From Mycobacterium sp. (GTDB lineage: Bacteria; Actinomycetota; Actinomycetes; Mycobacteriales; Mycobacteriaceae): a DNA stretch of 64,000 bases. The stretch is taken from contig JAGQTV010000102.1 in assembly GCA_020438845.1 (NCBI GenBank), positions 62,001-126,000 of the forward strand. Direction: 5' to 3'. Both the position numbers and the translations under genes were made by a program. A model generated the notes under the pieces. It made no database searches. It worked only from the letters and a program-made list of their open reading frames with translations, and was not told the origin of the DNA. Shown piece by piece: positions 1 through 64,000 of this stretch (position 1 is the stretch's first letter; each line of letters begins with the position of its first letter).

Positions 1-1532
1 CCCTGGAAACCGTAGTAGGGGTAGTAGGACAAGAAGCTGTAGTCGGCGGTCATCACAACGGTCTCGTCGCGCCGCTTGCCGGTGGCTTCCAGAATCGCGG
101 AGTCCACCTGTGGATAGAACTTCTCGGCGCCCGGCGGTCGGCGGTCACCGCGTTGCCCGTCACCGTCGGTGTCGGTATAGGCCACGCTGAGGTCGGGCCG
201 CAGCACGTCGGGAATGCCCTGGCTGAAGCCGACCGCCCCGATGAGGCCGACAGCCGTCGCCACCGCGAAGGCCGCTGACCCAAATCGGTCGGCCGCCGCC
301 CGGGCCAGGTCGTAGAAGCCGAACACCCCTGCCGCTGCCAGCAGCACCGTCAAGGTCGGCTGTAGGCGGAACGAGAGCAAGGTGGTCCCGCCGAGTGTGG
401 TCAGCATCGACAACAGTGACCACCCGTATAGGGACAACACCCCGATGCCCAATGCCGCGGCACGGACCGATCTGATTCCCCGCCACGCCAGCCACACAGT
501 GCCGACCATGCACAGTGCACCTAGCAGTGAGAATTGCAGCATCGGGAAGTTCAGTACCGCCCCGTCGGCGGGCAGATAGTGCTGGGCGCTACCGGTGTCG
601 GCGAGTGGACCTCGGGCGGCGCGAAGCAGGAAGGGCAGCCAGGTGACGGCGCCGATCGCGGCGGCAAGCACCGCTATGACCACCAACCTCACCAAGGGCG
701 CGACGCTGCGCCGGGTGGCGGCGGCGACCGTCGCCATCACGGTGACCGTGAACGCGGTGTAGGCAAGCAACAACGTGTAGAAGGTCGCGGTGACGCCGAG
801 GAATACCCCGACCCCGACGACCGCGGCCCATCCGGAGTGCGTCCTTCGGCCGCCCCGCAACCCGGACCAGGCCAGAACCAGCACCGGAGGGATCAGCATC
901 GTGATGATCGCGCTGTAGGGCTCGGTCGAGCTGTATGCCGATACGATCGCGGCGGTGGCGGCCGTGACGGTGAGGGCGTACTCGGAACGGACCAGCTCCG
1001 ACCACAGAACGAAAGCGACGGCGACGGAGATGGCGATCGATGTGATCGCCCACGGCTTGAACATCTCCCAGCCGGGCGTGCCGGTCAGGGCAGCTGCCCG
1101 CCCCCCGATCCAGAACCAGCCGGGCGGATAGAACGGCGGTAGCCCGATATAGGTCATGTCGTGCAGGGCGGGGCTGTCGGTCAGCCTGGTGAGGTACTCG
1201 GTTCGGAACTGCTGGTCCACTGACACGCCGAACAGGTAGAGCTTGGTGGCGCCCAGCGGCATGGCCAGGGTGACAACCACGAACGCCGCCAACAGCACTG
1301 GTGCGGTGAGCCGGGCGAGCAGGTGACCGCCGCGTCGCCACAGCCAGCCCACCCCGACCAGTGCGACCAGAGCGCCGACCTGGCCGGCGGTGGTCAACGC
1401 GTGTAGCTGGTTGGACGACGGGAAGGCCGGCCAGTCCACCCGAGCGATCGCCACGAGCGCGATAACCGAGACGATGACCGCGGCAAATGCTGCCAAAAGC
1501 ATCTGGGCCGCGGTGTCGACTGCCTTGTGCAT
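1..1532 (-). CDS. aftA: Arabinofuranosyltransferase AftA, 3' end cut off by window edge
   Basis: AftA is a GT-C membrane enzyme that transfers the first arabinofuranose residues from decaprenyl-phospho-arabinose onto the galactan chain of arabinogalactan. Reading the minus strand from ATG at 1532 gives about 510 residues: a hydrophobic N-terminus ([16 protein letters not shown]), then the AftA-like stretch [16 protein letters not shown] and [17 protein letters not shown], with further membrane segments. The family is about 640 residues, so roughly 130 C-terminal residues lie outside the window. It follows dprE2 on the same strand with a 9-nt gap, the same order as M. tuberculosis Rv3790-Rv3792, so the enzyme sits next to the genes that make its donor. 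Family assignment is by sequence recognition and synteny. Confidence 0.93.
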
Positions 1533-1541
1533 TGGTTCTTG

Positions 1542-2306
1542 TCAGATGGGCAGCTTGCGGAAGATGGGCCGCGGGATATGCCGCAACACCATCATCACGT
1601 AGCGGAATGCTCCCGGTGCCCAGACCAGATCCTTGCCCTTGGCCGACGCAGTGACGGCGAGGTCGGCCACGTACTCCTTGTCGACCGTCAGCGGAGCCTC
1701 TTTGACGTGCGCGCTCATCCGGGTCCGCACCTGCCCCGGCCGGATCACCAGGACATGAACTCCGAACGGGCGCAACGCCTCGCCGAGACCGAGATAGAAG
1801 CCGTCGAGTCCGGCCTTGGTGGAGCCGTAGACGAAGTTGGAACGACGTACCCGCTCACCTGCAGCCGAACTCATCGCGATGATCTGGCCGTACCCCTGGT
1901 TGCGCATTTTCTCGCCCACCAGCACCCCCACCGAAACCGCTGCGGTGTAGTTGATTTCGGCGATCTGAACCGCCTTACGCTGGTCCTGCCAGAGTTCTTC
2001 GGCGTCGCCGAGCAAGCCGAAGGCGACGATCGCAACGTCAACATCTCCGTCGGAGAAACACTCGTCGATCACCGAAGGATGGCTGTCGGTGGCGACAGCG
2101 TCGAAGTCGACCAGCCGTACCGACTTGGCGCCGGCGGCCTTCATTTGCGCAACGGCGGCTTCGCGCCCGGGATCGTCGGGCAGGGCGGCCAGGATGATTC
2201 GGGCTGGGGCGTCGCGTAGATAACGCTCACAGATCGCCAGCCCGATCTCCGAGGTTCCGCCGAGCAGCAGAATCGTCTGGGGGTTTCCTACGGCATCAAT
2301 CACCAT
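1542..2306 (-). CDS. dprE2: Decaprenylphosphoryl-2-keto-D-erythro-pentose reductase DprE2
   Basis: A 254-residue short-chain dehydrogenase. With DprE1 it epimerises decaprenyl-phospho-ribose to decaprenyl-phospho-arabinose; DprE2 performs the NADH-dependent reduction of the 2'-keto intermediate. The N-terminal dinucleotide motif [14 protein letters not shown] is at about residues 12-25 and the catalytic YGSTKAG (Tyr-x3-Lys) at about 159-165, after MSSAAGE, which supplies the Ser. It abuts dprE1, whose stop is at 2307, with no intergenic space, and precedes aftA, so the three are almost certainly one operon. Length and order match Rv3791. Confidence 0.95.
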
Positions 2307-3719
2307 TTACAGCAGCTCCAAACGTCGGGCCATGTCGGATGCGAAGACGTGGTTGGGATCCACCCTGCGCCGCACCGCGATCCACTCGTCGATGCGGGGA
2401 TACATGGCGTGGAAGGTCTCAGCGGTGGTGCGTGAGTCCTTTGCGGTGTAAAGCCGCCCACCGAACTGAAGGACCCGGCGGTCCAAGTCGGTGACGAATT
2501 CATTCAGACCGGCCTTGATCGGGAAGTCCACGCAGACGTTCCACCCCGGAATCGGGAAGCTAAGAGGGGCCTGGTTTCCGGGCCCGAAGAGCTTGAACAC
2601 ATTCAGGAATGAGTAATGGCCGGAAGCCTGAATGTCGATGATGATCGCTTTGAACTCCTCGACGGCCTCCATCGGGACCACGAACTGGTACTGCAGGAAA
2701 CCGGCTGGTCCGTAGGCGCGGTTCCACTCGCCGAACATGTCCAGCGGGTGGTAGAACTGCGTCAGATTCTGGACCTTGCCGCGATAGGTTCCCGACTTCC
2801 GATACCACAGTTCGCCGATCGGCCCGAAGGTGTACTTGTTGGCCAACCCATTGGGAAATATATCCGGGAACGTAAGCAGTTGCGGTGCATCGAATTTCAG
2901 TGGATTGCGTTGCAGCTTCTCGGGTAGCTGGTCCAACCGGGCCAGGGAACCCCGGGAGATCGCCGCACGGCCCAGCTTGGGTGGCGGGCTGATCGCGTCG
3001 AACCACGCACTGGAGTAGGTGTAGTTGGCCTCGCTGCCGTCACTGTGGAAGGCGATGGTCTCGTCGAGGCTAGCGGTAACGTCGCCGTCTGCGATGAAGT
3101 ACGCCGTCTCGGTGGGCGTCATCTCGATCGTGGCCCGCAGGATGATCCCGGTCAGCCCGTTGCCTCCCACGGTGGCCCAGAACAGATCGGATTCGGCGCC
3201 GTCGGGTCTGATGGTGCGAACCTTGCCGTCGGCGGTGAGCAGGTCCATCGATCGGACGTGGTTGCCGAAACTGCCGGCGCTGTGGTGATTCTTGCCGTGG
3301 ATGTCGCAACCGATAGCTCCACCGACCGTCACCTGACGGGTGCCCGGCAGCACCGGAACCCAGAGGCCGAACGGCAGTGCCGCCTTCATCAGCTGATCCA
3401 GACTCACGCCGCCGTCGACGTCGACCATCCGAGTCGATGCCTCGATGCTGTGGATCCGATTGAGCGCGGGCATGTCGATGACCAGTCCGCCGCCGTTTTG
3501 CGCGTTGTCCCCGTAGGACCGGCCCAGGCCGCGGGCGAGAATTCCGCGGTGGCGGCCATCGGCTGCCTCGTCGGCCGCCCGGTTGACGGCCGCGATGATC
3601 TCTTCGGGGTCCGGGGTGGACAGCACCTCGGCGACGCTGGGCGAGGTGCGTCCCCAGCCGCTCAGCCGTCTCATCATGGTCGTGCCGGACCTAGGGGTGG
3701 TCGACCTAGGGATGGTCAT
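2307..3719 (-). CDS. dprE1: Decaprenylphosphoryl-beta-D-ribose 2'-oxidase DprE1
   Basis: FAD-dependent oxidase of the VAO/PCMH fold, 470 residues from ATG 3719. It oxidises decaprenyl-phospho-ribose in the essential DPA pathway and is the target of benzothiazinones. FAD-binding signatures [19 protein letters not shown] and [19 protein letters not shown] are intact. The cysteine in the C-terminal motif NVCVDFP is residue 396, exactly 74 residues from the end, as for Cys387 of the 461-residue M. tuberculosis enzyme. The first 14 residues come from a 15-bp tandem duplication (TTPRS-type repeat), and ATGs at 3677 and 3674 (MMRRL) give a length closer to the M. tuberculosis protein. No clear Shine-Dalgarno decides between these starts. 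Confidence 0.95.
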
Positions 3720-3735
3720 CGTGAGGAGGTTACCG

Positions 3736-4155
3736 TCACGCTCCCGGCCTCCGGAAAATCCACACCCGTTGGACGACGAAATTGATCACCGTCGCGGTTC
3801 CCTGAGCGACGACGAACGCCACTGGGACCGCCAAGCCCCGGTAATCCAGAAGGTGCAAAGTGAAGTGGTTGAGACCGACCTGGACGATGAAGGTCAGGGC
3901 ATAGAGGACCATCACCTTGGCGAACCGCGACCGGCTGGGCGGGGCTCCGAAGGTCCAGCGCCGGTTGATCAGATAGGCGGTGAGTGTGCCGGCGATGAAA
4001 CCGATGGCCTTGGCCAGGTCGACCTGAAGGCCCGCGCCCTTGTAGAGCAGCAGGTAGAGCCCGAAGTCAACGATCGCCGAAAAGCCGCCGGTCAGCACGA
4101 ACCGCAGCACCTGGGTCTTGAGACTCAGGTGCTGAGGTAGCGCGATTTCGGCCAT
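3736..4155 (-). CDS. GtrA-family small membrane protein (Rv3789-like)
   Basis: A 139-residue protein with four predicted membrane segments and the GtrA signature ([21 protein letters not shown] near the start, INRRWTF in the middle). GtrA proteins are linked to moving or anchoring polyprenol-linked sugars. The M. tuberculosis counterpart Rv3789 has been proposed either as a DPA flippase or as an anchor for the galactan enzyme WbbL/GlfT machinery. It precedes dprE1 by 16 nt on the same strand and probably starts the gtrA-dprE1-dprE2-aftA transcript. The exact biochemical role is unsettled in the literature and cannot be decided from sequence. Confidence 0.9.
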
Positions 4156-4184
4156 CGCGGGAAGCTTACGTGCACCATTGAGAG

Positions 4185-4811
4185 GTGGTCGATGATCTGA
4201 TGGAGGCGTGGACGGCTCTGATCGGCCGGCACACCGACTCGCCCGAGGCGGAAGACGTCGGCCGTCGCCTCCTGGCGTCCTGGCGCGAACCTCACCGCCG
4301 CTACCACGCGGTGTGCCACCTGCGGGACATCCTCGCCCGGGTCGAGGAGCTCAGCGCGCTGGCTGAGGATCCCGACGCCGTCCGGTTGGCTGCCTGGTAC
4401 CACGACTCGGTGTATGCGGGACTTCCGGACGACGAAGAGCGCAGCGCCCGCCGCTCCGAACAGGAGCTGTCCGGACTCGGCGTGGCGCCGGCCCTGGTGG
4501 ACGAGGTGGCCCGGCTGGTGCGCCTGACCGTCAACCACGACCCGGCGCCCGGCGACCGCAACGGCGAGGTGCTCTCCGACGCCGACCTCTCGGCGTTGGC
4601 GGTGTCCCCTGAGCATTACCAAAGCAACAGCGCGGCGATTCTCGAGGAGTATCGGCACATCCCCGTTGACGTGCTCCGCAAGGGTCGGCTACAGGTGCTG
4701 GCGGCCCTCCTCGGGAGCCCCGGAGTGTTCCGCACCGAACCCGGGCGACGGCGGTGGGAGACCGCCGCAAGGGACAACATGCTTGCGGAGATGGCCCAGC
4801 TGAGCAAATGA
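4185..4811 (+). CDS. HD-domain metal-dependent phosphohydrolase family protein
   Basis: A 208-residue predicted metal-dependent HD-superfamily protein. The family pattern is visible: [13 protein letters not shown] in the N-terminal third supplies the first His, [11 protein letters not shown] the His-Asp pair, and RLTVNHDPA a later His. Substrate unknown. The start used is GTG 4185; ATG 4200 is an alternative with AGAGG 14 nt upstream. The gene diverges from the GtrA gene, with 29 nt between the two starts, so both promoters must share a very short region. It is inserted relative to the M. tuberculosis order and has no obvious link to cell-wall synthesis. Confidence 0.8.
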
Positions 4812-4873
4812 CTCGGCGGTAAAGGCCTTTAAGCACTTGCGCTGAGGCGGTTTGGCGTAGACGATTCTGGCTC

Positions 4874-5308
4874 ATGGCAGACGAACATGGCCCGATCTCG
4901 GTACTCGACGACAACGAAGCCTGGCGGCTACTGGAAAGTGTTTCGCTGGGGCGGCTGGTGACCAGCTTCGGCGGCCAGCTTGAGATCTTCCCGGTCAACT
5001 TCGTCGTCCAACACGGCACCGTTCTCATCCGTACCGCTGAGGGAACGAAGCTCTTCACGACGGTGATGAACGACCGCGTGCTCTTCGAAGCCGACGACCA
5101 CACAGTCGCCGGAGGCTGGAGTGTGATCGTGCGCGGCACCGCCCGCGTGCTGACCACTTCCGAGGAGATTCGAGAGGCCGACCGGGCCGGGCTGATGCCC
5201 TGGGTACCGACGGTCAAGACGCGTTATGTGCGGGTGACTGCTACGGAGATCAGCGCGCGGAGTTTCCGCTTCGGTCCTGAACCCCAAGACGGTGCTGTTC
5301 CGGGTTAG
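4874..5308 (+). CDS. Pyridoxamine 5'-phosphate oxidase-like (FMN split-barrel) protein
   Basis: A 144-residue protein of the PNPOx-like FMN/F420 split-barrel superfamily. The N-terminal region EAWRLLESVSLGRLVTSFGG followed by IFPVNFVV and LIRTAEGTKL is typical of small actinobacterial members. These proteins bind flavins, F420 or haem; substrate cannot be inferred. It starts 62 nt after the HD gene, so may be co-transcribed. It ends just before a 51-bp tandem repeat and converges on wzm. Confidence 0.82.
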   Translation: MADEHGPISVLDDNEAWRLLESVSLGRLVTSFGGQLEIFPVNFVVQHGTVLIRTAEGTKLFTTVMNDRVLFEADDHTVAGGWSVIVRGTARVLTTSEEIREADRAGLMPWVPTVKTRYVRVTATEISARSFRFGPEPQDGAVPG

Positions 5309-5312
5309 TGCC

Positions 5313-5422
5313 GACTGCCCGACTCCTCAGCGGCTCGCTGCGCTGCGCCGCATCGTCGCCGGGGGGAGTCTGACTGCCCGACTCCTCAGCGGCTCGCTGC
5401 GCTGCGCCGCATCGTCGCCGGG
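5313..5422. repeat. 51-bp intergenic direct repeat, two copies (MIRU-like)
   Basis: The same 51 bases (beginning GACTGCCCGACTCCTCAG and ending GCATCGTCGCCGGG) occur at 5313-5363 and 5372-5422, 8 nt apart. They fill the whole gap between the convergent PNPOx-like gene and wzm; the second copy ends one base before the wzm stop codon. Within each unit the CGGCTCGCTGCGCTGCGCCG part is rich in short self-complementary runs. Intergenic repeats of comparable sequence style are common in mycobacteria, but membership of a named family was not tested. Confidence 0.9.
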
Positions 5423-6253
5423 CTAGACCCAGTAGGGCACGCGGGCCCGGAACTGCCGCAACGCCACGGCCGCCGCGCACCAGCCCAGGACCGTCAGCAC
5501 TATCACGACTACCCAATGCCGGGTTTCCTGATGCGCGCCCAGTAGTGGAGCGCGCAGGATGTCGAGATAGTGCAGCAGTGGGTTGAGTTCGATGATCTTG
5601 GTCCACCGGCCGGCGCCTTGGCGCTCCAGGGTTTCGGCGTTCCAGATGATCGGCGTCATGAAGAACAGCAGTTGCACCAGTGATCCAAGAAGCGGGGCGA
5701 TGTCGCGGTAGCGGGTGGCCAGGATTCCGAAACAGAACGACACCCACACGCAGTTGAGCATGATCAAGGCAATCGCCGGTAACACCGACAGGTCGGCCCA
5801 CGACCACGGCTTGGGGTAGATGATCGCGATCACCACGAAGATCACGATGTTGTGCGCGAACAGAATCATCTGCCGCCACACCAGTCGGTAGACGTGCACG
5901 CTCAGGGGCGTCGGAAGTTGTTTGATCAGACCCTCATTGGCCATGAACACCTCTGCGCCCTCCAGGATGGAGGCGTTGATCATGTTCCAGATGATCAGGC
6001 CCAGGGTCACGTAGGGCAGGTGTTCGGCAATCGGAAGCTTGAACAGCTTGGCGTAAAGCAGGCCCATGGCCACGGCCGTGGTTCCGGTGGCGATGGTGAT
6101 CCAGAACGGGCCGAGCACGGACCGGCGGTACTTCTGCTTGATGTCCTGCCAGCCCAGATGCAGCCACAATTCCCGTTTGTGAAAGCCGTCGATCAGATCG
6201 CCCCAGGCGCGGGCGAAGGTCTTGGACTGACTGGCTGCCTCGATGATTGTCAC
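5423..6253 (-). CDS. wzm: Galactan export ABC transporter, permease Wzm
   Basis: ABC-2 type permease, about 276 residues from GTG 6253, with six membrane segments; WQDIKQKYRRSVLGPFWITI marks the conserved N-terminal amphipathic region of the Wzm/RfbD family. With Wzt it exports the lipid-linked galactan precursor of arabinogalactan to the periplasm. A longer start (ATG 6319, 298 residues) would overlap glfT1 by 62 nt. GTG 6253 lies 4 nt after the glfT1 stop with GCGGAG upstream and gives a length near the M. tuberculosis protein (280), so I prefer it. Operon with glfT1 and wzt; equivalent of Rv3783. Confidence 0.9.
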   Translation of the reverse strand: MTIIEAASQSKTFARAWGDLIDGFHKRELWLHLGWQDIKQKYRRSVLGPFWITIATGTTAVAMGLLYAKLFKLPIAEHLPYVTLGLIIWNMINASILEGAEVFMANEGLIKQLPTPLSVHVYRLVWRQMILFAHNIVIFVVIAIIYPKPWSWADLSVLPAIALIMLNCVWVSFCFGILATRYRDIAPLLGSLVQLLFFMTPIIWNAETLERQGAGRWTKIIELNPLLHYLDILRAPLLGAHQETRHWVVVIVLTVLGWCAAAVALRQFRARVPYWV

Positions 6254-6257
6254 CGGC

Positions 6258-7163
6258 TCACTCCGCACTGCTCCTGAATTGCTCGTGACGACCCAAGCGA
6301 CGTAGCCGTATCCACTCACGCAGCCCGGCCGGATCGCGACGGGTTACCAGGAAAAACCACCCGAAGCGGAGCCATTCCTGCGGCAGCAGTTTGCGAAGCC
6401 CAGGCTGGGACAGCACGTAACCACGGTTGCGATAGGTGTAGAAGCGCTTGACCGGGTCGTCGGGGTATTGGGTGTGCATCCGCCCGCCGAGGATCGGTTT
6501 GAACTCGTCGCTGCCATAGGGGTGGAGGTAAACGGTGTCCAGGCAAGTGCCGAAGGGTAGGCCGCTGCGCACCAGACGGCGATGCAATTCCACTTCGTCG
6601 CCGCGAACGAACAGTCGGATGTCCGGAACCCCAACGGCTGCAATGGCGTCCGCTCGGAAAAGCGCACCGTTGAACAGCGACGCGATTCCGGGCAGTAGAT
6701 CTTGGTCGGGGCCCTGCGTCCGTAATTCGCCGACGTGCCGTCGCCACACCAGTCCCCGCCGCAGCGGGAACGCCAACCGGTCGGGGTGGTCAAGCGCGCA
6801 CACCATCGGAGACACCTCGGCGAGGTTGTGCTTGCGGGCACACGCCAGCAGAGTGGCCAGCACCTCGGCGTCGCGGGGACGGCCGTCATCGTCGGCCAGC
6901 CACACCCAGTCCGCACCCAATGCCAGCGCGTGCAGAATCCCGAGAGCGAAACCGCCTGCACCGCCCAGATTTCGGTGTGACCCGAGGTAGGTGGTGGGGA
7001 CGGTTTGTCCGGTCACCAGGTCTCGTACCCGCTCGTCGTGATCGTTGTCGACGACGATCAGATGATCGATCATGCGACTCTGGGTGGTCACTACGTCCAG
7101 CGATTTGGCCAGTTCATCGGGACGGCGGTGGGTGACGACGACAGCACACACCATGTCACTCAT
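6258..7163 (-). CDS. glfT1: Galactofuranosyltransferase GlfT1
   Basis: GT2-family transferase of about 301 residues that adds the first galactofuranose residues to the decaprenyl-PP-GlcNAc-Rha acceptor, initiating galactan. It opens MSDMVCAVVVTHRRPDELAK, followed by the nucleotide-sugar signature WVWLADDDGRP and the acceptor-region motif FVRGDEVELHRR. ATG 7163 is chosen because it aligns with the family N-terminus and overlaps the wzt stop by 8 nt; a 20-residue upstream extension to 7223 lies inside wzt and is not needed. Equivalent of Rv3782. Confidence 0.93.
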   Translation of the reverse strand: MSDMVCAVVVTHRRPDELAKSLDVVTTQSRMIDHLIVVDNDHDERVRDLVTGQTVPTTYLGSHRNLGGAGGFALGILHALALGADWVWLADDDGRPRDAEVLATLLACARKHNLAEVSPMVCALDHPDRLAFPLRRGLVWRRHVGELRTQGPDQDLLPGIASLFNGALFRADAIAAVGVPDIRLFVRGDEVELHRRLVRSGLPFGTCLDTVYLHPYGSDEFKPILGGRMHTQYPDDPVKRFYTYRNRGYVLSQPGLRKLLPQEWLRFGWFFLVTRRDPAGLREWIRLRRLGRHEQFRSSAE

Positions 7164-7971
7164 CGTCAGGCGACCAATCGGCGGCGTGCTCGATGAGTAC
7201 CTCGCGCACGTGACGCGCGGCATCCTCGCCTTCGTAGGCGCGCACGACCTCTTCGATGCCGCCCCTCAAGCGAATGGTGCCGTGGTCGATCCACATGGCG
7301 GTTTTGCACAGTCGTGCCAGAAACTCGTTGGAATGGCTGGCGAACACCAGGATTCCGGATCGTTCGACCAATGCCTGCAAGCGGTGTTGGGCCTTCTTCA
7401 GGAATTCGGCGTCGACGGCGCCGATGCCCTCGTCGAGCAGCAGGATCTCCGGGTCGATGCTGGTGACCACACCCATGGCCAACCGCACCCGCATGCCGGT
7501 GGAGTAGGTGCGCAGTGGCATGGACAGGTAGTCGCCGAGTTCGGTGAACTCCGCGATCTCGTCGACCTTGGACAGCATCTGCTTTCGGGTCTGTCCCAGG
7601 AACAGTCCGCGGATGATGATGTTCTCGTAGCCGGTTATCTCCGGGTCCATCCCGACGCCGAGATCGAAAACCGGCGCGACGCGCCCCCGTACGACGGTTC
7701 GGCCACGGGTGGGCTCGTAGATGCCGGAGAGCAGTCGCAGCAGAGTCGACTTGCCCGCACCGTTGTGCCCGACGAGGCCGACTCGATCGCCCATCTTCAG
7801 CGTCATGGTGATCTCGCGCAGCGCTTCGATGACGACGACGTTGTCACCGGTGCGTCCGATCGCCCCACCTGCCTTGCCGAGGAACGCCTTCTTCAGGGAG
7901 CGGGTCTTGGCGTCGAAGATGGGGAACTCGACCCAGGCATCACGGGTCTCGATATAGGGATCGACGGTCAC
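7156..7971 (-). CDS. wzt: Galactan export ABC transporter, ATPase Wzt
   Basis: A 271-residue ABC ATPase. Walker A GHNGAGKST is at about residues 83-91, the atypical polysaccharide-exporter signature YSTGMRVRLAMG at about 156-167, and Walker B ILLLDEGIGAVD follows. It energises Wzm for galactan export. GTG 7971 is 15 nt downstream of the bpa stop. The C-terminus is short, without the O-antigen-binding extension seen in some Wzt proteins, which fits a transporter that does not read a chain terminator. Equivalent of Rv3781. Confidence 0.93.
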   Translation of the reverse strand: MTVDPYIETRDAWVEFPIFDAKTRSLKKAFLGKAGGAIGRTGDNVVVIEALREITMTLKMGDRVGLVGHNGAGKSTLLRLLSGIYEPTRGRTVVRGRVAPVFDLGVGMDPEITGYENIIIRGLFLGQTRKQMLSKVDEIAEFTELGDYLSMPLRTYSTGMRVRLAMGVVTSIDPEILLLDEGIGAVDAEFLKKAQHRLQALVERSGILVFASHSNEFLARLCKTAMWIDHGTIRLRGGIEEVVRAYEGEDAARHVREVLIEHAADWSPDDE

Positions 7972-7986
7972 CGCGAACGTGCCGCC

Positions 7987-8508
7987 CTAGAGGTACTGAC
8001 CGGTGCCGTGACCACCCGGGGCGCCGGGTTGGGCCATTCCGGGAGGCAGGGCGCCCTGGCGCATGTGTTCGAGCTGGGCCCGGGCAGCCATCTGCTGTGC
8101 AAACAGTGCAGTCTGAATGCCGTGGAACAAACCCTCCAGCCACCCGACCAGCTGGGCCTGAGCTATCCGCAACTCGGCATCCGACGGGATGGACTCCTCG
8201 GAAAACGGCAGCGCCAGCCGGTGTAGTTCTTCCCGGAGTTCCGGGGCCAGACCGTCTTCGAGTTCTTGGATGCTGGTTGCGTGAATCTCTCGCAGCCGGG
8301 TGCGGCTGGCATCGTCCAGCGGCGCGGCTTTCACCTCGTCGAGCAATTGCTTGATCATGGTGCCGATACGCATCACCTTGGCCGGCTGTTCCACCAGGTC
8401 AGTTACGGAGCGATCGTTGCCGTCCTGGTCCGCCTCGGTGCCTGGACCGGCGATGACCTCGATGTTGTCGCTGAGGTCGTCCCCGACGTCATCGGCGTTG
8501 GTTGTCAT
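7987..8508 (-). CDS. bpa: Bacterial proteasome activator Bpa/PafE
   Basis: A 173-residue protein almost identical in its core to M. tuberculosis Rv3780: TDLVEQPAKVMRIGTMIKQ, then ELEDGLAPELREELHRL and AQAQLVGWLEGLFHGIQTA. It ends in GQYL, the C-terminal motif by which the dodecameric Bpa ring docks on the 20S proteasome and opens its gate without ATP. ATG 8508 has AAGGGA upstream; a TTG at 8529 would extend it by seven residues. It lies between an Rv3779-like gene and wzt on the same strand, a position conserved in M. tuberculosis although the function is unrelated to galactan. Confidence 0.94.
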   Translation of the reverse strand: MTTNADDVGDDLSDNIEVIAGPGTEADQDGNDRSVTDLVEQPAKVMRIGTMIKQLLDEVKAAPLDDASRTRLREIHATSIQELEDGLAPELREELHRLALPFSEESIPSDAELRIAQAQLVGWLEGLFHGIQTALFAQQMAARAQLEHMRQGALPPGMAQPGAPGGHGTGQYL

Positions 8509-8536
8509 GCGCTGAGTATTCCCTTGCAAGTCAGTG

Positions 8537-10525
8537 CTACTGCAATCCAGTGCTACCGGGTCCGCGCCACTCGTAGATGCGGGCGCCCCCGTTGTCGTAG
8601 ATCTTCGCCCACGACGAAGACTTGTCCAATGACACTAGCCCGTCCGGCATCACGAAACCGCGGACCACGGGACTGCTGGTGATCACATAGCGGATGTTCA
8701 ACGCCCGGACTGCGTCTGCCACCCGCGGATCGTGGTCGGCGTCGTCGGCGTACGCCCAGAAGATGAAGCGGTTGTAACCGGGGCCCTGTTGCACCGGGTA
8801 GTCATAGTGGGTCCACAACGGGTGCAGGTCTGCCACCGCGTACATCCAGGCCGTGCCGTCAACGTTGGCGTCGCCGATCACAGTGTCGCGCGCTCCGGGC
8901 AATTGGGCCAGATATGCGAAGGCCTGCAAATCCTTGTCGCCGATTATCACCTGGTCGTACTTTTCGCCTATCAGGTAGCGGTGCCGCGGCAAGTAGTGCC
9001 AAGCGAGACCGACGCACACCAGGACCAGCAGTCCGGCGGTCGCGCCTATCCAGAACCTGGGGCCCCTGTCGATCCCGCGCGCCTCGGCCCGGCCTCGCAC
9101 CCAGTCCACCACCAGTCGGGCGCCGGAGAACAGCGCCAGCCCGGCCATCGGCGCCAGCAGCAACGTCACCACGGCCGACAACCGGCGCGGATCGCTGTAG
9201 AACAGATCGCTGTACTTACCGGTCAGGGCACCGATCGGACCGCCGAATGGCGCCGAGGAGTGCACGATCGAGACAATCAGCAGTAGCCAGACCGCAGCCG
9301 GCCACCAGATGCGCTTGACAAGCAGCATGAGGAAGCCGATGCCGGCTAGTCCGATGATGATGTTCTGGATCGGATAGTCGTTCAAGTGGCGGGTGTGCTG
9401 GACGATCGCGTCGAATAACGCCCGCTTCCTGCCCATGTGCGTGACGAATGTATGTCCGGTGATGATTTCGGCCTGCTGCAGGACCCCGAGGAATTGCGGG
9501 AGCAGTACCGCCAGCGTCGGAGCCCCGATGGCCAGGAGCGTCAGGAAATCTTTGCGCCGTCCTTTGTTCCCGGGACCGGCCACGGGATTCCGCAGCGCGT
9601 CCAACAACCACCATGCAGTCACGAACGTCACCACCACGACACCGCCGGTGATATGAACGGAGAACACCCCAACGGTTGCCAGCACCGCCAACGGGATACG
9701 CCAACGGTGCGCCAGCGACGACGTGACCAGTACGAACGTGGGCACCGCCAAGCCGTAGGCCACCAGGTTGGGCATCGCGGCGGTATCGAACTCGACGTAG
9801 GGCACTGCGGTGAACGACGCCGACAGCGCGGCCGCGGTTGCCGAAGCGCCGGCGGTGCGCCAGAGAGTGGTCCGACCGTTCAGGAGCTGCCAGGTGAGCA
9901 AGCCCGCGCTGAGTGGGAACAGCCAGACCGCGGCCGCCAGCGAGCTCAACGTGTAGGCGGTGGTCGGAGCCGAGCCGGTGAGTTGGGCCAGTACGGCTCC
10001 CAGCGCATGGAAAGCCGACGGGTAGTACAGCGGCGCCTTGGTTTCGACGTTCCGCAACTCACCCATATGAGTCGGGGAAGCCTGGCCGGTGTCGAGGATC
10101 CAACGGATGGTGTTGGCGTGCCAGACCGAGTCCCAGGTACTGGGGATGGATTGCCAATGTGGCATCCCCCGCCAAGCCGCGTAGCCGATGGCGAGGGCTC
10201 CGAGCAGTACCCCGGCGGCCGCCGCCCACTCAGGTCCGCGGTCCTGGGGCGGCCGGTCGGACCTCCCCTCGCGGGGTCCACCCAGCATGATGCGCAAGCC
10301 GAAAGCCAAGCCGGTCATCGCTGCCCACGCCATCAGAGCAGTCAGTGCGTTCCAGCGGACGCCGATAGCACCGAAGGGCACGATCGCGAGGGACACCACC
10401 CCGTAGGTCAGGGCTGGGCCGACGGCCGTGGCGAGTGGCCAGCGCAGGCCTCCGGCGCGCGCGACGACGGCGCCCGGCACGATCATCAGCACGACCGCGG
10501 CAAGCACTCCGGTGCCGAAGTTCAC
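8537..10525 (-). CDS. GT-C-like polytopic membrane protein (Rv3779 family, DUF6541)
   Basis: A 662-residue protein with many membrane helices and a C-terminal periplasmic domain (LAQLPGARDTVIGDANVDG, YNRFIFWAYADDADHDPRV). Length and position match Rv3779, for which a role in adding galactosamine to arabinogalactan from polyprenyl-phospho-GalNAc has been reported. The acceptor-side residues cannot be verified here. ATG 10525 is preceded by an intergenic stretch shared with the divergent class V protein. Annotated often as DUF6541. Confidence 0.85.
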   Translation of the reverse strand: MNFGTGVLAAVVLMIVPGAVVARAGGLRWPLATAVGPALTYGVVSLAIVPFGAIGVRWNALTALMAWAAMTGLAFGLRIMLGGPREGRSDRPPQDRGPEWAAAAGVLLGALAIGYAAWRGMPHWQSIPSTWDSVWHANTIRWILDTGQASPTHMGELRNVETKAPLYYPSAFHALGAVLAQLTGSAPTTAYTLSSLAAAVWLFPLSAGLLTWQLLNGRTTLWRTAGASATAAALSASFTAVPYVEFDTAAMPNLVAYGLAVPTFVLVTSSLAHRWRIPLAVLATVGVFSVHITGGVVVVTFVTAWWLLDALRNPVAGPGNKGRRKDFLTLLAIGAPTLAVLLPQFLGVLQQAEIITGHTFVTHMGRKRALFDAIVQHTRHLNDYPIQNIIIGLAGIGFLMLLVKRIWWPAAVWLLLIVSIVHSSAPFGGPIGALTGKYSDLFYSDPRRLSAVVTLLLAPMAGLALFSGARLVVDWVRGRAEARGIDRGPRFWIGATAGLLVLVCVGLAWHYLPRHRYLIGEKYDQVIIGDKDLQAFAYLAQLPGARDTVIGDANVDGTAWMYAVADLHPLWTHYDYPVQQGPGYNRFIFWAYADDADHDPRVADAVRALNIRYVITSSPVVRGFVMPDGLVSLDKSSSWAKIYDNGGARIYEWRGPGSTGLQ

Positions 10526-10623
10526 TGGCTTAGTATGGTGAAGCGCTCCGGGATACCGGCGGGTGGGTTACTGCGGTGTCAGCCGGATCTGCGCTGATGG
10601 CGGACGACCGAAGGTGGGTGGGG

Positions 10624-11832
10624 ATGGCTTACGACGTCGCCCGCGTGCGCGGCCTGCATCCCGCCCTCGGTGACGGTTGGATGCGATTCGATGCCCAGGC
10701 CGGCATGCTCATTCCGGAGTCGGTCGCCTCTACCGTGTCGACGGCTTTCCGGGGCTCCATGGCCAACGTCGGAACGAGCGGTATCAGCCCGCACCCCGCG
10801 GCGCAGCGCAGCGTCGCCGTCCTCGACGCCGCCCGACGAGCCGTCGCCGACCTCGTCAATGCAGATCCTGCCGGGGTTGTTCTCGGTCCCGACCGGACTG
10901 TGCTGCTCACCTCGCTGGCCGATGCGTCATCTGCTCGATCCGGTCTGGGCAAAGAGGTCGTCGTCACACGTCTCGATGACGAAGCCAACATCGTGCCCTG
11001 GCTGCGGGCCGCCGACCGGTACGGCGCCCGGGTGAAGTGGGCCGAGGTCGACATCGAGACCGGCGAGCTGCCCGAATGGCAGTGGTCCGACCTACTCACT
11101 CCCGACACCCGGCTGGCGGCAATACCGTCGGCGTCCTCGACATTGGGAACCGTCACCGACGTCGCCGCCGTCGCCAAACTGGTGCACAACGTCGGTGGGC
11201 TGGTGGTGGTGGACCACACCGCCGCCGCACCGTATCGGTTGCTGGACGTCCAGGAGGTCGAGGCCGACGTGGTGGCGCTGGACGCCACTTCCTGGGGTGG
11301 CCCGCCGATCGGTGCGCTCGTCTTCCGGGATCCGGCGGTGATCGAGACGTTCGGATCGGTGTCGATAAATCCCAATGCCAGCGGATCCGGTCGGCTTGAA
11401 CTGGCCGGACACCAATATGCGCTGCTGGCCGGGGTGGTTGCCAGTATTGAATACCTGGCCGCCTTGGACGAAGACGCCGACGGCGGCAGGCGCGCGAAGC
11501 TCAGACGCTCCATGGAGGCTGCGCGCAACTACCTTGATGGTCTGTTCGACTATCTGATGTCCTCGCTGCGGTCGCTGCCCAGGGCCACGGTCATCGGCAG
11601 TCCTTCTGCCGCCATTCCGGTTGTAAGCCTGGTGTTCGATGGTGTGCCTGCCGAACGGGTGGTGCAGCGATTGGCTGCAAACGGCGTGCTGGTGACCTCC
11701 AGCATCACCTCTCGCGTGCTGGATGCCCTCGGGGTCAACGAAATCGGCGGTGCCGTCACGATCGGGCTGGCGCACTATTCGACGACGAATGAGGTCGATC
11801 ACCTGGTTCGCACGCTCGCCTCGCTGGGCTGA
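10624..11832 (+). CDS. Cysteine desulfurase-like (class V aminotransferase fold) protein, PLP lysine absent
   Basis: A 402-residue protein of the SufS/IscS-like fold, equivalent of Rv3778c: [13 protein letters not shown] at the start, PLP-domain patterns SRLDDEAN-like [14 protein letters not shown] and [18 protein letters not shown]. In true desulfurases the cofactor lysine sits in SxHKxxGPxGxGAL. Here the aligned segment is [14 protein letters not shown], with Thr where Lys should be and no nearby lysine, so ordinary PLP aldimine chemistry looks impossible. The M. tuberculosis protein, as I recall it, has His there. ATG 10624 is used because it matches the homologue; the reading frame extends 16 codons upstream. 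It diverges from the Rv3779-like gene. Confidence 0.85.
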
Positions 11833-11841
11833 GGCCCGCCG

Positions 11842-12819
11842 CTACAGCGTCAGCAACACCTTGCCTGCGGTGCGGCCCTCCGCTAGTTGGCGATGCGCTT
11901 CGGCGGCCTGCTGGATCGGAAACCGTGCACCGATCACGGGTCGCACGGTCCCCTCGGCGATCATGGGCCACACCCGTTCGACCACCGTGGCGGTGATGAC
12001 ACCCTTGCCATGTGGGCCGTCGACCGGTCGGCTACGCAGGGCGGTTCCCATCAGCGTTATCCGCTTGCCGATCAGCGTTGCGATGTTGATCTCGGCCTTC
12101 ACTCCACCCTGCATGCCGATGATCACCAGTCGGCCGTCGGGAGCGAGGGTGGCCAGATTGCGTTCCAGATAGGAGGCCCCCATGATGTCGAGGATCACGT
12201 CGGCCCCCGAACCCTCGGTCGCCTGGCGAACCTGTTCGACGAAGTCGCTGTCGCGGTAGGAGATGGCGACGTCGGCCCCGAGTTCGCGACACAGTTGCAG
12301 CTTCGCCGTCGATCCTGCCGTCACTGCCACCTTGGCCCCGAGTTCGCGTGCCACCTGGATGGCGTGTGTTCCGATCCCGCTTGCTCCGCCGTGGATGAGG
12401 ACCCACTCGCCGGGGCTCAAGTCTGCAGCCATGACCAGGTTGGACCACACCGTGCAGGTCACCTCGGGCAGTGCTGCGGCATCCTGCAGAGGGATTCCGG
12501 CGGGCACCGGCATCACTTGGACGGCCGGCACGGCGACGTACTGGGCATAGCCCCCGCCGGCTAGGAGGGCGCACACCGGTTGGCCGACCTGGAGGCCTGA
12601 CACTCCAGCTCCGACGGCGGCGATGACGCCGGAAACCTCGAGACCGAGGATGTCGCTGGCCCCGGGCGGCGGCGGATATTTGCCTGCGGCCTGAAGCAGA
12701 TCTGCGCGGTTCACTCCGGCTGCACAAACCTCGATCAGGACTTCGCCGGGGCGCGCGGGTACATCAGGCACCGACTCCCAGTGCAGCCCCCCGGTGGGTG
12801 CTGTGACGACGGCCAGCAT
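11842..12819 (-). CDS. NAD(P)H:quinone oxidoreductase (zinc-free MDR family)
   Basis: A 325-residue medium-chain dehydrogenase/reductase of the zeta-crystallin/QOR type (Rv3777-like). Visible marks: AGVNRADLLQAAGKYPPPPG near residue 45, the nucleotide-binding VLIHGGASGIGTHAIQVA, and GGRLVIIG-like DGRLVIIGMQGG. No zinc-ligand cysteines of alcohol dehydrogenases. ATG 12819 (MLAVVTAPTGG) is preferred over an in-frame start at 12855 that runs toward the tRNA. It converges on the Rv3778c-like gene with 9 nt between stops. Confidence 0.88.
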   Translation of the reverse strand: MLAVVTAPTGGLHWESVPDVPARPGEVLIEVCAAGVNRADLLQAAGKYPPPPGASDILGLEVSGVIAAVGAGVSGLQVGQPVCALLAGGGYAQYVAVPAVQVMPVPAGIPLQDAAALPEVTCTVWSNLVMAADLSPGEWVLIHGGASGIGTHAIQVARELGAKVAVTAGSTAKLQLCRELGADVAISYRDSDFVEQVRQATEGSGADVILDIMGASYLERNLATLAPDGRLVIIGMQGGVKAEINIATLIGKRITLMGTALRSRPVDGPHGKGVITATVVERVWPMIAEGTVRPVIGARFPIQQAAEAHRQLAEGRTAGKVLLTL

Positions 12820-12872
12820 GCGGTCAAACCTACGCGGTCTGGCCTGATTCGCCACGCGCTACGCTTTCTGGC

Positions 12873-12959
12873 GGTGGCGTGGCAGAGCGGCCTAATGCAC
12901 TCGCCTTGAAAGCGAGAGACGGCTAACACCGTCCGGGGGTTCAAATCCCTCCGCCACCG
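12873..12959 (+). tRNA. tRNA-Ser(UGA)
   Basis: 87 nt. The acceptor stem GGTGGCG pairs with CGCCACC at 12952-12958, the discriminator is G. The anticodon loop CTTGAAA between CTCGC and GCGAG gives anticodon TGA. A long variable arm (GACGG...CCGTC) and T-loop TTCAAAT are present, as expected for a class II serine tRNA. CCA is not encoded. Confidence 0.97.
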
Positions 12960-13131
12960 CAATGTGATGTGTCAGGACATCGGCATAGCGATTGGGGCCG
13001 GGTTTGACGCCGCGGCGTTGGTAGTCCCTGGTGGGTATCCGTTGGGTCTTGCTGTTCGGCCATCGACTGTAGGCAGCTAGATCAAAATTCCTTTTGCCGC
13101 CCCAGTCCTCCCCACCGATCCCAACACCTGC

Positions 13132-13137
13132 TAGGTT
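13132..13137 (+). promoter_or_regulatory. Possible -10 element for leaderless hemophore-like mRNA
   Basis: TAGGTT matches the mycobacterial TANNNT -10 pattern and lies 7 nt before ATG 13145, the spacing expected when transcription starts at the start codon. No Shine-Dalgarno is visible. No convincing -35 was found; inference only. Confidence 0.3.
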
Positions 13138-13144
13138 GCCCGAC

Positions 13145-13522
13145 ATGAGTGTCATTAATAAGGGGTTTGGTCGGCACCTGGGTACGGCGGCTGGCCTGGC
13201 CTGTCTTGCCATAGGGGTAGCAGCACCGGCCTCTGCCGACAATCTCAACACCACGACGTGCTCGCAACAACAGGTCATGTCGTCGCTACAGCAGAGCGCC
13301 CCCTTGATCTGGGGCAGGATTAGTAGCGATCCACAAACAGAGCAAAAGGTGCGCGCGGCCCTTGATGTGCTCCTTGCCATTCCCCCAGGCCAGCGCGATC
13401 AGGAAGCCAATACGCTGGAGCAGGCCCTGGGCAAAGATCAGTTGTCTGACATCAGCGATGACGTCCTCAACGCCTCGGGTGGTCCGATTGGCAGAGCTGT
13501 CAACGCTTGCCACAAATTCTGA
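13145..13522 (+). CDS. Secreted hemophore-related protein (Rv0203/Rv1174c-type family)
   Basis: A 125-residue exported protein: basic N-terminus, hydrophobic segment ending in APASADN (signal peptidase I site near residue 33), then a small helical domain beginning TTTCSQQQVMSSLQQ and ending NACHKF. The paired cysteines and helical pattern fit mycobacterial heme-binding hemophore-like proteins. Heme ligands are not evident, so transport of heme is inference. It follows the tRNA and faces the lysA-like gene; the opposite strand carries a short reading frame coupled to lysA (13438-13668). Confidence 0.75.
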   Translation: MSVINKGFGRHLGTAAGLACLAIGVAAPASADNLNTTTCSQQQVMSSLQQSAPLIWGRISSDPQTEQKVRAALDVLLAIPPGQRDQEANTLEQALGKDQLSDISDDVLNASGGPIGRAVNACHKF

Positions 13523-13668
13523 TCCACCTTCTTGTGGAACGCGGGTATCAAGTCAGACACACCCCACTCCCGAACCGGTTCCTCGTTGAGAATTCCGGCC
13601 AGCACACGCAGCGGTAGTCGAAGCCGCGCGGTCGCCTTCTGATCCGTTGCACTCGAGAGCTTTGTCAT
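13438..13668 (-). pseudogene. Short reading frame coupled to the lysA-like gene, possibly a truncated gene
   Basis: ATG 13668 overlaps the lysA-like stop codon (ATGA), the arrangement of a translationally coupled next gene. The 76-residue product starts MTKLSSATDQKATARLRLP and includes LAGILNEEPVREWGVSDLI before running antisense into the hemophore-like gene. I do not recognise a family. The first 48 codons lie in otherwise empty DNA and read like protein; the rest is shadow of the opposite strand. It may be the 5' remnant of a gene once downstream of lysA, or chance. Confidence 0.3.
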
Positions 13669-14990
13669 TGCTCTTCGATCGCCGGCGCGTGGGTGGCCAG
13701 CAGGTCGTCGTAGGTCTCGCGGCGCACCACAAGGCGGGCGGTACCGTCGGCGACGAATACGATCGCCGGTTTGAGCGCACCGTTGTAGTTGTTCGACATG
13801 GTGTAGGAGTAGGCGCCGGTGACGGCCAAGGCAAGCAGATCGCCCATCCGCGCCGGGGGAAGCGGGGCCTGGTCGACCAGCAGGTCTCCCGATTCGCACT
13901 GGCGACCCACCACCTGGGCGGTCTCGGTCCAGGGCTCGCCGAGCCGGTTGGCCAGCACCGCCTCGTAGCGCTGTCCGGTCAGGGCGATGTCGAGCTGGTC
14001 GGCCAGGCCGCCGTCGACCGCGACGAACGCCCGCCCGGTGTGCTTGACCGCAACGACGGTATAGAGGGTGATACCAGCGCGCGCCACTAACGACCTCCCG
14101 GGCTCGATGAGCAATCGAGCACCGGCAGGCAGGTGAGCGCGGGCGGCTTCGGTCACGGCATCGAGGTATTGCTCGACGGTGGGGGCGTGCTCAGCGTAGG
14201 TGTAGGACACGCCCAAGCCACCGCCCACGTCATAGGTTCCGAAATCTCCGACGCTGCTGAGCCTTTCTATGGCGTCGGCGAACGACTCGGTATCGAGGAT
14301 TTGGGAGCCGACGTGGACGTGCACACCCTCGAACCGAAAGAGCGGGTGCGCTTGGATGCGCGCGATGGCCTGGGCCGCCTGGTCGAACGGCAGCCCGAAC
14401 TTGGACGTATTGCCCCCGGTGGCCTGAGAGTGGTGGGTACGGGCGTCAATACCGGGGATCACCCGCAACATCACCGCTTGCGGCCGACGCAGTAATCGTT
14501 CCAAGCGGTCCAACTCGTCTTCGTTGTCGACGATGATGGTGCCCACCCCCGCGTCGAGAGCATGAGTCAGCTCGGCATCGGTCTTGGCGTTGCCGTGGAA
14601 GTACACCATGGCCGGATCGACGTTCGCGGCCAGCGCCAGGCGGAACTCGCCTCCGCCAGCAACGTCGATGGCCAGGCCCTCTTCGACGGCCAGGCGGTAC
14701 ATCGCCACCGCGGGGAGTGATTTCGAGGCGAAGAGCACTTGAGAGTTGGGCCAGCGTCGCACCAGGCCAGTGACGAAACGGCGGGCTTGGCGACGCAAAC
14801 CGGCCTCGTCATAAATATGCAACGGGGTCCCGTACTCGGCAGCGAGTTCGTCGACCGCGACGCCGCCGATGGTGAGCACACCGGAGGCGTTCGCGGCCGA
14901 TTCTTCAGGCAGGATCCGCCACAGCTCATCCAGCCGTGTCCCGGCGGGGGCGGGACGACTTGTCTGCCGGCCGACGTTCGCGTCTCGCAT
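13665..14990 (-). CDS. Diaminopimelate decarboxylase-like PLP enzyme (LysA paralogue)
   Basis: Group IV (alanine-racemase fold) decarboxylase, about 441 residues. Motifs in order: LFASKSLPAVAMY with the PLP lysine, FHGNAKTDAEL, HVHVGSQILD, LIEPGRSLVARAG for phosphate/PLP binding, and GRQCESGDLL with the catalytic Cys from the partner subunit, then GAYSYTMSNNYNG. These fit meso-diaminopimelate decarboxylase or a close relative. Mycobacteria usually have lysA beside argS/thrA, so this is probably a second copy with a specialised substrate or pathway. ATG 14990 has AAGGA 7 nt upstream; earlier in-frame starts at 15026 and 15065 exist. A LysR-type fragment lies just upstream. Confidence 0.82.
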   Translation of the reverse strand: MRDANVGRQTSRPAPAGTRLDELWRILPEESAANASGVLTIGGVAVDELAAEYGTPLHIYDEAGLRRQARRFVTGLVRRWPNSQVLFASKSLPAVAMYRLAVEEGLAIDVAGGGEFRLALAANVDPAMVYFHGNAKTDAELTHALDAGVGTIIVDNEDELDRLERLLRRPQAVMLRVIPGIDARTHHSQATGGNTSKFGLPFDQAAQAIARIQAHPLFRFEGVHVHVGSQILDTESFADAIERLSSVGDFGTYDVGGGLGVSYTYAEHAPTVEQYLDAVTEAARAHLPAGARLLIEPGRSLVARAGITLYTVVAVKHTGRAFVAVDGGLADQLDIALTGQRYEAVLANRLGEPWTETAQVVGRQCESGDLLVDQAPLPPARMGDLLALAVTGAYSYTMSNNYNGALKPAIVFVADGTARLVVRRETYDDLLATHAPAIEEQ

Positions 14991-15228
14991 GATGCTGTCC
15001 TTCGCAAATGGCCTCTGCTGCGTCATACGCAACAGATGGTTGGATCGGTGAAACATTAGGGTCACTCACCGTAGGAAATGTAGGAGGGCTCTGAACCGCC
15101 CTGGGCTAGCGCTGGCATTGTGTGCTGTCGACCGGGCGATTCTGGTGCTCGCCTGCGTCGTCGGCGAGTTCGCTGATGGCGAGTTGATCGTGTTGGGCCA
15201 GAAGGTGATCGGGTCGGCAGATAATTCG

Positions 15229-15362
15229 ACGCCGAGTTCCTTTTCCAACTTGCTCACAGCTACGGACAGCGCTGATTGCACGACGTGAATTTGTTGTGCG
15301 GTGCGGGAGAAGTTCATCTCGGTGGCCACCTCCATCAAGTGCGCGAGTTGGCGGATCTCCAT
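15229..15362 (-). pseudogene. LysR-family regulator fragment (N-terminal HTH only)
   Basis: From ATG 15362 the minus strand encodes a textbook LysR start: MEIRQLAHLMEVATEMNFS, a helix-turn-helix with RTAQQIHVVQSALSVAVSKLEKELGVEL. The family then continues with F-x-R-x-x-x-x-x-LT-x-AG, but here the sequence changes abruptly to SADPITFWPNTINS and no effector domain follows in any frame before the lysA-like gene. The remaining frame runs to 15066. The fragment sits where a lysR regulator of lysA would be expected, so it looks like a decayed regulator. Confidence 0.65.
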
Positions 15363-15508
15363 TCCGGAGGTTATCGCGTTTCGCGAAGGAATACATCGCG
15401 ACCATTCGTTGGACGCGAAGGTGGAATGCCGCTGTGATGAGAGGTGCAGGAGGCCGAACCGCAACAGCGGCAACGCCACACAGACACCGACCACAGGGAG
15501 CAGAAATC

Positions 15509-15769
15509 ATGAACAAGAACTTCGGGTTCACCGCAATCCTCGCCGGCGGACTGGCCGCAGCCGCTCTGGGACTGGCCGGCCATGCCGCCGCCGATTCCGG
15601 CGACGACAACACCGGCAGCTACACCAGCAATTCCGGCAGCTACTCCTTCGTCGCCACACCGACCGCCTACGCCAGCCCGGCACCCAACTGGATTCCCTGG
15701 GCGAGCGCCGTCAACGACGGAGGCTTCCAGCCCTGGAGCTCGGTATCTGGTACGAGCCATCAGTCCTGA
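15509..15769 (+). CDS. Small secreted protein, family unknown
   Basis: An 86-residue exported protein. Signal peptide MNKNFGFTAILAGGLAAAALG ends near GHAAADS. The mature part is about 55 residues, Ser/Thr/Pro/Trp rich (NSGSYSFVATPTAYASPAP, NWIPWASAVNDGG). GGGAG upstream of ATG 15509 is a plausible ribosome site. Similar tiny exported proteins of unknown role are common in mycobacteria; I assign no function. It is transcribed away from the LysR fragment. Confidence 0.7.
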   Translation: MNKNFGFTAILAGGLAAAALGLAGHAAADSGDDNTGSYTSNSGSYSFVATPTAYASPAPNWIPWASAVNDGGFQPWSSVSGTSHQS

Positions 15770-15825
15770 TCGTCGATAGAACAGCCCAGCGCAACCGCCC
15801 CTATCCCAGAGCCGAGAAATACATC

Positions 15826-16509
15826 ATGAAAACCCTCGACCCGACTGCCGACCAATCCGCACCCCAACTGGCGCCGATGGGCCAACCGCCCCGGCAACCC
15901 GGCCGCTTCACCAGGCTCCCGGCCGCGACCCAGGCCATAGCCAGCGCAGTGCTGCTGCTGCCCACCGTGGCCTTCTACCTCCCGGTCGCACGACATGGCG
16001 ATACCTCGACATGGGCGCTCTGGGCGTCGGGTCCCTACTACCTGGCCATCCTCGCGCTTGTGGCGCGATCCCGCCGTCGCCGTTGGCGGGCGCTGTTAGT
16101 CGCCGCGCTGACCTTCCTCACCGAAGTCGCCGTGCTAGTGATCGCCGGCATCGACAACGACACCGGCACCCAGGTCGTGATTTTTGTGTTCATCTGCGCG
16201 ACACCGCTCGCCTACACCGCGGCATGGGGCATCGCCCGCCGCCAGCACCCGCGCTGGTGGAAAGCCGGCCTGCCCCTGGCAGCAATCCTTGTCATACTGC
16301 CCCTGCGGGTGCTCACCATGGCCCACTGGGGCGCCAGCGGGAGCGCCGCCGCGCTCAACTTCTGGCTGTCCTGGCCCGGAATCGTCGCGCTCGGGTCCCT
16401 GGTGTGCTGGATCGCCGACATCCGCACCCGGAACAGACCAGCCCACATCACCGACACCGCTGGAGAAGACATCGCTCAGCCGCCCGCAGATCAGCCTCAC
16501 TGGGGTTGA
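15826..16509 (+). CDS. Polytopic membrane protein, unknown function
   Basis: A 227-residue protein with a soluble N-terminus (about 30 residues) and about six hydrophobic helices (AIASAVLLLPTVAFYLPVA, ALLVAALTFLTEVAVLVIAG, GLPLAAILVILPLRVL, WPGIVALGSLVCWIADI). No catalytic motif is recognised. It begins 56 nt after the small secreted protein and may share its transcript. The hydrophilic tail ends QPPADQPHWG. Confidence 0.7.
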   Translation: MKTLDPTADQSAPQLAPMGQPPRQPGRFTRLPAATQAIASAVLLLPTVAFYLPVARHGDTSTWALWASGPYYLAILALVARSRRRRWRALLVAALTFLTEVAVLVIAGIDNDTGTQVVIFVFICATPLAYTAAWGIARRQHPRWWKAGLPLAAILVILPLRVLTMAHWGASGSAAALNFWLSWPGIVALGSLVCWIADIRTRNRPAHITDTAGEDIAQPPADQPHWG

Positions 16510-16824
16510 GGCTGATCCACATCAGCGGCTCGTGCTTGAAGCCGTCACCGCGACACCCACAGAACAGGAGGCCATCGCCGCGGCAATGACCGCCTGAACC
16601 GACCCGTCGAAGAACGCCCGCCGACGGAGCGGCTGAGTTGTTCGACACGCGTTAGCTCAGTGCGTAGATCGCGCGATGTGAAATCCGGCCGCACCGCCGC
16701 TATCCGGGCATTGCTGGGCATACTGCAGCGCCAACTCACCACGGACCGGTTGTGGGATGATCTGATGATGCTCACTCGGTGCCCGGTCCTGAAGCGCGGC
16801 TAGTCGGGCCGGAGCTGAACCTGC
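16510..16824. other. Intergenic stretch with protein-like scraps
   Basis: 315 bp without a convincing gene. Two protein-like runs are present on the plus strand: 16511-16597 (HQRLVLEAVTATPTEQEA, no start) and 16678-16803 from GTG (41 codons: AAIRALLGILQRQLTTDR then LWDDLMMLTRC). Neither has a ribosome site or a family I recognise. They could be remnants of decayed genes; no repeat or terminator is seen. Confidence 0.35.
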
Positions 16825-17577
16825 ATGGCTGAACGCGTCAGATTCGCGAGCTCGACTGGACCCGTCCTGGCCGGCCTCGTCGATATTCCCCTCGGTGAAG
16901 TTCGTGGGTGGGGAGTGTTCGCCCATGGATTCACCCTCGGCAAAGACTGCCCGGCCGCCAGCCGGATCTGCAAACAACTCGCCAGCGACGGCATCGGCAT
17001 GCTGCGCTTCGACAACCTCGGGCTGGGCGATTCCGAAGGCGACTGGGGTGACGGCTCGTTCTCACACAAGGTCGAGGACACCGTGCGCGCCGTGGAGTTC
17101 ATGAACAACTCAGGTCGGGAAGTGCGACTGCTGGTCGGGCATTCCTTCGGCGGCTCGGCCGTCATCGCCGCGGCACACCATTGCCCGAGCGTGGCCGCGG
17201 TGGCCAGTATCGGCGCCCCCTTCGAACCCGCTCACGTCGAGCACAACTACGACGCCCTGGTCCACCGCATCGAGGAGGACGGCGAAGCCACGTTCCTCGC
17301 CGGGGGCAAAGCATTGACACTCAAGCGCCACTTCATCGAGGATATTCGCGCCGCCGATCTTCGCGAACGAATCCGAACCCTGCACCGGGCGCTGCTGATC
17401 ATGCATTCACCAACCGACAACACCGTCGGCATCGAAAATGCCAGCGACATCTTCCGCACCGCCCGTCATCCCCGCAGCTTCGTGTCCCTCGAAGGTGCCG
17501 ACCACCTACTCACCGGAAAGAACCAAGCGGCGCGAGCAGCGCGCATCATCAACGCCTGGGCCGACCCCTACCTGTGA
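16825..17577 (+). CDS. Alpha/beta hydrolase
   Basis: A 250-residue alpha/beta hydrolase. Visible are GWGVFAHGFTLGKD (oxyanion region), GHSFGGSAVI with the nucleophile Ser near residue 112, SPTDNTVG with the acid, and LEGADHLLTG with the catalytic His near 230. The sequence resembles the hydrolase half of bifunctional hydrolase/OsmC proteins; the OsmC half is absent. Substrate unknown. Stand-alone gene in a sparse accessory stretch. Confidence 0.82.
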   Translation: MAERVRFASSTGPVLAGLVDIPLGEVRGWGVFAHGFTLGKDCPAASRICKQLASDGIGMLRFDNLGLGDSEGDWGDGSFSHKVEDTVRAVEFMNNSGREVRLLVGHSFGGSAVIAAAHHCPSVAAVASIGAPFEPAHVEHNYDALVHRIEEDGEATFLAGGKALTLKRHFIEDIRAADLRERIRTLHRALLIMHSPTDNTVGIENASDIFRTARHPRSFVSLEGADHLLTGKNQAARAARIINAWADPYL

Positions 17578-17914
17578 TTCAGGGTGCGGGTTTGGCGGGT
17601 GCGCCAGTTGGCGGCCGGTTGGGCTGTCTGGTCGGGTGGGCCGGCGGGGGTATGCGGCCCGGACGGTCGCCTTGCTGGAGTTGGGGGTTCGGTAGGCGTC
17701 CAGTGGATCTGCACACCGCACCGCCAGCCTGCCCGCCGGTGCGACTGCTCTCGCGGTCGGTGCGGGGATGTTCAACTGCGGCGGTCCCCCCGATCACAGC
17801 ATTGTGAGATCCTCGCCATTTCAGGTGCAACTGACCGAACTGCAACCGCACGCGGCCATACTCGGTCAGGAAAACGAGTCCGCGGGCTTGGCCGTTTTAG
17901 AGGAATGGTGATCC
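17578..17914. other. 337-bp non-coding stretch, GT/GC-biased
   Basis: Runs of G and T on the plus strand (for example GGTTGGGCTGTCTGG at about 17621) make it compositionally unlike its neighbours. Open frames on either strand are Pro/Arg-rich and lack starts, so I treat it as non-coding. It may hold an uncharacterised dispersed intergenic repeat and, near its end, the promoter and AGAGGA ribosome site of the DUF1254 gene. Confidence 0.4.
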
Positions 17915-17917
17915 GTG

Positions 17918-19924
17918 ATGAACCATCGATTTGCCACCAGTGGCTCAGCCCGCCGTGTGGGTCGAGCGGGCGCTCTGGCGGCGGCTTTGGGAGTAGGTTC
18001 GGTGCTCGCGGCGATGCCGGTAGCGTTTGCTGACACCACCCGGTCGGCGGGTCCGGCGGGGGGCAGCCTGGCGTCAACGGGGTCGCCGCCTGTGTCGGGA
18101 TCGCGGCGCGACCCCCAGAGTTCCGCGCCTCCGGGTCTGTCCGCGAATGCTTCTTCCGCGCGTGGTTCTTCGGCGTCGCCGGTTGTTCGTGGTTCCGGTC
18201 GCCGCCCGGCGTCGGCGGCTTCGGTTGCCGTCAAGCCGGCAGCAGCTCGACCGCAGGACATGGCCGCCCCCGTTATGGCCAAAGTACGGCAGCCAGCGGC
18301 AGCCGACTCCATGAGCGGGACGGCCGCTGGCTCGAAGTTGCAGGCGGCCGCGGCCGCCAGCGGTGCCGGCTCGGCGGCGGAACCGCTGATGTGGACCGCG
18401 GCAGCTGCGAGCAGTCGCGGCTTCAGGGGCACGTCGCGTTCGGCTGTCCTCGCGGCAAGCTCCGATTCGTCTGCGCAACTTCCGCTCGATGACATGGGCT
18501 TGCCCAACACCGCGGTAGCGACTTTGACGGCCGCCCCGGCGGCCCTCGCAGCGACGTCCTCCGCACCGGCAGCAGCCCGACTCGGCGGTTTCACGTTTCC
18601 GATAGGCCCGGTGCGGGCGGCAGTAATGGCCGCGCAGGCTTACATATACGGTTACCCGCTGCTGGCGGTGCAACGCGTTCAGGCACTGCTGGGTCCGTTG
18701 AACACGCTCAACCTGAACACCAGCTTCGCCAACCCCGACGCCGAACCGTTCTGGAAAGCGATCGGTGGCGGAACGCACCCGAACGTCAACGTGCTCTACT
18801 CATTGGCCTCTCTCGACCTGAGGGACGGGCCCGTCGTCTTGACCATCCCCGATATGGGTGAGCGCTATTACAGCTTCCAGCTGACGGATCCATACATCAA
18901 TGTCGATAACTACATCTCGTCCAATCCCACCGAAGCCAATCCGGTCGGGGGCCAGGGCCCTGCCAGCTACGCCATCACCTGGATCGGCAATCAGATCGCT
19001 GTCCCAGGGGCAGAAACTGTCCTCGTCGACTATCCCAGCGAGTTGTTGCTCGGACGCGTCGAGGCCACACCGGCCGACCAGCAGCAGGTGGTCGATCTGA
19101 TGACTCAGTGGACACTCACTCCGACCGGGTCGACCTCGGTGAACAACGCCGTTATCCCGTCGGCCTACCTGTCTCCAATCGCTGTCCTCAACGCCATCAG
19201 CACAGCGATCACCCAAAACCCGCCGTATCCGCCTGAGCAGGATGCCGCGGAACTGGCGAAGCTGGCGCGGATCGGTGTCGGCCCGGACCCGAACGACCCG
19301 ACGACAGCCCTCCAGGTCGCCGACCGACTCGGCCCGCTGTCGCAGCTGGCGGCGGCGGCCGCGGTCCAGCTGACCTCTCTCCTGCTTCCCCCGCTGACCG
19401 ACGCGATCCAGAATCTATCGGCGATTCGGCATCGCGGATGGGCCGTCACCCAACCCGAGATCGGGGATTTCGGCACCAATTACCTGTACCGCGCTGGCGT
19501 CGCATACGTCGGCCTGGTGGCCAACACCCCGGACCAGGCCCTGTACTACCCGGGAATGCGGGACTCGAACTATCTGCCGCTGAACGGTAAGCACTCCTAT
19601 GTCCTGCACTTTGCGCCCGGTCAGGCGCCACCTACCGACGCGGGCGGATTCTGGTCGCTCACTGTCTACAACAGCGCCGGCCAACTGGTGAACTCAGCGG
19701 CCCCGAACGTCTACAGCAACGGGCCGTTGGTGACCCGCCCGGACGGCTCCATCGACGTCATCCTCTCTCAGCAGAACCCTGCGGATGCCGGGGCGAACTG
19801 GCTGCAAGTGCCTGCCGGTGAGTTCAGCGTCTATCTGCGGATCTACGCCCCGGAGCCGGCAGCGTATGAAGGGACTTGGCTCCCGCCTGGGATCAAACGC
19901 ACCTCCGGCCTGTTCCGGGGCTGA
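17918..19924 (+). CDS. Secreted DUF1254/DUF1214 protein with Ala/Ser-rich linker
   Basis: A 668-residue exported protein. Signal peptide with RRVGRAGALAAALGVGSVL and a cut near MPVAFADT, then about 190 residues of low-complexity Ala/Ser/Gly/Pro. DUF1254 begins near residue 234 (VMAAQAYIYGYPLLAVQR) and DUF1214 near 550 (YLPLNGKHSYVLHF, GGFWSLTVYNSAGQLV). This pair is found in proteins sometimes called 'murein polymerisation' or esterase-associated, with no firm enzymology. GTG 17915 immediately precedes ATG 17918 and is equally possible. The N-terminal plan resembles that of the PE-PPE hydrolase at 32077-33993. Confidence 0.83.
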   Translation: MNHRFATSGSARRVGRAGALAAALGVGSVLAAMPVAFADTTRSAGPAGGSLASTGSPPVSGSRRDPQSSAPPGLSANASSARGSSASPVVRGSGRRPASAASVAVKPAAARPQDMAAPVMAKVRQPAAADSMSGTAAGSKLQAAAAASGAGSAAEPLMWTAAAASSRGFRGTSRSAVLAASSDSSAQLPLDDMGLPNTAVATLTAAPAALAATSSAPAAARLGGFTFPIGPVRAAVMAAQAYIYGYPLLAVQRVQALLGPLNTLNLNTSFANPDAEPFWKAIGGGTHPNVNVLYSLASLDLRDGPVVLTIPDMGERYYSFQLTDPYINVDNYISSNPTEANPVGGQGPASYAITWIGNQIAVPGAETVLVDYPSELLLGRVEATPADQQQVVDLMTQWTLTPTGSTSVNNAVIPSAYLSPIAVLNAISTAITQNPPYPPEQDAAELAKLARIGVGPDPNDPTTALQVADRLGPLSQLAAAAAVQLTSLLLPPLTDAIQNLSAIRHRGWAVTQPEIGDFGTNYLYRAGVAYVGLVANTPDQALYYPGMRDSNYLPLNGKHSYVLHFAPGQAPPTDAGGFWSLTVYNSAGQLVNSAAPNVYSNGPLVTRPDGSIDVILSQQNPADAGANWLQVPAGEFSVYLRIYAPEPAAYEGTWLPPGIKRTSGLFRG

Positions 19925-20110
19925 GGCGGTTACGACTCCGGGGAAGGCTCCCCAGGCCCCCGCTGGGACAATTCAGCACAAAGTCCCGCGTAAACGTCCC
20001 GTTGGGTCGGCCTCACCCGCCAATTGCCGGTGAGGTGCGACTCGCACACCGCCGTCCTGGATGATTGCCGTCAGGGCGCACCCTGCGCCTCCCAACGCCC
20101 AGGAGTTGCG

Positions 20111-20890
20111 ATGAGACTTGAGAATCAGACGGCATTGATCACCGGTTCCAGCGGCGGGATCGGCGAAGAGTTTGCGCGCCAGTTAGCGCTGCGCGGTGCC
20201 AATCTGATCCTCGTCGCGCGTCGGGCCGACAAACTGGACCAACTACGCACCGAACTGTTGGAACGCAGTCCGGCGTTGAAGATCGACGTCGTCACCGCAG
20301 ATCTGTCTATTCCTGGTTCGGCGGCCGACCTGGCCGTAAAGGTCGAGGCCCTCGGCCGCCGGGTAGACATTCTGGTCAACAATGCCGGCGTCGGGCTGCA
20401 TGGGGATTTCGTCTCGCAGGACCGCGCGGCCAACGCGGCGCAGATCCAGTTGAACTGCGTGACCTTGGTCGAACTCACGGCGCTCTACCTGCCTGCCATG
20501 ACGCGGGCTGGCCGCGGCATGGTCATCAATGTCGCCTCGACCGCGGCATTCCAGCCGACCCCCGGGATGGCCGTCTACGGAGCCACCAAGGCCTTCGTGC
20601 TGTCGTTCACCGAAGCGATCTGGCAGGAGACGAAGTCCACCGCCGTGCGGGTGTTCGCGCTGTGCCCGGGCGCGACTGAGACTGAGTTCTTCGCTCGAAC
20701 CGGCGAGGAGTTCCTGACCAGCGGCCGGCAGACCTCCGAGCAGGTGGTAGCCGTGGCGATGGCGGCTATCGACAAGTCCACGCCGACGGTGATCTCCGGA
20801 TTACGGAACACGCTGCTGGCCAACGGCTACCGGATCGCACCGCGCCGGATGATGCTGAAGGTGACTCAAAAAATTATGAAGGCCGAGTAG
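20111..20890 (+). CDS. Short-chain dehydrogenase/reductase
   Basis: A 259-residue classical SDR: cofactor motif ALITGSSGGIGEEFARQL at residues 8-25, NNAGVG near 95, Ser in INVASTAAF, catalytic YGATKAFV (Tyr-x3-Lys). It belongs to the DltE/YqjQ-like branch with basic residues after the first strand (VARRADKL), suggesting NADP(H). AGGAG lies 6 nt before ATG 20111. Substrate unknown. Confidence 0.87.
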   Translation: MRLENQTALITGSSGGIGEEFARQLALRGANLILVARRADKLDQLRTELLERSPALKIDVVTADLSIPGSAADLAVKVEALGRRVDILVNNAGVGLHGDFVSQDRAANAAQIQLNCVTLVELTALYLPAMTRAGRGMVINVASTAAFQPTPGMAVYGATKAFVLSFTEAIWQETKSTAVRVFALCPGATETEFFARTGEEFLTSGRQTSEQVVAVAMAAIDKSTPTVISGLRNTLLANGYRIAPRRMMLKVTQKIMKAE

Positions 20891-20989
20891 TCAGAGCGTC
20901 CGCGGTAGCAATGCGGCGTCGCCTGCCCGCATTCCTACAAATATCAGCAATTCATGCTCAAACTGTAAGTCTGCTGTTAGTTTTGCGGG

Positions 20990-23900
20990 ATGGCCAGCCG
21001 CCATGGTGGCGATCGCGTCACCGAGGTAGCCGCTGGCGTTGCCCGAGTAGAGCAGCGTCGGCTATTTGGCCTGTACATGTGGCTGATTGCCGGATTGTTC
21101 GCCGCCACAATCGGATTGGCGCTTACGTCTCCCGCGTCCGCGCATGCTGATTCGGGTTCGCAGACGTCGTCGGACCGGGTTGCGAATTCGGTTCGTGGCG
21201 GTTCAGGATCGTCAACGGGCCCCTCCGCCAAGTCGTCGAGCACGACCTCGAGGGCGGCCGCTGCCACAGTCGCCAGCCCTCCGGCTGTCACCACCAAGGC
21301 GGCGAGGCTCGCTGTTCCAGCCTTGACGAATCCCGTGGCGAGCGCGGCGCAGGCGTCGGCCAAGGCGCAGGCTTCAGCGAATCCTTCGCTGGCAGAGTTT
21401 GCCAAAAATCTGTCGATCACCAAGAGCACTTCTCAGGCGACGGTGGCGACGGTGTCGACTCCGCCCACGAAGGCTTCGGCAGCCAAGACGTTCAACCTTG
21501 GCGCCGGCAACGTCGGCAATCTCAACGTCGGCTTAGGCAACCAGGGCGACGGGAACATCGGCAGCGGCAACCTCGGTGACAGGAACTTCGGTTTCGGCAA
21601 CCTCGGTGACAGGAACTTCGGCTTCGGCAACACCGGCAGCGGCAACTTTGGTGCCGGTAACACCGGCTCCGGCAACATCGGTTTCGGCAACACCGGCACC
21701 GGCAACATCGGCATCGGCCTGACCGGCGACCACCAGATCGGCTTCGGTGGCTTCAACTCCGGCACTGGGAACAAGGGGTTGTTCAACTCCGGAAGCGGAA
21801 ACAAGGGCTGGTTCAACTCCGGCAACGGCAATTCGGGCATCGGCAATTCCGGCGACCTCAACACCGGACACTTCAACGTCGGCGACGTCAACACTGGGTC
21901 CGTCAACGTCGGCAGCCTCGACACCGGGTCGTTCAACGTCGGCAACTCCAATGGCGGCAGCTTCAACCCCGGCAACACCAATACCGGCTGGTTCAACCGC
22001 GGCGACCTCAACACCGGCTCGTTCAACTCCGGCAACTCGAACACCGGTTTTTACAACTCCGGTTATCTCAACACTGGCTTATTCAACTCCGGCAACGCGA
22101 ACAACGGCTTCTTCCAGAAAGGCGACAACAAGAACTGGTTCCCGGGCATTCATGTCGCCTACACGGTCCCCGCGATGACTATCGATGAGACCTTGCCGAT
22201 CGATATCAACCAGCAGATCCCACTCGGACCGTTGACGGTGACGGTGGGGCCGACGACGGTCGACGCCCACGTCACCGGAAGCACCGGCCCGATTGAGATC
22301 ACCATCCTCGACATCCCGGCCGGGCCGGGTTTCTTCAACACCGGAACGGTGGCCTCCTCAGGCTTTTTCAACACCGGCGCCGGCGGCGGTTCGGGTTTGC
22401 TGAACATCGGCGTCGGTCTGGTGTCGGGCTTCTTCAACGATGCCCTGCTGGCCGGTGAGGGCCTGTCTGGCTATTCCAGCACCGGGTCGGGTTCCGGTTT
22501 CGCGAACCTGGGTTCGGCCTTGTCGGGCGCCCACAACACCAGTTCCCTCGACCCGTCCGTGCCGGCTTTCGTTTCGGGCTGGGGCAACATCGGGGTGATG
22601 ATGTCGGGAAGGTTCATCAATCAGCTGACCGGAACGCCGACATTCAACCTCGGCGCCGGGAACCTCGGGTTCGGCAATTTCGGCAAGGGCAACCTGGGCA
22701 GTCACAATCTCGGTTGGGGTAATCAGGGCAGCGGCAACCTGGGTTCAGGCAACGTCGGTGACGGAAACCTCGGCTCGGGTAATACCGGAGACAAGAACCT
22801 CGGCGGCGGTAACGCCGGGTCCGGCAATGTCGGCACCGGGAACCTCGGTAGCAAGAACTTCGGCATCGGCAATAACGGCGACGGCAACTTCGGTGCCGGT
22901 AACACCGGCAATGGCAATATCGGCTTCGGCAATACCGGCACGGGCAACATCGGCATAGGTTTGACCGGTGATCATCAATTCGGGTTCGGCGGGTTCAACT
23001 CCGGATCAGGGAACAAGGGGTTGTTCAACTCCGGAAGCGGGAACAAGGGGTTCTTCAACTCCGGGGCCAACAACTGGGGACTCGGTAACTCTGGAAGCCT
23101 GAACACCGGGTTGTTCAACGCCGGTGACGGGAACTCCGGTACGGGCAATGTCGGTGATTTCAACACCGGCAGCCTCAATGCAGGCAGTTCCAACACCGGC
23201 CCCGTGAACGCCGGGGACACCAACAGCGGCTGGGCCAATCTCGGCGACCGCAACACCGGGTGGGCCAATGTCGGCGACGCCAATACCGGATGGGCGAATC
23301 TGGGGGATCTGAACACCGGCGGCGTCAATACCGGTGACGGAAACAACGGGCTGTTCTGGCGGCGCAACGGCGGCGGCCAGCTCCACATCGATCTCGGCGC
23401 CGATCTCTCCCAGGTGCCGATCACCCTCAACGCCGACATCCCGGTCAACATCCCGATCACCGCGGTGCTCACCGATCCGATTTCGATCCCGAGCATCACT
23501 GTGCCCGCTAATCCGATCGCGACAAGCATCACCACACAGGTCGAACTGGCCCCAGGCATTAACGCCGACATAGTCCTGGACGTCACCGGGGCCCTCGGTC
23601 CGATCACCTTCCCGGGCACGGATATCACCGTGCCGCAGCTGGTCGGAACCCTCGGCGGACCGGGGGTGTCGATCCCGGTCACGCTGAACGGAACCATCGG
23701 GCCGGGCCGGATCTCCTTCTTCCGCCTGGATGGGCCGGGATTCTTCAATTCCACCGACGCGCCCTCGTCCGGGTTGTTCAATTCCGGTAGCGGCGGGGGT
23801 TCGGGATTCCTGAACTCCGGCGCCGCAGGCATCTCAGGCCTGAACAATGAGGCGTTGCAGGCCGGGCTATCCGGCCACGGCAACGAGGGTTCGGGATCGG

Positions 23901-25699
23901 GCTTCTCCAACCTGGGTTCGGCGATCTCGGGCAAGCACAACACGAGTTCACTCAACGACCCGGCGCTGCCCGCTTATATCTCGGGCCTTCGCAACGTGGG
24001 AACCAACCTGTCAGGAATCTTCGTCAATGCGTGGGGCGCCAAGAGCGCTGGCCTCGCACACCACGGCAAGCGCGGCTGGCAGCTGGGCATCGACACGAAC
24101 GTCGATATCTCCGAGATTCCGATCAACTTCGACGGCAGCATCGGTCTCAACGTCCCGCTCAGCGCCAGCCTGACGGGCCCCATCACCGTCAGCGGCTTCA
24201 CCATCCCCACTATTCCCGGCGAACTGCAGCAGGGCTCGCAGATGACCATCACTGTCCCGGACCTCTTCGGGCCGGCCGTGATCCCACTGACAACCGACAT
24301 CGGAATCGGCCCAATCACGGTGCCCGACATCAGCCTCGTCTCCGCCGATCCACTGCTGTCTGGCCTGATCGGCGGCCCGGACACCACGATCCCGATCACG
24401 ATCAGCGGTGCAATAGGCCCGAACTCGAACGGCGGATCGGCCCTCATCAGCCTCAACCGCACCGACACCCGTGGCTTCTCGGTGGACCTCAACGCCGACG
24501 TCGCCCAGACCCCGATCACGCTCAACGCCGACATCCCCGTCGACGTCCCCTTCGCCGCTGACTTCGGCGACCTCACCCTGCAGGGCGTCACCATCCCCGG
24601 CTTCGACGTCACCACCAGCAACTGGCAGACGCTGCGCAACGAGCCGGTTCCGTCACTGCTGGGCAGCTTCTACCTCGACTTCAATGCACCGGGCACCGTG
24701 CTGCCAGTCGGTGACATAACTCTGGACCCGGTGACGATCGGACTGCCAACCCTGACCGGCAACATTGGAGGACCTGGTGCAGGGTTGGGGCTTAATCTCG
24801 ATGCCGGAATCGGCCCGTTCACGATCAACGCCCCGGTAGGTGTCAAGCTGCTGCCGAAGCCGTCGATCAACGTCGACCAGGTTCTGGTCAGCCAGATCCC
24901 GCTCTTCGCGAACCTCGGTGCCACGGCGGATGTGCCGGTCAGCCTCAGCGCTACACCGCTCACCGTCTCTGAGATCACCATTCCCCAGATCGCCATCGGC
25001 ACCGCCCCCGTGGGTAACACTCTGCAGGGTTTGATCTTCCAGGGGGCGATCAAGGGCAATCCCACGCCGCCGTCCGCCGGCACTATTATTCGGAACCCGT
25101 GCACTCGGGCTTGCATCGCGTTGCAGCTGTCGCCGGTGATCAACATCGGACCGATCACGGCCGGTCCCATCGAGCTCGGCTTCCCGGGTGACCAGGCGTT
25201 GTCACTGACCATCGGCGGCCCGGACAAGGGCGTCGAGGCATCCGTGGCCGGAGCGCTGGGTCCGATCAACGTCTCGCTGGCGAACAAGGAGGTCGAGGCG
25301 TTCCCGTATTCCTACCTCGGCAATGTCGCCGTTGACGTCCCCATCGACGGCAGCACTGGCTCGCTCGACCTGCAGCAGTTCGACCTGTCGCTGCCTGTTC
25401 TGGCTCTGCTTTACCAGCGGGTGGGTTACTGCGCCGCAGGCGGGCTTACATGCACCAATCTGGACTTCAATCAGTTCCTCACCTACGTCAATGGAGGCAG
25501 CCCGCAAGGCTCCGCGCCGGGTCCATTCCCGCCGAGCACTTCGGTCGCGGGCTCCACCCTGATCGACGAGAACCTGGGTCAGCCCGTCGGACCCATGACT
25601 CTCATCCCAAGCATGGCAATCAGCCAGGACATCAAAAACGACACCCCATTAAGTGGCAGCGGCACATTGGGGCCGTTCGCGTTGGGTTCTGTGGCGTAG
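20990..25699 (+). CDS. Secreted PPE-MPTR-like pentapeptide-repeat protein without PPE domain
   Basis: 1569 residues. Instead of a PE or PPE domain it has a membrane/signal segment ([18 protein letters not shown], then PASAHADS) and an Ala/Ser/Thr linker to about residue 168. Two blocks of N-x-G-x-G-N-x-G-type pentapeptides follow (about 170-380 and 550-785), each containing a nearly identical stretch with [12 protein letters not shown] and GFGGFNSG. Each block is followed by beta-rich Ile/Pro/Thr segments and by GSGSGFxNLGSAxSGxHNTSS modules. From about 1020 to the end the segments recur in variant form with no pentapeptides. These are the building units of PPE-MPTR tails. ATG 20990 is used; GTG 21020 or ATG 21077 are possible starts. 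Confidence 0.8.
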
Positions 25700-25829
25700 T
25701 CGGCCCGAGCCCTAATCCCGTAAAGTCGCCTGGACATATCGGGGCGGAAACCGGATCGGTAGGCCCCGCGCTGTCGCCGCCCACCGCAGTCCAGAAAATG
25801 GGCGTTTACCGAGGGCCGTGGGGGACCTG

Positions 25830-26102
25830 TTACGGCCATACCCCGCCGGGTGGGGGACCGCCGCCGGGCGGGGACTGATTCTGCAGGATGCCCAGGCAGG
25901 TACCCAGCGACTTACCCGGAATGCACGGAATGCCCCCGACCGTCGGTAATGCGTTGGGCGTGTAGCACTGGCCGGTGATCGGGTCGGACATAAACCCGCT
26001 CGGGCAGGCATGCGCGCGTCCTGCAGTAGCCACTGGTAAGCCCAGGAAACCTACTGCGACGAACGTCACGAGTGCGAAGCGTCGTGCCCGGTCAGACGAC
26101 AC
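25830..26102 (-). CDS. Small secreted Cys/Gly/Pro protein
   Basis: A 90-residue exported protein: signal peptide RFALVTFVAVGFLGLPVA with cleavage near GRAHACP. The mature part contains four cysteines (ACPSGFMSDPITGQCYTP and PCIPGKSLGTCLG), probably two disulfides, and ends with a short Pro/Gly tail. The SG-DPITGQCY type pattern is seen in small mycobacterial exported proteins of unknown function. Divergent from the antiporter gene, convergent with the repeat protein. Confidence 0.7.
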   Translation of the reverse strand: MSSDRARRFALVTFVAVGFLGLPVATAGRAHACPSGFMSDPITGQCYTPNALPTVGGIPCIPGKSLGTCLGILQNQSPPGGGPPPGGVWP

Positions 26103-26182
26103 ATCACAAGTTTAGGCACATCAGACGCTCAGAGAGCGTACGTAGCCTGGAGCGCCGAGAAGGCCGTGTGAGAGGAGTGACT

Positions 26183-27730
26183 GTGGACACGCTGGCGAAT
26201 TCCGTCTGGATCGCACTGATCGCCGCACTCGTCGCACTGTTCGTGCGGTCCCGCGGCTGGGGCATTGCACTGCCCTTACTTGCGTGCGGGCTGGTGGTCG
26301 GGGTGCTGCCGTGGGGGCCTTCCGCGCCTAATGAGCCGGAACTGATCCAGGTGCTGGTGCTGGCGCCGCTGGTTTTCGGCGAGGCGCTGTCATCGTCGTA
26401 CGTGGACTTGAAGTCGGTCCGAAGGCCGGTGTTCGCGCTGGCCGTGGGCCTTGTCGCAGTCTCGACACTCGCAATCGGCGGGCTCACCTCAGTACTGCTG
26501 CCGGCGATCCCGGCGGCGATGGCATTGGCACTGGGCGCCATCTTGGCGCCGACCGATGCGGTGGTCGTAGCTTCCGCCGCACGGCGGGCCAACCTGCCGC
26601 CGAGGCTGGTGACCATCCTGGAGGGGGAAAGTCTGCTCAACGACGGCACTGGTCTGACGGCACTACGGGTAGCGACGCTGGCCGCGCTCGCAGGCTCGGT
26701 GAGTGGCGGGCAGGCGGCCTATCTGCTGTCGCAGACTGTGGCGTTGGGGGTTGCGTTCGGCCTGTTCGGGGGCTGGTTGTTGGTGTTGCTGCTCCGGCGA
26801 AGCGCCGACGTCGCCGGACATGGCGCCGTCCTGCTCGTCGCACCGGTGCCACTCTATTTGAGCGCCGAGACGGCGGGAGGATCGGGAATTTTGGCGGTCG
26901 TGTTGGCCGCGCTGATGGCCTCGCACGCGACCTATGCCGATCCGGCCTACGAGGGGCGCCTTCAGGTGACCGCAGTGTGGCGGGCGATCACGGTCCTGCT
27001 GCAGGCGCTCGCATTCTTCCTGCTGGGTTTGGAACTGCCCGCATCGTTGCGGCAACTGTCCGCATCGGACCGCGCGACGTTGTGGTGGGCTGTTCCGGCG
27101 ATCGTGGCGGGGCTCATCGTCGTCCGCATGGTGGTGGTCTGGGCGGCTTTCGGACTCAGTCGGCTCACCGGTTTCGATACTCCGAGGCGCTGGAGCGGCG
27201 CCACACTCGTTGGCTGGGCGGGGGCTCGCGGGCCGGTGTCGGCACTGGCTGCCTTCTCGCTTCCGTTGGCGCTTCCGGCCCGCGACGTAGTTGTCGCCGC
27301 GGCATTGCTGGCTGTCGCGGTGACGCTGCTGCTCTCCACCACGCTCACTCCGCTGGCGCGACTCCTGAAAATTCAGTCATCGGATACCGGCGCGGTTGAG
27401 AGCCGGCTGCGTTTGGCGATGGCGCAGGCGGCGTTGTCGAAGCTGGACTCCGCGACGGCTGAGGCCGACCGGCGCGACGAGCCCTTCCCGGCCATGGCGA
27501 TCGCGGCGCTGCGAACCGCCACCGTCGACCGCGTCGGCGTATCGAAAGGGTCGGTCACTCGGCAGGGTCATGAGCGTGTGCGCGCACTTCAGGTGGAGAT
27601 GTTCGAGGCCGAGCAACGAGAACTTCAGCGGCTGCGCTCTGAGAAGGAATTACCGGACTCGGCGGTGCGGCCATTGCTCGCCGAGGTTGACAGGCGGCTC
27701 GCAGCTGTCCGCAACACCGGCACCGGTTAG
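26183..27730 (+). CDS. CPA1-family Na+(K+)/H+ antiporter
   Basis: A 515-residue cation:proton antiporter with about 12 membrane helices. The ion-binding signature GAILAPTDAVVVAS (the ND/TD-type segment) and LLNDGTGL appear near residues 120-155, and GWAGARGPVSALAAF near 345. A C-terminal hydrophilic, partly coiled region of about 120 residues follows (LQVEMFEAEQRELQRLRSEK). GTG 26183 is chosen: AGGAG lies 5 nt upstream. An upstream extension to 26072 overlaps the divergent secreted protein and is unlikely. Confidence 0.88.
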   Translation: MDTLANSVWIALIAALVALFVRSRGWGIALPLLACGLVVGVLPWGPSAPNEPELIQVLVLAPLVFGEALSSSYVDLKSVRRPVFALAVGLVAVSTLAIGGLTSVLLPAIPAAMALALGAILAPTDAVVVASAARRANLPPRLVTILEGESLLNDGTGLTALRVATLAALAGSVSGGQAAYLLSQTVALGVAFGLFGGWLLVLLLRRSADVAGHGAVLLVAPVPLYLSAETAGGSGILAVVLAALMASHATYADPAYEGRLQVTAVWRAITVLLQALAFFLLGLELPASLRQLSASDRATLWWAVPAIVAGLIVVRMVVVWAAFGLSRLTGFDTPRRWSGATLVGWAGARGPVSALAAFSLPLALPARDVVVAAALLAVAVTLLLSTTLTPLARLLKIQSSDTGAVESRLRLAMAQAALSKLDSATAEADRRDEPFPAMAIAALRTATVDRVGVSKGSVTRQGHERVRALQVEMFEAEQRELQRLRSEKELPDSAVRPLLAEVDRRLAAVRNTGTG

Positions 27731-27744
27731 CCCTCGCGGAGGGC
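27730..27744. terminator. Possible shared stem-loop between convergent genes
   Basis: GCCCTC-GCG-GAGGGC, a perfect 6-bp stem, starts at the last base of the antiporter stop codon and precedes the convergent crotonase stop. There is no T-run, so it would be a non-canonical terminator. Confidence 0.35.
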
Positions 27745-27751
27745 CGCCCTG

Positions 27752-28579
27752 CTACTCGCCGGTGAAATTGGGAGTACGCCTGGCCAACAGCGCCGAGATG
27801 CCTTCCTTGAGATCCTTGGATGGCAGGAATGCGGAGTTCCATGCCGCCACGTAGCGCAGGCTGGCGGCGACATCGGCGGTGCGCTGCTCGTCGAGGACGT
27901 CCTTGATGCCGCGTACCACCAACGGGGAGTTCGCGGCGATGTCAGTGGCGGTGGCGTGCGCTGCGGCCAGCGCGGCTTCGGCGTCGGTGAACACCTCGTT
28001 GACCAGGCCGATCTTCTCCGCGCGGGCGGCGTCGATGTCCTTGCCGGTCAGTGCAAGTTCGCGCAGGTGGCCGTCATTGAGAATGTAGGGCAGCCGGGCG
28101 AGGCTGCCGACGTCGGCCACGATCGACAGTTTCACTTCGCGAACCGAGAACTTCGCGTCGGCGCTGGCGTAGCGGATGTCGACGGCACTGATGAGGTCGA
28201 CGCCGCCGCCGATACACCAACCATGGATCGAGGCGATGGTGGGTGTTCGACAGTCCGCCACCGCGGTGATCGACTGCTGCATGCGTTTGAGCGTGGTGTG
28301 GAATTCGGAGCGGGGCCGCGCCGAGACCTCCCCGGCGGACATCGTGTCCGCGAGTGTGTTTCCCATCGCCATGAGGTCCAAGCCGTAGCTGAAGTTGGCA
28401 CCCGACCCGGTCAACACGATCGCGCGAACTTCGGGGTTGACGTCAAGCTCGCCGAACACCGCCGGCAGCTCGGCCCAGAATGCGGGCCCCATGGCATTGC
28501 CCTTACCCGGCCCGATCAGTGTCACCTGGGCGACGTTGTCTTTGACCTCGACTTCGAGAGATTCGTACCGCGCGCTCAT
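27752..28579 (-). CDS. Enoyl-CoA hydratase/isomerase family protein (EchA21-like)
   Basis: A 275-residue crotonase-fold protein. The oxyanion-hole elements are visible as GANFSYGLDLMAMG and IASIHGWCIGGGVDLISAVDI. The acidic residues used for water addition fall in the ADAKFSVREVKLSIVADVG region: the second catalytic Glu position reads as Asp (VADVG), which in the family is typical of dienoyl-CoA isomerases. It lies 10 nt after hisC2 on the same strand; position matches Rv3774 (echA21). Exact substrate unknown. Confidence 0.87.
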   Translation of the reverse strand: MSARYESLEVEVKDNVAQVTLIGPGKGNAMGPAFWAELPAVFGELDVNPEVRAIVLTGSGANFSYGLDLMAMGNTLADTMSAGEVSARPRSEFHTTLKRMQQSITAVADCRTPTIASIHGWCIGGGVDLISAVDIRYASADAKFSVREVKLSIVADVGSLARLPYILNDGHLRELALTGKDIDAARAEKIGLVNEVFTDAEAALAAAHATATDIAANSPLVVRGIKDVLDEQRTADVAASLRYVAAWNSAFLPSKDLKEGISALLARRTPNFTGE

Positions 28580-28589
28580 GGCAAGAAGG

Positions 28590-29657
28590 CTATCCCGCCC
28601 AGGTCGTCGCGAACCGCAGGAACGCGTCGTTCTCGGCGGGGGCGCCGATGGTGACCCTGGCGCCGTCGTTGCCGTAGGGGCGCACCAGCACCCGGGCCTG
28701 CGCTGCAGCTTGGGTGAATGCGGCGGTGCGATCGCCCAGTGGCAGCCACACGAAGTTCGCCTGCGAGGCGGGGAAGGTGTAACCCAGTGCGGCCAATTCG
28801 GCGCTGACCCGTCGGCGTTCGGCCACCACCGCGTCGGTGCGCGCCATCAACTCCTCGACTGCCTGCAGCGAGGCGATCGCCGCGGCCTGAGAGATCGTGC
28901 TGGAGGTGAACGGCACGTAGACCTTGCCCAGGGCGGTGATCACCTCGGGATCGCCGACGGCATAACCCACCCGCAGTCCGGCCAGACCGTAGGCCTTCGA
29001 GAAGGTGCGCAAGACCACGACGTTGGGGTAGCTCAGGGCCAGGCCGAGGCTGTCGGGCAGCATTCCGTCGCGGATGTACTCCACGTAGGCCTCGTCGATG
29101 ACGACGACGATGTCGGAAGGGACGGCGGCGACGAACCGGGCTAATTCGTCGGGATCGACGACTGTGGACGTTGGGTTGTTGGGGTTGCAGACGAAGATCA
29201 GGCGGGTGGCATCGGTGATCGCGGCCAGCATGGCGTCGAGGTCGAAGGTGTGGTCGTTTAGCTGCACCTGCACCTGCACCGGCACCGCGCCTGCTACCCG
29301 CACCTGAAGTGGGTAGACCTCGAAGCTGCGCCAGCCGAACATGACCTCGTCGCCCACGCTGGAGGTGATCTGGACCAACTGCTGGCACAGGCTGACCGAT
29401 CCGCAGCCGACGGCGATGTTCTCCGGAGCGAAGTCGCCGTCCTTGCTCAGGTGCCGGGCCAGATGCTCCTTGAGTTCGACATGGCCGTTGTCGGGATAGC
29501 GGTTGATCGTCTCAGCCGCTGCGGCGATGGCATCCCGAACGCCGGGAAGCGGGCCGTCGACGGTTTCGTTACTGGCGAGCTTGATCGCGCCCGGAACTGT
29601 CTTGCCCGGGGTGTAGGCCGGCAGGTCGGCCAATAACGGACGTAGGCGGGCTGTCAC
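28590..29657 (-). CDS. hisC2: Histidinol-phosphate/aromatic aminotransferase HisC2
   Basis: A 355-residue class I/II PLP aminotransferase. The start MTARLRPLLADLPAYTPGK, the PLP-domain motifs CNPNNPTSTVVDP and DEAYVEY, and the lysine motif LRTFSKAYGLAGLRVGY are all present. Equivalent of Rv3772, for which phenylalanine aminotransferase activity has been reported; histidine pathway use is possible, since the name HisC2 reflects similarity only. GTG 29657. First gene of a pair with the crotonase. Confidence 0.92.
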   Translation of the reverse strand: MTARLRPLLADLPAYTPGKTVPGAIKLASNETVDGPLPGVRDAIAAAAETINRYPDNGHVELKEHLARHLSKDGDFAPENIAVGCGSVSLCQQLVQITSSVGDEVMFGWRSFEVYPLQVRVAGAVPVQVQVQLNDHTFDLDAMLAAITDATRLIFVCNPNNPTSTVVDPDELARFVAAVPSDIVVVIDEAYVEYIRDGMLPDSLGLALSYPNVVVLRTFSKAYGLAGLRVGYAVGDPEVITALGKVYVPFTSSTISQAAAIASLQAVEELMARTDAVVAERRRVSAELAALGYTFPASQANFVWLPLGDRTAAFTQAAAQARVLVRPYGNDGARVTIGAPAENDAFLRFATTWAG

Positions 29658-29776
29658 CGGACTCAGTGTAGGAGGTGCTGCCCTGATGGCTTTGCCATCC
29701 CGGTATGGCGCTGTGTAATCTCATCCTCCGGCGGTTCCGGTGCTGTTCGATGGCTCCGGTACGCTCATGTGGTTCA

Positions 29777-29865
29777 GGAGGCGTGCCAGAGCGGCCGAAT
29801 GGGGCTCACTGCTAATGAGTTGTCCCCCCTCAAGGGGACCGGAGGTTCAAATCCTCTCGCCTCCG
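29777..29865 (+). tRNA. tRNA-Ser(GCU)
   Basis: 89 nt class II tRNA. Acceptor GGAGGCG pairs with CGCCTCC (29858-29864), discriminator G. Anticodon loop CTGCTAA between GCTCA and TGAGT gives GCU. The long variable arm has CCCCTCAAGGGG-like pairing; T-loop TTCAAAT. CCA is not encoded. Confidence 0.96.
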
Positions 29866-29903
29866 CCGCGGCTGAATGCTCAGCCACGAACAATTGAATG
29901 AAG

Positions 29904-29976
29904 GCGCCCGTAGCTCAACGGATAGAGCATCTGACTACGGATCAGAAGGTTAGGGGTTCGAATCCCTTCGGGCGCG
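29904..29976 (+). tRNA. tRNA-Arg(ACG)
   Basis: 73 nt. Acceptor GCGCCCG pairs with CGGGCGC at 29969-29975, discriminator G. Anticodon stem TCTGA/TCAGA encloses CTACGGA, anticodon ACG. T-loop TTCGAAT. A34 of this tRNA is the known substrate of TadA, whose gene is in the same window at 57017. CCA is not encoded. It is 38 nt after tRNA-Ser(GCU). Confidence 0.97.
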
Positions 29977-30054
29977 CTTTCTAGCTGCGGAAACGGCTCA
30001 AGGCGTGGGGTGGAACCGTTCGGAATCCGCTGCATCCATCGTCTGCTTGAATTC

Positions 30055-30936
30055 TCAATCATCCACGCCAGCAGTCACTCCGCCTACAGCGCTTTCCTCC
30101 TGCCTGGTGTCGCGGCGGTTGAACTCCGGTCGCCGTTTCTCCGTGAACGCGGTCATTCCCTCGATCATGTCCGGACTACCGAGAGTGGCGTGGAAGGCCG
30201 CACGCTCGTCCCGGAGAGATTCGGCGAGGGTCCGATCCTCGCTGTTGACCAGGCATGGCAAGATCGCCGCCATCGCGGTGGCCGGAAGTGCGCTTAGTTC
30301 GCCAGCCAGATCTAGGGCCCGTTGCTTGAGCTCGGTGTTCGGGCACACCTCGGTGACCAAGCCCAGATTGAGAGCCTCGGGTCCCGATACGCTTCTGGCG
30401 CGCAGGATGAGATTCATCGCATGGTCACGGCCGATCGTGCGAACGAGTCGCGCGCTTCCTCCCCAGGCCGGCACCGACCCCAGGTGCAGTTCAGGCAACC
30501 CGATTCGGGCTCCTTCTTTCGCGGCAAGCCGGAAGTGGCATGCCAGGGGCAACTCGAGCCCGCCGCCCAGGCAATGCCCGAACAGCGTCGCGACCCAGGG
30601 CTTTCTCATGTTCTCGATGGCGGACAACACGCGCAGTCGTTGATCGAGAATCTCGTCAACGCGCCGTCGGTCGCCCAGGGCGGGCGCCAACTCTTTCAGA
30701 TTCATGCCGACTGAAAAGTTCTGGTCACCCGCCGCAGTGAGCACGACGGAACGCACCGTGCCGTCCGCAGCGATTTCATCGACGAGGGGTTCGAGTTCGT
30801 TCATGAAAGTGAAGGACATCCGGTTGTTCGGCGGGTCGTTGATCGTCACGACGCCCACCGGCCCTCGGTGTTCGTAGACGAGGCTGGTGTGAGTCAACCT
30901 CGGCGTCAAGCCGGCCGGCGGATCCCTAAGGGCCAC
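30055..30936 (-). CDS. Enoyl-CoA hydratase/isomerase family protein
   Basis: A 293-residue crotonase-fold protein, distinct from the one at 27752. Oxyanion-hole elements: DQNFSVGMNLKELAPAL and VATLFGHCLGGGLELPLAC. The substrate-side motif is IGLPELHLGSVPAWGGSARL, in which the usual catalytic Glu pair is E (LPEL) and a Pro-Ala at the second position, so full hydratase activity is uncertain. Start GTG 30936 is only 23 nt from the divergent DUF1330 start, so one may be leaderless. Confidence 0.83.
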   Translation of the reverse strand: MALRDPPAGLTPRLTHTSLVYEHRGPVGVVTINDPPNNRMSFTFMNELEPLVDEIAADGTVRSVVLTAAGDQNFSVGMNLKELAPALGDRRRVDEILDQRLRVLSAIENMRKPWVATLFGHCLGGGLELPLACHFRLAAKEGARIGLPELHLGSVPAWGGSARLVRTIGRDHAMNLILRARSVSGPEALNLGLVTEVCPNTELKQRALDLAGELSALPATAMAAILPCLVNSEDRTLAESLRDERAAFHATLGSPDMIEGMTAFTEKRRPEFNRRDTRQEESAVGGVTAGVDD

Positions 30937-30959
30937 TCCGACGAACAGAAAGAACAGTC

Positions 30960-31340
30960 ATGGCAACCGAATCCGATGAACGTCCCGTCAACCTCAAGGC
31001 ACTGGGAAAGTTGCCGAGTGGTACACCAGTAGTGATGGTCAACCTGCTGAAGTTCAAAAGCGCCGCTGGCCGAGACCACTATCTGCGGTACAGCCGGGAG
31101 GTGCAACCTCACCTCGACAGCGTTGGTGGAACCATTCGCTACGCCGGAACCAACCCGGTCAATGTCATCGGCGACGGTGAAACCCCATGGTGGGACGCCA
31201 TTCTGGTCGTGGAGTACCCCTCACCGCAGGCTTTCACTAACATGGTGACCAGTCCGGGCTACCAACAGATCCACGGACATCGGGCAGCTGCCCTGACCCA
31301 GGGCGACCTCGTGGCTACCTCGCGCTGGGTTCTCGGCTAA
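30960..31340 (+). CDS. DUF1330 domain protein
   Basis: A 126-residue soluble protein of the DUF1330 ferredoxin-like (dimeric alpha-beta barrel) family: VVMVNLLKFKSAAGRDHYLRY near residue 24, and the family's WWDAILVVEYPSPQAF and MVTSPGYQQIHGHRAAAL. Members are small dimeric proteins of unknown enzymology, often next to acyl-CoA or aromatic-metabolism genes. It is divergent from a crotonase, which hints at a shared pathway. Confidence 0.85.
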   Translation: MATESDERPVNLKALGKLPSGTPVVMVNLLKFKSAAGRDHYLRYSREVQPHLDSVGGTIRYAGTNPVNVIGDGETPWWDAILVVEYPSPQAFTNMVTSPGYQQIHGHRAAALTQGDLVATSRWVLG

Positions 31341-31457
31341 CCCGTTCCCGCGCGGGGCGCGCCGGCGAGGTTTGCGCTGCCGAGCCGATGGGCAGGGCTG
31401 GGCGGCTTGAGATACTTGGAGATGAGAGTGGGTGGCGCCCCGAAGTCTTCATCGAAA

Positions 31458-31487
31458 ATCCTGCCCGACATTCCGCATGGGCAGGAT
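31458..31487. repeat. 9-bp inverted repeat (ATCCTGCCC / GGGCAGGAT)
   Basis: Perfect 9-bp arms at 31458-31466 and 31479-31487 separated by 12 nt. No T-run follows on the plus strand, so a regulator site is as likely as a terminator for the DUF1330 gene. It lies about 115 nt upstream of the rhodanese lipoprotein start. Confidence 0.55.
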
Positions 31488-31498
31488 AACCGTGGCGG

Positions 31499-31513
31499 CA
31501 AGGAATTTCCTTG
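31499..31513. repeat. 15-bp palindrome (CAAGGAA-T-TTCCTTG)
   Basis: Perfect 7-bp arms around one base. Compact palindromes of this form are typical dimeric repressor sites. It is about 90 nt upstream of the rhodanese start and 11 nt after the preceding inverted repeat. Confidence 0.5.
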
Positions 31514-31587
31514 ATCTGGTTCCCGGAAAATCATGGACCAGGCGAAAGTCGGGCACCAAGACCTGACAACGAACGTCTGCCCGTTGA

Positions 31588-31603
31588 ATACCCTTGGGGG
31601 TAT
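31588..31603 (+). promoter_or_regulatory. CsoR/CstR-type operator overlapping the rhodanese start codon
   Basis: ATACCC-TTGG-GGGTAT: 6-bp perfect arms around 4 nt. This matches the TACCC-N-GGGTA architecture of operators for the CsoR/CstR repressor family (Cu(I), Ni or persulfide sensors). The right arm contains the first two bases of ATG 31602, so a bound repressor would block initiation. CstR-controlled operons in other bacteria contain rhodaneses, which fits the downstream gene. No csoR-family gene is in the window. Confidence 0.6.
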
Positions 31604-32054
31604 GAAAAAGGTACCTCGAATCCTCGCCCTCACCACCTGCGCCCTCGGTCTCGCTCTGCCCGCCGCCGTCGCCGGTTGCTCGGCTGATCCTGCTGCCGGC
31701 GCATCAGGGCCTGGCCTGGCTGCCGAACGGCCGGCCGGCTATCAGCGGGTGGGCGTCGCGGAGTTCGCTGGGATCATCGCCTCGCCGAGGGTCCAGATCA
31801 TCGACGTGCGGACACCCGAAGAGTTCGTCCAGGAGCACATCGCGGGCGCTGTCAACATCCCGATTCAGAGCAACACCTTCAAAGAACGCGTTGGCCAGCT
31901 CGATCCCGCGGTTACCTACGCCGTCTACTGCCGCAGCGGCAACCGTTCCCAGGCCGCTGTGTCCGTGATGAAGGACGCCGGAATCGCGAGCATCTACGAA
32001 CTGGCCAACGGGACGACGGGGTGGGCGGCTGCTGGACAACCGCTGGTGCGATAA
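31602..32054 (+). CDS. Rhodanese-domain lipoprotein
   Basis: A 150-residue exported sulfurtransferase-type protein. Signal peptide MKKVPRILALTTCALGLAL with lipobox AVAGC (Cys about residue 26). A single rhodanese domain follows: VQIIDVRTPEEFVQEHI, INIP-like VNIPIQSNTF, and the active loop YCRSGNRSQ with the catalytic cysteine. It would handle persulfide or thiosulfate sulfur at the outer face of the membrane. GGGGG just upstream and the palindrome over the start suggest regulated initiation. Longer in-frame start 31533 has no merit, since the signal peptide begins at MKKVP. Confidence 0.87.
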   Translation: MKKVPRILALTTCALGLALPAAVAGCSADPAAGASGPGLAAERPAGYQRVGVAEFAGIIASPRVQIIDVRTPEEFVQEHIAGAVNIPIQSNTFKERVGQLDPAVTYAVYCRSGNRSQAAVSVMKDAGIASIYELANGTTGWAAAGQPLVR

Positions 32055-32076
32055 GGACTCCAGGTGGTCGGGCGGA

Positions 32077-33993
32077 TCACGCCACTTTGAAGGCGCCCGT
32101 GATTGCGTTTGTGACGACCAGCACCTCGATCAGCGAAGCCGTGGTGACCAGGCCGACGCTGGCGGCCCACGGAAGCCCGATGGCGTTGACCAGCCCGGCG
32201 ATCACTTCGCCGCTGATCGCTTGCTGGATCCCGTCCAGGAACAGGTTGAAGGCGTAGGCGGGCAGAACCGCGACGATTGCGTTGACGATGTCGGCGGTGG
32301 GGAGCAGGGCTGCGTACAGCGAGGCAGCGGCGTTGGAGACGAACTGCGAGACGCCCGTAACGATCGCTTGGATCGTCGGGATGATCCCGCCTGCCGTCAG
32401 GGCGGGAAGCGAGGCCAAATTCTGACTGGCCGTAGACAAGTGTGATCCCAAGTCTTGCCACATGCTTCCGCCCGGTTTGATGTCGGCTACGAAATCTTTG
32501 ATGCCCTGTTGGACGCCGGCGACCAAGAGTTGAACGGTCTCGCCCCAGTTCACGTGGGGCAGGAAGCCGAACGGGGTCTCCACGTTCGCGTCGCCCTTAG
32601 TGGACCACCCGTACTTCGGATCGCCGTAGCCGAGGTTGACCAGCACCCGCAACCACGGCTGCATCAGATCGGCAATTGGTTTGCCGACAACCGGAATCGC
32701 CCGAATAGGTGCGACTAGCGGCAGGTCCGCGGTCGGGATGACGTAGTACTTCTGCGTAGCCGAGGTGGTCGGCAGCTCGATGGCGTTGTCGATCTCCTCT
32801 TGACTGAGTTCCAGGTAGAAGCCGTGGACGGTGGCGATGCCCAGTGCGGCGTTGAGGTCCGCCAGGAAATTGATGGGATATTGCGGGAAGTCGGCGAAGC
32901 CGTCGTACTCCCGCATGTAGTTGGCGACAGGGAACGAGTCCTCAGGTGTTCCGCCGTAGAACGGGATACCCAGGCTGGGCAGATTCAGGCCCGGAAAGCG
33001 GGACAGAAAACCGCCGTTGGGATTCATTTCGTTGCCAATCAACACGAAATTGACGGGGGCGTCCGAGGGGATGCCGCACGTGGTGGTGTTGACACAACCG
33101 GCGTTGTCCGGGTTCATCACCAACGAGGAGATGATGGCGCTCTGCGAGTAGCCGAAGACGGTGAGGGTGTTGTCAGCTCCGATTTGGTGGAGTATCTCGT
33201 CATAGAGGATCTGGTTGCCCTGGTCGACTGAGGTGTTAAGCGGCAGCACCTTCACGTAGGGGTAGGGAGTGATCGGATACAACCCCTCGGGGGTGACCAG
33301 TTGCTGCGGGATGCTGCCAGCTGGGGCGTTGGGGTCGACGAACTTCGTGAATGCCGCCGCGATGTAGTCCGCGTCGGGTATCGGGACGCCGCTGCCTCCC
33401 ATGATCAGAGCGATGTTCTGGGCGGCAGCGGGCTGCACGACGGCTGCGGTGGCTGCGGCCGTCGTTTGGCGCAGAGCGTATGCGAATAGCGACCAGTCAA
33501 GCGGTGTTTCAGTGGGCGAGACCGGGGTGCCCTCAGGCAGTGCTGGGGCGGTGAGTGCGGCCGCCGCGACCGGTGCGTTGAGTGTTTCGGCGGTGTCCGC
33601 CGGCTGCGAAGCTGTCGCGGACGAATCGGTTGTGGTGGCTTGCGTCGGCGGGTCGGCGCTGGGGGCAGCGGACACAGACCGGTCGGGCAGGCTGCTGTGG
33701 TTCGCACCGTAGCCAGTTGCCCTGTGGGCTCGGACAGCGGAGACGGATGCGGCCGCCCCCGGCCTGCGGGCCAGACTCGACTTCGCCGCCGGTGAGCCCG
33801 CTGCCCGATTTGCGCCCGTCGCGGCTTTGCTGGATGCATGTGAACCGGCCGACCGGCCGGTACTGGCGTGCGATGTCGAGCCCGACGAGGTGTCGTCGGC
33901 CCAGGCGACTGCCGTCCCGTTGTAGATGGCTGCACCGACCCCGAGGGCGACCGCCAATCCACCTACCCGGCCAACGAATTTCGACGAATCCAT
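32077..33993 (-). CDS. Secreted PE-PPE-domain serine hydrolase
   Basis: A 638-residue protein with a signal peptide (GRVGGLAVALGVGAAI, cleavage near VAWADD) and an Ala/Ser/Thr-rich linker to about residue 185. The PE-PPE domain (alpha/beta hydrolase fold) begins IALIMGGSGVPIPDADYI and has VFGYSQSAIISSLVMN with the nucleophile Ser, PVNFVLIGNEMNPNGGF and YDGFADFPQYPIN. In PE/PPE proteins this domain has esterase/lipase activity on acyl esters; here it is exported without a PE or PPE segment, so by a route other than type VII. It is 22 nt convergent with the rhodanese gene. Confidence 0.88.
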   Translation of the reverse strand: MDSSKFVGRVGGLAVALGVGAAIYNGTAVAWADDTSSGSTSHASTGRSAGSHASSKAATGANRAAGSPAAKSSLARRPGAAASVSAVRAHRATGYGANHSSLPDRSVSAAPSADPPTQATTTDSSATASQPADTAETLNAPVAAAALTAPALPEGTPVSPTETPLDWSLFAYALRQTTAAATAAVVQPAAAQNIALIMGGSGVPIPDADYIAAAFTKFVDPNAPAGSIPQQLVTPEGLYPITPYPYVKVLPLNTSVDQGNQILYDEILHQIGADNTLTVFGYSQSAIISSLVMNPDNAGCVNTTTCGIPSDAPVNFVLIGNEMNPNGGFLSRFPGLNLPSLGIPFYGGTPEDSFPVANYMREYDGFADFPQYPINFLADLNAALGIATVHGFYLELSQEEIDNAIELPTTSATQKYYVIPTADLPLVAPIRAIPVVGKPIADLMQPWLRVLVNLGYGDPKYGWSTKGDANVETPFGFLPHVNWGETVQLLVAGVQQGIKDFVADIKPGGSMWQDLGSHLSTASQNLASLPALTAGGIIPTIQAIVTGVSQFVSNAAASLYAALLPTADIVNAIVAVLPAYAFNLFLDGIQQAISGEVIAGLVNAIGLPWAASVGLVTTASLIEVLVVTNAITGAFKVA

Positions 33994-34107
33994 GGGACTG
34001 CCCCTCTAGCGCATATCGACGGTTACCGTGGAGCGGAGGTTAGCGTGAAGCGCTCCGAACCCGGCGAAGGCGCGCGGTAGGGATTCTGTGGCAGCGTTGG
34101 CCAGAGC

Positions 34108-35592
34108 TCAGTCTGCCGGGCAATCCGACCGCCGCGGCGGCAACGCCCCGTCGAGTAGATACGCGTCGACGATGTGCCTGACACAGAGGTTGAAGGACGG
34201 ATAGACCGAGTGCACGTCGGTGTCGGCCACCACCAGATGCGCCGAGACCAACTGATCGGCCAGCGCGACCGACCAATGCACGGGAGTGGCGCCATCGTTC
34301 AACGCCCCGATGACCAGGACGGGTGCGGCGCCCTCGCCGCGGACCCGCTGCGGGCCAACCGGATCGTGGGCGGCGAAGGTGCTGCAGCGCAGGCCCCCCC
34401 ATGCGTTGGCCGATCCGAAGATCGGGGTATCGGCGTCCCACTGAGCTGCCAGTTGCGCGCTGCCGGACACATCAGGTGTAGGCGTCGAGTCATAGCAGTT
34501 GATGGCATAGAGGGCGTTCAACATGTTTGACGGATCCGAGTCCGGATCAACACGCAGTCCTCCCATGTCGATGAGGACGCTGTCGTCTCCGGCCAATGCC
34601 GTGCGTAGTCCGTCAAGTAATTCGGGGAACGAGTCCGGCGGCACGTACATGGCCGAACTCAACGCTGCCATCACGTCGGCGCGATTCGCCACCGCCGGGT
34701 CGGAGAGGGTCGTCGGCAGACCAAGGAGGTAGTCCTTGAGGAATTGTGTGGCCGCCGCGTGGTCGGCAGGCAGCGGACAGTCGCCGGAAGCGGTGCAGTA
34801 GTCCACGAACCGCATCAATTGGGCTTCCAACGCCTGGGACTGGTCCCGGTTGTAGTCGGTGATGGACAGCGACGGGTCGATCGCGCTGTCGAGCACCATC
34901 CGCCCGACATGCTCGGGGAACATGTCGATGTAGAAGGCCCCCAACTTGGTGCCGTGTGACCAGCCGACGTAGTTCATCACTGGCTCGCCGAGTGCGATCC
35001 GGATCGACTCCATGTCACGGGCTGAGTCACGGGTTCCGATATGTCCGATCAATTCAGGGTTACGGGCGGCGCAGCCGTCGGCGAAGGCCTGGGCCTGCTC
35101 GGCCCAAGCCAGGACTTCGGGCGCGGCCGGGTCTGTCGACCACTGCGCCGCTGCCAGTGCGCGGGCGTAGTCGCCCATCTGTTCCGCAGTTCGGCACCAG
35201 ACCGGGCTGCTGCGAGCCACCGCTCGTCGATCCCAGCCCACAATGTCGTAGCTGGATTCCACGGCGTCGCTCAGTTGAGACTGCAGAGTCAGGATCTCGT
35301 CTACCCCGGAAATCCCGGGGCCGCCGGGATCGACCACTATCGAGCCGAGCTTCGGACCTGGGCCGCGGGCGGGGATGCGGGCCAGTGCCAGCGTGATCAT
35401 CGGCCCGGTCGGATCTGCGTAGTCCAGGGGAACCTGAAGGCTCGCGCACTCACGAACCTCGTCCGGAAGTTCTCCGCAGGGCGTCCACGTCAGCGTCGGA
35501 GCCGCGGCCGTAGCCGGGCTAGCCGGGAGGATACTCGCGGTGGCCACCAGAAAACTTCCGGCGATCGCAGTCAGGCTTCGGTATCGCGTCAT
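34108..35592 (-). CDS. Secreted alpha/beta hydrolase, TAP-like peptidase family
   Basis: A 494-residue exported protein: signal peptide SLTAIAGSFLVATASILPA, then the S33/TAP-like fold. Oxyanion region IVVDPGGPGISG (family usually NPGGPG), YDIVGWDRRAVARS, nucleophile in VGWSHGTKLG (family usually GYSYGT), and C-terminal VIGALNDGATPVHWS with DTDVHSVYPS holding Asp and His. It resembles mycobacterial exported esterase/protease relatives of Rv2223c/Rv2224c. Its ATG overlaps the preceding hydrolase stop by 4 nt (ATGA), so the two are translationally coupled. Confidence 0.86.
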   Translation of the reverse strand: MTRYRSLTAIAGSFLVATASILPASPATAAAPTLTWTPCGELPDEVRECASLQVPLDYADPTGPMITLALARIPARGPGPKLGSIVVDPGGPGISGVDEILTLQSQLSDAVESSYDIVGWDRRAVARSSPVWCRTAEQMGDYARALAAAQWSTDPAAPEVLAWAEQAQAFADGCAARNPELIGHIGTRDSARDMESIRIALGEPVMNYVGWSHGTKLGAFYIDMFPEHVGRMVLDSAIDPSLSITDYNRDQSQALEAQLMRFVDYCTASGDCPLPADHAAATQFLKDYLLGLPTTLSDPAVANRADVMAALSSAMYVPPDSFPELLDGLRTALAGDDSVLIDMGGLRVDPDSDPSNMLNALYAINCYDSTPTPDVSGSAQLAAQWDADTPIFGSANAWGGLRCSTFAAHDPVGPQRVRGEGAAPVLVIGALNDGATPVHWSVALADQLVSAHLVVADTDVHSVYPSFNLCVRHIVDAYLLDGALPPRRSDCPAD

Positions 35593-36389
35593 GAGCGGCT
35601 CGTTCTCAGGATTGTCTGTTCGACCAGGGCGCGGTCGTCGACCATTGCGGCGTGCCCCACTCCCGGTAGCACCATGAACGTGGCCCCGGGAAGACGGGCG
35701 TGGACGGCCTCAGCGTAGCTCTCCAAAGGCAGCACTTCGTCGTGTTCGGCCCAGGCCACAGTGATGGGGCACGGCAACGGATCGAGCGGGGCCAATTGAT
35801 GGTCATCGTCGATGAAGAGCCACTCGGCGAGGGTGCAGCGGACCTGGTCGTCGATGACGTTCCGAGCCTGAGCCGGCGTCATTGAATCCGGTCTACGTAG
35901 GGCAGAACCCATCCACGCCTGCCGGCCCCGAGCGGTGCCCACCGCGGCTTTGATCAACGGGCGAACCATGCGGGCGATACGCGTGCTTCGGCGCAGCCCG
36001 TGCATCACCAACGTGGCAGTACCGTCGCCCGGGGACCAGAAACCGGCGGGAGACAGGGCAAGCACCGTTGCGGCGCGGCCACGCCGGGCCAGTTCGATCG
36101 CCACGTAGCCACCCAGCGAGTGCCCGGTCAGGTGCGGCCGATCCAGGCCTGCCTCGTCGAGTTGTCGCTCCGCGGCATCCACGACGTCGGTGAGGGTGGT
36201 GGGGCGGGACACTGGCGTCCCGCCACGGTGTCCCAGTGCGGTCGGTGTGTGCACTTCATGCACCTGCGACAGCGCTGGAACGAGCTCCTGCCAGGCCCGG
36301 CCGGACGACGTCATGCCGTGCAGGAGCACCAAGGCGGGCTTGGGCTGGGTTGGGGATCCGCTCAGCGCACTGGCTGCCAGTTTGACCAT
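35589..36389 (-). CDS. Alpha/beta hydrolase
   Basis: A 266-residue intracellular hydrolase: ALVLLHGMTSSGRAW (oxyanion), TGHSLGGYVAIELA with nucleophile Ser, AWAEHDEVLPL with Asp, and GVGHAAMVDD with His. ATG 36389 overlaps the upstream gene's end by 28 nt; a start at 36467 would intrude 106 nt and is unlikely. Middle gene of a three-gene coupled operon; substrate unknown. Confidence 0.85.
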   Translation of the reverse strand: MVKLAASALSGSPTQPKPALVLLHGMTSSGRAWQELVPALSQVHEVHTPTALGHRGGTPVSRPTTLTDVVDAAERQLDEAGLDRPHLTGHSLGGYVAIELARRGRAATVLALSPAGFWSPGDGTATLVMHGLRRSTRIARMVRPLIKAAVGTARGRQAWMGSALRRPDSMTPAQARNVIDDQVRCTLAEWLFIDDDHQLAPLDPLPCPITVAWAEHDEVLPLESYAEAVHARLPGATFMVLPGVGHAAMVDDRALVEQTILRTSRS

Positions 36390-36985
36390 TCGGGACCAAA
36401 GTCCAGCGGGTACGAGGGGATCGGCTCGGTGCGCAGAATTTCCCGGAAGTGATCTCGCCAGCCCCACCAGCCTCGGACGTGAAAGATGTGTTGCTGCCAG
36501 CCCAATTGGTAGGAACCCGGGATCTGTTCACCGCGGTTCTCAGGGGAAAACACTGCGATGGCCAGCAATCCGAGTGCCGCCGACGCGCGCAGTTGCAGAT
36601 GTCCCTCGGAGATGTGGAATGCCGGCACTCCGTCGATATGAGGCATGATCTCGCAGCCGCCCGGAAAGTCGTTCTCATGGCCGTGCAGGTAGCGATGCGT
36701 TGCGAAGAGCAGGTCAGCGACGTCCGGGCGGCCGTCGGTTGCGTCGGACTGCACCCGAACCGGGAATCGGGAGCGGACGAGGTCGATATCAGGCGCCATC
36801 ATCGCCGTGAAAATGTCGAGGTCATCGCGGACGGTTCGCTTGAACCGAGCGGCGACGCCCAAAGTCGGGTAGCGCTTGCGGGCGGTCTCATCGAGTGCTT
36901 CGCTGGCATGCCACATCGATTGACGCCATTGCCGCGCGCTCCAGTGGTTGAGCGAATCCCGAACTTGTTCTCCGACAGTCACCAC
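36362..36985 (-). CDS. Conserved-looking hypothetical protein
   Basis: About 207 residues from GTG 36985 (or 36982). I do not recognise the family. Features: helical N-terminus (VRDSLNHWSARQWRQSMWHA), HENDFPGGCEIMPHIDGVP, a likely amphipathic or membrane-touching stretch LRASAALGLLAIAVFSPENR, and a Trp-rich C-terminus (HVRGWWGWRDHF). No signal peptide. The first gene of the three-gene operon with two hydrolases, and divergent from the HNH gene 45 nt away. A start at 37078 would overlap that gene. Confidence 0.6.
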   Translation of the reverse strand: MVTVGEQVRDSLNHWSARQWRQSMWHASEALDETARKRYPTLGVAARFKRTVRDDLDIFTAMMAPDIDLVRSRFPVRVQSDATDGRPDVADLLFATHRYLHGHENDFPGGCEIMPHIDGVPAFHISEGHLQLRASAALGLLAIAVFSPENRGEQIPGSYQLGWQQHIFHVRGWWGWRDHFREILRTEPIPSYPLDFGPEWSNWQPVR

Positions 36986-37030
36986 AGGAGAGTATCGGCC
37001 GCCTTGGGACGGCCTCCACTCTTGTCGGTC

Positions 37031-38527
37031 ATGTCTGGCAATATCGAACATATGTTCGGTACTGGTACGCAGGTTCATGACTATTGGGAGCCGCCCGATA
37101 CGTCACGGTCGCGCGAGTTGGTTGAGGAGTTAGTCGCCGCAAGCAGGGCAGAGAATCAAGCGGCCGCGAGGCGGTTGGCTGCGGTTGGAGAGTTATTCGA
37201 GATGCGGCGTGTTGAACACGGCGAGGAGGCCGACTGGGCGGTGGACACTTGGGCCGCGGTTGGGGCCGAAGTCGCGGCTGCATTGCGGGTGAGTCTTGGC
37301 AAAGCCGGCAGCTTCATGGCCTACGGGCTGGCCATGAGCAGACTGCCCGCGGTGGCGGCGGTATTCGCAGCGGGCGATATCGACCTGATGCTGTTCACCA
37401 CGATCGTCTACCGGACCGAGTTGATTACCGACCATGCGGTCCTGGCCGACGTCGACAGTCTGCTGGCACTGCGGGCTGCCCGGTGGCCGTCGATGACCCG
37501 CGGGAAGCTGACGGCCGAGATCGACCGGGTGATCAAGACCCGCGACCCGGATGCGGTACGCCGGACTCGGGAACGGGTCCGGGATCGTGACGTCACGGTC
37601 TGGCAGGGCGGTGAAGACACCGCCGACGTGTCGGGGCGCCTCTTCGCGGCTGATGCCGCGCTTTTGGACAAGCGTCTCGACGCGCTGGCTGCGACCGTGT
37701 GCGCGCAGGATCCACGGACCCTAGGACAGCGCCGCGCCGATGCCCTCGGGGCGCTGGCCGCAGGTGCCGACCGGCTGCGCTGCCAATGCGGCGGCCCAGA
37801 CTGCTCGGCCACAACCGGAACCGCGTCGGGGGTGGTCATCCATGTAGTGGCCAACCGCTCCAGCCTGGACGGCGCCGACGACATTCCCGGTTATTTGCTC
37901 GGTGCCGATGCGCTGATCAGTGCCGATTTGCTCCGTGAGTTGGCTGCTGAAGCCAAGCTGCGGCCGCTCTTGCCCGCTGGGTCGCCTGTCGAAAAGGGTT
38001 ACCGGCCTTCGCGCGCATTGGCTGATTTCGTACGCGCCAGGGACTTGACTTGCCGGGCGCCCGGCTGCGATCGTCCGGCTACGGTGTGCCAGCTTGACCA
38101 CACCGTGCCGTTTCAGGACGGCGGAGTAACGCACGCCTCAAACATCAAGTGTCTCTGCATGGTTCACCATCTGATCAAAACGTTCTGGGGCTGGAAAGAT
38201 CGCCAGTTGCCAGACGGAACCGTGATCTGGACCATCCCCGATGGGCAAACCTACGTCACCACCCCCGGCAGTGCTCTGCTGTTCCCGGCCCTTACGAACC
38301 CCACCGGCAGCCTGCCGAAGCCGACGGCCCGCGAGCCCGTCGTGGGTGGCGACCGCGCCGCCATGATGCCGCGGCGCAAGACCACCCGAGCGCAGAATCG
38401 CGCGCGCCGGATTACCGCCGAGCGCAACGAAAACCATCTGGTCCGACGTCAACGCGACGCCGAAATCGCCTCCGTGCTCAAGGGATCCATCGATCCGAAC
38501 CCCGAAGGGGACGACCCGCCCTTCTAG
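37031..38527 (+). CDS. 13E12-type DUF222/HNH endonuclease domain protein
   Basis: A 498-residue protein of the mycobacterial REP13E12 family. DUF222 fills the N-terminal 300 residues (ELVEELVAASRAENQAAARR, MSRLPAVAAVFAAGDID). The C-terminal HNH module has CRAPGCDRPATVCQLDHTVP and CLCMVHHLIKTFWGW, with two CxxC-type cysteine pairs and the His-Asn-His residues. Function is not known; such genes are multi-copy and variable in mycobacteria. ATG 37031 or 37052 are alternatives. Stop-to-stop distance to the SDR is 2 nt. Confidence 0.88.
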   Translation: MSGNIEHMFGTGTQVHDYWEPPDTSRSRELVEELVAASRAENQAAARRLAAVGELFEMRRVEHGEEADWAVDTWAAVGAEVAAALRVSLGKAGSFMAYGLAMSRLPAVAAVFAAGDIDLMLFTTIVYRTELITDHAVLADVDSLLALRAARWPSMTRGKLTAEIDRVIKTRDPDAVRRTRERVRDRDVTVWQGGEDTADVSGRLFAADAALLDKRLDALAATVCAQDPRTLGQRRADALGALAAGADRLRCQCGGPDCSATTGTASGVVIHVVANRSSLDGADDIPGYLLGADALISADLLRELAAEAKLRPLLPAGSPVEKGYRPSRALADFVRARDLTCRAPGCDRPATVCQLDHTVPFQDGGVTHASNIKCLCMVHHLIKTFWGWKDRQLPDGTVIWTIPDGQTYVTTPGSALLFPALTNPTGSLPKPTAREPVVGGDRAAMMPRRKTTRAQNRARRITAERNENHLVRRQRDAEIASVLKGSIDPNPEGDDPPF

Positions 38528-38529
38528 AC

Positions 38530-39291
38530 TCAGGCAATGGTCAGTCCGCCGTCGACGACGATGGTCTGACCGGTGACGTACCCGGCGCCGGGGGAGGCGA
38601 GCCAGACCGCGGTGGCCGCCAGTTCGGCGGCATCCCCCAGTCTGCCCAGAACAATCCGGGGCATCAGGCTGTCCAGGTAACCCGGCTTCAGATCGTCGGT
38701 CATTTCGCTGGCGAAGAACCCCGGAGCGATCGCGTTCACGCGAATCCCCTTGCGTCCGCTCCATTGTTGGGCCAGATCGCGGGTCAGGCCGATCACACCG
38801 GCCTTGGATGCGCTGTAAGCGGCTTGCGGAAGACCTCCGGTGGTCAACCCGAGAACGCTGGCGATGTTGACGATCGCACTGCCGGGTTTCATCACCCGCG
38901 CGCAGGCCTGGGCCATCCAGTAGGAACCGTTGAGGTTGACGTCGATGACGCTGCGGAACTCCTCGGGGGTCTCTCGGGTGGCCGGCACTGCGGTTCCGAC
39001 GCCTGCGTTGTTGATCAGGATGTCTACCCGGCCGAATTCGGCCATCGCGGCGTCCACAAGTTGTTGGCACTGCTCGGGGTCGGCCACGTCGGTCTTGCGG
39101 AGATAGGACCGGTGGCCGGCCTGCTCGACCAGTGCCGCGGTGCCCGCCATCTTCTCCACCCGCCGTGCCCCGAGCACCAGGTCCGCGCCGGCTTCGGCGA
39201 ACCCCTGCGCGAAGGCGACGCCCAGACCCGATGAGGCTCCGGTGACGATCACGACCTTGCCGTCGAGGCGGAAGAAGTCCAACACGCTCAT
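38530..39291 (-). CDS. Short-chain dehydrogenase/reductase
   Basis: A 253-residue classical SDR: VVIVTGASSGLGVAFAQGF, NNAGVG, Ser in NIASVLGL, catalytic YSASKAG, and the FabG-like end GQTIVVDGGLTIA. Its ATG overlaps the acyl-CoA dehydrogenase stop (ATGA). Last gene of the coupled minus-strand operon; probably oxidises a 3-hydroxyacyl-CoA or related alcohol produced by its partner enzyme, an inference from context. Confidence 0.9.
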   Translation of the reverse strand: MSVLDFFRLDGKVVIVTGASSGLGVAFAQGFAEAGADLVLGARRVEKMAGTAALVEQAGHRSYLRKTDVADPEQCQQLVDAAMAEFGRVDILINNAGVGTAVPATRETPEEFRSVIDVNLNGSYWMAQACARVMKPGSAIVNIASVLGLTTGGLPQAAYSASKAGVIGLTRDLAQQWSGRKGIRVNAIAPGFFASEMTDDLKPGYLDSLMPRIVLGRLGDAAELAATAVWLASPGAGYVTGQTIVVDGGLTIA

Positions 39292-40478
39292 CGGGTGCCT
39301 CCGCGGGGAGTGCGCAGAACCTGTCGGGCAATGGCGTACTTGTGCACTTCGGTGGGGCCGTCATAGAGCCGGAAGGCCCGCATATCGGAGAAGATCATCC
39401 CGACCGGAGTCTCGTCGGAAATGCCCTGGCCGCCGAGAATCTGCACGCAACGGTCCGCCACCTTGAACAGTTCCTCGGAGACGAACGCCTTCACCATCGA
39501 ACTCTCATGGCGGCCCTTGGCCCCGGTGTCCAGCGTCCAACACGCCCACCAGATCGCCAGTCGACACTGCTGGAGAGCAATTTCGTTGTCCGCCAACATG
39601 AATCCGACGCCCTCATGCTCGCCGAGGGGCTTACCGAAGGCGGTTCGGGAGCGGGCGTGCTCGACGGCGATCGACTGCGCACGGCAGGCGGCGCCAAGCC
39701 ACCGCATGGCATGGGTCAGCCGGGCGGGGGTCAGCCGCAGTTGCGCATACCGCAACGCCTGGCCCACCTCGCCGAGCACCGCCGAGGCCGGCAGCCGAAG
39801 ATTCTCGAATCGCACAACGCCGTGGCCCTCGACGTAATTGCGGTCCATGGTGTTCATCACGCGCTCGAGTTCGATACCCGGAGAATTCCCGTCGCACAAG
39901 AACAACGTCGGGCCGTCCGCGCCGTGCGAGTTGGGGGCAACCCGCGCCATGATGATCCACGTCCGGGCCCCGTTGGCTCCGGTGATCAGCCACTTGCGGC
40001 CGTTGATCACGTAATCGGCCCCGTCAAACACCGCTTCGGTGCGCAACTGGCCGGGATCTGAACCGGCGCCCCCGGGTTCGGTCATCGCGAAAACCGAGCG
40101 CTGTCGGCCGTCGATCACCGGGACCAGGAATTCCTCCGTCTGCTGGGCGGTCGCGATCTTGGACAGCAGATACATGTTGCCCTCGTCGGGCGCGGCGCAG
40201 TTCAGAGCCACCGGGCCCAGTGTCGACCAACCGGCCGCCTCGAACAGCACCGCCTGTTCGCGGTGGGACGGCTCGCGGCCGCCGAATCGGCGTGGCGCCT
40301 GAAAGGTCAGCAGTCCCGCCTTGCGGGCCAGACCCACCAATTCGGTGCGCAGTTCCTCGTCGGGACCGTGGCGGGTCAGACGGGGATCCCTTTCGTAGGG
40401 AACGATCGCATCGATGACGAAGCCGCGGATCTCGTCGCGCAGCGCCGCCAAATCCTCTGGAATGTCGAAGTCGATCAT
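39288..40478 (-). CDS. Acyl-CoA dehydrogenase
   Basis: A 396-residue flavin acyl-CoA dehydrogenase. Motifs: FAMTEPGGAGSDPGQLRT for FAD/substrate, WLITGANGARTWIIMA, ARSRTAFGKPLGEHEG and ILGGQGISDETPVGM; the Arg-Ala-Phe... RLYDGPTEVHKYAIARQVL end contains the conserved GxTEVH. The usual catalytic Glu position falls at GPTEVH's Glu-containing loop (YDGPTE), as in several FadE lineages. ATG 40478 overlaps the preceding phosphotransferase by 4 nt. With that gene and the SDR it forms a typical three-enzyme acyl catabolism set. Confidence 0.9.
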   Translation of the reverse strand: MIDFDIPEDLAALRDEIRGFVIDAIVPYERDPRLTRHGPDEELRTELVGLARKAGLLTFQAPRRFGGREPSHREQAVLFEAAGWSTLGPVALNCAAPDEGNMYLLSKIATAQQTEEFLVPVIDGRQRSVFAMTEPGGAGSDPGQLRTEAVFDGADYVINGRKWLITGANGARTWIIMARVAPNSHGADGPTLFLCDGNSPGIELERVMNTMDRNYVEGHGVVRFENLRLPASAVLGEVGQALRYAQLRLTPARLTHAMRWLGAACRAQSIAVEHARSRTAFGKPLGEHEGVGFMLADNEIALQQCRLAIWWACWTLDTGAKGRHESSMVKAFVSEELFKVADRCVQILGGQGISDETPVGMIFSDMRAFRLYDGPTEVHKYAIARQVLRTPRGGTR

Positions 40479-41542
40479 TTCTCTCCATCCATGATCGCGA
40501 CCGCGCGCTGGAACAGCCGCACGGTCGCGGTATGCAACATCTCGCCAATTTCCTTGGGCGCCTTGCCCGCTGCTGCACGGGCGTGAGATCCCTCGAGAAT
40601 GATGCCCAGTTTGAAACAGGCCATTACCGTGTACCAGTCGATCTTCGACAGGTCGCGCGTGGTGTTGTGTGAATAGCGTTCCACCAGTTCGTCCGGGGTG
40701 GCCAGGCCACCTGCGGTCATCAACTCGTTGGGTAGCACCGGTTCCTGGCCGGGTCGGTACCACGTTGCCAGCATCCAGCCCAGGTCCAAAAGGGGATCCC
40801 CGATCGTGCACATCTCCCAGTCGACGATTGCGACCACGTCGGATCCGGTGCGCGAGAACATGACGTTGGCAGCGTGATAGTCGCCGTGCATGATGCCGGG
40901 CTGAAAATGGTCTGGCTGATTGGCGGTCAGCCACGCGGCTACGCCGTTGACGTCGCCGATCTCCGGTCCTGGATAGTTGTCGAATCTGGCGTAGGACTCC
41001 AGTTCGGAAAGCCACCGTGGCACTTGGCGTTCCAGAAATCCCTCCGGCTTACCGAAGTCGCCGAGTCCGACGGCCACGTGGTCGACGGCGCCAAGGCGGG
41101 CGGCGGCATCGGCCATCGATAGCCCCATTCCGTGGCGCACCGCGGCGTCGGCGGCGTGCAAAGCGGGCAGGCCGGCACCGGCGTTGAAGCCGTCGACGGG
41201 TTCCATCAGGTAGAACACCGCGCCTTCCGATTGAGATGAGGCGAGTACTGAGGGGTCTTCGCAGACCGCGATGATGCCTGCGTGCGGGACACCGGTTCCG
41301 GCCAGTGCGCGGAGCACTCGGGTCTCGCGCAGGATGACGGCGTTGGACACCGGCCGCAGATGACGGGGCCCGCGTCGGAACACGTACTGGCGACCTGATC
41401 TGGTGAACCGCAGCATGATGTTCTGGGTTCCGCCGGTGATCTCGCTGACGTCGGAAATGGGGCCGTCGCCCAGGCCCTGGTCTGACATCCAGGCGGTTAT
41501 CCCACCGATGTCGTGGGCCATTTCGGGGGTGAGGTCCTCCAC
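40475..41542 (-). CDS. APH-family phosphotransferase (FadE36-like)
   Basis: A 355-residue aminoglycoside phosphotransferase/choline kinase-fold protein: catalytic loop IMHGDYHAANVMFSRT and metal-binding VVAIVDWEMCTIGDPLLDLG. Proteins of this kind next to acyl-CoA dehydrogenases are widespread in mycobacteria; the M. tuberculosis one is historically annotated fadE36 although it is not a dehydrogenase. In eukaryotic ACAD10/11 the same two domains are fused and act on 4-hydroxy acids by phosphorylation. This makes a similar role a reasonable inference here. Coupled to the dehydrogenase by ATGA. Confidence 0.87.
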   Translation of the reverse strand: MEDLTPEMAHDIGGITAWMSDQGLGDGPISDVSEITGGTQNIMLRFTRSGRQYVFRRGPRHLRPVSNAVILRETRVLRALAGTGVPHAGIIAVCEDPSVLASSQSEGAVFYLMEPVDGFNAGAGLPALHAADAAVRHGMGLSMADAAARLGAVDHVAVGLGDFGKPEGFLERQVPRWLSELESYARFDNYPGPEIGDVNGVAAWLTANQPDHFQPGIMHGDYHAANVMFSRTGSDVVAIVDWEMCTIGDPLLDLGWMLATWYRPGQEPVLPNELMTAGGLATPDELVERYSHNTTRDLSKIDWYTVMACFKLGIILEGSHARAAAGKAPKEIGEMLHTATVRLFQRAVAIMDGEK

Positions 41543-41557
41543 GCAGGCGAAGCTACC

Positions 41558-42865
41558 TCACGGTCTGATGATGCCGCCTTTCGACCACTTCAACCTGCTA
41601 TCGATGGTGTTGAAGATGCTCCAGCCCACCAGCGTGCCCAAGGCGATCGACAGGATGGCGGCTCCAGTCGCTCCGAGGCTCGTCGCGCCGGGACCGGTGT
41701 CGCCGCTGGCTGCCTGCCCCACTGCCTCGAAGCTGAGCGCCCCGGGTACCAGAGACCAGAATGCTGCCAGCATCATCACGATGGCCGGTGGCGAGGTCCT
41801 GATCCGCGCGGCCAGCATCGCGAACGGCACCGCGACGATAGCCCCGACGAATCCGGAGTGGCTCGGCGACATCACCTGCCCTGCAGCAGCCTGGGCCAAC
41901 AGCACCACCCCGATCGCCGCCATCAGCCACAAAAATGATCCTGGCGGAGCGGACAGGTAGACGTACAGGCCGGCTGACACCACGACGATCGCCACGTACA
42001 GCGACCAGGAACCCATCAGCGGGGCCTGGCTCTCCTGGGGAACGTAGCCGGCGATATGCAGACCGATCGCGACTCCGAACACCAGCAGCGCCAATTGGGA
42101 CATCCCGTAGATCAGCCGGCTGGAACCGGAGATGATCTGGGTGCTGGCCAGCTCCATCGCCCCGATCGTCAGGGACATGCCCGGCAGCGTGGCAACCAGC
42201 GCCGGACTGATCACCCGAAGCAGTCCGTCATTGGCGGTGGCGTCCACGAACCAGACGGCCAGGACGGTGACCACCATTGCGGCGATGACCGGTAACACCG
42301 GCGCCAACGACGGGAAGGGGCGGGTCAGTTGGACGATCGCCCCCACAACCAGACCGAGGAACAGGTAGGCGGGTAAGGCCGACCAGGTCGGATTGATCAC
42401 CAAGCCGAAGCCGACGGTGGTGACGGCGTATCCGAAAATATTAGCGGCGGTGCCGAAGCGGGGCCGCAGACTGCGGGCTTCCTCGATGGCCTCGATGGCA
42501 TCCGCCGGGCTGATGGCACCGGCTGTGGCAAGGCTGGCGATGTCGTCGATTCGGCCGGCCATGTCCAACTGGAGACTCGAGTGGGTCGATCCCTCCAGCT
42601 CATATCCGACGTCACCGATCTGGATCAACAGCACCGTCGGCAATGCCACCACGCGAACCGGTTTGTCGGTATAACGGCGCGCGATTTCCAGTAGTCGCGC
42701 CTCCACCAGCAACGTGGGCTGGGCTACTTCGATCAGAGCGATCCCGATGGCTCGGAGCATGGCCGCTACCTCGGCCTCGTCCACGGAGCCGGGTTGCAGC
42801 AGAGGCGCGGGTGTGGTCTTGCGAAGAGCATTGACGATCCGCTGTCGGAGCTGGTGGAGGCTCAC
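41558..42865 (-). CDS. ThrE-family threonine/serine exporter
   Basis: A 435-residue protein with an N-terminal cytosolic domain (AMLRAIGIALIEVAQPTLLVEAR, RVVALPTVLLIQIG) and about ten membrane helices, the DUF1212/DUF3815 layout of corynebacterial ThrE (Rv3737-like). The N-terminal domain in this family carries a predicted hydrolase-like His/Asp region; here it is not clear. GTG 42865 overlaps the DUF1622 stop by 4 nt (GTGA), which decides the start over an ATG-like 42907. It may belong to the same transcript as the acyl-catabolic genes, starting 15 nt later. Confidence 0.86.
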   Translation of the reverse strand: MSLHQLRQRIVNALRKTTPAPLLQPGSVDEAEVAAMLRAIGIALIEVAQPTLLVEARLLEIARRYTDKPVRVVALPTVLLIQIGDVGYELEGSTHSSLQLDMAGRIDDIASLATAGAISPADAIEAIEEARSLRPRFGTAANIFGYAVTTVGFGLVINPTWSALPAYLFLGLVVGAIVQLTRPFPSLAPVLPVIAAMVVTVLAVWFVDATANDGLLRVISPALVATLPGMSLTIGAMELASTQIISGSSRLIYGMSQLALLVFGVAIGLHIAGYVPQESQAPLMGSWSLYVAIVVVSAGLYVYLSAPPGSFLWLMAAIGVVLLAQAAAGQVMSPSHSGFVGAIVAVPFAMLAARIRTSPPAIVMMLAAFWSLVPGALSFEAVGQAASGDTGPGATSLGATGAAILSIALGTLVGWSIFNTIDSRLKWSKGGIIRP

Positions 42866-43227
42866 TTCTGGGCCGATTCGGCCTGTTGCTTCTTGCGCGA
42901 CTGCCACGGCCAGTAGCCGGTGACCTCCATTTCCAGCGAGAAGCTCAGGAAGGTTCGAATGAGCACGATCCCACCCAGCACTGCGACGCTGCGCAGGTCG
43001 GGCCGGACGGCGACGGTGCGGATGATGTCGGCGGCGACCAGCAACTCCAGGCCGAGCAGGATCGACCGGCCGAGCTGCTGGCGAAACGGGCGGTAGACCT
43101 CGGGGATTCGGCGTCGTAGCCGGGATGCCGCAATAGACGCCGAAATCAGCACGCCGAAGGCGATCACCGCGACGCCGACGGCGTCGATGGCCTTGCCGAC
43201 CGTATCTATGACCTCGAAGAAGCTCAT
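42862..43227 (-). CDS. DUF1622 membrane protein
   Basis: A 121-residue protein with three hydrophobic helices: AIDAVGVAVIAFGVLISASI, LGLELLVAADIIRTVAV and LGGIVLIRTFLSFSLEME. The family is widespread and functionally uncharacterised. It is coupled to the ThrE gene by a GTGA overlap and diverges from the TcrX-like gene by 41 nt. Confidence 0.85.
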   Translation of the reverse strand: MSFFEVIDTVGKAIDAVGVAVIAFGVLISASIAASRLRRRIPEVYRPFRQQLGRSILLGLELLVAADIIRTVAVRPDLRSVAVLGGIVLIRTFLSFSLEMEVTGYWPWQSRKKQQAESAQK

Positions 43228-43256
43228 CGGCGAATTCTAGGTAGTAGGCGGGGGCT

Positions 43257-43262
43257 CATACT
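43257..43262 (+). promoter_or_regulatory. Possible -10 element, leaderless response regulator mRNA
   Basis: CATACT (near TANNNT/TATACT) ends 6 nt before ATG 43269, the spacing for transcription beginning at the start codon. No ribosome site is seen. Inference from spacing only. Confidence 0.35.
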
Positions 43263-43268
43263 GGGTGC

Positions 43269-44003
43269 ATGACCTCACCGGCGGGCGAACGAGTGGTCAT
43301 GCGGCGCGCGGACGGGGGCCCGATCAGGGTCCTCGTCGTCGATGACGAGGCCGTGCTGGCCGAAATGGTGTCGATGGCATTGCGTTACGAGGGGTGGACC
43401 ACCGTCACCGCCGGTGACGGTGCCGAGGCCTTGGCGGCGGCGCGGGAGAACCGCCCGGATGCCGTGGTGCTCGATGTGATGCTTCCCGACATGAGCGGTT
43501 TGGAGGTGCTGCGCATGCTCCGTGAGCAGATCCCGAACCTGCCCGTGTTGTTGCTGACCGCCAAGGACGGGGTCGAGGACCGTATCGCGGGTCTGACTGC
43601 CGGCGGTGATGACTACGTGACCAAGCCCTTCTCGCTCGAGGAGGTGGTGTTGCGGCTTCGCGGTCTGCTGCGCCGCACTGGCGCAAGTATCGACGAGAAC
43701 AACGCCAAGATCGTGGTCGGTGATCTCGTTCTCGACGAGGACAGCCACGAGGTGAGCAGGGCCGGCGAATCCGTTTCGTTGACGTCCACCGAGTTCGAGT
43801 TGCTGCGCTTTCTGATGCGTAATCCCAAGCGGGTGCTGTCCAAGACGCAGATCCTCGACCACGTCTGGAGTTACGACTTCGGCGGTAAATCCAACATCGT
43901 CGAGCTTTACATCTCCTACTTGCGGAAAAAGATCGACAACGGGCGTGAGCCGATGATCCACACGTTGCGCGGGGCCGGATATGTCCTCAAACCCGCGATC
44001 TAG
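43269..44003 (+). CDS. tcrX: OmpR-type response regulator (TcrX-like)
   Basis: A 244-residue regulator. Receiver domain: acidic pair in VLVVDDE, phospho-acceptor Asp in DAVVLDVMLPDMSG, Lys in DYVTKPFS. Winged helix: TSTEFELLRFLMRN, YDFGGKSNIVELYISYLRKK, and MIHTLRGAGYVLKPAI. Very close to M. tuberculosis TcrX in the C-terminal half. The target genes are unknown, but the envelope glycan module starts two genes downstream. Overlaps the kinase gene by 23 nt. Confidence 0.85.
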   Translation: MTSPAGERVVMRRADGGPIRVLVVDDEAVLAEMVSMALRYEGWTTVTAGDGAEALAAARENRPDAVVLDVMLPDMSGLEVLRMLREQIPNLPVLLLTAKDGVEDRIAGLTAGGDDYVTKPFSLEEVVLRLRGLLRRTGASIDENNAKIVVGDLVLDEDSHEVSRAGESVSLTSTEFELLRFLMRNPKRVLSKTQILDHVWSYDFGGKSNIVELYISYLRKKIDNGREPMIHTLRGAGYVLKPAI

Positions 44004-45471
44004 AGCCTGGTCACTGCGGGCACGCCTACTGGCCGGCCAGATCCTGTTGCTGGCAGCCGTGTGTATCGGTGTCGCCGGTGCCACTGAACTCGCCCTGCGG
44101 CACTACTTGATCGGTCAGCTCGACCACCAGTTGCGCGACACCGCACACCGCTCGGCGCTGATCTATGGCCCTCCGATGCCGCCCCCTCGTCCGCTACCCA
44201 TTCCCCCGTCTCGCCCTCCCCCGTCGCGGCTCGGGCCGGGACCCGGGTTTCTCGACGCTCCCGGACAGCCGGTCGGAGTGGTGGCCGGCGTGGTGCGCGA
44301 CGGCGTGACGGTCAGTTCCGGTGTGCTGGCCGGCGGGGGTGTCCGGGAGCAGGTTTCACCGGTCGCGATGAGTCAGTTGGCCGAATTCGCTGGCGAGCGT
44401 AAGCCGGTTACTCGCACGTTCGATGGACTCGGTCGTTATCGCGTGGTCGGCGCCAACACCCGGCGACCGGGCGAGAAACTGGTCGTCGGACTCAGCCTGA
44501 GCCATGTTGAACAGACACTGGTGCGGGTGGCGCTGATTTTCGCGGTGGTGACGGCAGCTGCCCTGGCGGTTGCGACAACCGCCGGTGTTCTCATCATCAG
44601 ACGAGCCCTGGCCCCGTTGACCCGGGTAGCCGCAGCAGCGGGCGAGGTGGCGAATCTTCCCCTTGATCGTGGTGAGGTGGCCTTGCCGGTCCGAGTTCCC
44701 GATTCGGACGCGAACCCGCGCACCGAAGTCGGGCGCTTGGGCTTGGCGCTGAACCGGATGCTCGACCACATCGCGGCAGCGTTGTCGGCGCGGCAGGCCA
44801 GCGAGAGCCGGGTGCGTCAGTTTGTCGCCGATGCCAGCCATGAACTGCGTACGCCGCTGGCCGCCATCCGCGGCTACACCGAACTGGCGCAACGAAAGAG
44901 AGCCGAGTTGCCGGACGACGTGGCACATGCCATCGCCAGGGTGGAGTCCGAAGCCGACCGAATGACGCGGCTGGTCGAAGACCTGCTGCTGCTGGCCCGA
45001 CTGGACGCCGGGCGACCGCTGGAACGCGAATCGGTCGACCTGTCGAGGTTGTGCGCCGATGCCGTCAGCGACGCTCACGCGGCCGGCCCGGACCATCAGT
45101 GGTACCTCGATGTTCCCGCCGACCCGCTGGATGTTCCAGGTGATGCCGCCCGGCTGCATCAGGTGGTCGCCAACCTCCTGGCCAACGCTCGGATACACAC
45201 CCCGACCGGCACAGCTGTGACGCTGTCGCTGGAGGCGCGAACCGACTGCGCCGTCCTGAAAGTTTCCGATAACGGACCCGGCATCCCGGCCGATCTTCAG
45301 GCTTTTGAGCGGTTCGCACGCGGCGATACCTCTCGTTCCCGTAAGGCTGGATCTACCGGACTGGGTTTGGCCATCGCGTCGGCGGTGGTTCGCGCGCACG
45401 GCGGCGTCATCGAAGTGCGCAGTGTGCCCGGAGAGACGGAGTTCACCGTGCGACTACCGCGCTTCTCATAG
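43981..45471 (+). CDS. tcrY: Sensor histidine kinase (TcrY-like)
   Basis: A 496-residue kinase. Two N-terminal membrane segments (about 12-35 and 175-200) flank a proline-rich extracellular loop (PPMPPPRPLPIPPSRPPP) whose role is unknown. HAMP follows, then DHp with the phospho-acceptor in DASHELRTPLAAIRGYTEL, and the ATPase domain with VANLLANARIHTP, DNGPGIP and GSTGLGLAI. ATG 43981 lies within the end of tcrX. The paired organisation matches M. tuberculosis Rv3765c-Rv3764c. Confidence 0.86.
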   Translation: MSSNPRSRAWSLRARLLAGQILLLAAVCIGVAGATELALRHYLIGQLDHQLRDTAHRSALIYGPPMPPPRPLPIPPSRPPPSRLGPGPGFLDAPGQPVGVVAGVVRDGVTVSSGVLAGGGVREQVSPVAMSQLAEFAGERKPVTRTFDGLGRYRVVGANTRRPGEKLVVGLSLSHVEQTLVRVALIFAVVTAAALAVATTAGVLIIRRALAPLTRVAAAAGEVANLPLDRGEVALPVRVPDSDANPRTEVGRLGLALNRMLDHIAAALSARQASESRVRQFVADASHELRTPLAAIRGYTELAQRKRAELPDDVAHAIARVESEADRMTRLVEDLLLLARLDAGRPLERESVDLSRLCADAVSDAHAAGPDHQWYLDVPADPLDVPGDAARLHQVVANLLANARIHTPTGTAVTLSLEARTDCAVLKVSDNGPGIPADLQAFERFARGDTSRSRKAGSTGLGLAIASAVVRAHGGVIEVRSVPGETEFTVRLPRFS

Positions 45472-45526
45472 CGGGGGCACAGCCAGGGCCAATTCCTTAC
45501 CCACGCTTGGTCCCGATGCTCGAAAC

Positions 45527-46711
45527 GTGACCACTGCCGAGCGTGATGTTCCGATTCTCGACGTCGTGGTGCCGGTGCACAACGAGCAGACCGTGCTGGC
45601 CCATTCGATTCACCGGCTCCACGAGCATCTCAGCCAGACCTTCCCGCTGTCGTTCCGTATCACCATCGCCGACAACGCCAGCGTCGATGGCACCGCTGCG
45701 GTGGCAGCCGGCCTTGCTGCAGAACTGCCTGGAGTGCGCGTGGTGCGTCTTGCGGAAAAGGGTCGAGGCCGCGCCCTGCGTACAGTCTGGTCGTCGTCGG
45801 ACGCCCCTGTGCTTGCATACATGGACGTCGACCTGTCCACCGACTTGGGGGCGCTGTCCACACTGGTTGCGCCGGTGGCGTCCGGGCATTCTGAACTGGC
45901 AATCGGCACCCGGCTCGGGCGGGGCTCGCGGGTGGTGCGCGGCGCCAAGCGGGAGATCATTTCGCGGTGCTACAACCTCATCCTCCGGGCGGCGTTGGCC
46001 GTCCGGTTCAGTGATGCCCAGTGCGGTTTCAAAGCTATCCGCGCTGACGTTGCGCAACGACTGCTCCCCCATGTCGAGGACACCGGCTGGTTCTTCGACA
46101 CTGAACTGCTGGTGCTCGCACAGCGAAGCGGATTGCGGATTCACGAGGTGCCGGTCGACTGGGTTGACGATGAGAACAGTCGAGTCGACCTCGTCGCCAC
46201 CGCCGTCGCCGACCTGAAGGGAGTGGTGCGACTACTGAAAGGCTTTGCAACAGGCGATATTCCGATGCAGGCTATCCGCGCTCAGTTTGGAGACCGCGCT
46301 GGGGCGCCGCGCTCACTGCTTCATCAGAGTGTGCGCTTCGCCGCGGTGGGCGTCATGTCGACAGTGGCCTACCTTCTGATCTTCCTGTTACTTCGCCCCT
46401 TCGGAGCCCAGAGTGCCAATCTCGTAGCTCTCCTGTTAACGGCAATCGCCAATACCGCTGCCAACCGGTGGTTCACGTTCGGAGTGCGCGGGCGAAATGC
46501 TCTGGTGCGCCATCAATTCGAGGGATTGACCGTATTTGGGATCGGTCTGGCGCTAACCGGTGGAGCGCTGGCGCTGCTCCACTACGTCGTAGAGCCGTCA
46601 AGGGCTTTCGAACTTCTGGTGTTGATGCTGGCCAATCTGATCGCCACCGTCGTGCGGTTCGCGTTGCTGCGGGGCTGGGTATTCCACCCGCGTCGAGTAG
46701 GAGCGAATTGA
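45527..46711 (+). CDS. GT2 glycosyltransferase fused to a GtrA-type membrane domain
   Basis: A 394-residue fusion. Residues 1-250 are a dolichol-phosphate-sugar synthase-type GT2: DVVVPVHNEQTV, nucleotide-sugar Asp motif YMDVDLSTDL, GTRLGRGSRVVRGAKRE, and DAQCGFKAIRADVA. From about 265 a GtrA domain with four helices follows (RFAAVGVMSTVAYLLIFLLL, ANTAANRWFTFGVRGRNAL). Such fusions charge a polyprenyl phosphate with a sugar and help move it across the membrane. GTG 45527 is chosen because it begins the first family-like residues. Its stop overlaps the GT-C start by 1 nt (TGATG). Confidence 0.9.
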   Translation: MTTAERDVPILDVVVPVHNEQTVLAHSIHRLHEHLSQTFPLSFRITIADNASVDGTAAVAAGLAAELPGVRVVRLAEKGRGRALRTVWSSSDAPVLAYMDVDLSTDLGALSTLVAPVASGHSELAIGTRLGRGSRVVRGAKREIISRCYNLILRAALAVRFSDAQCGFKAIRADVAQRLLPHVEDTGWFFDTELLVLAQRSGLRIHEVPVDWVDDENSRVDLVATAVADLKGVVRLLKGFATGDIPMQAIRAQFGDRAGAPRSLLHQSVRFAAVGVMSTVAYLLIFLLLRPFGAQSANLVALLLTAIANTAANRWFTFGVRGRNALVRHQFEGLTVFGIGLALTGGALALLHYVVEPSRAFELLVLMLANLIATVVRFALLRGWVFHPRRVGAN

Positions 46712-48516
46712 TGAACGTCAAAGCGCGCCTTTCGCTGTGGTCGCTGATCGGCCTCACCGCTCTGCTCTATCTGTGGGGGCTGGGTTCTGCGGGCTGGGCT
46801 AATGAGTACTACGCGGCAGCGGCGCAGGCCGGAACCCAGAGTTGGAAGGCGCTGCTGTTCGGTTCGCTGGACGCAGGGAATTCGATCACCGTCGACAAGC
46901 CGCCGGCGTCGCTCTGGGTGATGGGCTTGTCCGGACGTCTGTTCGGCTTCGGCCACTGGTCGATGCTTGTGCCGCAGGCGCTCATGGGAGTCGCGGCCGT
47001 AGTGCTGGTTTACGGGGCGGTGCGGCGGGTCAGCGGCCACGGTGCCGGGCTGTTGGCGGGTGCGGTGCTGGCGTTAACCCCGGTTGCGACGTTGATGTTC
47101 CGCTACAACAACCCTGACGCACTCCTTGTCCTGTTGCTGGTGGTCGCTGCGTACTGCGTGATCCGCGCTCTGGAGAGCGCCCCGCTCCGCTGGACTGTGC
47201 TGGCAGGGGCGGCGCTCGGGTTCGCTTTCCTGAGCAAGCTCCTGCAGGCATTGCTGGTGAGCCCTGCGATCGCTGCGGTGGTTCTCGTTGCGCTGCCCGG
47301 TGGCATGTGGGCGCGGATCCGAACTCTCTGTGCCGGCCTCGCTGCCATGGTCATCAGCGCGGGGTGGTACGTCGCATTGGTCTCGTTGTGGCCCAGCAAC
47401 TTTCGGCCCCACATCGGCGGATCTACCGACAACAGCCTCATTGAGCTGACGCTGGGTTACAACGGCCTGGGTCGCGTCTTCGGCGGCAACGGCAATCCGA
47501 TCGGCCTTTCACCGGGCGCGCCCGGTGATTCCACGCCGCCGATGTTCGGTGGTCAGACTGGGCTCACCCGGTTGTTCGGTTCCGAGATGGGTACGGAAAT
47601 AAGCTGGTTGCTACCCGCAGCACTGATCGGTTTGGCCGCAGCGATGTGGCAGACCCGTCGGGCGCCGCGCACCGACCGCTTACGTGGCGCGCTCCTGCTG
47701 TGGGGTGGCTGGCTGCTGGTGACTGCACTGGTGTTCAGCTTCATGAAGGGGATCATGCACCCCTACTACACGGTGGCACTGGCCCCAGCAGTCGCGGCGC
47801 TGGTCGGAACCGGAGTCATCGAACTCTGGCGCCGGCGGCAATCCGCATCTGCGCGGTGGACGCTGGCCGTCATGCTGGCAGTTACCGGCGTGTGGACCTT
47901 CGTGCTGCTGTGGCGCACCCCGGACTGGTTGCCGGGATTGCGCTGGGTGCTGCTGGTAATGGCCCTTGCTCTGGCCGCAGTAGTGGGCTTGTCCGCCCAG
48001 CGATCTGGTCGGTGGACTGCGATGCTGGCTGCGACGGGGTTGCTGGTCGGCCTCGGCGGGGCGGCCGCCTACACGGTGGACACGGTGTTCGCCGGGGGCA
48101 GTGGACCGATCCCGGTCTCCGGCCCCCACCGCTTTCAGCCGGTTGGCCAGGGCCCGGTCGATGGGCCACGCGCCGCCGATGACACCGCTCTGATCGACCT
48201 CATTGAACGTACCGACAACCGTTGGGCCGCAGCCACCGTGGGATCTCACACCGCAGCCGGTCTGGAATTGGCTACCGGGGCGTCGGTGATGTCGATAGGT
48301 GGCTTCAACGGCGGCGACCCGTCACCGACCCTGCAACAGTTCCAGTCCTACGTCGCCCAGAGGCAGATTCGATACTTCGTCGCCAGCCCAGAGGATCACC
48401 GGGGGCCTGGCCCCGAGTCGGCCGTGGGCACCGAGATCACCCGCTGGGTCAAGCAGGTCTTCATTCCCCGGGAAGTCGGCGGCACGGAGGTCTATGACCT
48501 GACGGTCAGTTGCTGA
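46711..48516 (+). CDS. PMT/ArnT-like GT-C glycosyltransferase
   Basis: A 601-residue membrane enzyme of the GT39/GT83 type. The first periplasmic loop has the donor/acceptor region NEYYAAAAQAGTQSWKALLF and ITVDKPPASLWVMGLSGRLF; the DKPP motif is typical of ArnT/YkcB-like proteins. About 11 helices and a C-terminal periplasmic domain (AATVGSHTAAGLELATG, YFVASPEDHRGPGPES) follow. It should transfer a polyprenyl-phosphate-linked sugar to an outer-face acceptor. AGGAG lies 8 nt before ATG 46711. Coupled to the GT2-GtrA gene, forming a complete three-step module. Confidence 0.9.
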   Translation: MNVKARLSLWSLIGLTALLYLWGLGSAGWANEYYAAAAQAGTQSWKALLFGSLDAGNSITVDKPPASLWVMGLSGRLFGFGHWSMLVPQALMGVAAVVLVYGAVRRVSGHGAGLLAGAVLALTPVATLMFRYNNPDALLVLLLVVAAYCVIRALESAPLRWTVLAGAALGFAFLSKLLQALLVSPAIAAVVLVALPGGMWARIRTLCAGLAAMVISAGWYVALVSLWPSNFRPHIGGSTDNSLIELTLGYNGLGRVFGGNGNPIGLSPGAPGDSTPPMFGGQTGLTRLFGSEMGTEISWLLPAALIGLAAAMWQTRRAPRTDRLRGALLLWGGWLLVTALVFSFMKGIMHPYYTVALAPAVAALVGTGVIELWRRRQSASARWTLAVMLAVTGVWTFVLLWRTPDWLPGLRWVLLVMALALAAVVGLSAQRSGRWTAMLAATGLLVGLGGAAAYTVDTVFAGGSGPIPVSGPHRFQPVGQGPVDGPRAADDTALIDLIERTDNRWAAATVGSHTAAGLELATGASVMSIGGFNGGDPSPTLQQFQSYVAQRQIRYFVASPEDHRGPGPESAVGTEITRWVKQVFIPREVGGTEVYDLTVSC

Positions 48517-48535
48517 ATGCGGAAGAATCGGCGTC

Positions 48536-50359
48536 ATGCAATTGCCATTCGAGGACACCCGAGACTTCGCCGACGCCGACCGGGGATTCCTCGGCGCATT
48601 GGAACCCTGCGTCATCACTGCCGCCGACGGCCGCGTGGTGTGGGATAACGACTCTTACGCCTTTCTGGACGGTGAGGCGCCGCCAACGGTGAATCCCAGC
48701 CTGTGGCGCCAGTCCCAACTATGTGCCAAGCAGGGCCTCTACGAGGTGGTGGAGGGCATCTACCAGGTTCGCGGTCTGGACCTGTCCAACGTGACCTTCG
48801 TCGAGGGCGACACCGGGATCATCGTCATCGACCCGCTGATCTGCACCGAGACCGCTGCCGCCGCGCTGGCTCTGTACCGGCGTCATCGGGGTGATCGTGA
48901 GGTCCGTGCAGTCATCTACACCCACAGTCACGTCGACCACTTCGGCGGCGTGCTGGGTGTGACGACGCAGGCCGACGTCGACGCAGGGAAGGTCGCCGTC
49001 CTCGCCCCGGAGGGTTTCATCGGGCACGCCGTGCAGGAGAACATCTATGCGGGTACGGCGATGACCCGCCGGGCCGCCTATATGTACGGCACCCTGCTCG
49101 ACCGGGGACCCGGTGGTCAAGTGGGATGTGGTCTGGGCCAGAACACCTCGACCGGTGAAGTCGCCGTGATCGTGCCTACCCTCGATATCACCACCACCGG
49201 TGAGATCCACACCGTCGACGGTGTGGAGATCGAGTTTCAGATGGCGCCCGGTAGCGAGGCGCCCGCGGAGATGCACTTCTACTTCCCGAGGTTCCGGGCG
49301 CTGTGCATGGCCGAGAACGCCACACATAACCTGCACAACCTGTTAACCCTGCGTGGTGCCCTGGTCCGCGACCCGCACGCCTGGGCGGGGTATCTCACCG
49401 CCGCCATCGACACCTTCGGCGAACGCGCCGACGTCGTGTTCGCATCGCACCACTGGCCGACCTGGGGCGGTGAGCGCATTGTGGAATACCTTTCGCTGCA
49501 ACGAGATTTGTATTCCTACTTGCACGATCAGACAGTTCGTCGACTCAACCAAGGTTTTACCGGCATCGAGATCGCCGAGGACTTCGACATGCCGCCCGCA
49601 CTGGAGAAGGCCTGGCATACGCATGGCTACTACGGCTCGGTGAGCCATAACGTCAAGGCGGTCTACCAGCGCTACATGGGTTGGTTCGACGGCAACCCGG
49701 GGCGGCTGTGGCAGCACCCTCCAGAGGCTGCGGCACCCCGTTACGTCGATGCGATGGGGGGTGTTGACCGAGTGGTACAGATTGCCCAAGAAGCCTTCAA
49801 TTCGGGTGATTATCGTTGGGCGGCGTCCCTTTTGGACCATGTGATGTTCACCGATGAGAACCACGCCGGCGCGCGTTCGCTCTACGCCGACACCCTTGAG
49901 CAACTGGGCTTCGGCGCCGAGTGCGCGCCGTGGCGCAACTTCTTCCTATCCGGTGCCACCGAGCTGCGCACCGGCAACTTCGGCACGCCGGTGAGCACCG
50001 CATCGACCAGCATGCTCAGCCAGCTCACGCCGGATCAGATGTTGGACATTCTGAAACTCTCGGTGAACGGGCCCCGGGCCTGGGATCTGGACCTGGCCGT
50101 GGACATCTTCTTCGCCGACCTGGACGCCAACTACCGGCTGACACTGCGCAACGGGGTCCTGGTGCACCGCAAACGACCGGCGGAGCCCGAATCGGCGGCA
50201 GCGACGGTAAGGCTGGCCAGCAAGATGCGGCTGATGGCGGCGGCCATGGGTGACTTGAGCTCACCGGGTCTGGAGATCGCCGGCGACACCGGCGCGTTGC
50301 AGACCCTGATGAGTGTTGTGGACAAGCCGGACCCGGGTTTCAACATCATCACCCCGTAG
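48536..50359 (+). CDS. Alkyl/aryl sulfatase, metallo-beta-lactamase fold (class III)
   Basis: A 607-residue zinc alkylsulfatase like SdsA1/BDS1 (Rv3762c-like). The metal motif is IYTHSHVDHFGG, then CMAENATHNLHNLLTLRG with the Glu/Asn/His ligands and ASHHWPTWG. An alkylsulfatase dimerisation domain and a C-terminal SCP2-like domain complete it (LDLAVDIFFADLDANYRL). Hydrolyses primary alkyl sulfates such as SDS in characterised members. No signal peptide is visible, so it is probably cytosolic. Follows the GT-C gene after 19 nt. Confidence 0.9.
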   Translation: MQLPFEDTRDFADADRGFLGALEPCVITAADGRVVWDNDSYAFLDGEAPPTVNPSLWRQSQLCAKQGLYEVVEGIYQVRGLDLSNVTFVEGDTGIIVIDPLICTETAAAALALYRRHRGDREVRAVIYTHSHVDHFGGVLGVTTQADVDAGKVAVLAPEGFIGHAVQENIYAGTAMTRRAAYMYGTLLDRGPGGQVGCGLGQNTSTGEVAVIVPTLDITTTGEIHTVDGVEIEFQMAPGSEAPAEMHFYFPRFRALCMAENATHNLHNLLTLRGALVRDPHAWAGYLTAAIDTFGERADVVFASHHWPTWGGERIVEYLSLQRDLYSYLHDQTVRRLNQGFTGIEIAEDFDMPPALEKAWHTHGYYGSVSHNVKAVYQRYMGWFDGNPGRLWQHPPEAAAPRYVDAMGGVDRVVQIAQEAFNSGDYRWAASLLDHVMFTDENHAGARSLYADTLEQLGFGAECAPWRNFFLSGATELRTGNFGTPVSTASTSMLSQLTPDQMLDILKLSVNGPRAWDLDLAVDIFFADLDANYRLTLRNGVLVHRKRPAEPESAAATVRLASKMRLMAAAMGDLSSPGLEIAGDTGALQTLMSVVDKPDPGFNIITP

Positions 50360-50374
50360 GGCTGGCGACCACGC

Positions 50375-50983
50375 ATGCAATTGCTCCTGATCAGGCATGC
50401 GCTGCCGCAGCGCACCGCAGCCGGGGAAGGCTCCGATCCGGAACTGGACGATCTGGGCTGGGAACAGGCCCGTCGGTTGCCCCAGGCACTGGCACGCTTT
50501 CCGATCAGCAGACTGGTCAGCAGTCCGCAGATCCGGGCGATCCAAACGGCCGAGCCGGTGGCCGACTCGCGGGCTATGGCCATGGAGGTCGACGAACGTC
50601 TGGCGGAGTACGACCGTGGGCTGTCGCACTACGTGCCGATCGAGGAGGTCCGTGCCGAACGGCCGGGGGATTGGGCCCGGATGGCGCTCGGCCACCTGCC
50701 GGAGAGTGTCGACTCCGGGGCGTTCCGCAGCCGGGTGAGAGCAGCGCTGGCCGACATCGTCGATTCCACGGACCACAGGGAGACCGCAGCAGTTGTCAGC
50801 CATGGCGGGGTGATCAACGTGATCCTGCACGAAATCCTTGGCACGGCAAGGCTGTTGTCCTTCCCGATCGACTACGCCTCAGTGACGCAGTTACGGCATT
50901 CCCGGGAGGGCCGGACCACGGTGGCAAGCGTCAACGTCATCGAACACGTCTGGGACCTGTTGCCCCGAAACCGGGTTCGGTGA
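50375..50983 (+). CDS. Histidine phosphatase family protein
   Basis: A 202-residue phosphoglycerate mutase-like protein: LLLIRHALPQRT with the catalytic RH(A) motif at residues 6-9, SSPQIRAIQTAEP, acid/partner Glu near DERLAEYDRG, and AAVVSHGGVINV with the second catalytic His. Substrate unknown. 15 nt after the alkylsulfatase, so probably co-transcribed. It converges on the LapA-like gene. Confidence 0.88.
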   Translation: MQLLLIRHALPQRTAAGEGSDPELDDLGWEQARRLPQALARFPISRLVSSPQIRAIQTAEPVADSRAMAMEVDERLAEYDRGLSHYVPIEEVRAERPGDWARMALGHLPESVDSGAFRSRVRAALADIVDSTDHRETAAVVSHGGVINVILHEILGTARLLSFPIDYASVTQLRHSREGRTTVASVNVIEHVWDLLPRNRVR

Positions 50984-51001
50984 GTTTTCCGAGAGGCTCT
51001 G

Positions 51002-51361
51002 TTATCGGCTGAGCGCAACCTTGAGGTTCTTCTTGGCTGCCCGCCGCAACTGGTACATCCGGGCAGCGCTAACGAGCCCGGTGAGCAGGCCACCGCCGAT
51101 CGCGGCCAGCAGGATAGCCACGCCGAGGGGCAGGCTCCAGCGCCAGGTCAAGAATGTCAGCGTCACCGACTCGGTGTTCTGGGTGATGAAGATCAGCAGG
51201 ACGATCAGGACCAGGAAGCCGAGGATCAGCGACGTCCACAGTGCACCGGCCCGGGTGAGTCCGACTTCGGCGGTTGCCGGAGCGTCAGTCCCGGAGTCGC
51301 TCACAACCGGGGGTAACGGCTCGTCGGGCGTCGGCTGGGGATCGTTGCTCATGTCGTCCAT
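51002..51361 (-). CDS. LapA-domain (DUF1049) membrane protein, Rv3760-like
   Basis: A 119-residue protein with an acidic Pro-rich N-terminus (SNDPQPTPDEPLPPVVSD) and two helices (SLILGFLVLIVLLIFITQ, GVAILLAAIGGGLLTGLV) ending in a basic cytosolic tail. The spacing and NTESVTLTFLTWRWSLPLG between the helices is the LapA signature, an envelope assembly protein family. ATG 51361 is preceded by GGAAAGG; ATG 51352 is an alternative. Divergent from proX with 66 nt between starts. Confidence 0.82.
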   Translation of the reverse strand: MDDMSNDPQPTPDEPLPPVVSDSGTDAPATAEVGLTRAGALWTSLILGFLVLIVLLIFITQNTESVTLTFLTWRWSLPLGVAILLAAIGGGLLTGLVSAARMYQLRRAAKKNLKVALSR

Positions 51362-51415
51362 CTTCGCCTTTCCGGGGTCGCGCGGGGATACGAACCGATA
51401 AAAGGCCCGGCGGGT

Positions 51416-51421
51416 TAGGGT
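51416..51421 (+). promoter_or_regulatory. Possible -10 element upstream of proX
   Basis: TAGGGT fits TANNNT and is 6 nt before GTG 51428, consistent with a leaderless transcript. No strong ribosome site competes. Inference. Confidence 0.35.
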
Positions 51422-51427
51422 CGATGG

Positions 51428-52378
51428 GTGAAGATGAGCCGACGCTTGGGTGCGGCTGTTGTCGCTGCGGCGTCGGTGATGCCGGTGGCCGGGTGCGGAA
51501 GTTCCAACCCGCTGGGTGGGGGAGCGGCCTCGGCCGACCTGAGATCGATCACCATCGGGTCGGCGGATTTCCCGGAATCGAAGATCGTCGCCGAACTGTA
51601 CGCGCAGGCTCTGGAGGCCAACGAGTTCACTGTGGCGCGTCGCCTCGGCATCGGCAGCCGCGAGACCTACATCCCGGCACTTCGTGACCAATCCATAGAC
51701 CTGATCGGCGATTACACCGGAAACCTGCTGCAGTACTTTCAGCCGAACAGCACCGTCACACAACCCGATGAGGTCGAGTTGGCGTTGTTCCGGGCGCTCC
51801 CGGGCGACCTGTCGATCCTTCCGCCCGCGCCGGCCGATGACACCGATACCGTGACCGTGACCAGGGCAACCGCCCAGAAGTGGAATCTGACGAGCATCGG
51901 CGATCTCGCCGCGCATTCTGCTGAGGTGAAATTCGGGGCACCGTCGGAGTTTCTCAACCGTGCTCAGGGCCTGCCGGGGCTGAAGGCCAGGTACGGCCTC
52001 GATATCAAGGCGGACAATTTCGTCGCCATAAGCGACGGCGGCGGTCCGGCAACGGTTCGGGCATTGGTCGACGGCACCGTCACTGCGGCCAATATATTCA
52101 GCACGTCGCCGGCGATCCCACAGAACGACCTCGTGATACTGACGGACCCCAAACACAACTTCTTGGCCGGGAACGTCGTTCCCTTGGTCAGTTCGCAGAA
52201 GAAGTCCGACCCGCTCAAAACCGTCCTGGACGCGGTGTCGAACAGGCTGACCACCGACGACCTTGTCGAACTCAACACCGAAGTATCGGGGAACTCCGGT
52301 ATCGATCCCGACGAAGCGGCGAAAAAATGGTTGCAGGACAAGGGATTAGACAAACCTGTCGAATCTGCCGGGAAGTAG
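51428..52378 (+). CDS. proX: Osmoprotectant ABC transporter, substrate-binding lipoprotein ProX/OpuC-type
   Basis: A 316-residue lipoprotein: MKMSRRLGAAVVAAASV with lipobox VAGC (Cys 23), then the OsmX/OpuCC-like glycine-betaine/choline-binding fold: ITIGSADFPESKIVAELYAQ, IGDYTGNLLQYF, and AANIFSTSPAIPQND. Aromatic ligands for quaternary amines cannot be checked without an alignment. GTG 51428. First gene of proXVWZ. Confidence 0.9.
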   Translation: MKMSRRLGAAVVAAASVMPVAGCGSSNPLGGGAASADLRSITIGSADFPESKIVAELYAQALEANEFTVARRLGIGSRETYIPALRDQSIDLIGDYTGNLLQYFQPNSTVTQPDEVELALFRALPGDLSILPPAPADDTDTVTVTRATAQKWNLTSIGDLAAHSAEVKFGAPSEFLNRAQGLPGLKARYGLDIKADNFVAISDGGGPATVRALVDGTVTAANIFSTSPAIPQNDLVILTDPKHNFLAGNVVPLVSSQKKSDPLKTVLDAVSNRLTTDDLVELNTEVSGNSGIDPDEAAKKWLQDKGLDKPVESAGK

Positions 52379-52391
52379 GCCGACAGCGAAG

Positions 52392-53504
52392 ATGATCACG
52401 TTCACCGGCGTGACCAAGCGTTACCCCGACGGCACCGTCGCGGTCGACGACCTGACCCTGGAGGTGCCCGCGGGCACCCTCACCGTCTTCGTCGGGCCAT
52501 CGGGGTGCGGCAAGACGACCTCCATGCGAATGATCAACCGGATGATCGATCCGACGTCGGGCACGGTCGCCGTTGATGGTCAGGATGTGTCCGACACCGA
52601 TCCGGTGAAGTTGCGGCGGGGTATCGGGTACGTGATCCAGAGCGGTGGACTGATGCCGCACCAGAGGGTGATCGACAATGTCGCCACAGTGCCGGTGCTC
52701 AAGGGGCAATCGCGGCGGAAGGCGCGGCAGGCGGCCTATGAAGTGCTTGAGCGGGTGGGTCTGGACCCCGAGTTGGGGAGGCGGTATCCCGCGCAACTCT
52801 CCGGCGGCCAGCAGCAACGGGTCGGGGTGGCCCGGGCGTTGGCCGCCGACCCGCCGATTCTGCTGATGGACGAACCGTTCTCCGCGGTCGACCCAGTGGT
52901 GCGTGAGGAGTTGCAGGCCGAAATCCTGCGCCTGCAATCCGAATTGCGCAAGACCATCGTCTTCGTCACCCACGACATCGATGAGGCGATAAAGCTCGGC
53001 GACGCCGTTGCTGTGTTCGGCCGCGGCGGGGTGCTCCAGCAATACGACTCGCCCCCCCGGTTGCTGTCGAGCCCGGCCAACGACTTTGTCTCGGCGTTCA
53101 TCGGCGCCGATCGCGGCTACCGGGCGTTGCAGTTCTGCACCGCCGCCGACCTCGTGCTGCAGCCCATTCCCATGGTGACCGAAAGCGAGATCGATGCGCT
53201 GCACCTCGTCGAAGACGAGTGGTATCTGGTTGTCCGCGAAGATGGCTCGCCGTACGGCTGGATCGATGCACCCGGAACCGACCGACATCGGGGTGGCGGT
53301 CTGCTCTACGACAGCGTCACCGCCGGCGGCTCGCTGTTCCGCCCGGACGGAACGCTGCGGGCGGCGCTGGACGCTGCGCTGTCCTCCCCGGCCGGCATCG
53401 GGGTGGCCGTCGACGACGACGGCGCGGTCATCGGCGGAGTGCCGGCCGACGATGTGATCGACGCACTTGAAGACCAGCGCCGCGCGGGTTCGCAGGCTGG
53501 ATAA
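52392..53504 (+). CDS. proV: Osmoprotectant ABC transporter, ATPase ProV
   Basis: A 370-residue ATPase: Walker A GPSGCGKT at 35-42, signature LSGGQQQRVGVARA from 136, Walker B ILLMDEPF at 156-163, His-switch in FVTHDIDEA. The C-terminal 130 residues carry CBS-type repeats, the osmosensory/ion-strength sensing part of OpuA-like transporters (LVVREDGSPYGWIDAPG, GIGVAVDDDGAVIGGV). 13 nt after proX. Confidence 0.93.
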   Translation: MITFTGVTKRYPDGTVAVDDLTLEVPAGTLTVFVGPSGCGKTTSMRMINRMIDPTSGTVAVDGQDVSDTDPVKLRRGIGYVIQSGGLMPHQRVIDNVATVPVLKGQSRRKARQAAYEVLERVGLDPELGRRYPAQLSGGQQQRVGVARALAADPPILLMDEPFSAVDPVVREELQAEILRLQSELRKTIVFVTHDIDEAIKLGDAVAVFGRGGVLQQYDSPPRLLSSPANDFVSAFIGADRGYRALQFCTAADLVLQPIPMVTESEIDALHLVEDEWYLVVREDGSPYGWIDAPGTDRHRGGGLLYDSVTAGGSLFRPDGTLRAALDAALSSPAGIGVAVDDDGAVIGGVPADDVIDALEDQRRAGSQAG

Positions 53505-53520
53505 GGGCAGGACTGAATCT

Positions 53521-54180
53521 GTGCATTATCTGCTCACCCATCTGCATGCCGGTTGGGCGCTGACGCTCATTCACGTCCGGCTGGCGTTGATCCCGGTGCT
53601 GTTGGGGTTGCTGATCGCCGTGCCGCTGGGCGCATTCACCTGGCCACGGCCGGCGCTGCGGCGGCTCACCACGGTATCGGCCAGCATCATCTTCACAATC
53701 CCTTCGCTGGCGCTGTTCGTCATCCTGCCGTTGATCATTCCCACCCGGATCCTCGACGAGGCGAACGTCATCGTCGCGCTCACGCTCTACACCACCGCTC
53801 TGCTGGTGCGCGCAGTCCCTGAGGCGCTCGACGCCGTGCCCGGCCATGTCCGCGACGCGGCTGCGGCCACCGGCTACACGCGGCTCGGGCAATTTCTCAA
53901 AGTGGAACTGCCGCTGTCGATACCGGTTCTGGTCGCCGGGATTCGAGTGGTCGCCGTCACCAATATCTCGATGGTGGCCGTCGGTTCGGTTATCGGAATC
54001 GGAGGTCTCGGGGTCTGGTTCACCGAGGGGTACCAGGCCGACAAGAGCGATCAGATCGTCGCCGGGATCATCGCGATCTTCGTGCTGGCGGTCGTGCTCG
54101 ACATCGCCATCCTGCTGATCGGCCGAACGCTCACCCCGTGGGTCAGAGCGCACTCCCGGAAAACCGGTGTGGCGGGATGA
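53521..54180 (+). CDS. proW: Osmoprotectant ABC transporter permease ProW
   Basis: A 219-residue permease from GTG 53521 with five or six helices and the EAA loop region VPEALDAVPGHVRDAAAATGYTR then LGQFLKVELPLSIPVLVAGIR. Partner ProZ is similar in form, giving a heteromeric channel. An upstream frame start at 53467 overlaps proV and is not needed. Its stop overlaps proZ's ATG (ATGA). Confidence 0.9.
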   Translation: MHYLLTHLHAGWALTLIHVRLALIPVLLGLLIAVPLGAFTWPRPALRRLTTVSASIIFTIPSLALFVILPLIIPTRILDEANVIVALTLYTTALLVRAVPEALDAVPGHVRDAAAATGYTRLGQFLKVELPLSIPVLVAGIRVVAVTNISMVAVGSVIGIGGLGVWFTEGYQADKSDQIVAGIIAIFVLAVVLDIAILLIGRTLTPWVRAHSRKTGVAG

Positions 54181-54941
54181 ACTTCCTTCAGCAGGCGCTG
54201 ACCTACATCTTCACCGCCGAAAACTGGAACGGCAAAGCCGGCATGGGGGCTCGGACTCTTGAGCACCTGCAGTACACCGGGGTCGCAGTTGGGGTATCGG
54301 TGCTGATCGCGGTCCCGCTCGGCCTCTTCATCGGCCACACGGGCCGCGGTTCCATTCTCTTGGTCACCGCCGTCAACGCACTCCGGGCGCTGCCGACGCT
54401 GGGGGTGCTGCTTCTCGGTGTGTTGCTCTGGGGGCTGGGATTGTTGCCGCCCACGGTCGCTCTGACCCTATTGGGCGTGCCGCCACTTCTGGCCGGTACC
54501 TATGCCGGTATCGCCAACGTGGACCCCAAAATCGTCGACGCCGCGCGGTCGATGGGTATGACGGGCCGCCAGGTTCTCACCGGTGTGGAGATCCCCAACG
54601 CGCTTCCGCTGATCCTCGGCGGCCTGCGTACCGCGACGCTGCAGGTAGTGGGCACTGCCACAGTGGCGGCGTACGCGAGCCTGGGCGGGCTCGGCCGCTA
54701 TCTGATCGATGGGATCAAGGTCCGCCAGTTCCATATCGCATTGGTGGGCGCGCTGTTGGTAACAGTGCTCGCCCTGCTGCTCGACGGTCTGCTGGCGCTG
54801 GCGGTATGGGCTTCGATGCCGGGCGCGGGGCGCCTCGCTGGACGCTTGCCGCAGCCCTTGCTCGATGACGAGGCGAAGGTGGAGTCTGGGCGGGATGCGC
54901 ACGCTTCCGGGGTCTCGTCGCATACGGTAGAGGGGTGGTAA
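54177..54941 (+). CDS. proZ: Osmoprotectant ABC transporter permease ProZ
   Basis: A 254-residue permease with six helices and an EAA loop (IVDAARSMGMTGRQVLTGVEIPNALP). It begins MNFLQQALTYIFTAENW, as in OpuBB/ProW-like proteins with a cytosolic start. The hydrophilic C-terminal tail (LPQPLLDDEAKVESGRD) is dispensable in appearance. It overlaps the next gene by 7 nt. Confidence 0.9.
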   Translation: MNFLQQALTYIFTAENWNGKAGMGARTLEHLQYTGVAVGVSVLIAVPLGLFIGHTGRGSILLVTAVNALRALPTLGVLLLGVLLWGLGLLPPTVALTLLGVPPLLAGTYAGIANVDPKIVDAARSMGMTGRQVLTGVEIPNALPLILGGLRTATLQVVGTATVAAYASLGGLGRYLIDGIKVRQFHIALVGALLVTVLALLLDGLLALAVWASMPGAGRLAGRLPQPLLDDEAKVESGRDAHASGVSSHTVEGW

Positions 54942-55522
54942 GAGCAGACGACCGGGATTGGCCGGCGATCCTGACCTGGCGCTCTCACGACGTCACGCGG
55001 CTCGAGTCCACCCGGATTCACCTCAGCGGAAGCCGGATCAGGGCGGTGGGACGGATAGTCGCCGCCCGCAGCGGGACCAACCCGGCGTTCAGCGCGTCCT
55101 ATGACCTGGTGACCGACGACAGGGGCGTCACGAAGCGGCTGTCACTCGATGTCACCCTCGCTGACCGGGACCGGCAGCTGTCGATCGCCCGTGACGAGGA
55201 GAGCAAGTGGCTCATCTCCGGCTACGAGGGCGAGTCCCGCGGTGACTACGGTGGCGCGATGGACGTCGACGTCGTGCTGAGTCCGTTCTTCAACGCCCTG
55301 CCGATCCGTCGGTTGGGGCTGCACCGCGCGGCCGAGTCGGTTCGGGTCCCAGTCCTCTACGTGAACCTGCCCGAATTGACCGTGGCTCCGGTGACTATCA
55401 GTTACACCAGCACGGGGCCGGGCAGCGGGATCAAGTTGGTGTCCCCGGTTGCCGATACCACCGTCGTCGTCGACGACAACGGCTTCATCCTGGATTACCC
55501 GGGCCTGGCAGAGCGGATCTGA
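54935..55522 (+). CDS. Putative glycolipid-binding protein (Rv3755c-like)
   Basis: A 195-residue protein of the putative glycolipid-binding family (PF06475 by recognition): [19 protein letters not shown] near residue 15, GSGSRIRA-like opening and [14 protein letters not shown]. No signal peptide. Start GTG 54935 overlaps the proZ stop, so translation is coupled. It overlaps tyrA at the 3' ends by 38 bp on opposite strands. Biochemical role unknown. Confidence 0.75.
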
Positions 55523-56444
55523 TCACCCCGCCGGCCCGGCCGGCGGCGGCCAGGGTTTCGCGCCAATTCTCTTCGCCGAGAGCGACACCGACGATGTCGG
55601 ATCGCGAAAGGCTCTCGAAACGCATTCGAGCGGCGTGCCCGGCATCGACCAACTCGGCCACCGAGTGCCTGTCGGCCAACGAGTCTCGGGTCCGGTGCAA
55701 CAGTGCCAGCGTGTGGTCGAGAGCGGGCAGCAGTTGGTCGGCGTTGGCTTCACACATGGCGCGCACCAGATCCGGGGCGGTGGCAGCGACCCGGGTTCCA
55801 TCCCGGAACGATCCGGCTGCCAAGGCGAATCCCAATGGCACCTGGCCGGCGGTGGCGGCCAGTGCCTCGGCAAGTAGGTGCGGCAGGTGCGAGATCGCTG
55901 CCGCCGCGCGGTCGTGCTCGACGGACTCAGCCGGGACGACAACAGCGCCGCAATCGAGGGCCAAGTTCATCACCATCGCCCACACCGGTGCGTCGACATG
56001 CTCGTCGACGGTGATCACCCAAGGCGCCCCGACGAAGAGCCTGGCGTCTCCGGCCAGCCAGCCGGAATGGGCGGTGCCGGCCATCGGATGGCCGCCGACG
56101 TAGCGCTTGAGGAGTCCCGCGGACCGCACCTGCTGCAAAACCGGATTCTTGACACTGATGACGTCGGTGATCGGGCAATCCGGGGCGATCTGTTTGATGT
56201 GGTCCAGCAGCCAGCCGACCGCGGGCATCGGGACTGCCACCACAATCAGCGCCTGACGTGCGGAAGCCCACGCCAATGCCTCGGTGAGATCGGCGGTCGC
56301 GGTGAACCCGTCCGATCGGGCCGCTGCAACTCCGTCCGCCGAGCGGTTGTAGCCAAGCGCCTCACGGCCCGCCGCCACGGCGGCGCGAAGCACCGACCCG
56401 CCGATCAGGCCCAACCCGAGCACGCATACGGGTGTTTTTCCCAC
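55485..56444 (-). CDS. tyrA: Prephenate dehydrogenase TyrA
   Basis: Nucleotide-binding [17 protein letters not shown] at residues 6-22; [25 protein letters not shown] with the catalytic His/Asn/Ser loop of the family (DVxSVK), and [14 protein letters not shown]. Converts prephenate to 4-hydroxyphenylpyruvate for tyrosine. GTG 56444 (320 residues) begins just before the Rossmann motif; an in-frame extension to 56507 adds 21 residues without family character. Equivalent of Rv3754. Confidence 0.9.
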
Positions 56445-56537
56445 ACCGCACAGGTTGGCATATGAGCGAAGCTGCGCCGGCACCCAGGACTCCAGTTGTC
56501 TGGTCAACCCGGCCGCTCAGCGACTAGCGTTGCGGGG

Positions 56538-57020
56538 ATGGAATCCTCCGGCTTCGCCGTGGCCGTTGTGCGGGAGAACTCGACGTGGCGTTGTTCACCG
56601 ATGAGCCCCAAGGCGTTGACCAGCTTGTCGACTGCGGAGACCGAGCTACGGGAACTGCGCAGCGGCGGAGCGGTTTTCGGGCTGCTCGACATCGACGATG
56701 AATTCTTCCTGATCGTCCGTCCGGCCCCGTCCGGAACACGTCTGCTGCTCTCGGACGCCACCGCGGCACTGGACTACGACATCGCTGCCGAAGCATTGGA
56801 GATGCTCGCCGCCGACATCGCGCCCGAGGAGCTCGAAGACTCCGATCCATTCGAGCAGGGTGACCTGGCGGTGCTGGCCGACGTCGGCCTGCCCGACGCG
56901 GTGCTCAGCGTCATTCTCAACGAGACCGATCTGTACGCCGATGAGCAGCTGGGCCGCATCGCTCGGGAGATGGGCTTCGCCGAACAGCTGTCGGCGGTTC
57001 TTGACCGTCTCGGGCGGTGA
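56538..57020 (+). CDS. tRNA adenosine deaminase-associated protein (Rv3753c-like)
   Basis: A 160-residue acidic protein with repeated Asp/Glu-rich helices (LEMLAADIAPEELEDSDPFE, SVILNETDLYADEQLGRIA). The family is found immediately upstream of tadA in actinobacteria and takes its name from this. It overlaps tadA by 4 nt (GTGA). The ATG 56538 start follows a GCGGGGATGG context without a strong ribosome site; an upstream start at 56496 is possible but runs into the tyrA start region. Confidence 0.85.
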   Translation: MESSGFAVAVVRENSTWRCSPMSPKALTSLSTAETELRELRSGGAVFGLLDIDDEFFLIVRPAPSGTRLLLSDATAALDYDIAAEALEMLAADIAPEELEDSDPFEQGDLAVLADVGLPDAVLSVILNETDLYADEQLGRIAREMGFAEQLSAVLDRLGR

Positions 57021-57574
57021 GCGCACCCGGTGCTGCGCCGGACGAAGAGCTGATCCGCGCTGCGATTGCTGCGGCCCGCCAGGCCGGACCGGAGGACGTG
57101 CCGATCGGCGCAGTGCTCTTCGGCTCAGACGGAGCCGAACTGGCCCGGGCGGCCAACGCCCGGGAGGAGTTGGGCGACCCCACGGCGCACGCGGAGATTC
57201 TCGCGCTCAGGGCTGCCGCCAGGGTGCTTGGTGACGGCTGGCGATTGGAGGGCACCACCCTTGCGGTGACGGTCGAGCCCTGCACCATGTGTGCGGGAGC
57301 GCTGGTGATGGCCCGGGTGGGCCGCCTGGTCTTCGGTGCGTGGGAGCCCAAGACCGGGGCGGCCGGTTCGTTGTGGGACGTGGTTCGGGACCGGCGTCTG
57401 ACGCATCGTCCGCAGGTGCGCGGCGGGGTACTGGCCGAGGATTGCGCCGCATTGCTGGACGATTTCTTCGCCCGCCATCGCGATTTGGGCTCCTTCGGGC
57501 CGGACCGTAAGATTCCTCCCGGTGGCGTGTCCGAGCGGCCTAAGGAGCACGCCTCGAAAGCGTGTGACGGGTAA
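57017..57574 (+). CDS. tadA: tRNA-specific adenosine deaminase TadA, overlapping tRNA-Ser(CGA)
   Basis: A 185-residue zinc deaminase that converts A34 to inosine in tRNA-Arg(ACG). HAEILAL supplies the His ligand and catalytic Glu, VEPCTMCAGALVM the two Cys ligands. It starts GTG 57017 within the preceding stop. The reading frame has no stop before 57574, so its last 18 codons (GGVSERPKEHASKACDG-type tail) are the 5' half of the downstream tRNA gene. Most TadA proteins end near 150-165 residues, and the tail looks like read-through of tRNA sequence, but no earlier stop exists in frame. Confidence 0.9.
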   Translation: MSAPGAAPDEELIRAAIAAARQAGPEDVPIGAVLFGSDGAELARAANAREELGDPTAHAEILALRAAARVLGDGWRLEGTTLAVTVEPCTMCAGALVMARVGRLVFGAWEPKTGAAGSLWDVVRDRRLTHRPQVRGGVLAEDCAALLDDFFARHRDLGSFGPDRKIPPGGVSERPKEHASKACDG

Positions 57575-57608
57575 CCCCCGTCCGAGGGTTCAAATCCCTC
57601 CGCCACCG
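57521..57608 (+). tRNA. tRNA-Ser(CGA)
   Basis: 88 nt, class II. Acceptor GGTGGCG pairs with CGCCACC at 57601-57607, discriminator G; CCA follows at 57609-57611 and may be encoded. Anticodon loop CTCGAAA between CACGC and GCGTG gives CGA. Its first 54 nt lie within the tadA reading frame. The 3' end is repeated imperfectly at 58255-58278. Confidence 0.97.
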
Positions 57609-57621
57609 CCATAGCCCTGAA
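57598..57621. repeat. att-like direct repeat, copy 1 (tRNA-Ser 3' end)
   Basis: 24 nt spanning the end of tRNA-Ser(CGA) and the start of its terminator. It matches copy 2 at 58255-58278 in 22 of 24 positions. Duplicated tRNA 3' ends commonly flank integrated elements. Confidence 0.6.
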
Positions 57622-57650
57622 CCCTGCAACGCAGGTAAGGGGCTATTTTT
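57612..57650 (+). terminator. Intrinsic terminator after tRNA-Ser(CGA)
   Basis: TAGCCC (57612) pairs with GGGCTA (57640-57645), with an inner CCTGC/GCAGG stem, followed by T5 (57646-57650). A rare canonical terminator for a mycobacterial genome. Confidence 0.85.
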
Positions 57651-57740
57651 CTGTTGGCTGACCGGCAGTGTGCCCTTCCGGTGCCGTTCCTGCACCAAGG
57701 GCCGGGGCTTCGACTACGGCGGCCCGTAGGCTTATCGCCT

Positions 57741-58196
57741 ATGAACACAAATGACGATGAATTCAAAGAAGCCCTGTTCGGCAAGGTCGGCGCCAAAAAT
57801 ACACCCAAGGCATACATTGCTGCACTCAGGCGACTCCTGAAGACATCGGTGGCGTATCTGGGGGAGGTCGACGGGACGAAGAGGCGGGTGTACTGGATTA
57901 ATGGCCGCAGTCTTGGCTGGCTTGAATGCCGTGGATCGCATGACTTGGGCGCAACTATCGACGGGCAGGTGATTCAACTGAACGTTGCGTACGTCGCACT
58001 GAAGGTCGATATCGACAGATCGAACGACAAGGCCGAGTCTGGACGTGTCCTGTCCATTTCAGCGTCACACGGCGACCGGATCAAGTTGGACGCATCGCCG
58101 GCCTCGGTGCCGGACTCCGAGGAGCGTGAAAAAATCGAGACATTCATTGATCAGGTCTTGTCAGCGATTGCAGGGCACAGCATTAGTGGAACGTGA
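57741..58196 (+). CDS. Orphan hypothetical protein within possible att-flanked insert
   Basis: A 151-residue protein from ATG 57741. I do not recognise a family. It is mixed alpha/beta in appearance: NTPKAYIAALRRLLKTSV, WLECRGSHDLGATIDGQ, and a C-terminal helix EEREKIETFIDQVLSAIAG. No signal peptide or membrane segment. The third-position base use is visibly less GC-biased than neighbours (for example AATACACCCAAG), as is common in acquired genes. It lies between two near-identical copies of the tRNA-Ser 3' end. Confidence 0.6.
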   Translation: MNTNDDEFKEALFGKVGAKNTPKAYIAALRRLLKTSVAYLGEVDGTKRRVYWINGRSLGWLECRGSHDLGATIDGQVIQLNVAYVALKVDIDRSNDKAESGRVLSISASHGDRIKLDASPASVPDSEEREKIETFIDQVLSAIAGHSISGT

Positions 58197-58254
58197 TTTC
58201 GCAGGTCAGCACCATCCGGGCAGTCTCACGGCCGCGCCGGATTAGGAATTAAAA

Positions 58255-58278
58255 CTCTGCCACCGCCATGGCCCTGAA
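58255..58278. repeat. att-like direct repeat, copy 2
   Basis: CTCTGCCACCGCCATGG continuing to CCCTGAA repeats the end of tRNA-Ser(CGA) plus downstream bases with two mismatches. It marks the far end of a 657-bp segment holding the orphan gene. The tRNA itself is not duplicated. Confidence 0.6.
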
Positions 58279-58302
58279 GGCTCCGCCGCAGACCCCCCTC
58301 CG

Positions 58303-58704
58303 CTAGAAAATCGGGGCGGGGATGTAGAGGTAGGGCGGGCTCGACGAGTTCGGATCCCAGGGATTTGGGGTGCAACCGTTGATGACCGGGCAGCCGGGAA
58401 ACACCGGAGGCGGCACGGGCCATGGCGGTGGCGGCGGGGTCGGACTCGGAGGGGGCGGAGGCGGCGCGTCCGGTGGCAGTTCCGGGGGCAGGCCGGGGAA
58501 CGGACGTACCGGTGGGGGAATCTGTGAACAGTCCGGGTTGCACATCCACCATGTGGTATCCGACTGTTGGAAGCACACGGAGTATCCGTACCAGGGCTCG
58601 CATGTCCGGGTGTCGTCGGCGTGAGCGGACACCGGCATGAGGAATGCCATCGCGACACAGCTTGTGCCGACCGAGGCTATCGGGCGGCCCAGTCTTTTCC
58701 TCAT
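58303..58704 (-). CDS. Small secreted Pro-rich, Cys-containing protein
   Basis: A 133-residue exported protein. Signal peptide RPIASVGTSCVAMAFLM, cleavage near SAHADD. The mature part has six cysteines (RTCEPWYGYSVCFQ, MCNPDCSQ, GCPVINGCTPNPW) around a central poly-proline stretch of about 40 residues. Layout Cys-domain / Pro-linker / Cys-domain. No enzymatic motif; probably a cell-surface or wall-associated protein. Convergent with the orphan gene. Confidence 0.75.
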   Translation of the reverse strand: MRKRLGRPIASVGTSCVAMAFLMPVSAHADDTRTCEPWYGYSVCFQQSDTTWWMCNPDCSQIPPPVRPFPGLPPELPPDAPPPPPPSPTPPPPPWPVPPPVFPGCPVINGCTPNPWDPNSSSPPYLYIPAPIF

Positions 58705-58783
58705 GCCGCGATACCCTAATTCTTCTCCCGCAGTCGGAAGGTCGGTTTTCGCCGGTCTCGGATGTCCTTAACTGGGCGACGTG

Positions 58784-61700
58784 TTACCCCACGTTCTTGT
58801 CATCGCCGGGCAGTGGCGGGTCGAGTATCGGTTTGCCGTATCGGTAGCCCTGCACCCAGTCGTAGCCGAGGGAGAGCAGTGCCTGCTCCTGCTCCGCGGT
58901 CTCGACGCCCTCGGCGATCATTCGCATCCCGAGGTCAGAGACCAGCTGGATCGCCCAGCGAGCGACGACCTCCTCGCCGGGATTGCCGTGCAGCCGATCG
59001 ACAAACGTGCGATCCAACTTGACCGCGTCGGCCGGCAGGTTCTGCAGATAGGCCAGCGAGGAGTAGCCGGTTCCGAAGTCGTCGATGGCTACCTTCACCC
59101 CGAGTGAGCGAAGTGCGATCAACAACTGCCTCAGACGGCCGGATTCCCCGACCACCGCTGACTCGGTCAACTCGATGGTCAGGCGCTCTGGGGGGATCGC
59201 GTAGCGCTCGATCAGTTCGGCGAGGTCGCTGATGTACCGCGCGTCGAGCGTCTTGGCACTGACGTTGATCGCCAGGTGGAACTCCCGGCTACGGTCGCGC
59301 AGCAGTTCTGCGCAGCGCGCGACAGCGCGCTCGGCGATCTGCCGATCGAGCTGGCGGATCTGACCCGTCTCCTCGGCGAGCTGGACGAACTCGGTGGGCG
59401 CAAAGGCGCCGGTGTCGGGTTGGCGCCAGCGGGCCAGCGCCTCGGCGCCGATGATCTGGCCGGTTCGCAGGGAGATGACGGGTTGGAACGCTGGAATCAG
59501 CTGATCGTTCTCCAGCGCCCGATAGAGCTCCTGTTCGAGTTTCAGCCGCTGGACCGCCTGGCGTGAGAAGTCGTCCTCGTAGATCGCGACACGTGACCCG
59601 CCGGCACGTTTGGCCGAGTACATGGCCAGGTCGCCGCGTCGGAGCAGGTCGTCGGCTGCGACGGCATCGGTGTCGCCATCCTCATTGATGACGGCGCCGA
59701 CGCTGAAGTGCACCACATGCGTGGAGCCGCCCAAGGTCAACGGATCCCGGAACGCTGTCACGATCGCCTCGGCGAGCCGCAAAACCAGATCGGGGGTGAC
59801 ATCGCGCAGGAGCACGACGAACTCGTCGCCGCCGAGGCGGAACACGGTGCCGGACCGTGCGACGTGTTCGGAGGTCACTGCCTCGAGCCGCTTGGCGGCG
59901 CTCTGCAGCACCAGGTCGCCCTGGGCGTGTCCGAATGCGTCGTTGAGCTGTTTGAAGCGATCGAGGTCGAGGAACAGCAGGCTGCGTTTTGTTACGGCAG
60001 CGTGCCGAGCCGATCCGGATCGCGTCTCGTTGTCGATCGTCATCGACAGGGCGCGGCGGTTGCCCAGCCCGGTGAGGGGATCGATGGTCGCCTCGAAAGC
60101 GAGCTGCCGGTAGGAGTACTCGAGCTGGCCGGACTGCACCGCCTGGTAGAGCCCCTCGGCCGCGGTTCGATCGTTGTCGGACCATGGGCGGCTGCGGCTG
60201 TCCAGGTGACCGGCCGCGGTCAAGGGCCGGCGGAACCAGGCCAGGTAGTCCGGAGTGCCAGGCAGCCGGGCCACGATGGCCCCCGCGGTATCGGAGGTGG
60301 CCAGTTCGGGCATGTCGGCGGCCAGGCAGTCGGTCACCTGCACCAGACTCGGCCCGGCTGAACTCAGTTCACGCACCTGCCGGTCGAGGGTGTCCTGGTC
60401 GGGCGTATCCCCGAGGCGGTATACCTTGCGGCCCATCCGAACCACCAGCCCGTCGGCCTGCACTGCCGTCAAGGCGTCGGCGCCGAGGGCTTGGATGCAT
60501 TGGATGGGGTCGGCGCCGACGGTGAGGTTCCGCCGGAGTTCCTCGGTCAGCGCCGTCAGTCGCTCGATGATCTTGTAGGCCGTGATGTCATGCGCGACAA
60601 TGGTCAGTCGGTTTTGGTCCAGTTTGGACGGTCCTTCCTGACGCAGCACGGTGAGGCTTACTTCACGCTGATGCCCGCCTTCTTCCGTGAGCGTCGATTC
60701 ACCGGACCACATTCCATCCCGCAACGCGGTGGGCACTGCCACCTCCCGCAGCTGGTCGAGAGCAACACTGTCGAACAGCGATCCAATAGTGCTCGGCAGA
60801 GGATCGTGATCGGAGAGACCCAACAAGCCCCGCCAGGCTCGGTTGAGGTGTTGCAGGCCTCCGCCTAGTCCGAAAATCGCGACGAAGTCTGGAGTATTTT
60901 CGACGATCTGCATGAACCCCGACAGCGATTTGTTCCTGGAACGCAGATCGGCGGTCATCTGAAGGGCGATTTCTTCACGGGCCAGGACTTCGAGTCGCTC
61001 GCGAGACCTGTTGCTCCGCTGCCTCAACTTGACGACCCAGTAGCTCAGGGCCGCTATCACGCAAGACACCACAACGCTGACCGCCCCGATGCTTCTGACT
61101 ACGCGCGTGCTGTCAGGCGTGGCCGTGACAGCGACCTGCCACGTCGAACCCGGCACGGAAAACTCCTTGGTGGCGACGTACTGGCCCGGCGCCTCCGGCG
61201 AACCGAAGACGTCGACGACATCACCTGAGGGCGAGCGAGAGCGGATGTACACGTCGGCCTTCAGCGCCGCCGCCGTGGCAGGGTCAGCCACAGTGCTGTA
61301 GTCAAGCAAGGCACTGGACAACCCCCAGTAGGTTCCATCCTCGAGGAAGACGGGGGTTCGGTAGACGAAGGCCCGCCCACCCTGAACCAGGTTGATCGGA
61401 CCGGTCAGGACCGATTTCCCGGCGGCGATTTGATCTTTGATGGGGTCCCACTGTGCCGGGGTTGCAGCGAGGTCCAGTCCGATGGCGGCCTCATTGCCCT
61501 TCAGCGGCCACACCGCTTCGATCACGTTGCCGGGGGCGATGCTGAGCGATTTGAGGGAACGTCCCTCCTCGGTGCTTTGGTTCAGCAGTTGCAGTGCGAA
61601 GGTCCTTAAGTCGTCAGGGATGGGTCGACCTTGCTTGGCGACTATCTGGGCGCGCACTGCGTCGGCTGGCCCGGTGACCGCCCCCAGCGCCATCTGGACA

Positions 61701-61864
61701 GTGTTGGCGAGCGTACCGGCCGCCTCCACAGCCCTGGCGTCGGCGGCAGCTTCCTCGGCTTTTACTGCATAGAGTCCAACGATTCCGCCGACCGTCAACC
61801 CCAGCAACAGCACCCCAGCGGCGACAAGCCAGCGACGCGCCCCGGGGGAAAGGAGGCGTCGCAT
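58784..61864 (-). CDS. Membrane c-di-GMP enzyme: CHASE-like / PAS / PHY-like / GGDEF / EAL
   Basis: A 1026-residue protein. An N-terminal membrane helix (12-34) and a second (about 273-293) flank an extracellular sensor with CHASE character (LKSLSIAPGNVIEAVWPLKG, YRTPVFLEDGTYWGLSSAL). PAS follows near 320-430. Residues about 435-590 resemble the PHY domain of phytochromes (VRMGRKVYRLGDTPDQ, DYLAWFRRPLTAAGH, SRPWSDNDRTAAEGL), without a preceding bilin-binding GAF. GGDEF begins about 593 with an intact RLGGDEF near 676. EAL begins about 773 with GAEALARWR, IELTES, IDDFGTGYSS, KLDRTF and AEGVET all present. Both cyclase and phosphodiesterase activity are therefore possible. Confidence 0.88.
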   Translation of the reverse strand: MRRLLSPGARRWLVAAGVLLLGLTVGGIVGLYAVKAEEAAADARAVEAAGTLANTVQMALGAVTGPADAVRAQIVAKQGRPIPDDLRTFALQLLNQSTEEGRSLKSLSIAPGNVIEAVWPLKGNEAAIGLDLAATPAQWDPIKDQIAAGKSVLTGPINLVQGGRAFVYRTPVFLEDGTYWGLSSALLDYSTVADPATAAALKADVYIRSRSPSGDVVDVFGSPEAPGQYVATKEFSVPGSTWQVAVTATPDSTRVVRSIGAVSVVVSCVIAALSYWVVKLRQRSNRSRERLEVLAREEIALQMTADLRSRNKSLSGFMQIVENTPDFVAIFGLGGGLQHLNRAWRGLLGLSDHDPLPSTIGSLFDSVALDQLREVAVPTALRDGMWSGESTLTEEGGHQREVSLTVLRQEGPSKLDQNRLTIVAHDITAYKIIERLTALTEELRRNLTVGADPIQCIQALGADALTAVQADGLVVRMGRKVYRLGDTPDQDTLDRQVRELSSAGPSLVQVTDCLAADMPELATSDTAGAIVARLPGTPDYLAWFRRPLTAAGHLDSRSRPWSDNDRTAAEGLYQAVQSGQLEYSYRQLAFEATIDPLTGLGNRRALSMTIDNETRSGSARHAAVTKRSLLFLDLDRFKQLNDAFGHAQGDLVLQSAAKRLEAVTSEHVARSGTVFRLGGDEFVVLLRDVTPDLVLRLAEAIVTAFRDPLTLGGSTHVVHFSVGAVINEDGDTDAVAADDLLRRGDLAMYSAKRAGGSRVAIYEDDFSRQAVQRLKLEQELYRALENDQLIPAFQPVISLRTGQIIGAEALARWRQPDTGAFAPTEFVQLAEETGQIRQLDRQIAERAVARCAELLRDRSREFHLAINVSAKTLDARYISDLAELIERYAIPPERLTIELTESAVVGESGRLRQLLIALRSLGVKVAIDDFGTGYSSLAYLQNLPADAVKLDRTFVDRLHGNPGEEVVARWAIQLVSDLGMRMIAEGVETAEQEQALLSLGYDWVQGYRYGKPILDPPLPGDDKNVG

Positions 61865-62061
61865 TGGCCCAAGATAAGCCTGATGCCGCGATCTGATGGG
61901 GGCTTGCCCACAAATCTACCCACAATCGACACCGAGTGACGGGATGGCATCGCGATGGCCTTTGCGTAACGTGATTCAGCACGCCGCCACCGTCAACCAC
62001 GTCCTACCCGATCGGGCCTATTCTGGAGTTGGTTGACCCTTCAGTGTCCAGGGGGACAAGC

Positions 62062-62352
62062 ATGGTGAATCTTTCACTCGCCGGCCGGCGATTCGTCGTT
62101 GGTGCTTTGCTTGCGGCGATTGCGGCAGTGCCGGCCGTCGCGGTTCTTGCCGACGGCTCTCCGCCGCCGCGGGTGCTGGCCGACTGCAACGACATCGTCG
62201 ATACGACCGACAGCTTTTCGATGAACTGTGTGCCTACCGTCATCCCCGATGTCAGCGACCAACTGACTGAGGAAGAGGTAGCGCAACCCGGCTGGGGAGC
62301 AACGCCGGGCGGTGGCGGCGGACAAGGACCCGGGGGCGGACCGCACCGCTAG
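62062..62352 (+). CDS. Small secreted protein, Gly-rich tail
   Basis: A 96-residue exported protein: RRFVVGALLAAIAAVPAVAVL signal segment, then a mature part of about 65 residues with cysteines in LADCNDIVDTTDSFSMNC and a Gly/Pro tail (TPGGGGGQGPGGGPHR). This CNDIVDxxDSFSMNCxPxxIPD pattern recurs in mycobacterial small exported proteins of unknown function. GGGGGAC lies before ATG 62062. Its stop shares CTAG with the convergent lipoprotein gene. Confidence 0.72.
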   Translation: MVNLSLAGRRFVVGALLAAIAAVPAVAVLADGSPPPRVLADCNDIVDTTDSFSMNCVPTVIPDVSDQLTEEEVAQPGWGATPGGGGGQGPGGGPHR

Positions 62353-62936
62353 CCGGGGCGCAGGTCGGTATCGAGGATCGCTTTCGCGCGATGCAGATGG
62401 TCGACCGCCCGGGACAGGTAGTCCTGATAGTTGGCCGCGTCCGCGTGCTGCCGTCCGATGATGAACCTCAGGCAGGCACGCGTTGCCACGTTGATGTCGT
62501 CGATCATCCTCTGCAATTCAGCGGTCAGCCCCTTGTCGGGGGTTGGCAGATGCTGCTGCAGCCCGATGATGTTGGTGTCGTGCAGTTGCTCACATCCCGA
62601 GCGCACCGCCGCCTCGTCGCCTGTTTCGGACCCGTCCCAAATATGTTGCAGCGCTTGAGCGGATTCCTTGAAGTGGTTGCGCGCACCAGCTTCCCATTCC
62701 CGCATGGCGGCGTCGGTTGACGGGGTTGTGGGCGCGGACGGCGTGGTGAGCCCGACGGCCGGCGCTGACTGACTCGGGGCGGCCCGCTCAGAGGGGTGTC
62801 CGCAACCCGACAGCAACGGCGCCAGCCCCGCCAGCAACGAAGCCAGCCCCGCCAGCAACGAAGCCAGCCGAGCGCCGAACACCAGCGATTCGGTGCACCG
62901 CCTCCTCACAGTTCCCCACACTGCGACCGATCGCAT
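62349..62936 (-). CDS. Lipoprotein, unknown function
   Basis: A 195-residue lipoprotein. The signal peptide contains a threefold LASLLAG-type repeat (residues about 24-43) and ends with lipobox LLSGC. The mature part has a Pro/Ser/Thr linker (APAVGLTTPSAPTTPSTD) then a helical bundle with paired cysteines (RSGCEQLHDTNIIGLQQH, ATRACLRFIIGR). Hydrophobic-ligand binding or a simple surface role are both possible; I assign neither. The stop codons of this gene and the previous one share CTAG (62349-62352). Confidence 0.72.
   Translation of the reverse strand: MRSVAVWGTVRRRCTESLVFGARLASLLAGLASLLAGLAPLLSGCGHPSERAAPSQSAPAVGLTTPSAPTTPSTDAAMREWEAGARNHFKESAQALQHIWDGSETGDEAAVRSGCEQLHDTNIIGLQQHLPTPDKGLTAELQRMIDDINVATRACLRFIIGRQHADAANYQDYLSRAVDHLHRAKAILDTDLRPG
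62811..62873. repeat. 21-bp VNTR (three units) in lipoprotein signal peptide
   Basis: Three 21-bp units starting CAGCAACG at 62811, 62832 and 62853, differing at a few positions. In frame they code seven residues each (LASLLAG) in the hydrophobic core of the signal peptide, so copy number changes would alter signal length without a frameshift. Confidence 0.85.
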
Positions 62937-63084
62937 CGGTTGAACAGGGTCTTTAGGCCCGAGTGGTGACCTGGCCGCCGTGAGCAGCGCAGCGTGATTA
63001 TTCCCTCAAAGCCTCGCGATGCGGCGTGCGACCCGCTTCAATTGAGAACATTGAGAACAGGAAACATCGAAGACAGGGACATCA

Positions 63085-64000
63085 ATGGAACTGATATCAC
63101 CGGTTGATTCGATGTTCCTGCTTGCGGAGTCGCGCGAGCACCCCATGCATGTCGGTGGTCTGCAATTGTTCGAGCCCCCCGCGGGCGTCGGGCCCGACTA
63201 CGTGCGCAACATGTACCTCGACCTGATCCACCGGGACGACGTCTCCCTGACCTTCCGTAAGCACCCCTCCGAGCTGTTCGGCGGGATCGCCAATCTTGCA
63301 TGGGCCTTCGATCATGAGATCGACTTGGAGTACCACATGCGGCGCTCGGCGCTGCCCTCACCGGGCCGCGTACGTGAGCTGCTGGAACTCACCTCACGGA
63401 TGCACGGCACGCTGCTGGACCGGCACCGTCCGCTATGGGAGTCCCATCTGATCGAAGGCCTCACCGATGGCCGTTTCGCGGTCTACACCAAGATTCATCA
63501 CGCGCTCGTCGACGGTGTCAGCGCGATGCGGTTGATGCGCCGGTCGTTGTCCACCGATCCCGAGGACAGCGAGGTGCGGGTGCCGTGGGGCACCAACAAG
63601 AGACAGTCCAGCCGGGTCCCCCGGGGAGTGGCGCAGGGTGTCTCACTTCTGGGTGGACTCGCGAAAGCCGCAGGCTCGGTGGTCGAGCTCGGGCCTTCGA
63701 CGTACACGCTGGCGCGCCGCGGGCTGCTGGAGCAGCAGTTGACCCTGCCGTTCGGAGCACCGCGGACGATGTTCAACGTGCCGATCGGCGGCGCACGACG
63801 GGTGGCTGCCCAGTCCTGGCCGATGGCCAGGGTCATGGCCATCAAGAAGGCTGCCGGGGTCACGGTCAACGATGTGGTGCTGGCCATGTGCGGGGGCGCG
63901 TTGCGAGCCTATCTGCTCGAGCAGAACGCGCTTCCGGACCGGCCTCTGATCGCGATGGTGCCGGTGAGTTTGCGTGACGATGACTCCAGTGGCGGTAACC
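63085..64000 (+). CDS. Wax ester synthase/diacylglycerol acyltransferase (WS/DGAT), 3' end outside window
   Basis: About 305 residues of a family usually near 450-480. N-terminal MELISPVDSMFLLAES, PMHVGGLQLF, then the catalytic HHxxxDG as IHHALVDGVSAM near residue 137, and NVPIGGARRVAAQSW. Esterifies fatty alcohols or diacylglycerol with acyl-CoA to make storage lipid. ATG 63085 follows ACAGGGACATCA. Just upstream is a short direct repeat (TTGAGAACA twice at about 63044-63060). Confidence 0.9.
   Translation, partial: MELISPVDSMFLLAESREHPMHVGGLQLFEPPAGVGPDYVRNMYLDLIHRDDVSLTFRKHPSELFGGIANLAWAFDHEIDLEYHMRRSALPSPGRVRELLELTSRMHGTLLDRHRPLWESHLIEGLTDGRFAVYTKIHHALVDGVSAMRLMRRSLSTDPEDSEVRVPWGTNKRQSSRVPRGVAQGVSLLGGLAKAAGSVVELGPSTYTLARRGLLEQQLTLPFGAPRTMFNVPIGGARRVAAQSWPMARVMAIKKAAGVTVNDVVLAMCGGALRAYLLEQNALPDRPLIAMVPVSLRDDDSSGGN

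What the first reader, a model, noticed from the sequence alone, without database searches (positions are those of the whole stretch)
43269..48516. Two-component system in front of a GT2-GtrA/GT-C sugar module
TcrXY-like regulators are followed immediately by a charging/flipping GT2-GtrA fusion and an ArnT/YkcB-like GT-C, coupled by 1 nt. Together these can charge a polyprenyl phosphate, move it and decorate an outer-face acceptor. The sugar, acceptor and stimulus are unknown. If TcrXY controls the module, it would be a regulated envelope glycosylation system that I cannot match to a described mycobacterial modification.
Basis: partly seen in the sequence, partly recalled or inferred. Interest (0 to 1): 0.75.

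Follow-up and report, generated by a model that had tools for sequence, protein, structure and literature searches.

The report
Acid-sensor regulon controlling mycobacterial surface glycosylation
In an environmental mycobacterium, the relative of an acid sensor known from the tuberculosis bacillus sits beside genes that probably attach sugars to the cell surface, and a conserved DNA landing site suggests that the sensor switches those sugar genes on.

Summary
In detail: 43269-48516 holds a TcrXY-type two-component pair, a GT2-GtrA fusion and a PMT_2/YkcB-type GT-C on one strand. A direct-repeat operator (core CAYAG-N6-CAYAG, 11-bp step) lies before tcrX in 70 of 72 loci and before GT2-GtrA in 70 of 71; shuffles give at most 1. 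The window lost the tcrX copy but keeps one at 45466-45493, in the 55-nt tcrY/GT2 gap; a longer pattern matches exactly once in its 4.5-Mb genome, there. Across 30 genomes 47 of 52 matches lie at tcrX, the GT module or small proline-rich proteins; reversed control 3. At least five of those nine proteins resemble TarA/Rv3706c, a published direct TcrX target where no motif was found. Loci without the module lack the gap operator (0 of 18 testable). So this looks like a TcrX regulon coupling lipid-linked glycosylation to TarA/B-like proteins. Sugar, acceptor, signal in this species, and binding by TcrX rather than PhoP, are inferred. No structure could be predicted.

The parts
43269..44003 (+). 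tcrX-type OmpR/PhoB-family response regulator
   Evidence: Pfam; orthologues at E<=1e-85 in 139 of 148 genus genomes; closest solved structures are M. tuberculosis PhoP
43981..45471 (+). tcrY-type membrane histidine kinase with a proline-rich stretch between the N-terminal hydrophobic segment and HAMP
   Evidence: Pfam, translation read by eye
45466..45493 (+). putative TcrX operator: CATAG-N6-CACAG-N6-CCAAT direct repeat, 11-bp step, overlapping the tcrY stop codon
   Evidence: exact pattern match 45466-45492; only two-box match in the window; PWM made from tcrX promoters of relatives scores it 21.0, next independent site in 64 kb -7.3
45515..45520 (+). -10-like hexamer GATGCT, 48 nt after box 1, 6 nt before the GTG start (would give a leaderless or near-leaderless mRNA)
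   Evidence: loose hexamer at the same offset in 41 of 69 GT2-GtrA promoters and at 47/48 in 66 of 69 tcrX promoters, shuffles at most 4; hexamer defined after seeing the sequences, strict TANNNT not enriched there; promoter role inferred
45527..46711 (+). GT2-GtrA fusion: probable polyprenyl-phosphate sugar synthase plus GtrA membrane domain
   Evidence: Pfam; profile matches DPMS 5mlz at E=1.1e-13 over the GT2 part
46711..48516 (+). GT-C glycosyltransferase, PMT_2 + YkcB_C
   Evidence: Pfam; profile matches ArnT 5ezm at E=4.2e-11, with DKPP against EKPP
43228..43268 (.). 41-bp gap between divergent DUF1622 gene and tcrX; lacks the operator that relatives carry before tcrX

Best explanation
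A TcrXY-controlled transmembrane glycosylation module. TcrY senses an outside cue (acidic pH in M. tuberculosis, published) and phosphorylates TcrX. TcrX binds an 11-bp-step direct repeat (core CAYAG) upstream of a -10-like hexamer and activates its target promoters. In this genome the predicted targets are the GT2-GtrA/GT-C operon and a TarB-like small proline-rich membrane protein elsewhere. The GT2 domain charges polyprenyl phosphate with a sugar, the GtrA domain helps it cross the membrane, and the GT-C moves it to an acceptor on the outer face. Shown here: genes, linkage, operator conservation, and absence of the gap operator where the module is absent. Inferred: TcrX binding, activation, acid as signal in this species, sugar and acceptor. 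The module was probably lost more than once while TcrXY stayed (suggested, not shown).
For: Gene order: 67 of 71, kept while flanks change, and whole in Gordonia, Tamaricihabitans and Herbihabitans, without a GT2-GtrA hit in Amycolatopsis. Two-box core: tcrX up 70/72, tcrY-GT gap 56/71, GT2-GtrA up 70/71 against shuffle maximum 1. Genome-wide longer pattern: 52 matches in 30 genomes = 23 tcrX, 15 GT module, 9 small proline-rich protein, 5 other; reversed control 3. TarA/TarB are published direct TcrX targets; L093-L097 match the published TarA peptide above all 300 shuffles. Boxes also precede GT2-GtrA with no TcrXY in the fetched flank in L018 and L075. Boxes within 250 bp after tcrY: 0 of 18 testable GT-less loci. 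The published mirror repeat, second arm overlapping -10, is matched in kind by box 3 plus the -10 region in 4 of 20 GT-less promoters. TcrX keeps 4 of 6 PhoP base-contact residues, which explains a PhoP-like repeat.
Against: No binding or expression data for this genome. The window's tcrX promoter has lost the operator, so autoregulation is probably gone here. In GT-less genomes only 11 of 20 tcrX upstreams have the exact two-box core; 5 have near-misses and 4 no recognisable box (L108, L114, L115, L125). L025 has no exact core at any of its three places. PhoP reads nearly the same repeat. By the two-box core alone the in-window hit is modest: 16 of 100 shuffles have at least one match. Sites before the small proline-rich proteins fit the tcrX PWM poorly (median 1.8) and 1 of 9 has the hexamer at 47/48. 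No GT+ promoter of 73 has the CATA-containing mirror. GT genes of L067, L076, L078 and L079 have no box. Many genomes keep TcrXY without the module. M. tuberculosis DNA was not examined.
Confidence: 0.77

Rival explanations
1. The boxes belong to PhoP, not TcrX (or to both): the acid-responsive PhoPR system controls tcrXY, the GT module and the small proline-rich proteins.
For: PhoP binds 7-bp TCACAGC direct repeats with a 4-bp spacer (passages of PMC4832192); PhoP is the closest solved relative of TcrX; one of the five 'other' hits lies before a PhoP-like regulator gene (L105).
Against: The strict repeat TCACAGCNNNNTCACAGC gives 8 hits in 7 of 30 genomes, none at the tcrX or GT sites; a looser PhoP site is not excluded. 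TarA/TarB are published as TcrX-bound and TcrXY-dependent, with about 2% overlap of the two regulons. GT-C orthologues travel with tcrXY.
Confidence: 0.13
2. Plain operon: the GT genes are only read through from tcrXY and the repeat in front of them is not used.
For: 55-nt gap, same strand; in relatives L006-L017, L019 and L020 GT-C1 begins about 9-24 nt after tcrY with no box in that gap.
Against: In those same relatives the box lies before GT2-GtrA. Cores recur at up to three promoters per locus, with a -10-like hexamer at fixed distance in most tcrX and GT2-GtrA promoters.
Confidence: 0.08
3. The GT-C modifies secreted or membrane proteins (for example TarA/TarB-type tails) rather than LAM, arabinogalactan or another envelope polymer.
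For: Table rows of PMC7287972 list Rv3706c and Rv3705A C-terminal peptides with 2-4 and 2-3 hexoses; the same operator class precedes both gene sets; PMT_2 is the protein-mannosyltransferase-like family.
Against: TarA/B-type genes also occur in genomes without the module. The same paper attributes culture-filtrate hexosylation in M. tuberculosis to the general mannosyltransferase Rv1002c.
Confidence: 0.15
4. Chance neighbours in a generally conserved region, no functional link.
For: Most loci are from one genus, where inertia is expected.
Against: Flanks differ while the unit stays, and it recurs in other genera; the gap operator is absent where the module is absent.
Confidence: 0.03

Closest known systems
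TcrXY of M. tuberculosis (PMC10883919; sections 6, 9, 12 and passages read)
   Same: Orthologous pair, by identity and neighbourhood; TarA/TarB-type genes as targets
   Different: Neighbouring sugar module present here. The paper names a 7-bp mirror repeat and reports no motif at TarA/TarB; the conserved element found here is an 11-bp-step direct repeat. The window's own tcrX lacks it
Multi-component transmembrane glycosylation systems, e.g. CsbB/YfhO/GtcA, GtlA/GtlB/GtcA, and YkcBC of unknown function (PMC8035078; passages read)
   Same: GT2 charging enzyme, GtrA protein, GT-C transferase
   Different: GT2 and GtrA fused; teichoic acids are not expected as acceptor in mycobacteria (general knowledge); predicted two-component control
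PmrAB-ArnT of Gram-negatives (recalled; no paper read)
   Same: Two-component system controlling an ArnT-like GT-C
   Different: Regulator is closest to PhoP, not PmrA, among solved structures; Ara4N genes were not sought; no lipid A expected
PpgS/Rv3779 galactosamine pathway of mycobacteria (recalled)
   Same: Polyprenyl-phosphate sugar synthase plus GT-C in the same genus
   Different: PpgS model scores 38.7 against cut-off 370. The membrane protein at 8537-10525, which I take for the Rv3779 type, is a separate DUF6541 protein

Membership tests
TcrXY two-component system | orthologous regulator and kinase in shared synteny | tested here: met
   the M. tuberculosis gene order itself is recalled
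TcrXY two-component system | autoregulatory site in its own promoter | tested here: not met
   two-box core in 70 of 72 loci, absent in the window and L025; so filed as an orthologue that lost the site, not as an autoregulated copy
TcrXY two-component system | acid responsiveness | not testable with these tools
   published for M. tuberculosis only
Multi-component transmembrane glycosylation system | GT2 + GtrA + GT-C together | tested here: met
Multi-component transmembrane glycosylation system | lipid-linked sugar made and transferred | not testable with these tools
   needs biochemistry
PpgS (polyprenyl-phospho-GalNAc synthase) | NCBIfam equivalog cut-off | tested here: not met
   38.7 of 370 bits
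ArnT (L-Ara4N transferase) | sequence relation to 5ezm over the N-terminal membrane domain | tested here: inconclusive
   E=4.2e-11 over profile positions 57-218: relation, not membership; fold not tested
PhoP operator | TCACAGC-N4-TCACAGC | tested here: not met
   no exact match at tcrX or GT sites in 30 genomes; a looser PhoP site is not excluded

The most novel reading that the evidence does not exclude
The ancestral core of the TcrXY regulon is a glycosylation circuit: under acid stress TcrX makes both a membrane-anchored Pro/Ser/Thr-rich protein (TarA/TarB type) and the lipid-linked sugar machinery that glycosylates its outside tail. Other lineages lost the dedicated machinery and left the tails to the general protein mannosyltransferase.
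Probability: 0.13. Interest if true: 0.88.

Novelty: new variant of a known kind. Interest (0 to 1): 0.74.

Why it matters
It gives a concrete, testable operator for TcrX, for which the published screen found no motif at its direct targets, and it proposes a target that the tuberculosis work did not report: a lipid-linked glycosylation module next to the sensor in about half of the sampled species of the genus. That would link acid sensing to surface glycosylation in mycobacteria and make a GT module of unknown product a candidate for conditional expression, which may be why its product has not been seen.

Tried and rejected
Structure prediction of the GT-C (A1) and GT2-GtrA (A2) could not be run: every attempt was answered 'machine busy' (A1; A2). 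No fold evidence is given and no fold search was made.

The mirror-repeat pattern was scanned in 396 genomes: 20 have it, one of them (G043) away from its tcrX. The pattern reads the same backwards, so that scan has no control. Other 7-bp mirror repeats turn up in 9 of the 20 GT-less upstreams, so a mirror repeat by itself means little.

A conserved downstream partner after the GT-C was sought in 8 loci and not found: carbonic anhydrase in 3, otherwise NUDIX, phosphoesterase, LpqH, MerR or helicase genes.

The PpgS/galactosamine reading was rejected. An apparent GT2-GtrA in L111 is a 25-residue remnant. My first wording that outgroups show the module to be ancestral was withdrawn: those loci were found by their GT-C, so they carry it by sampling.

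Rows left out: 3 of 74 GT-C genomes (no place in the capped list) and 3 of 139 TcrX genomes (G003, G089, G126, weak matches) were not entered. In one search, 93 rows passed the score and no-stop filter. In one search the nine small-protein sites were assigned by hand.
Full report
What is there. The four genes are at the stated coordinates with the stated domains. The regulator overlaps the kinase by 23 nt, the kinase ends 55 nt before GT2-GtrA, and GT2-GtrA and GT-C share one base. The genome is an unnamed 4.5-Mb Mycobacterium in the broad GTDB sense; it holds one YkcB_C match and three GtrA matches.

It is a conserved unit. GT-C homologues occur in 74 of 148 genus genomes. In 67 of the 71 whose place I entered, the top TcrX orthologue is upstream on the same strand, 1.9-5.0 kb away. 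Among 80 named loci, the best of 267, TcrX is in the flank in 72, usually in the order tcrX-tcrY-GT-C1-GT2GtrA-GT-C2. The window has the shorter layout without GT-C1; 18 of 67 genomes have a spacing under 4.2 kb. The unit is whole in Gordonia araii, Tamaricihabitans and Herbihabitans and lacks a GT2-GtrA hit in Amycolatopsis. TcrX at E<=1e-85 is in 139 of 148 genomes; of the 136 entered, 67 have no entered GT-C (one of these, G139, has a weak GT-C match).

An operator. Reading the DNA before tcrX in relatives showed CACAG, CAYAG, CAYAG at 11-bp steps. The three-box form occurs 60 times before tcrX and once elsewhere in 1.45 Mb of loci and window, and that one is in a tcrY-GT gap (L038). The two-box core is found in 70 of 72 tcrX upstreams (misses: window, L025), 56 of 71 tcrY-GT gaps (misses: L006-L017, L019, L020, L025) and 70 of 71 GT2-GtrA upstreams (miss: L025); 200 shuffles give means of 0.06, 0.03 and 0.11 and a maximum of 1. 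The core was read off tcrX promoters, so the GT tests are on other DNA; the loci are related, so they are not independent draws. A PWM from tcrX promoters without the window ranks window 45465 first (21.0; next independent -7.3). By the core alone the in-window hit is modest: 1 found, shuffle mean 0.21, 16 of 100 shuffles with at least one. Aligned on box 1, a loose -10-like hexamer lies at +47/48 in 66 of 69 tcrX, 41 of 69 GT2-GtrA, 18 of 47 GT-C1 and 1 of 9 small-protein promoters; shuffles reach at most 4, 3, 4 and 2. The hexamer was chosen after looking, and strict TANNNT is not enriched there.

A small regulon. The pattern TCAYAGNNNNNNCAYAGNNNNNNCNHA was scanned in 30 genomes, 15 with and 15 without the GT-C: 52 matches, reversed control 3. 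They fall at tcrX (23, two of them overlapping in G012), the GT module (15, in 14 of 15 GT+ genomes), small proline-rich proteins (9, assigned) and elsewhere (5). In the window's genome the only match is 45466. The nine proteins have one hydrophobic segment and Pro- and Gly-rich, often His-rich tails; their first in-frame start is 36-63 bp after the first base of the site. These sites fit the tcrX PWM poorly (median 1.8). In M. tuberculosis TcrX binds the promoters of Rv3706c and Rv3705A (TarA, TarB), where the authors report no motif (sections 6, 9 and 12 of PMC10883919). The TarA C-terminal peptide printed in PMC7287972 (passages read) matches L093-L097 above all 300 shuffles, 18 of 26 residues identical in L095 but only by one point in L097; L099 also exceeds its shuffles by one point, L098 and L100 do not and L101 ties; with the shorter TarB peptide only L098 exceeds, by one point. 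I take L093-L097 as TarA-type and leave L098-L101 unassigned. The window's genome has two weak homologues: a TarB-like one on C64 with a 13-of-14 operator, 62 bp from operator start to ATG, and one on C21 with no operator-like site (best 10 of 14).

Fit with the published site. M. tuberculosis TcrX needs a 7-bp mirror repeat whose second arm overlaps -10. In 4 of 20 GT-less promoters a perfect mirror GTCATAG...GATACTG is formed by box 3 and the -10 region; no mirror with a CATA-containing arm was found in 73 GT+ promoters. I infer that the direct repeat is the conserved element; the M. tuberculosis sequence was not seen. In GT-less genomes the exact core is before tcrX in 11 of 20; others carry one-base variants or a shifted box, and 4 have no recognisable box.

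PhoP as rival. TcrX is closest to PhoP among solved structures. Of the six PhoP residues that contact bases (PMC4832192, passages), TcrX keeps N212, E215, Y217 and Y220, with V213 to I and S216 to L by the alignment. A PhoP-like repeat is therefore expected, and shared binding is possible. The strict PhoP repeat hits none of these sites.

Loss or gain. In three GT+ loci (L040, L057, L068) lpqH lies between GT-C and alkyl sulfatase; in 10 of 18 testable GT-less loci an lpqH homologue lies within about 160 bp after tcrY. Boxes within 250 bp after tcrY: 0 of 18 GT-less loci with that much sequence; L107 and L108 were cut at 15 and 101 bp. L111 keeps 25 residues of GT2-GtrA after tcrY. On a TcrX+TcrY tree (73 GT+, 20 GT-) the label needs 5 changes, at least 4 by starred branches (quick method, some long branches). 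The outgroup rows are GT+ because they were found by their GT-C, so the direction is not tested by the tree; the L111 remnant and the lpqH order favour loss.

Enzymes. The GT2 half matches DPMS and ArnC-type structures; the GT-C matches ArnT over its first membrane part with DKPP against EKPP. It is not PpgS. No structure could be predicted.

Literature. Eight searches, several with capped listings: no listed title or abstract start describes this module beside TcrXY or an 11-bp TcrX repeat. The library holds open-licence papers only, and I read five papers at most in parts.

Limits. Binding, activation, signal in this species, sugar and acceptor are not shown. The window's own tcrX lacks the operator, so its TcrXY level may not rise with signal even if GT expression does.

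Noticed in passing
43228-43268: The divergent DUF1622 gene starts only 41 bp from tcrX, whereas relatives with DUF1622 have several hundred bp there; the tcrX operator is missing.
   Followed up: yes
L023:9927-10418, L032:9909-10439, L042:9881-10384: A Pro_CA-type carbonic anhydrase gene follows the GT-C on the same strand in 3 of 8 loci examined, of interest beside an acid-sensing system.
   Followed up: partly
L111 (G002), after tcrY: A 25-residue remnant of GT2-GtrA suggests a past loss of the module.
   Followed up: partly
L005, tcrY to GT2-GtrA gap: A short GT-C1-like N-terminal remnant seems to remain in this MAG (read by eye).
   Followed up: no
G041:C208, G035:C33: Second TcrX-like regulators (66-71% identity) lie near further GT-C copies, suggesting paralogous sensor-glycosyltransferase modules.
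   Followed up: no
L105 (G014:C17:270302): The operator pattern also matches before a PhoP-like regulator gene.
   Followed up: no
1542-10525: Arabinogalactan genes: DprE2, DprE1, a stand-alone GtrA, GlfT1 and a DUF6541 membrane protein.
   Followed up: partly
20990-25699: 1569-aa protein with 14 matched stretches of pentapeptide repeats.
   Followed up: no
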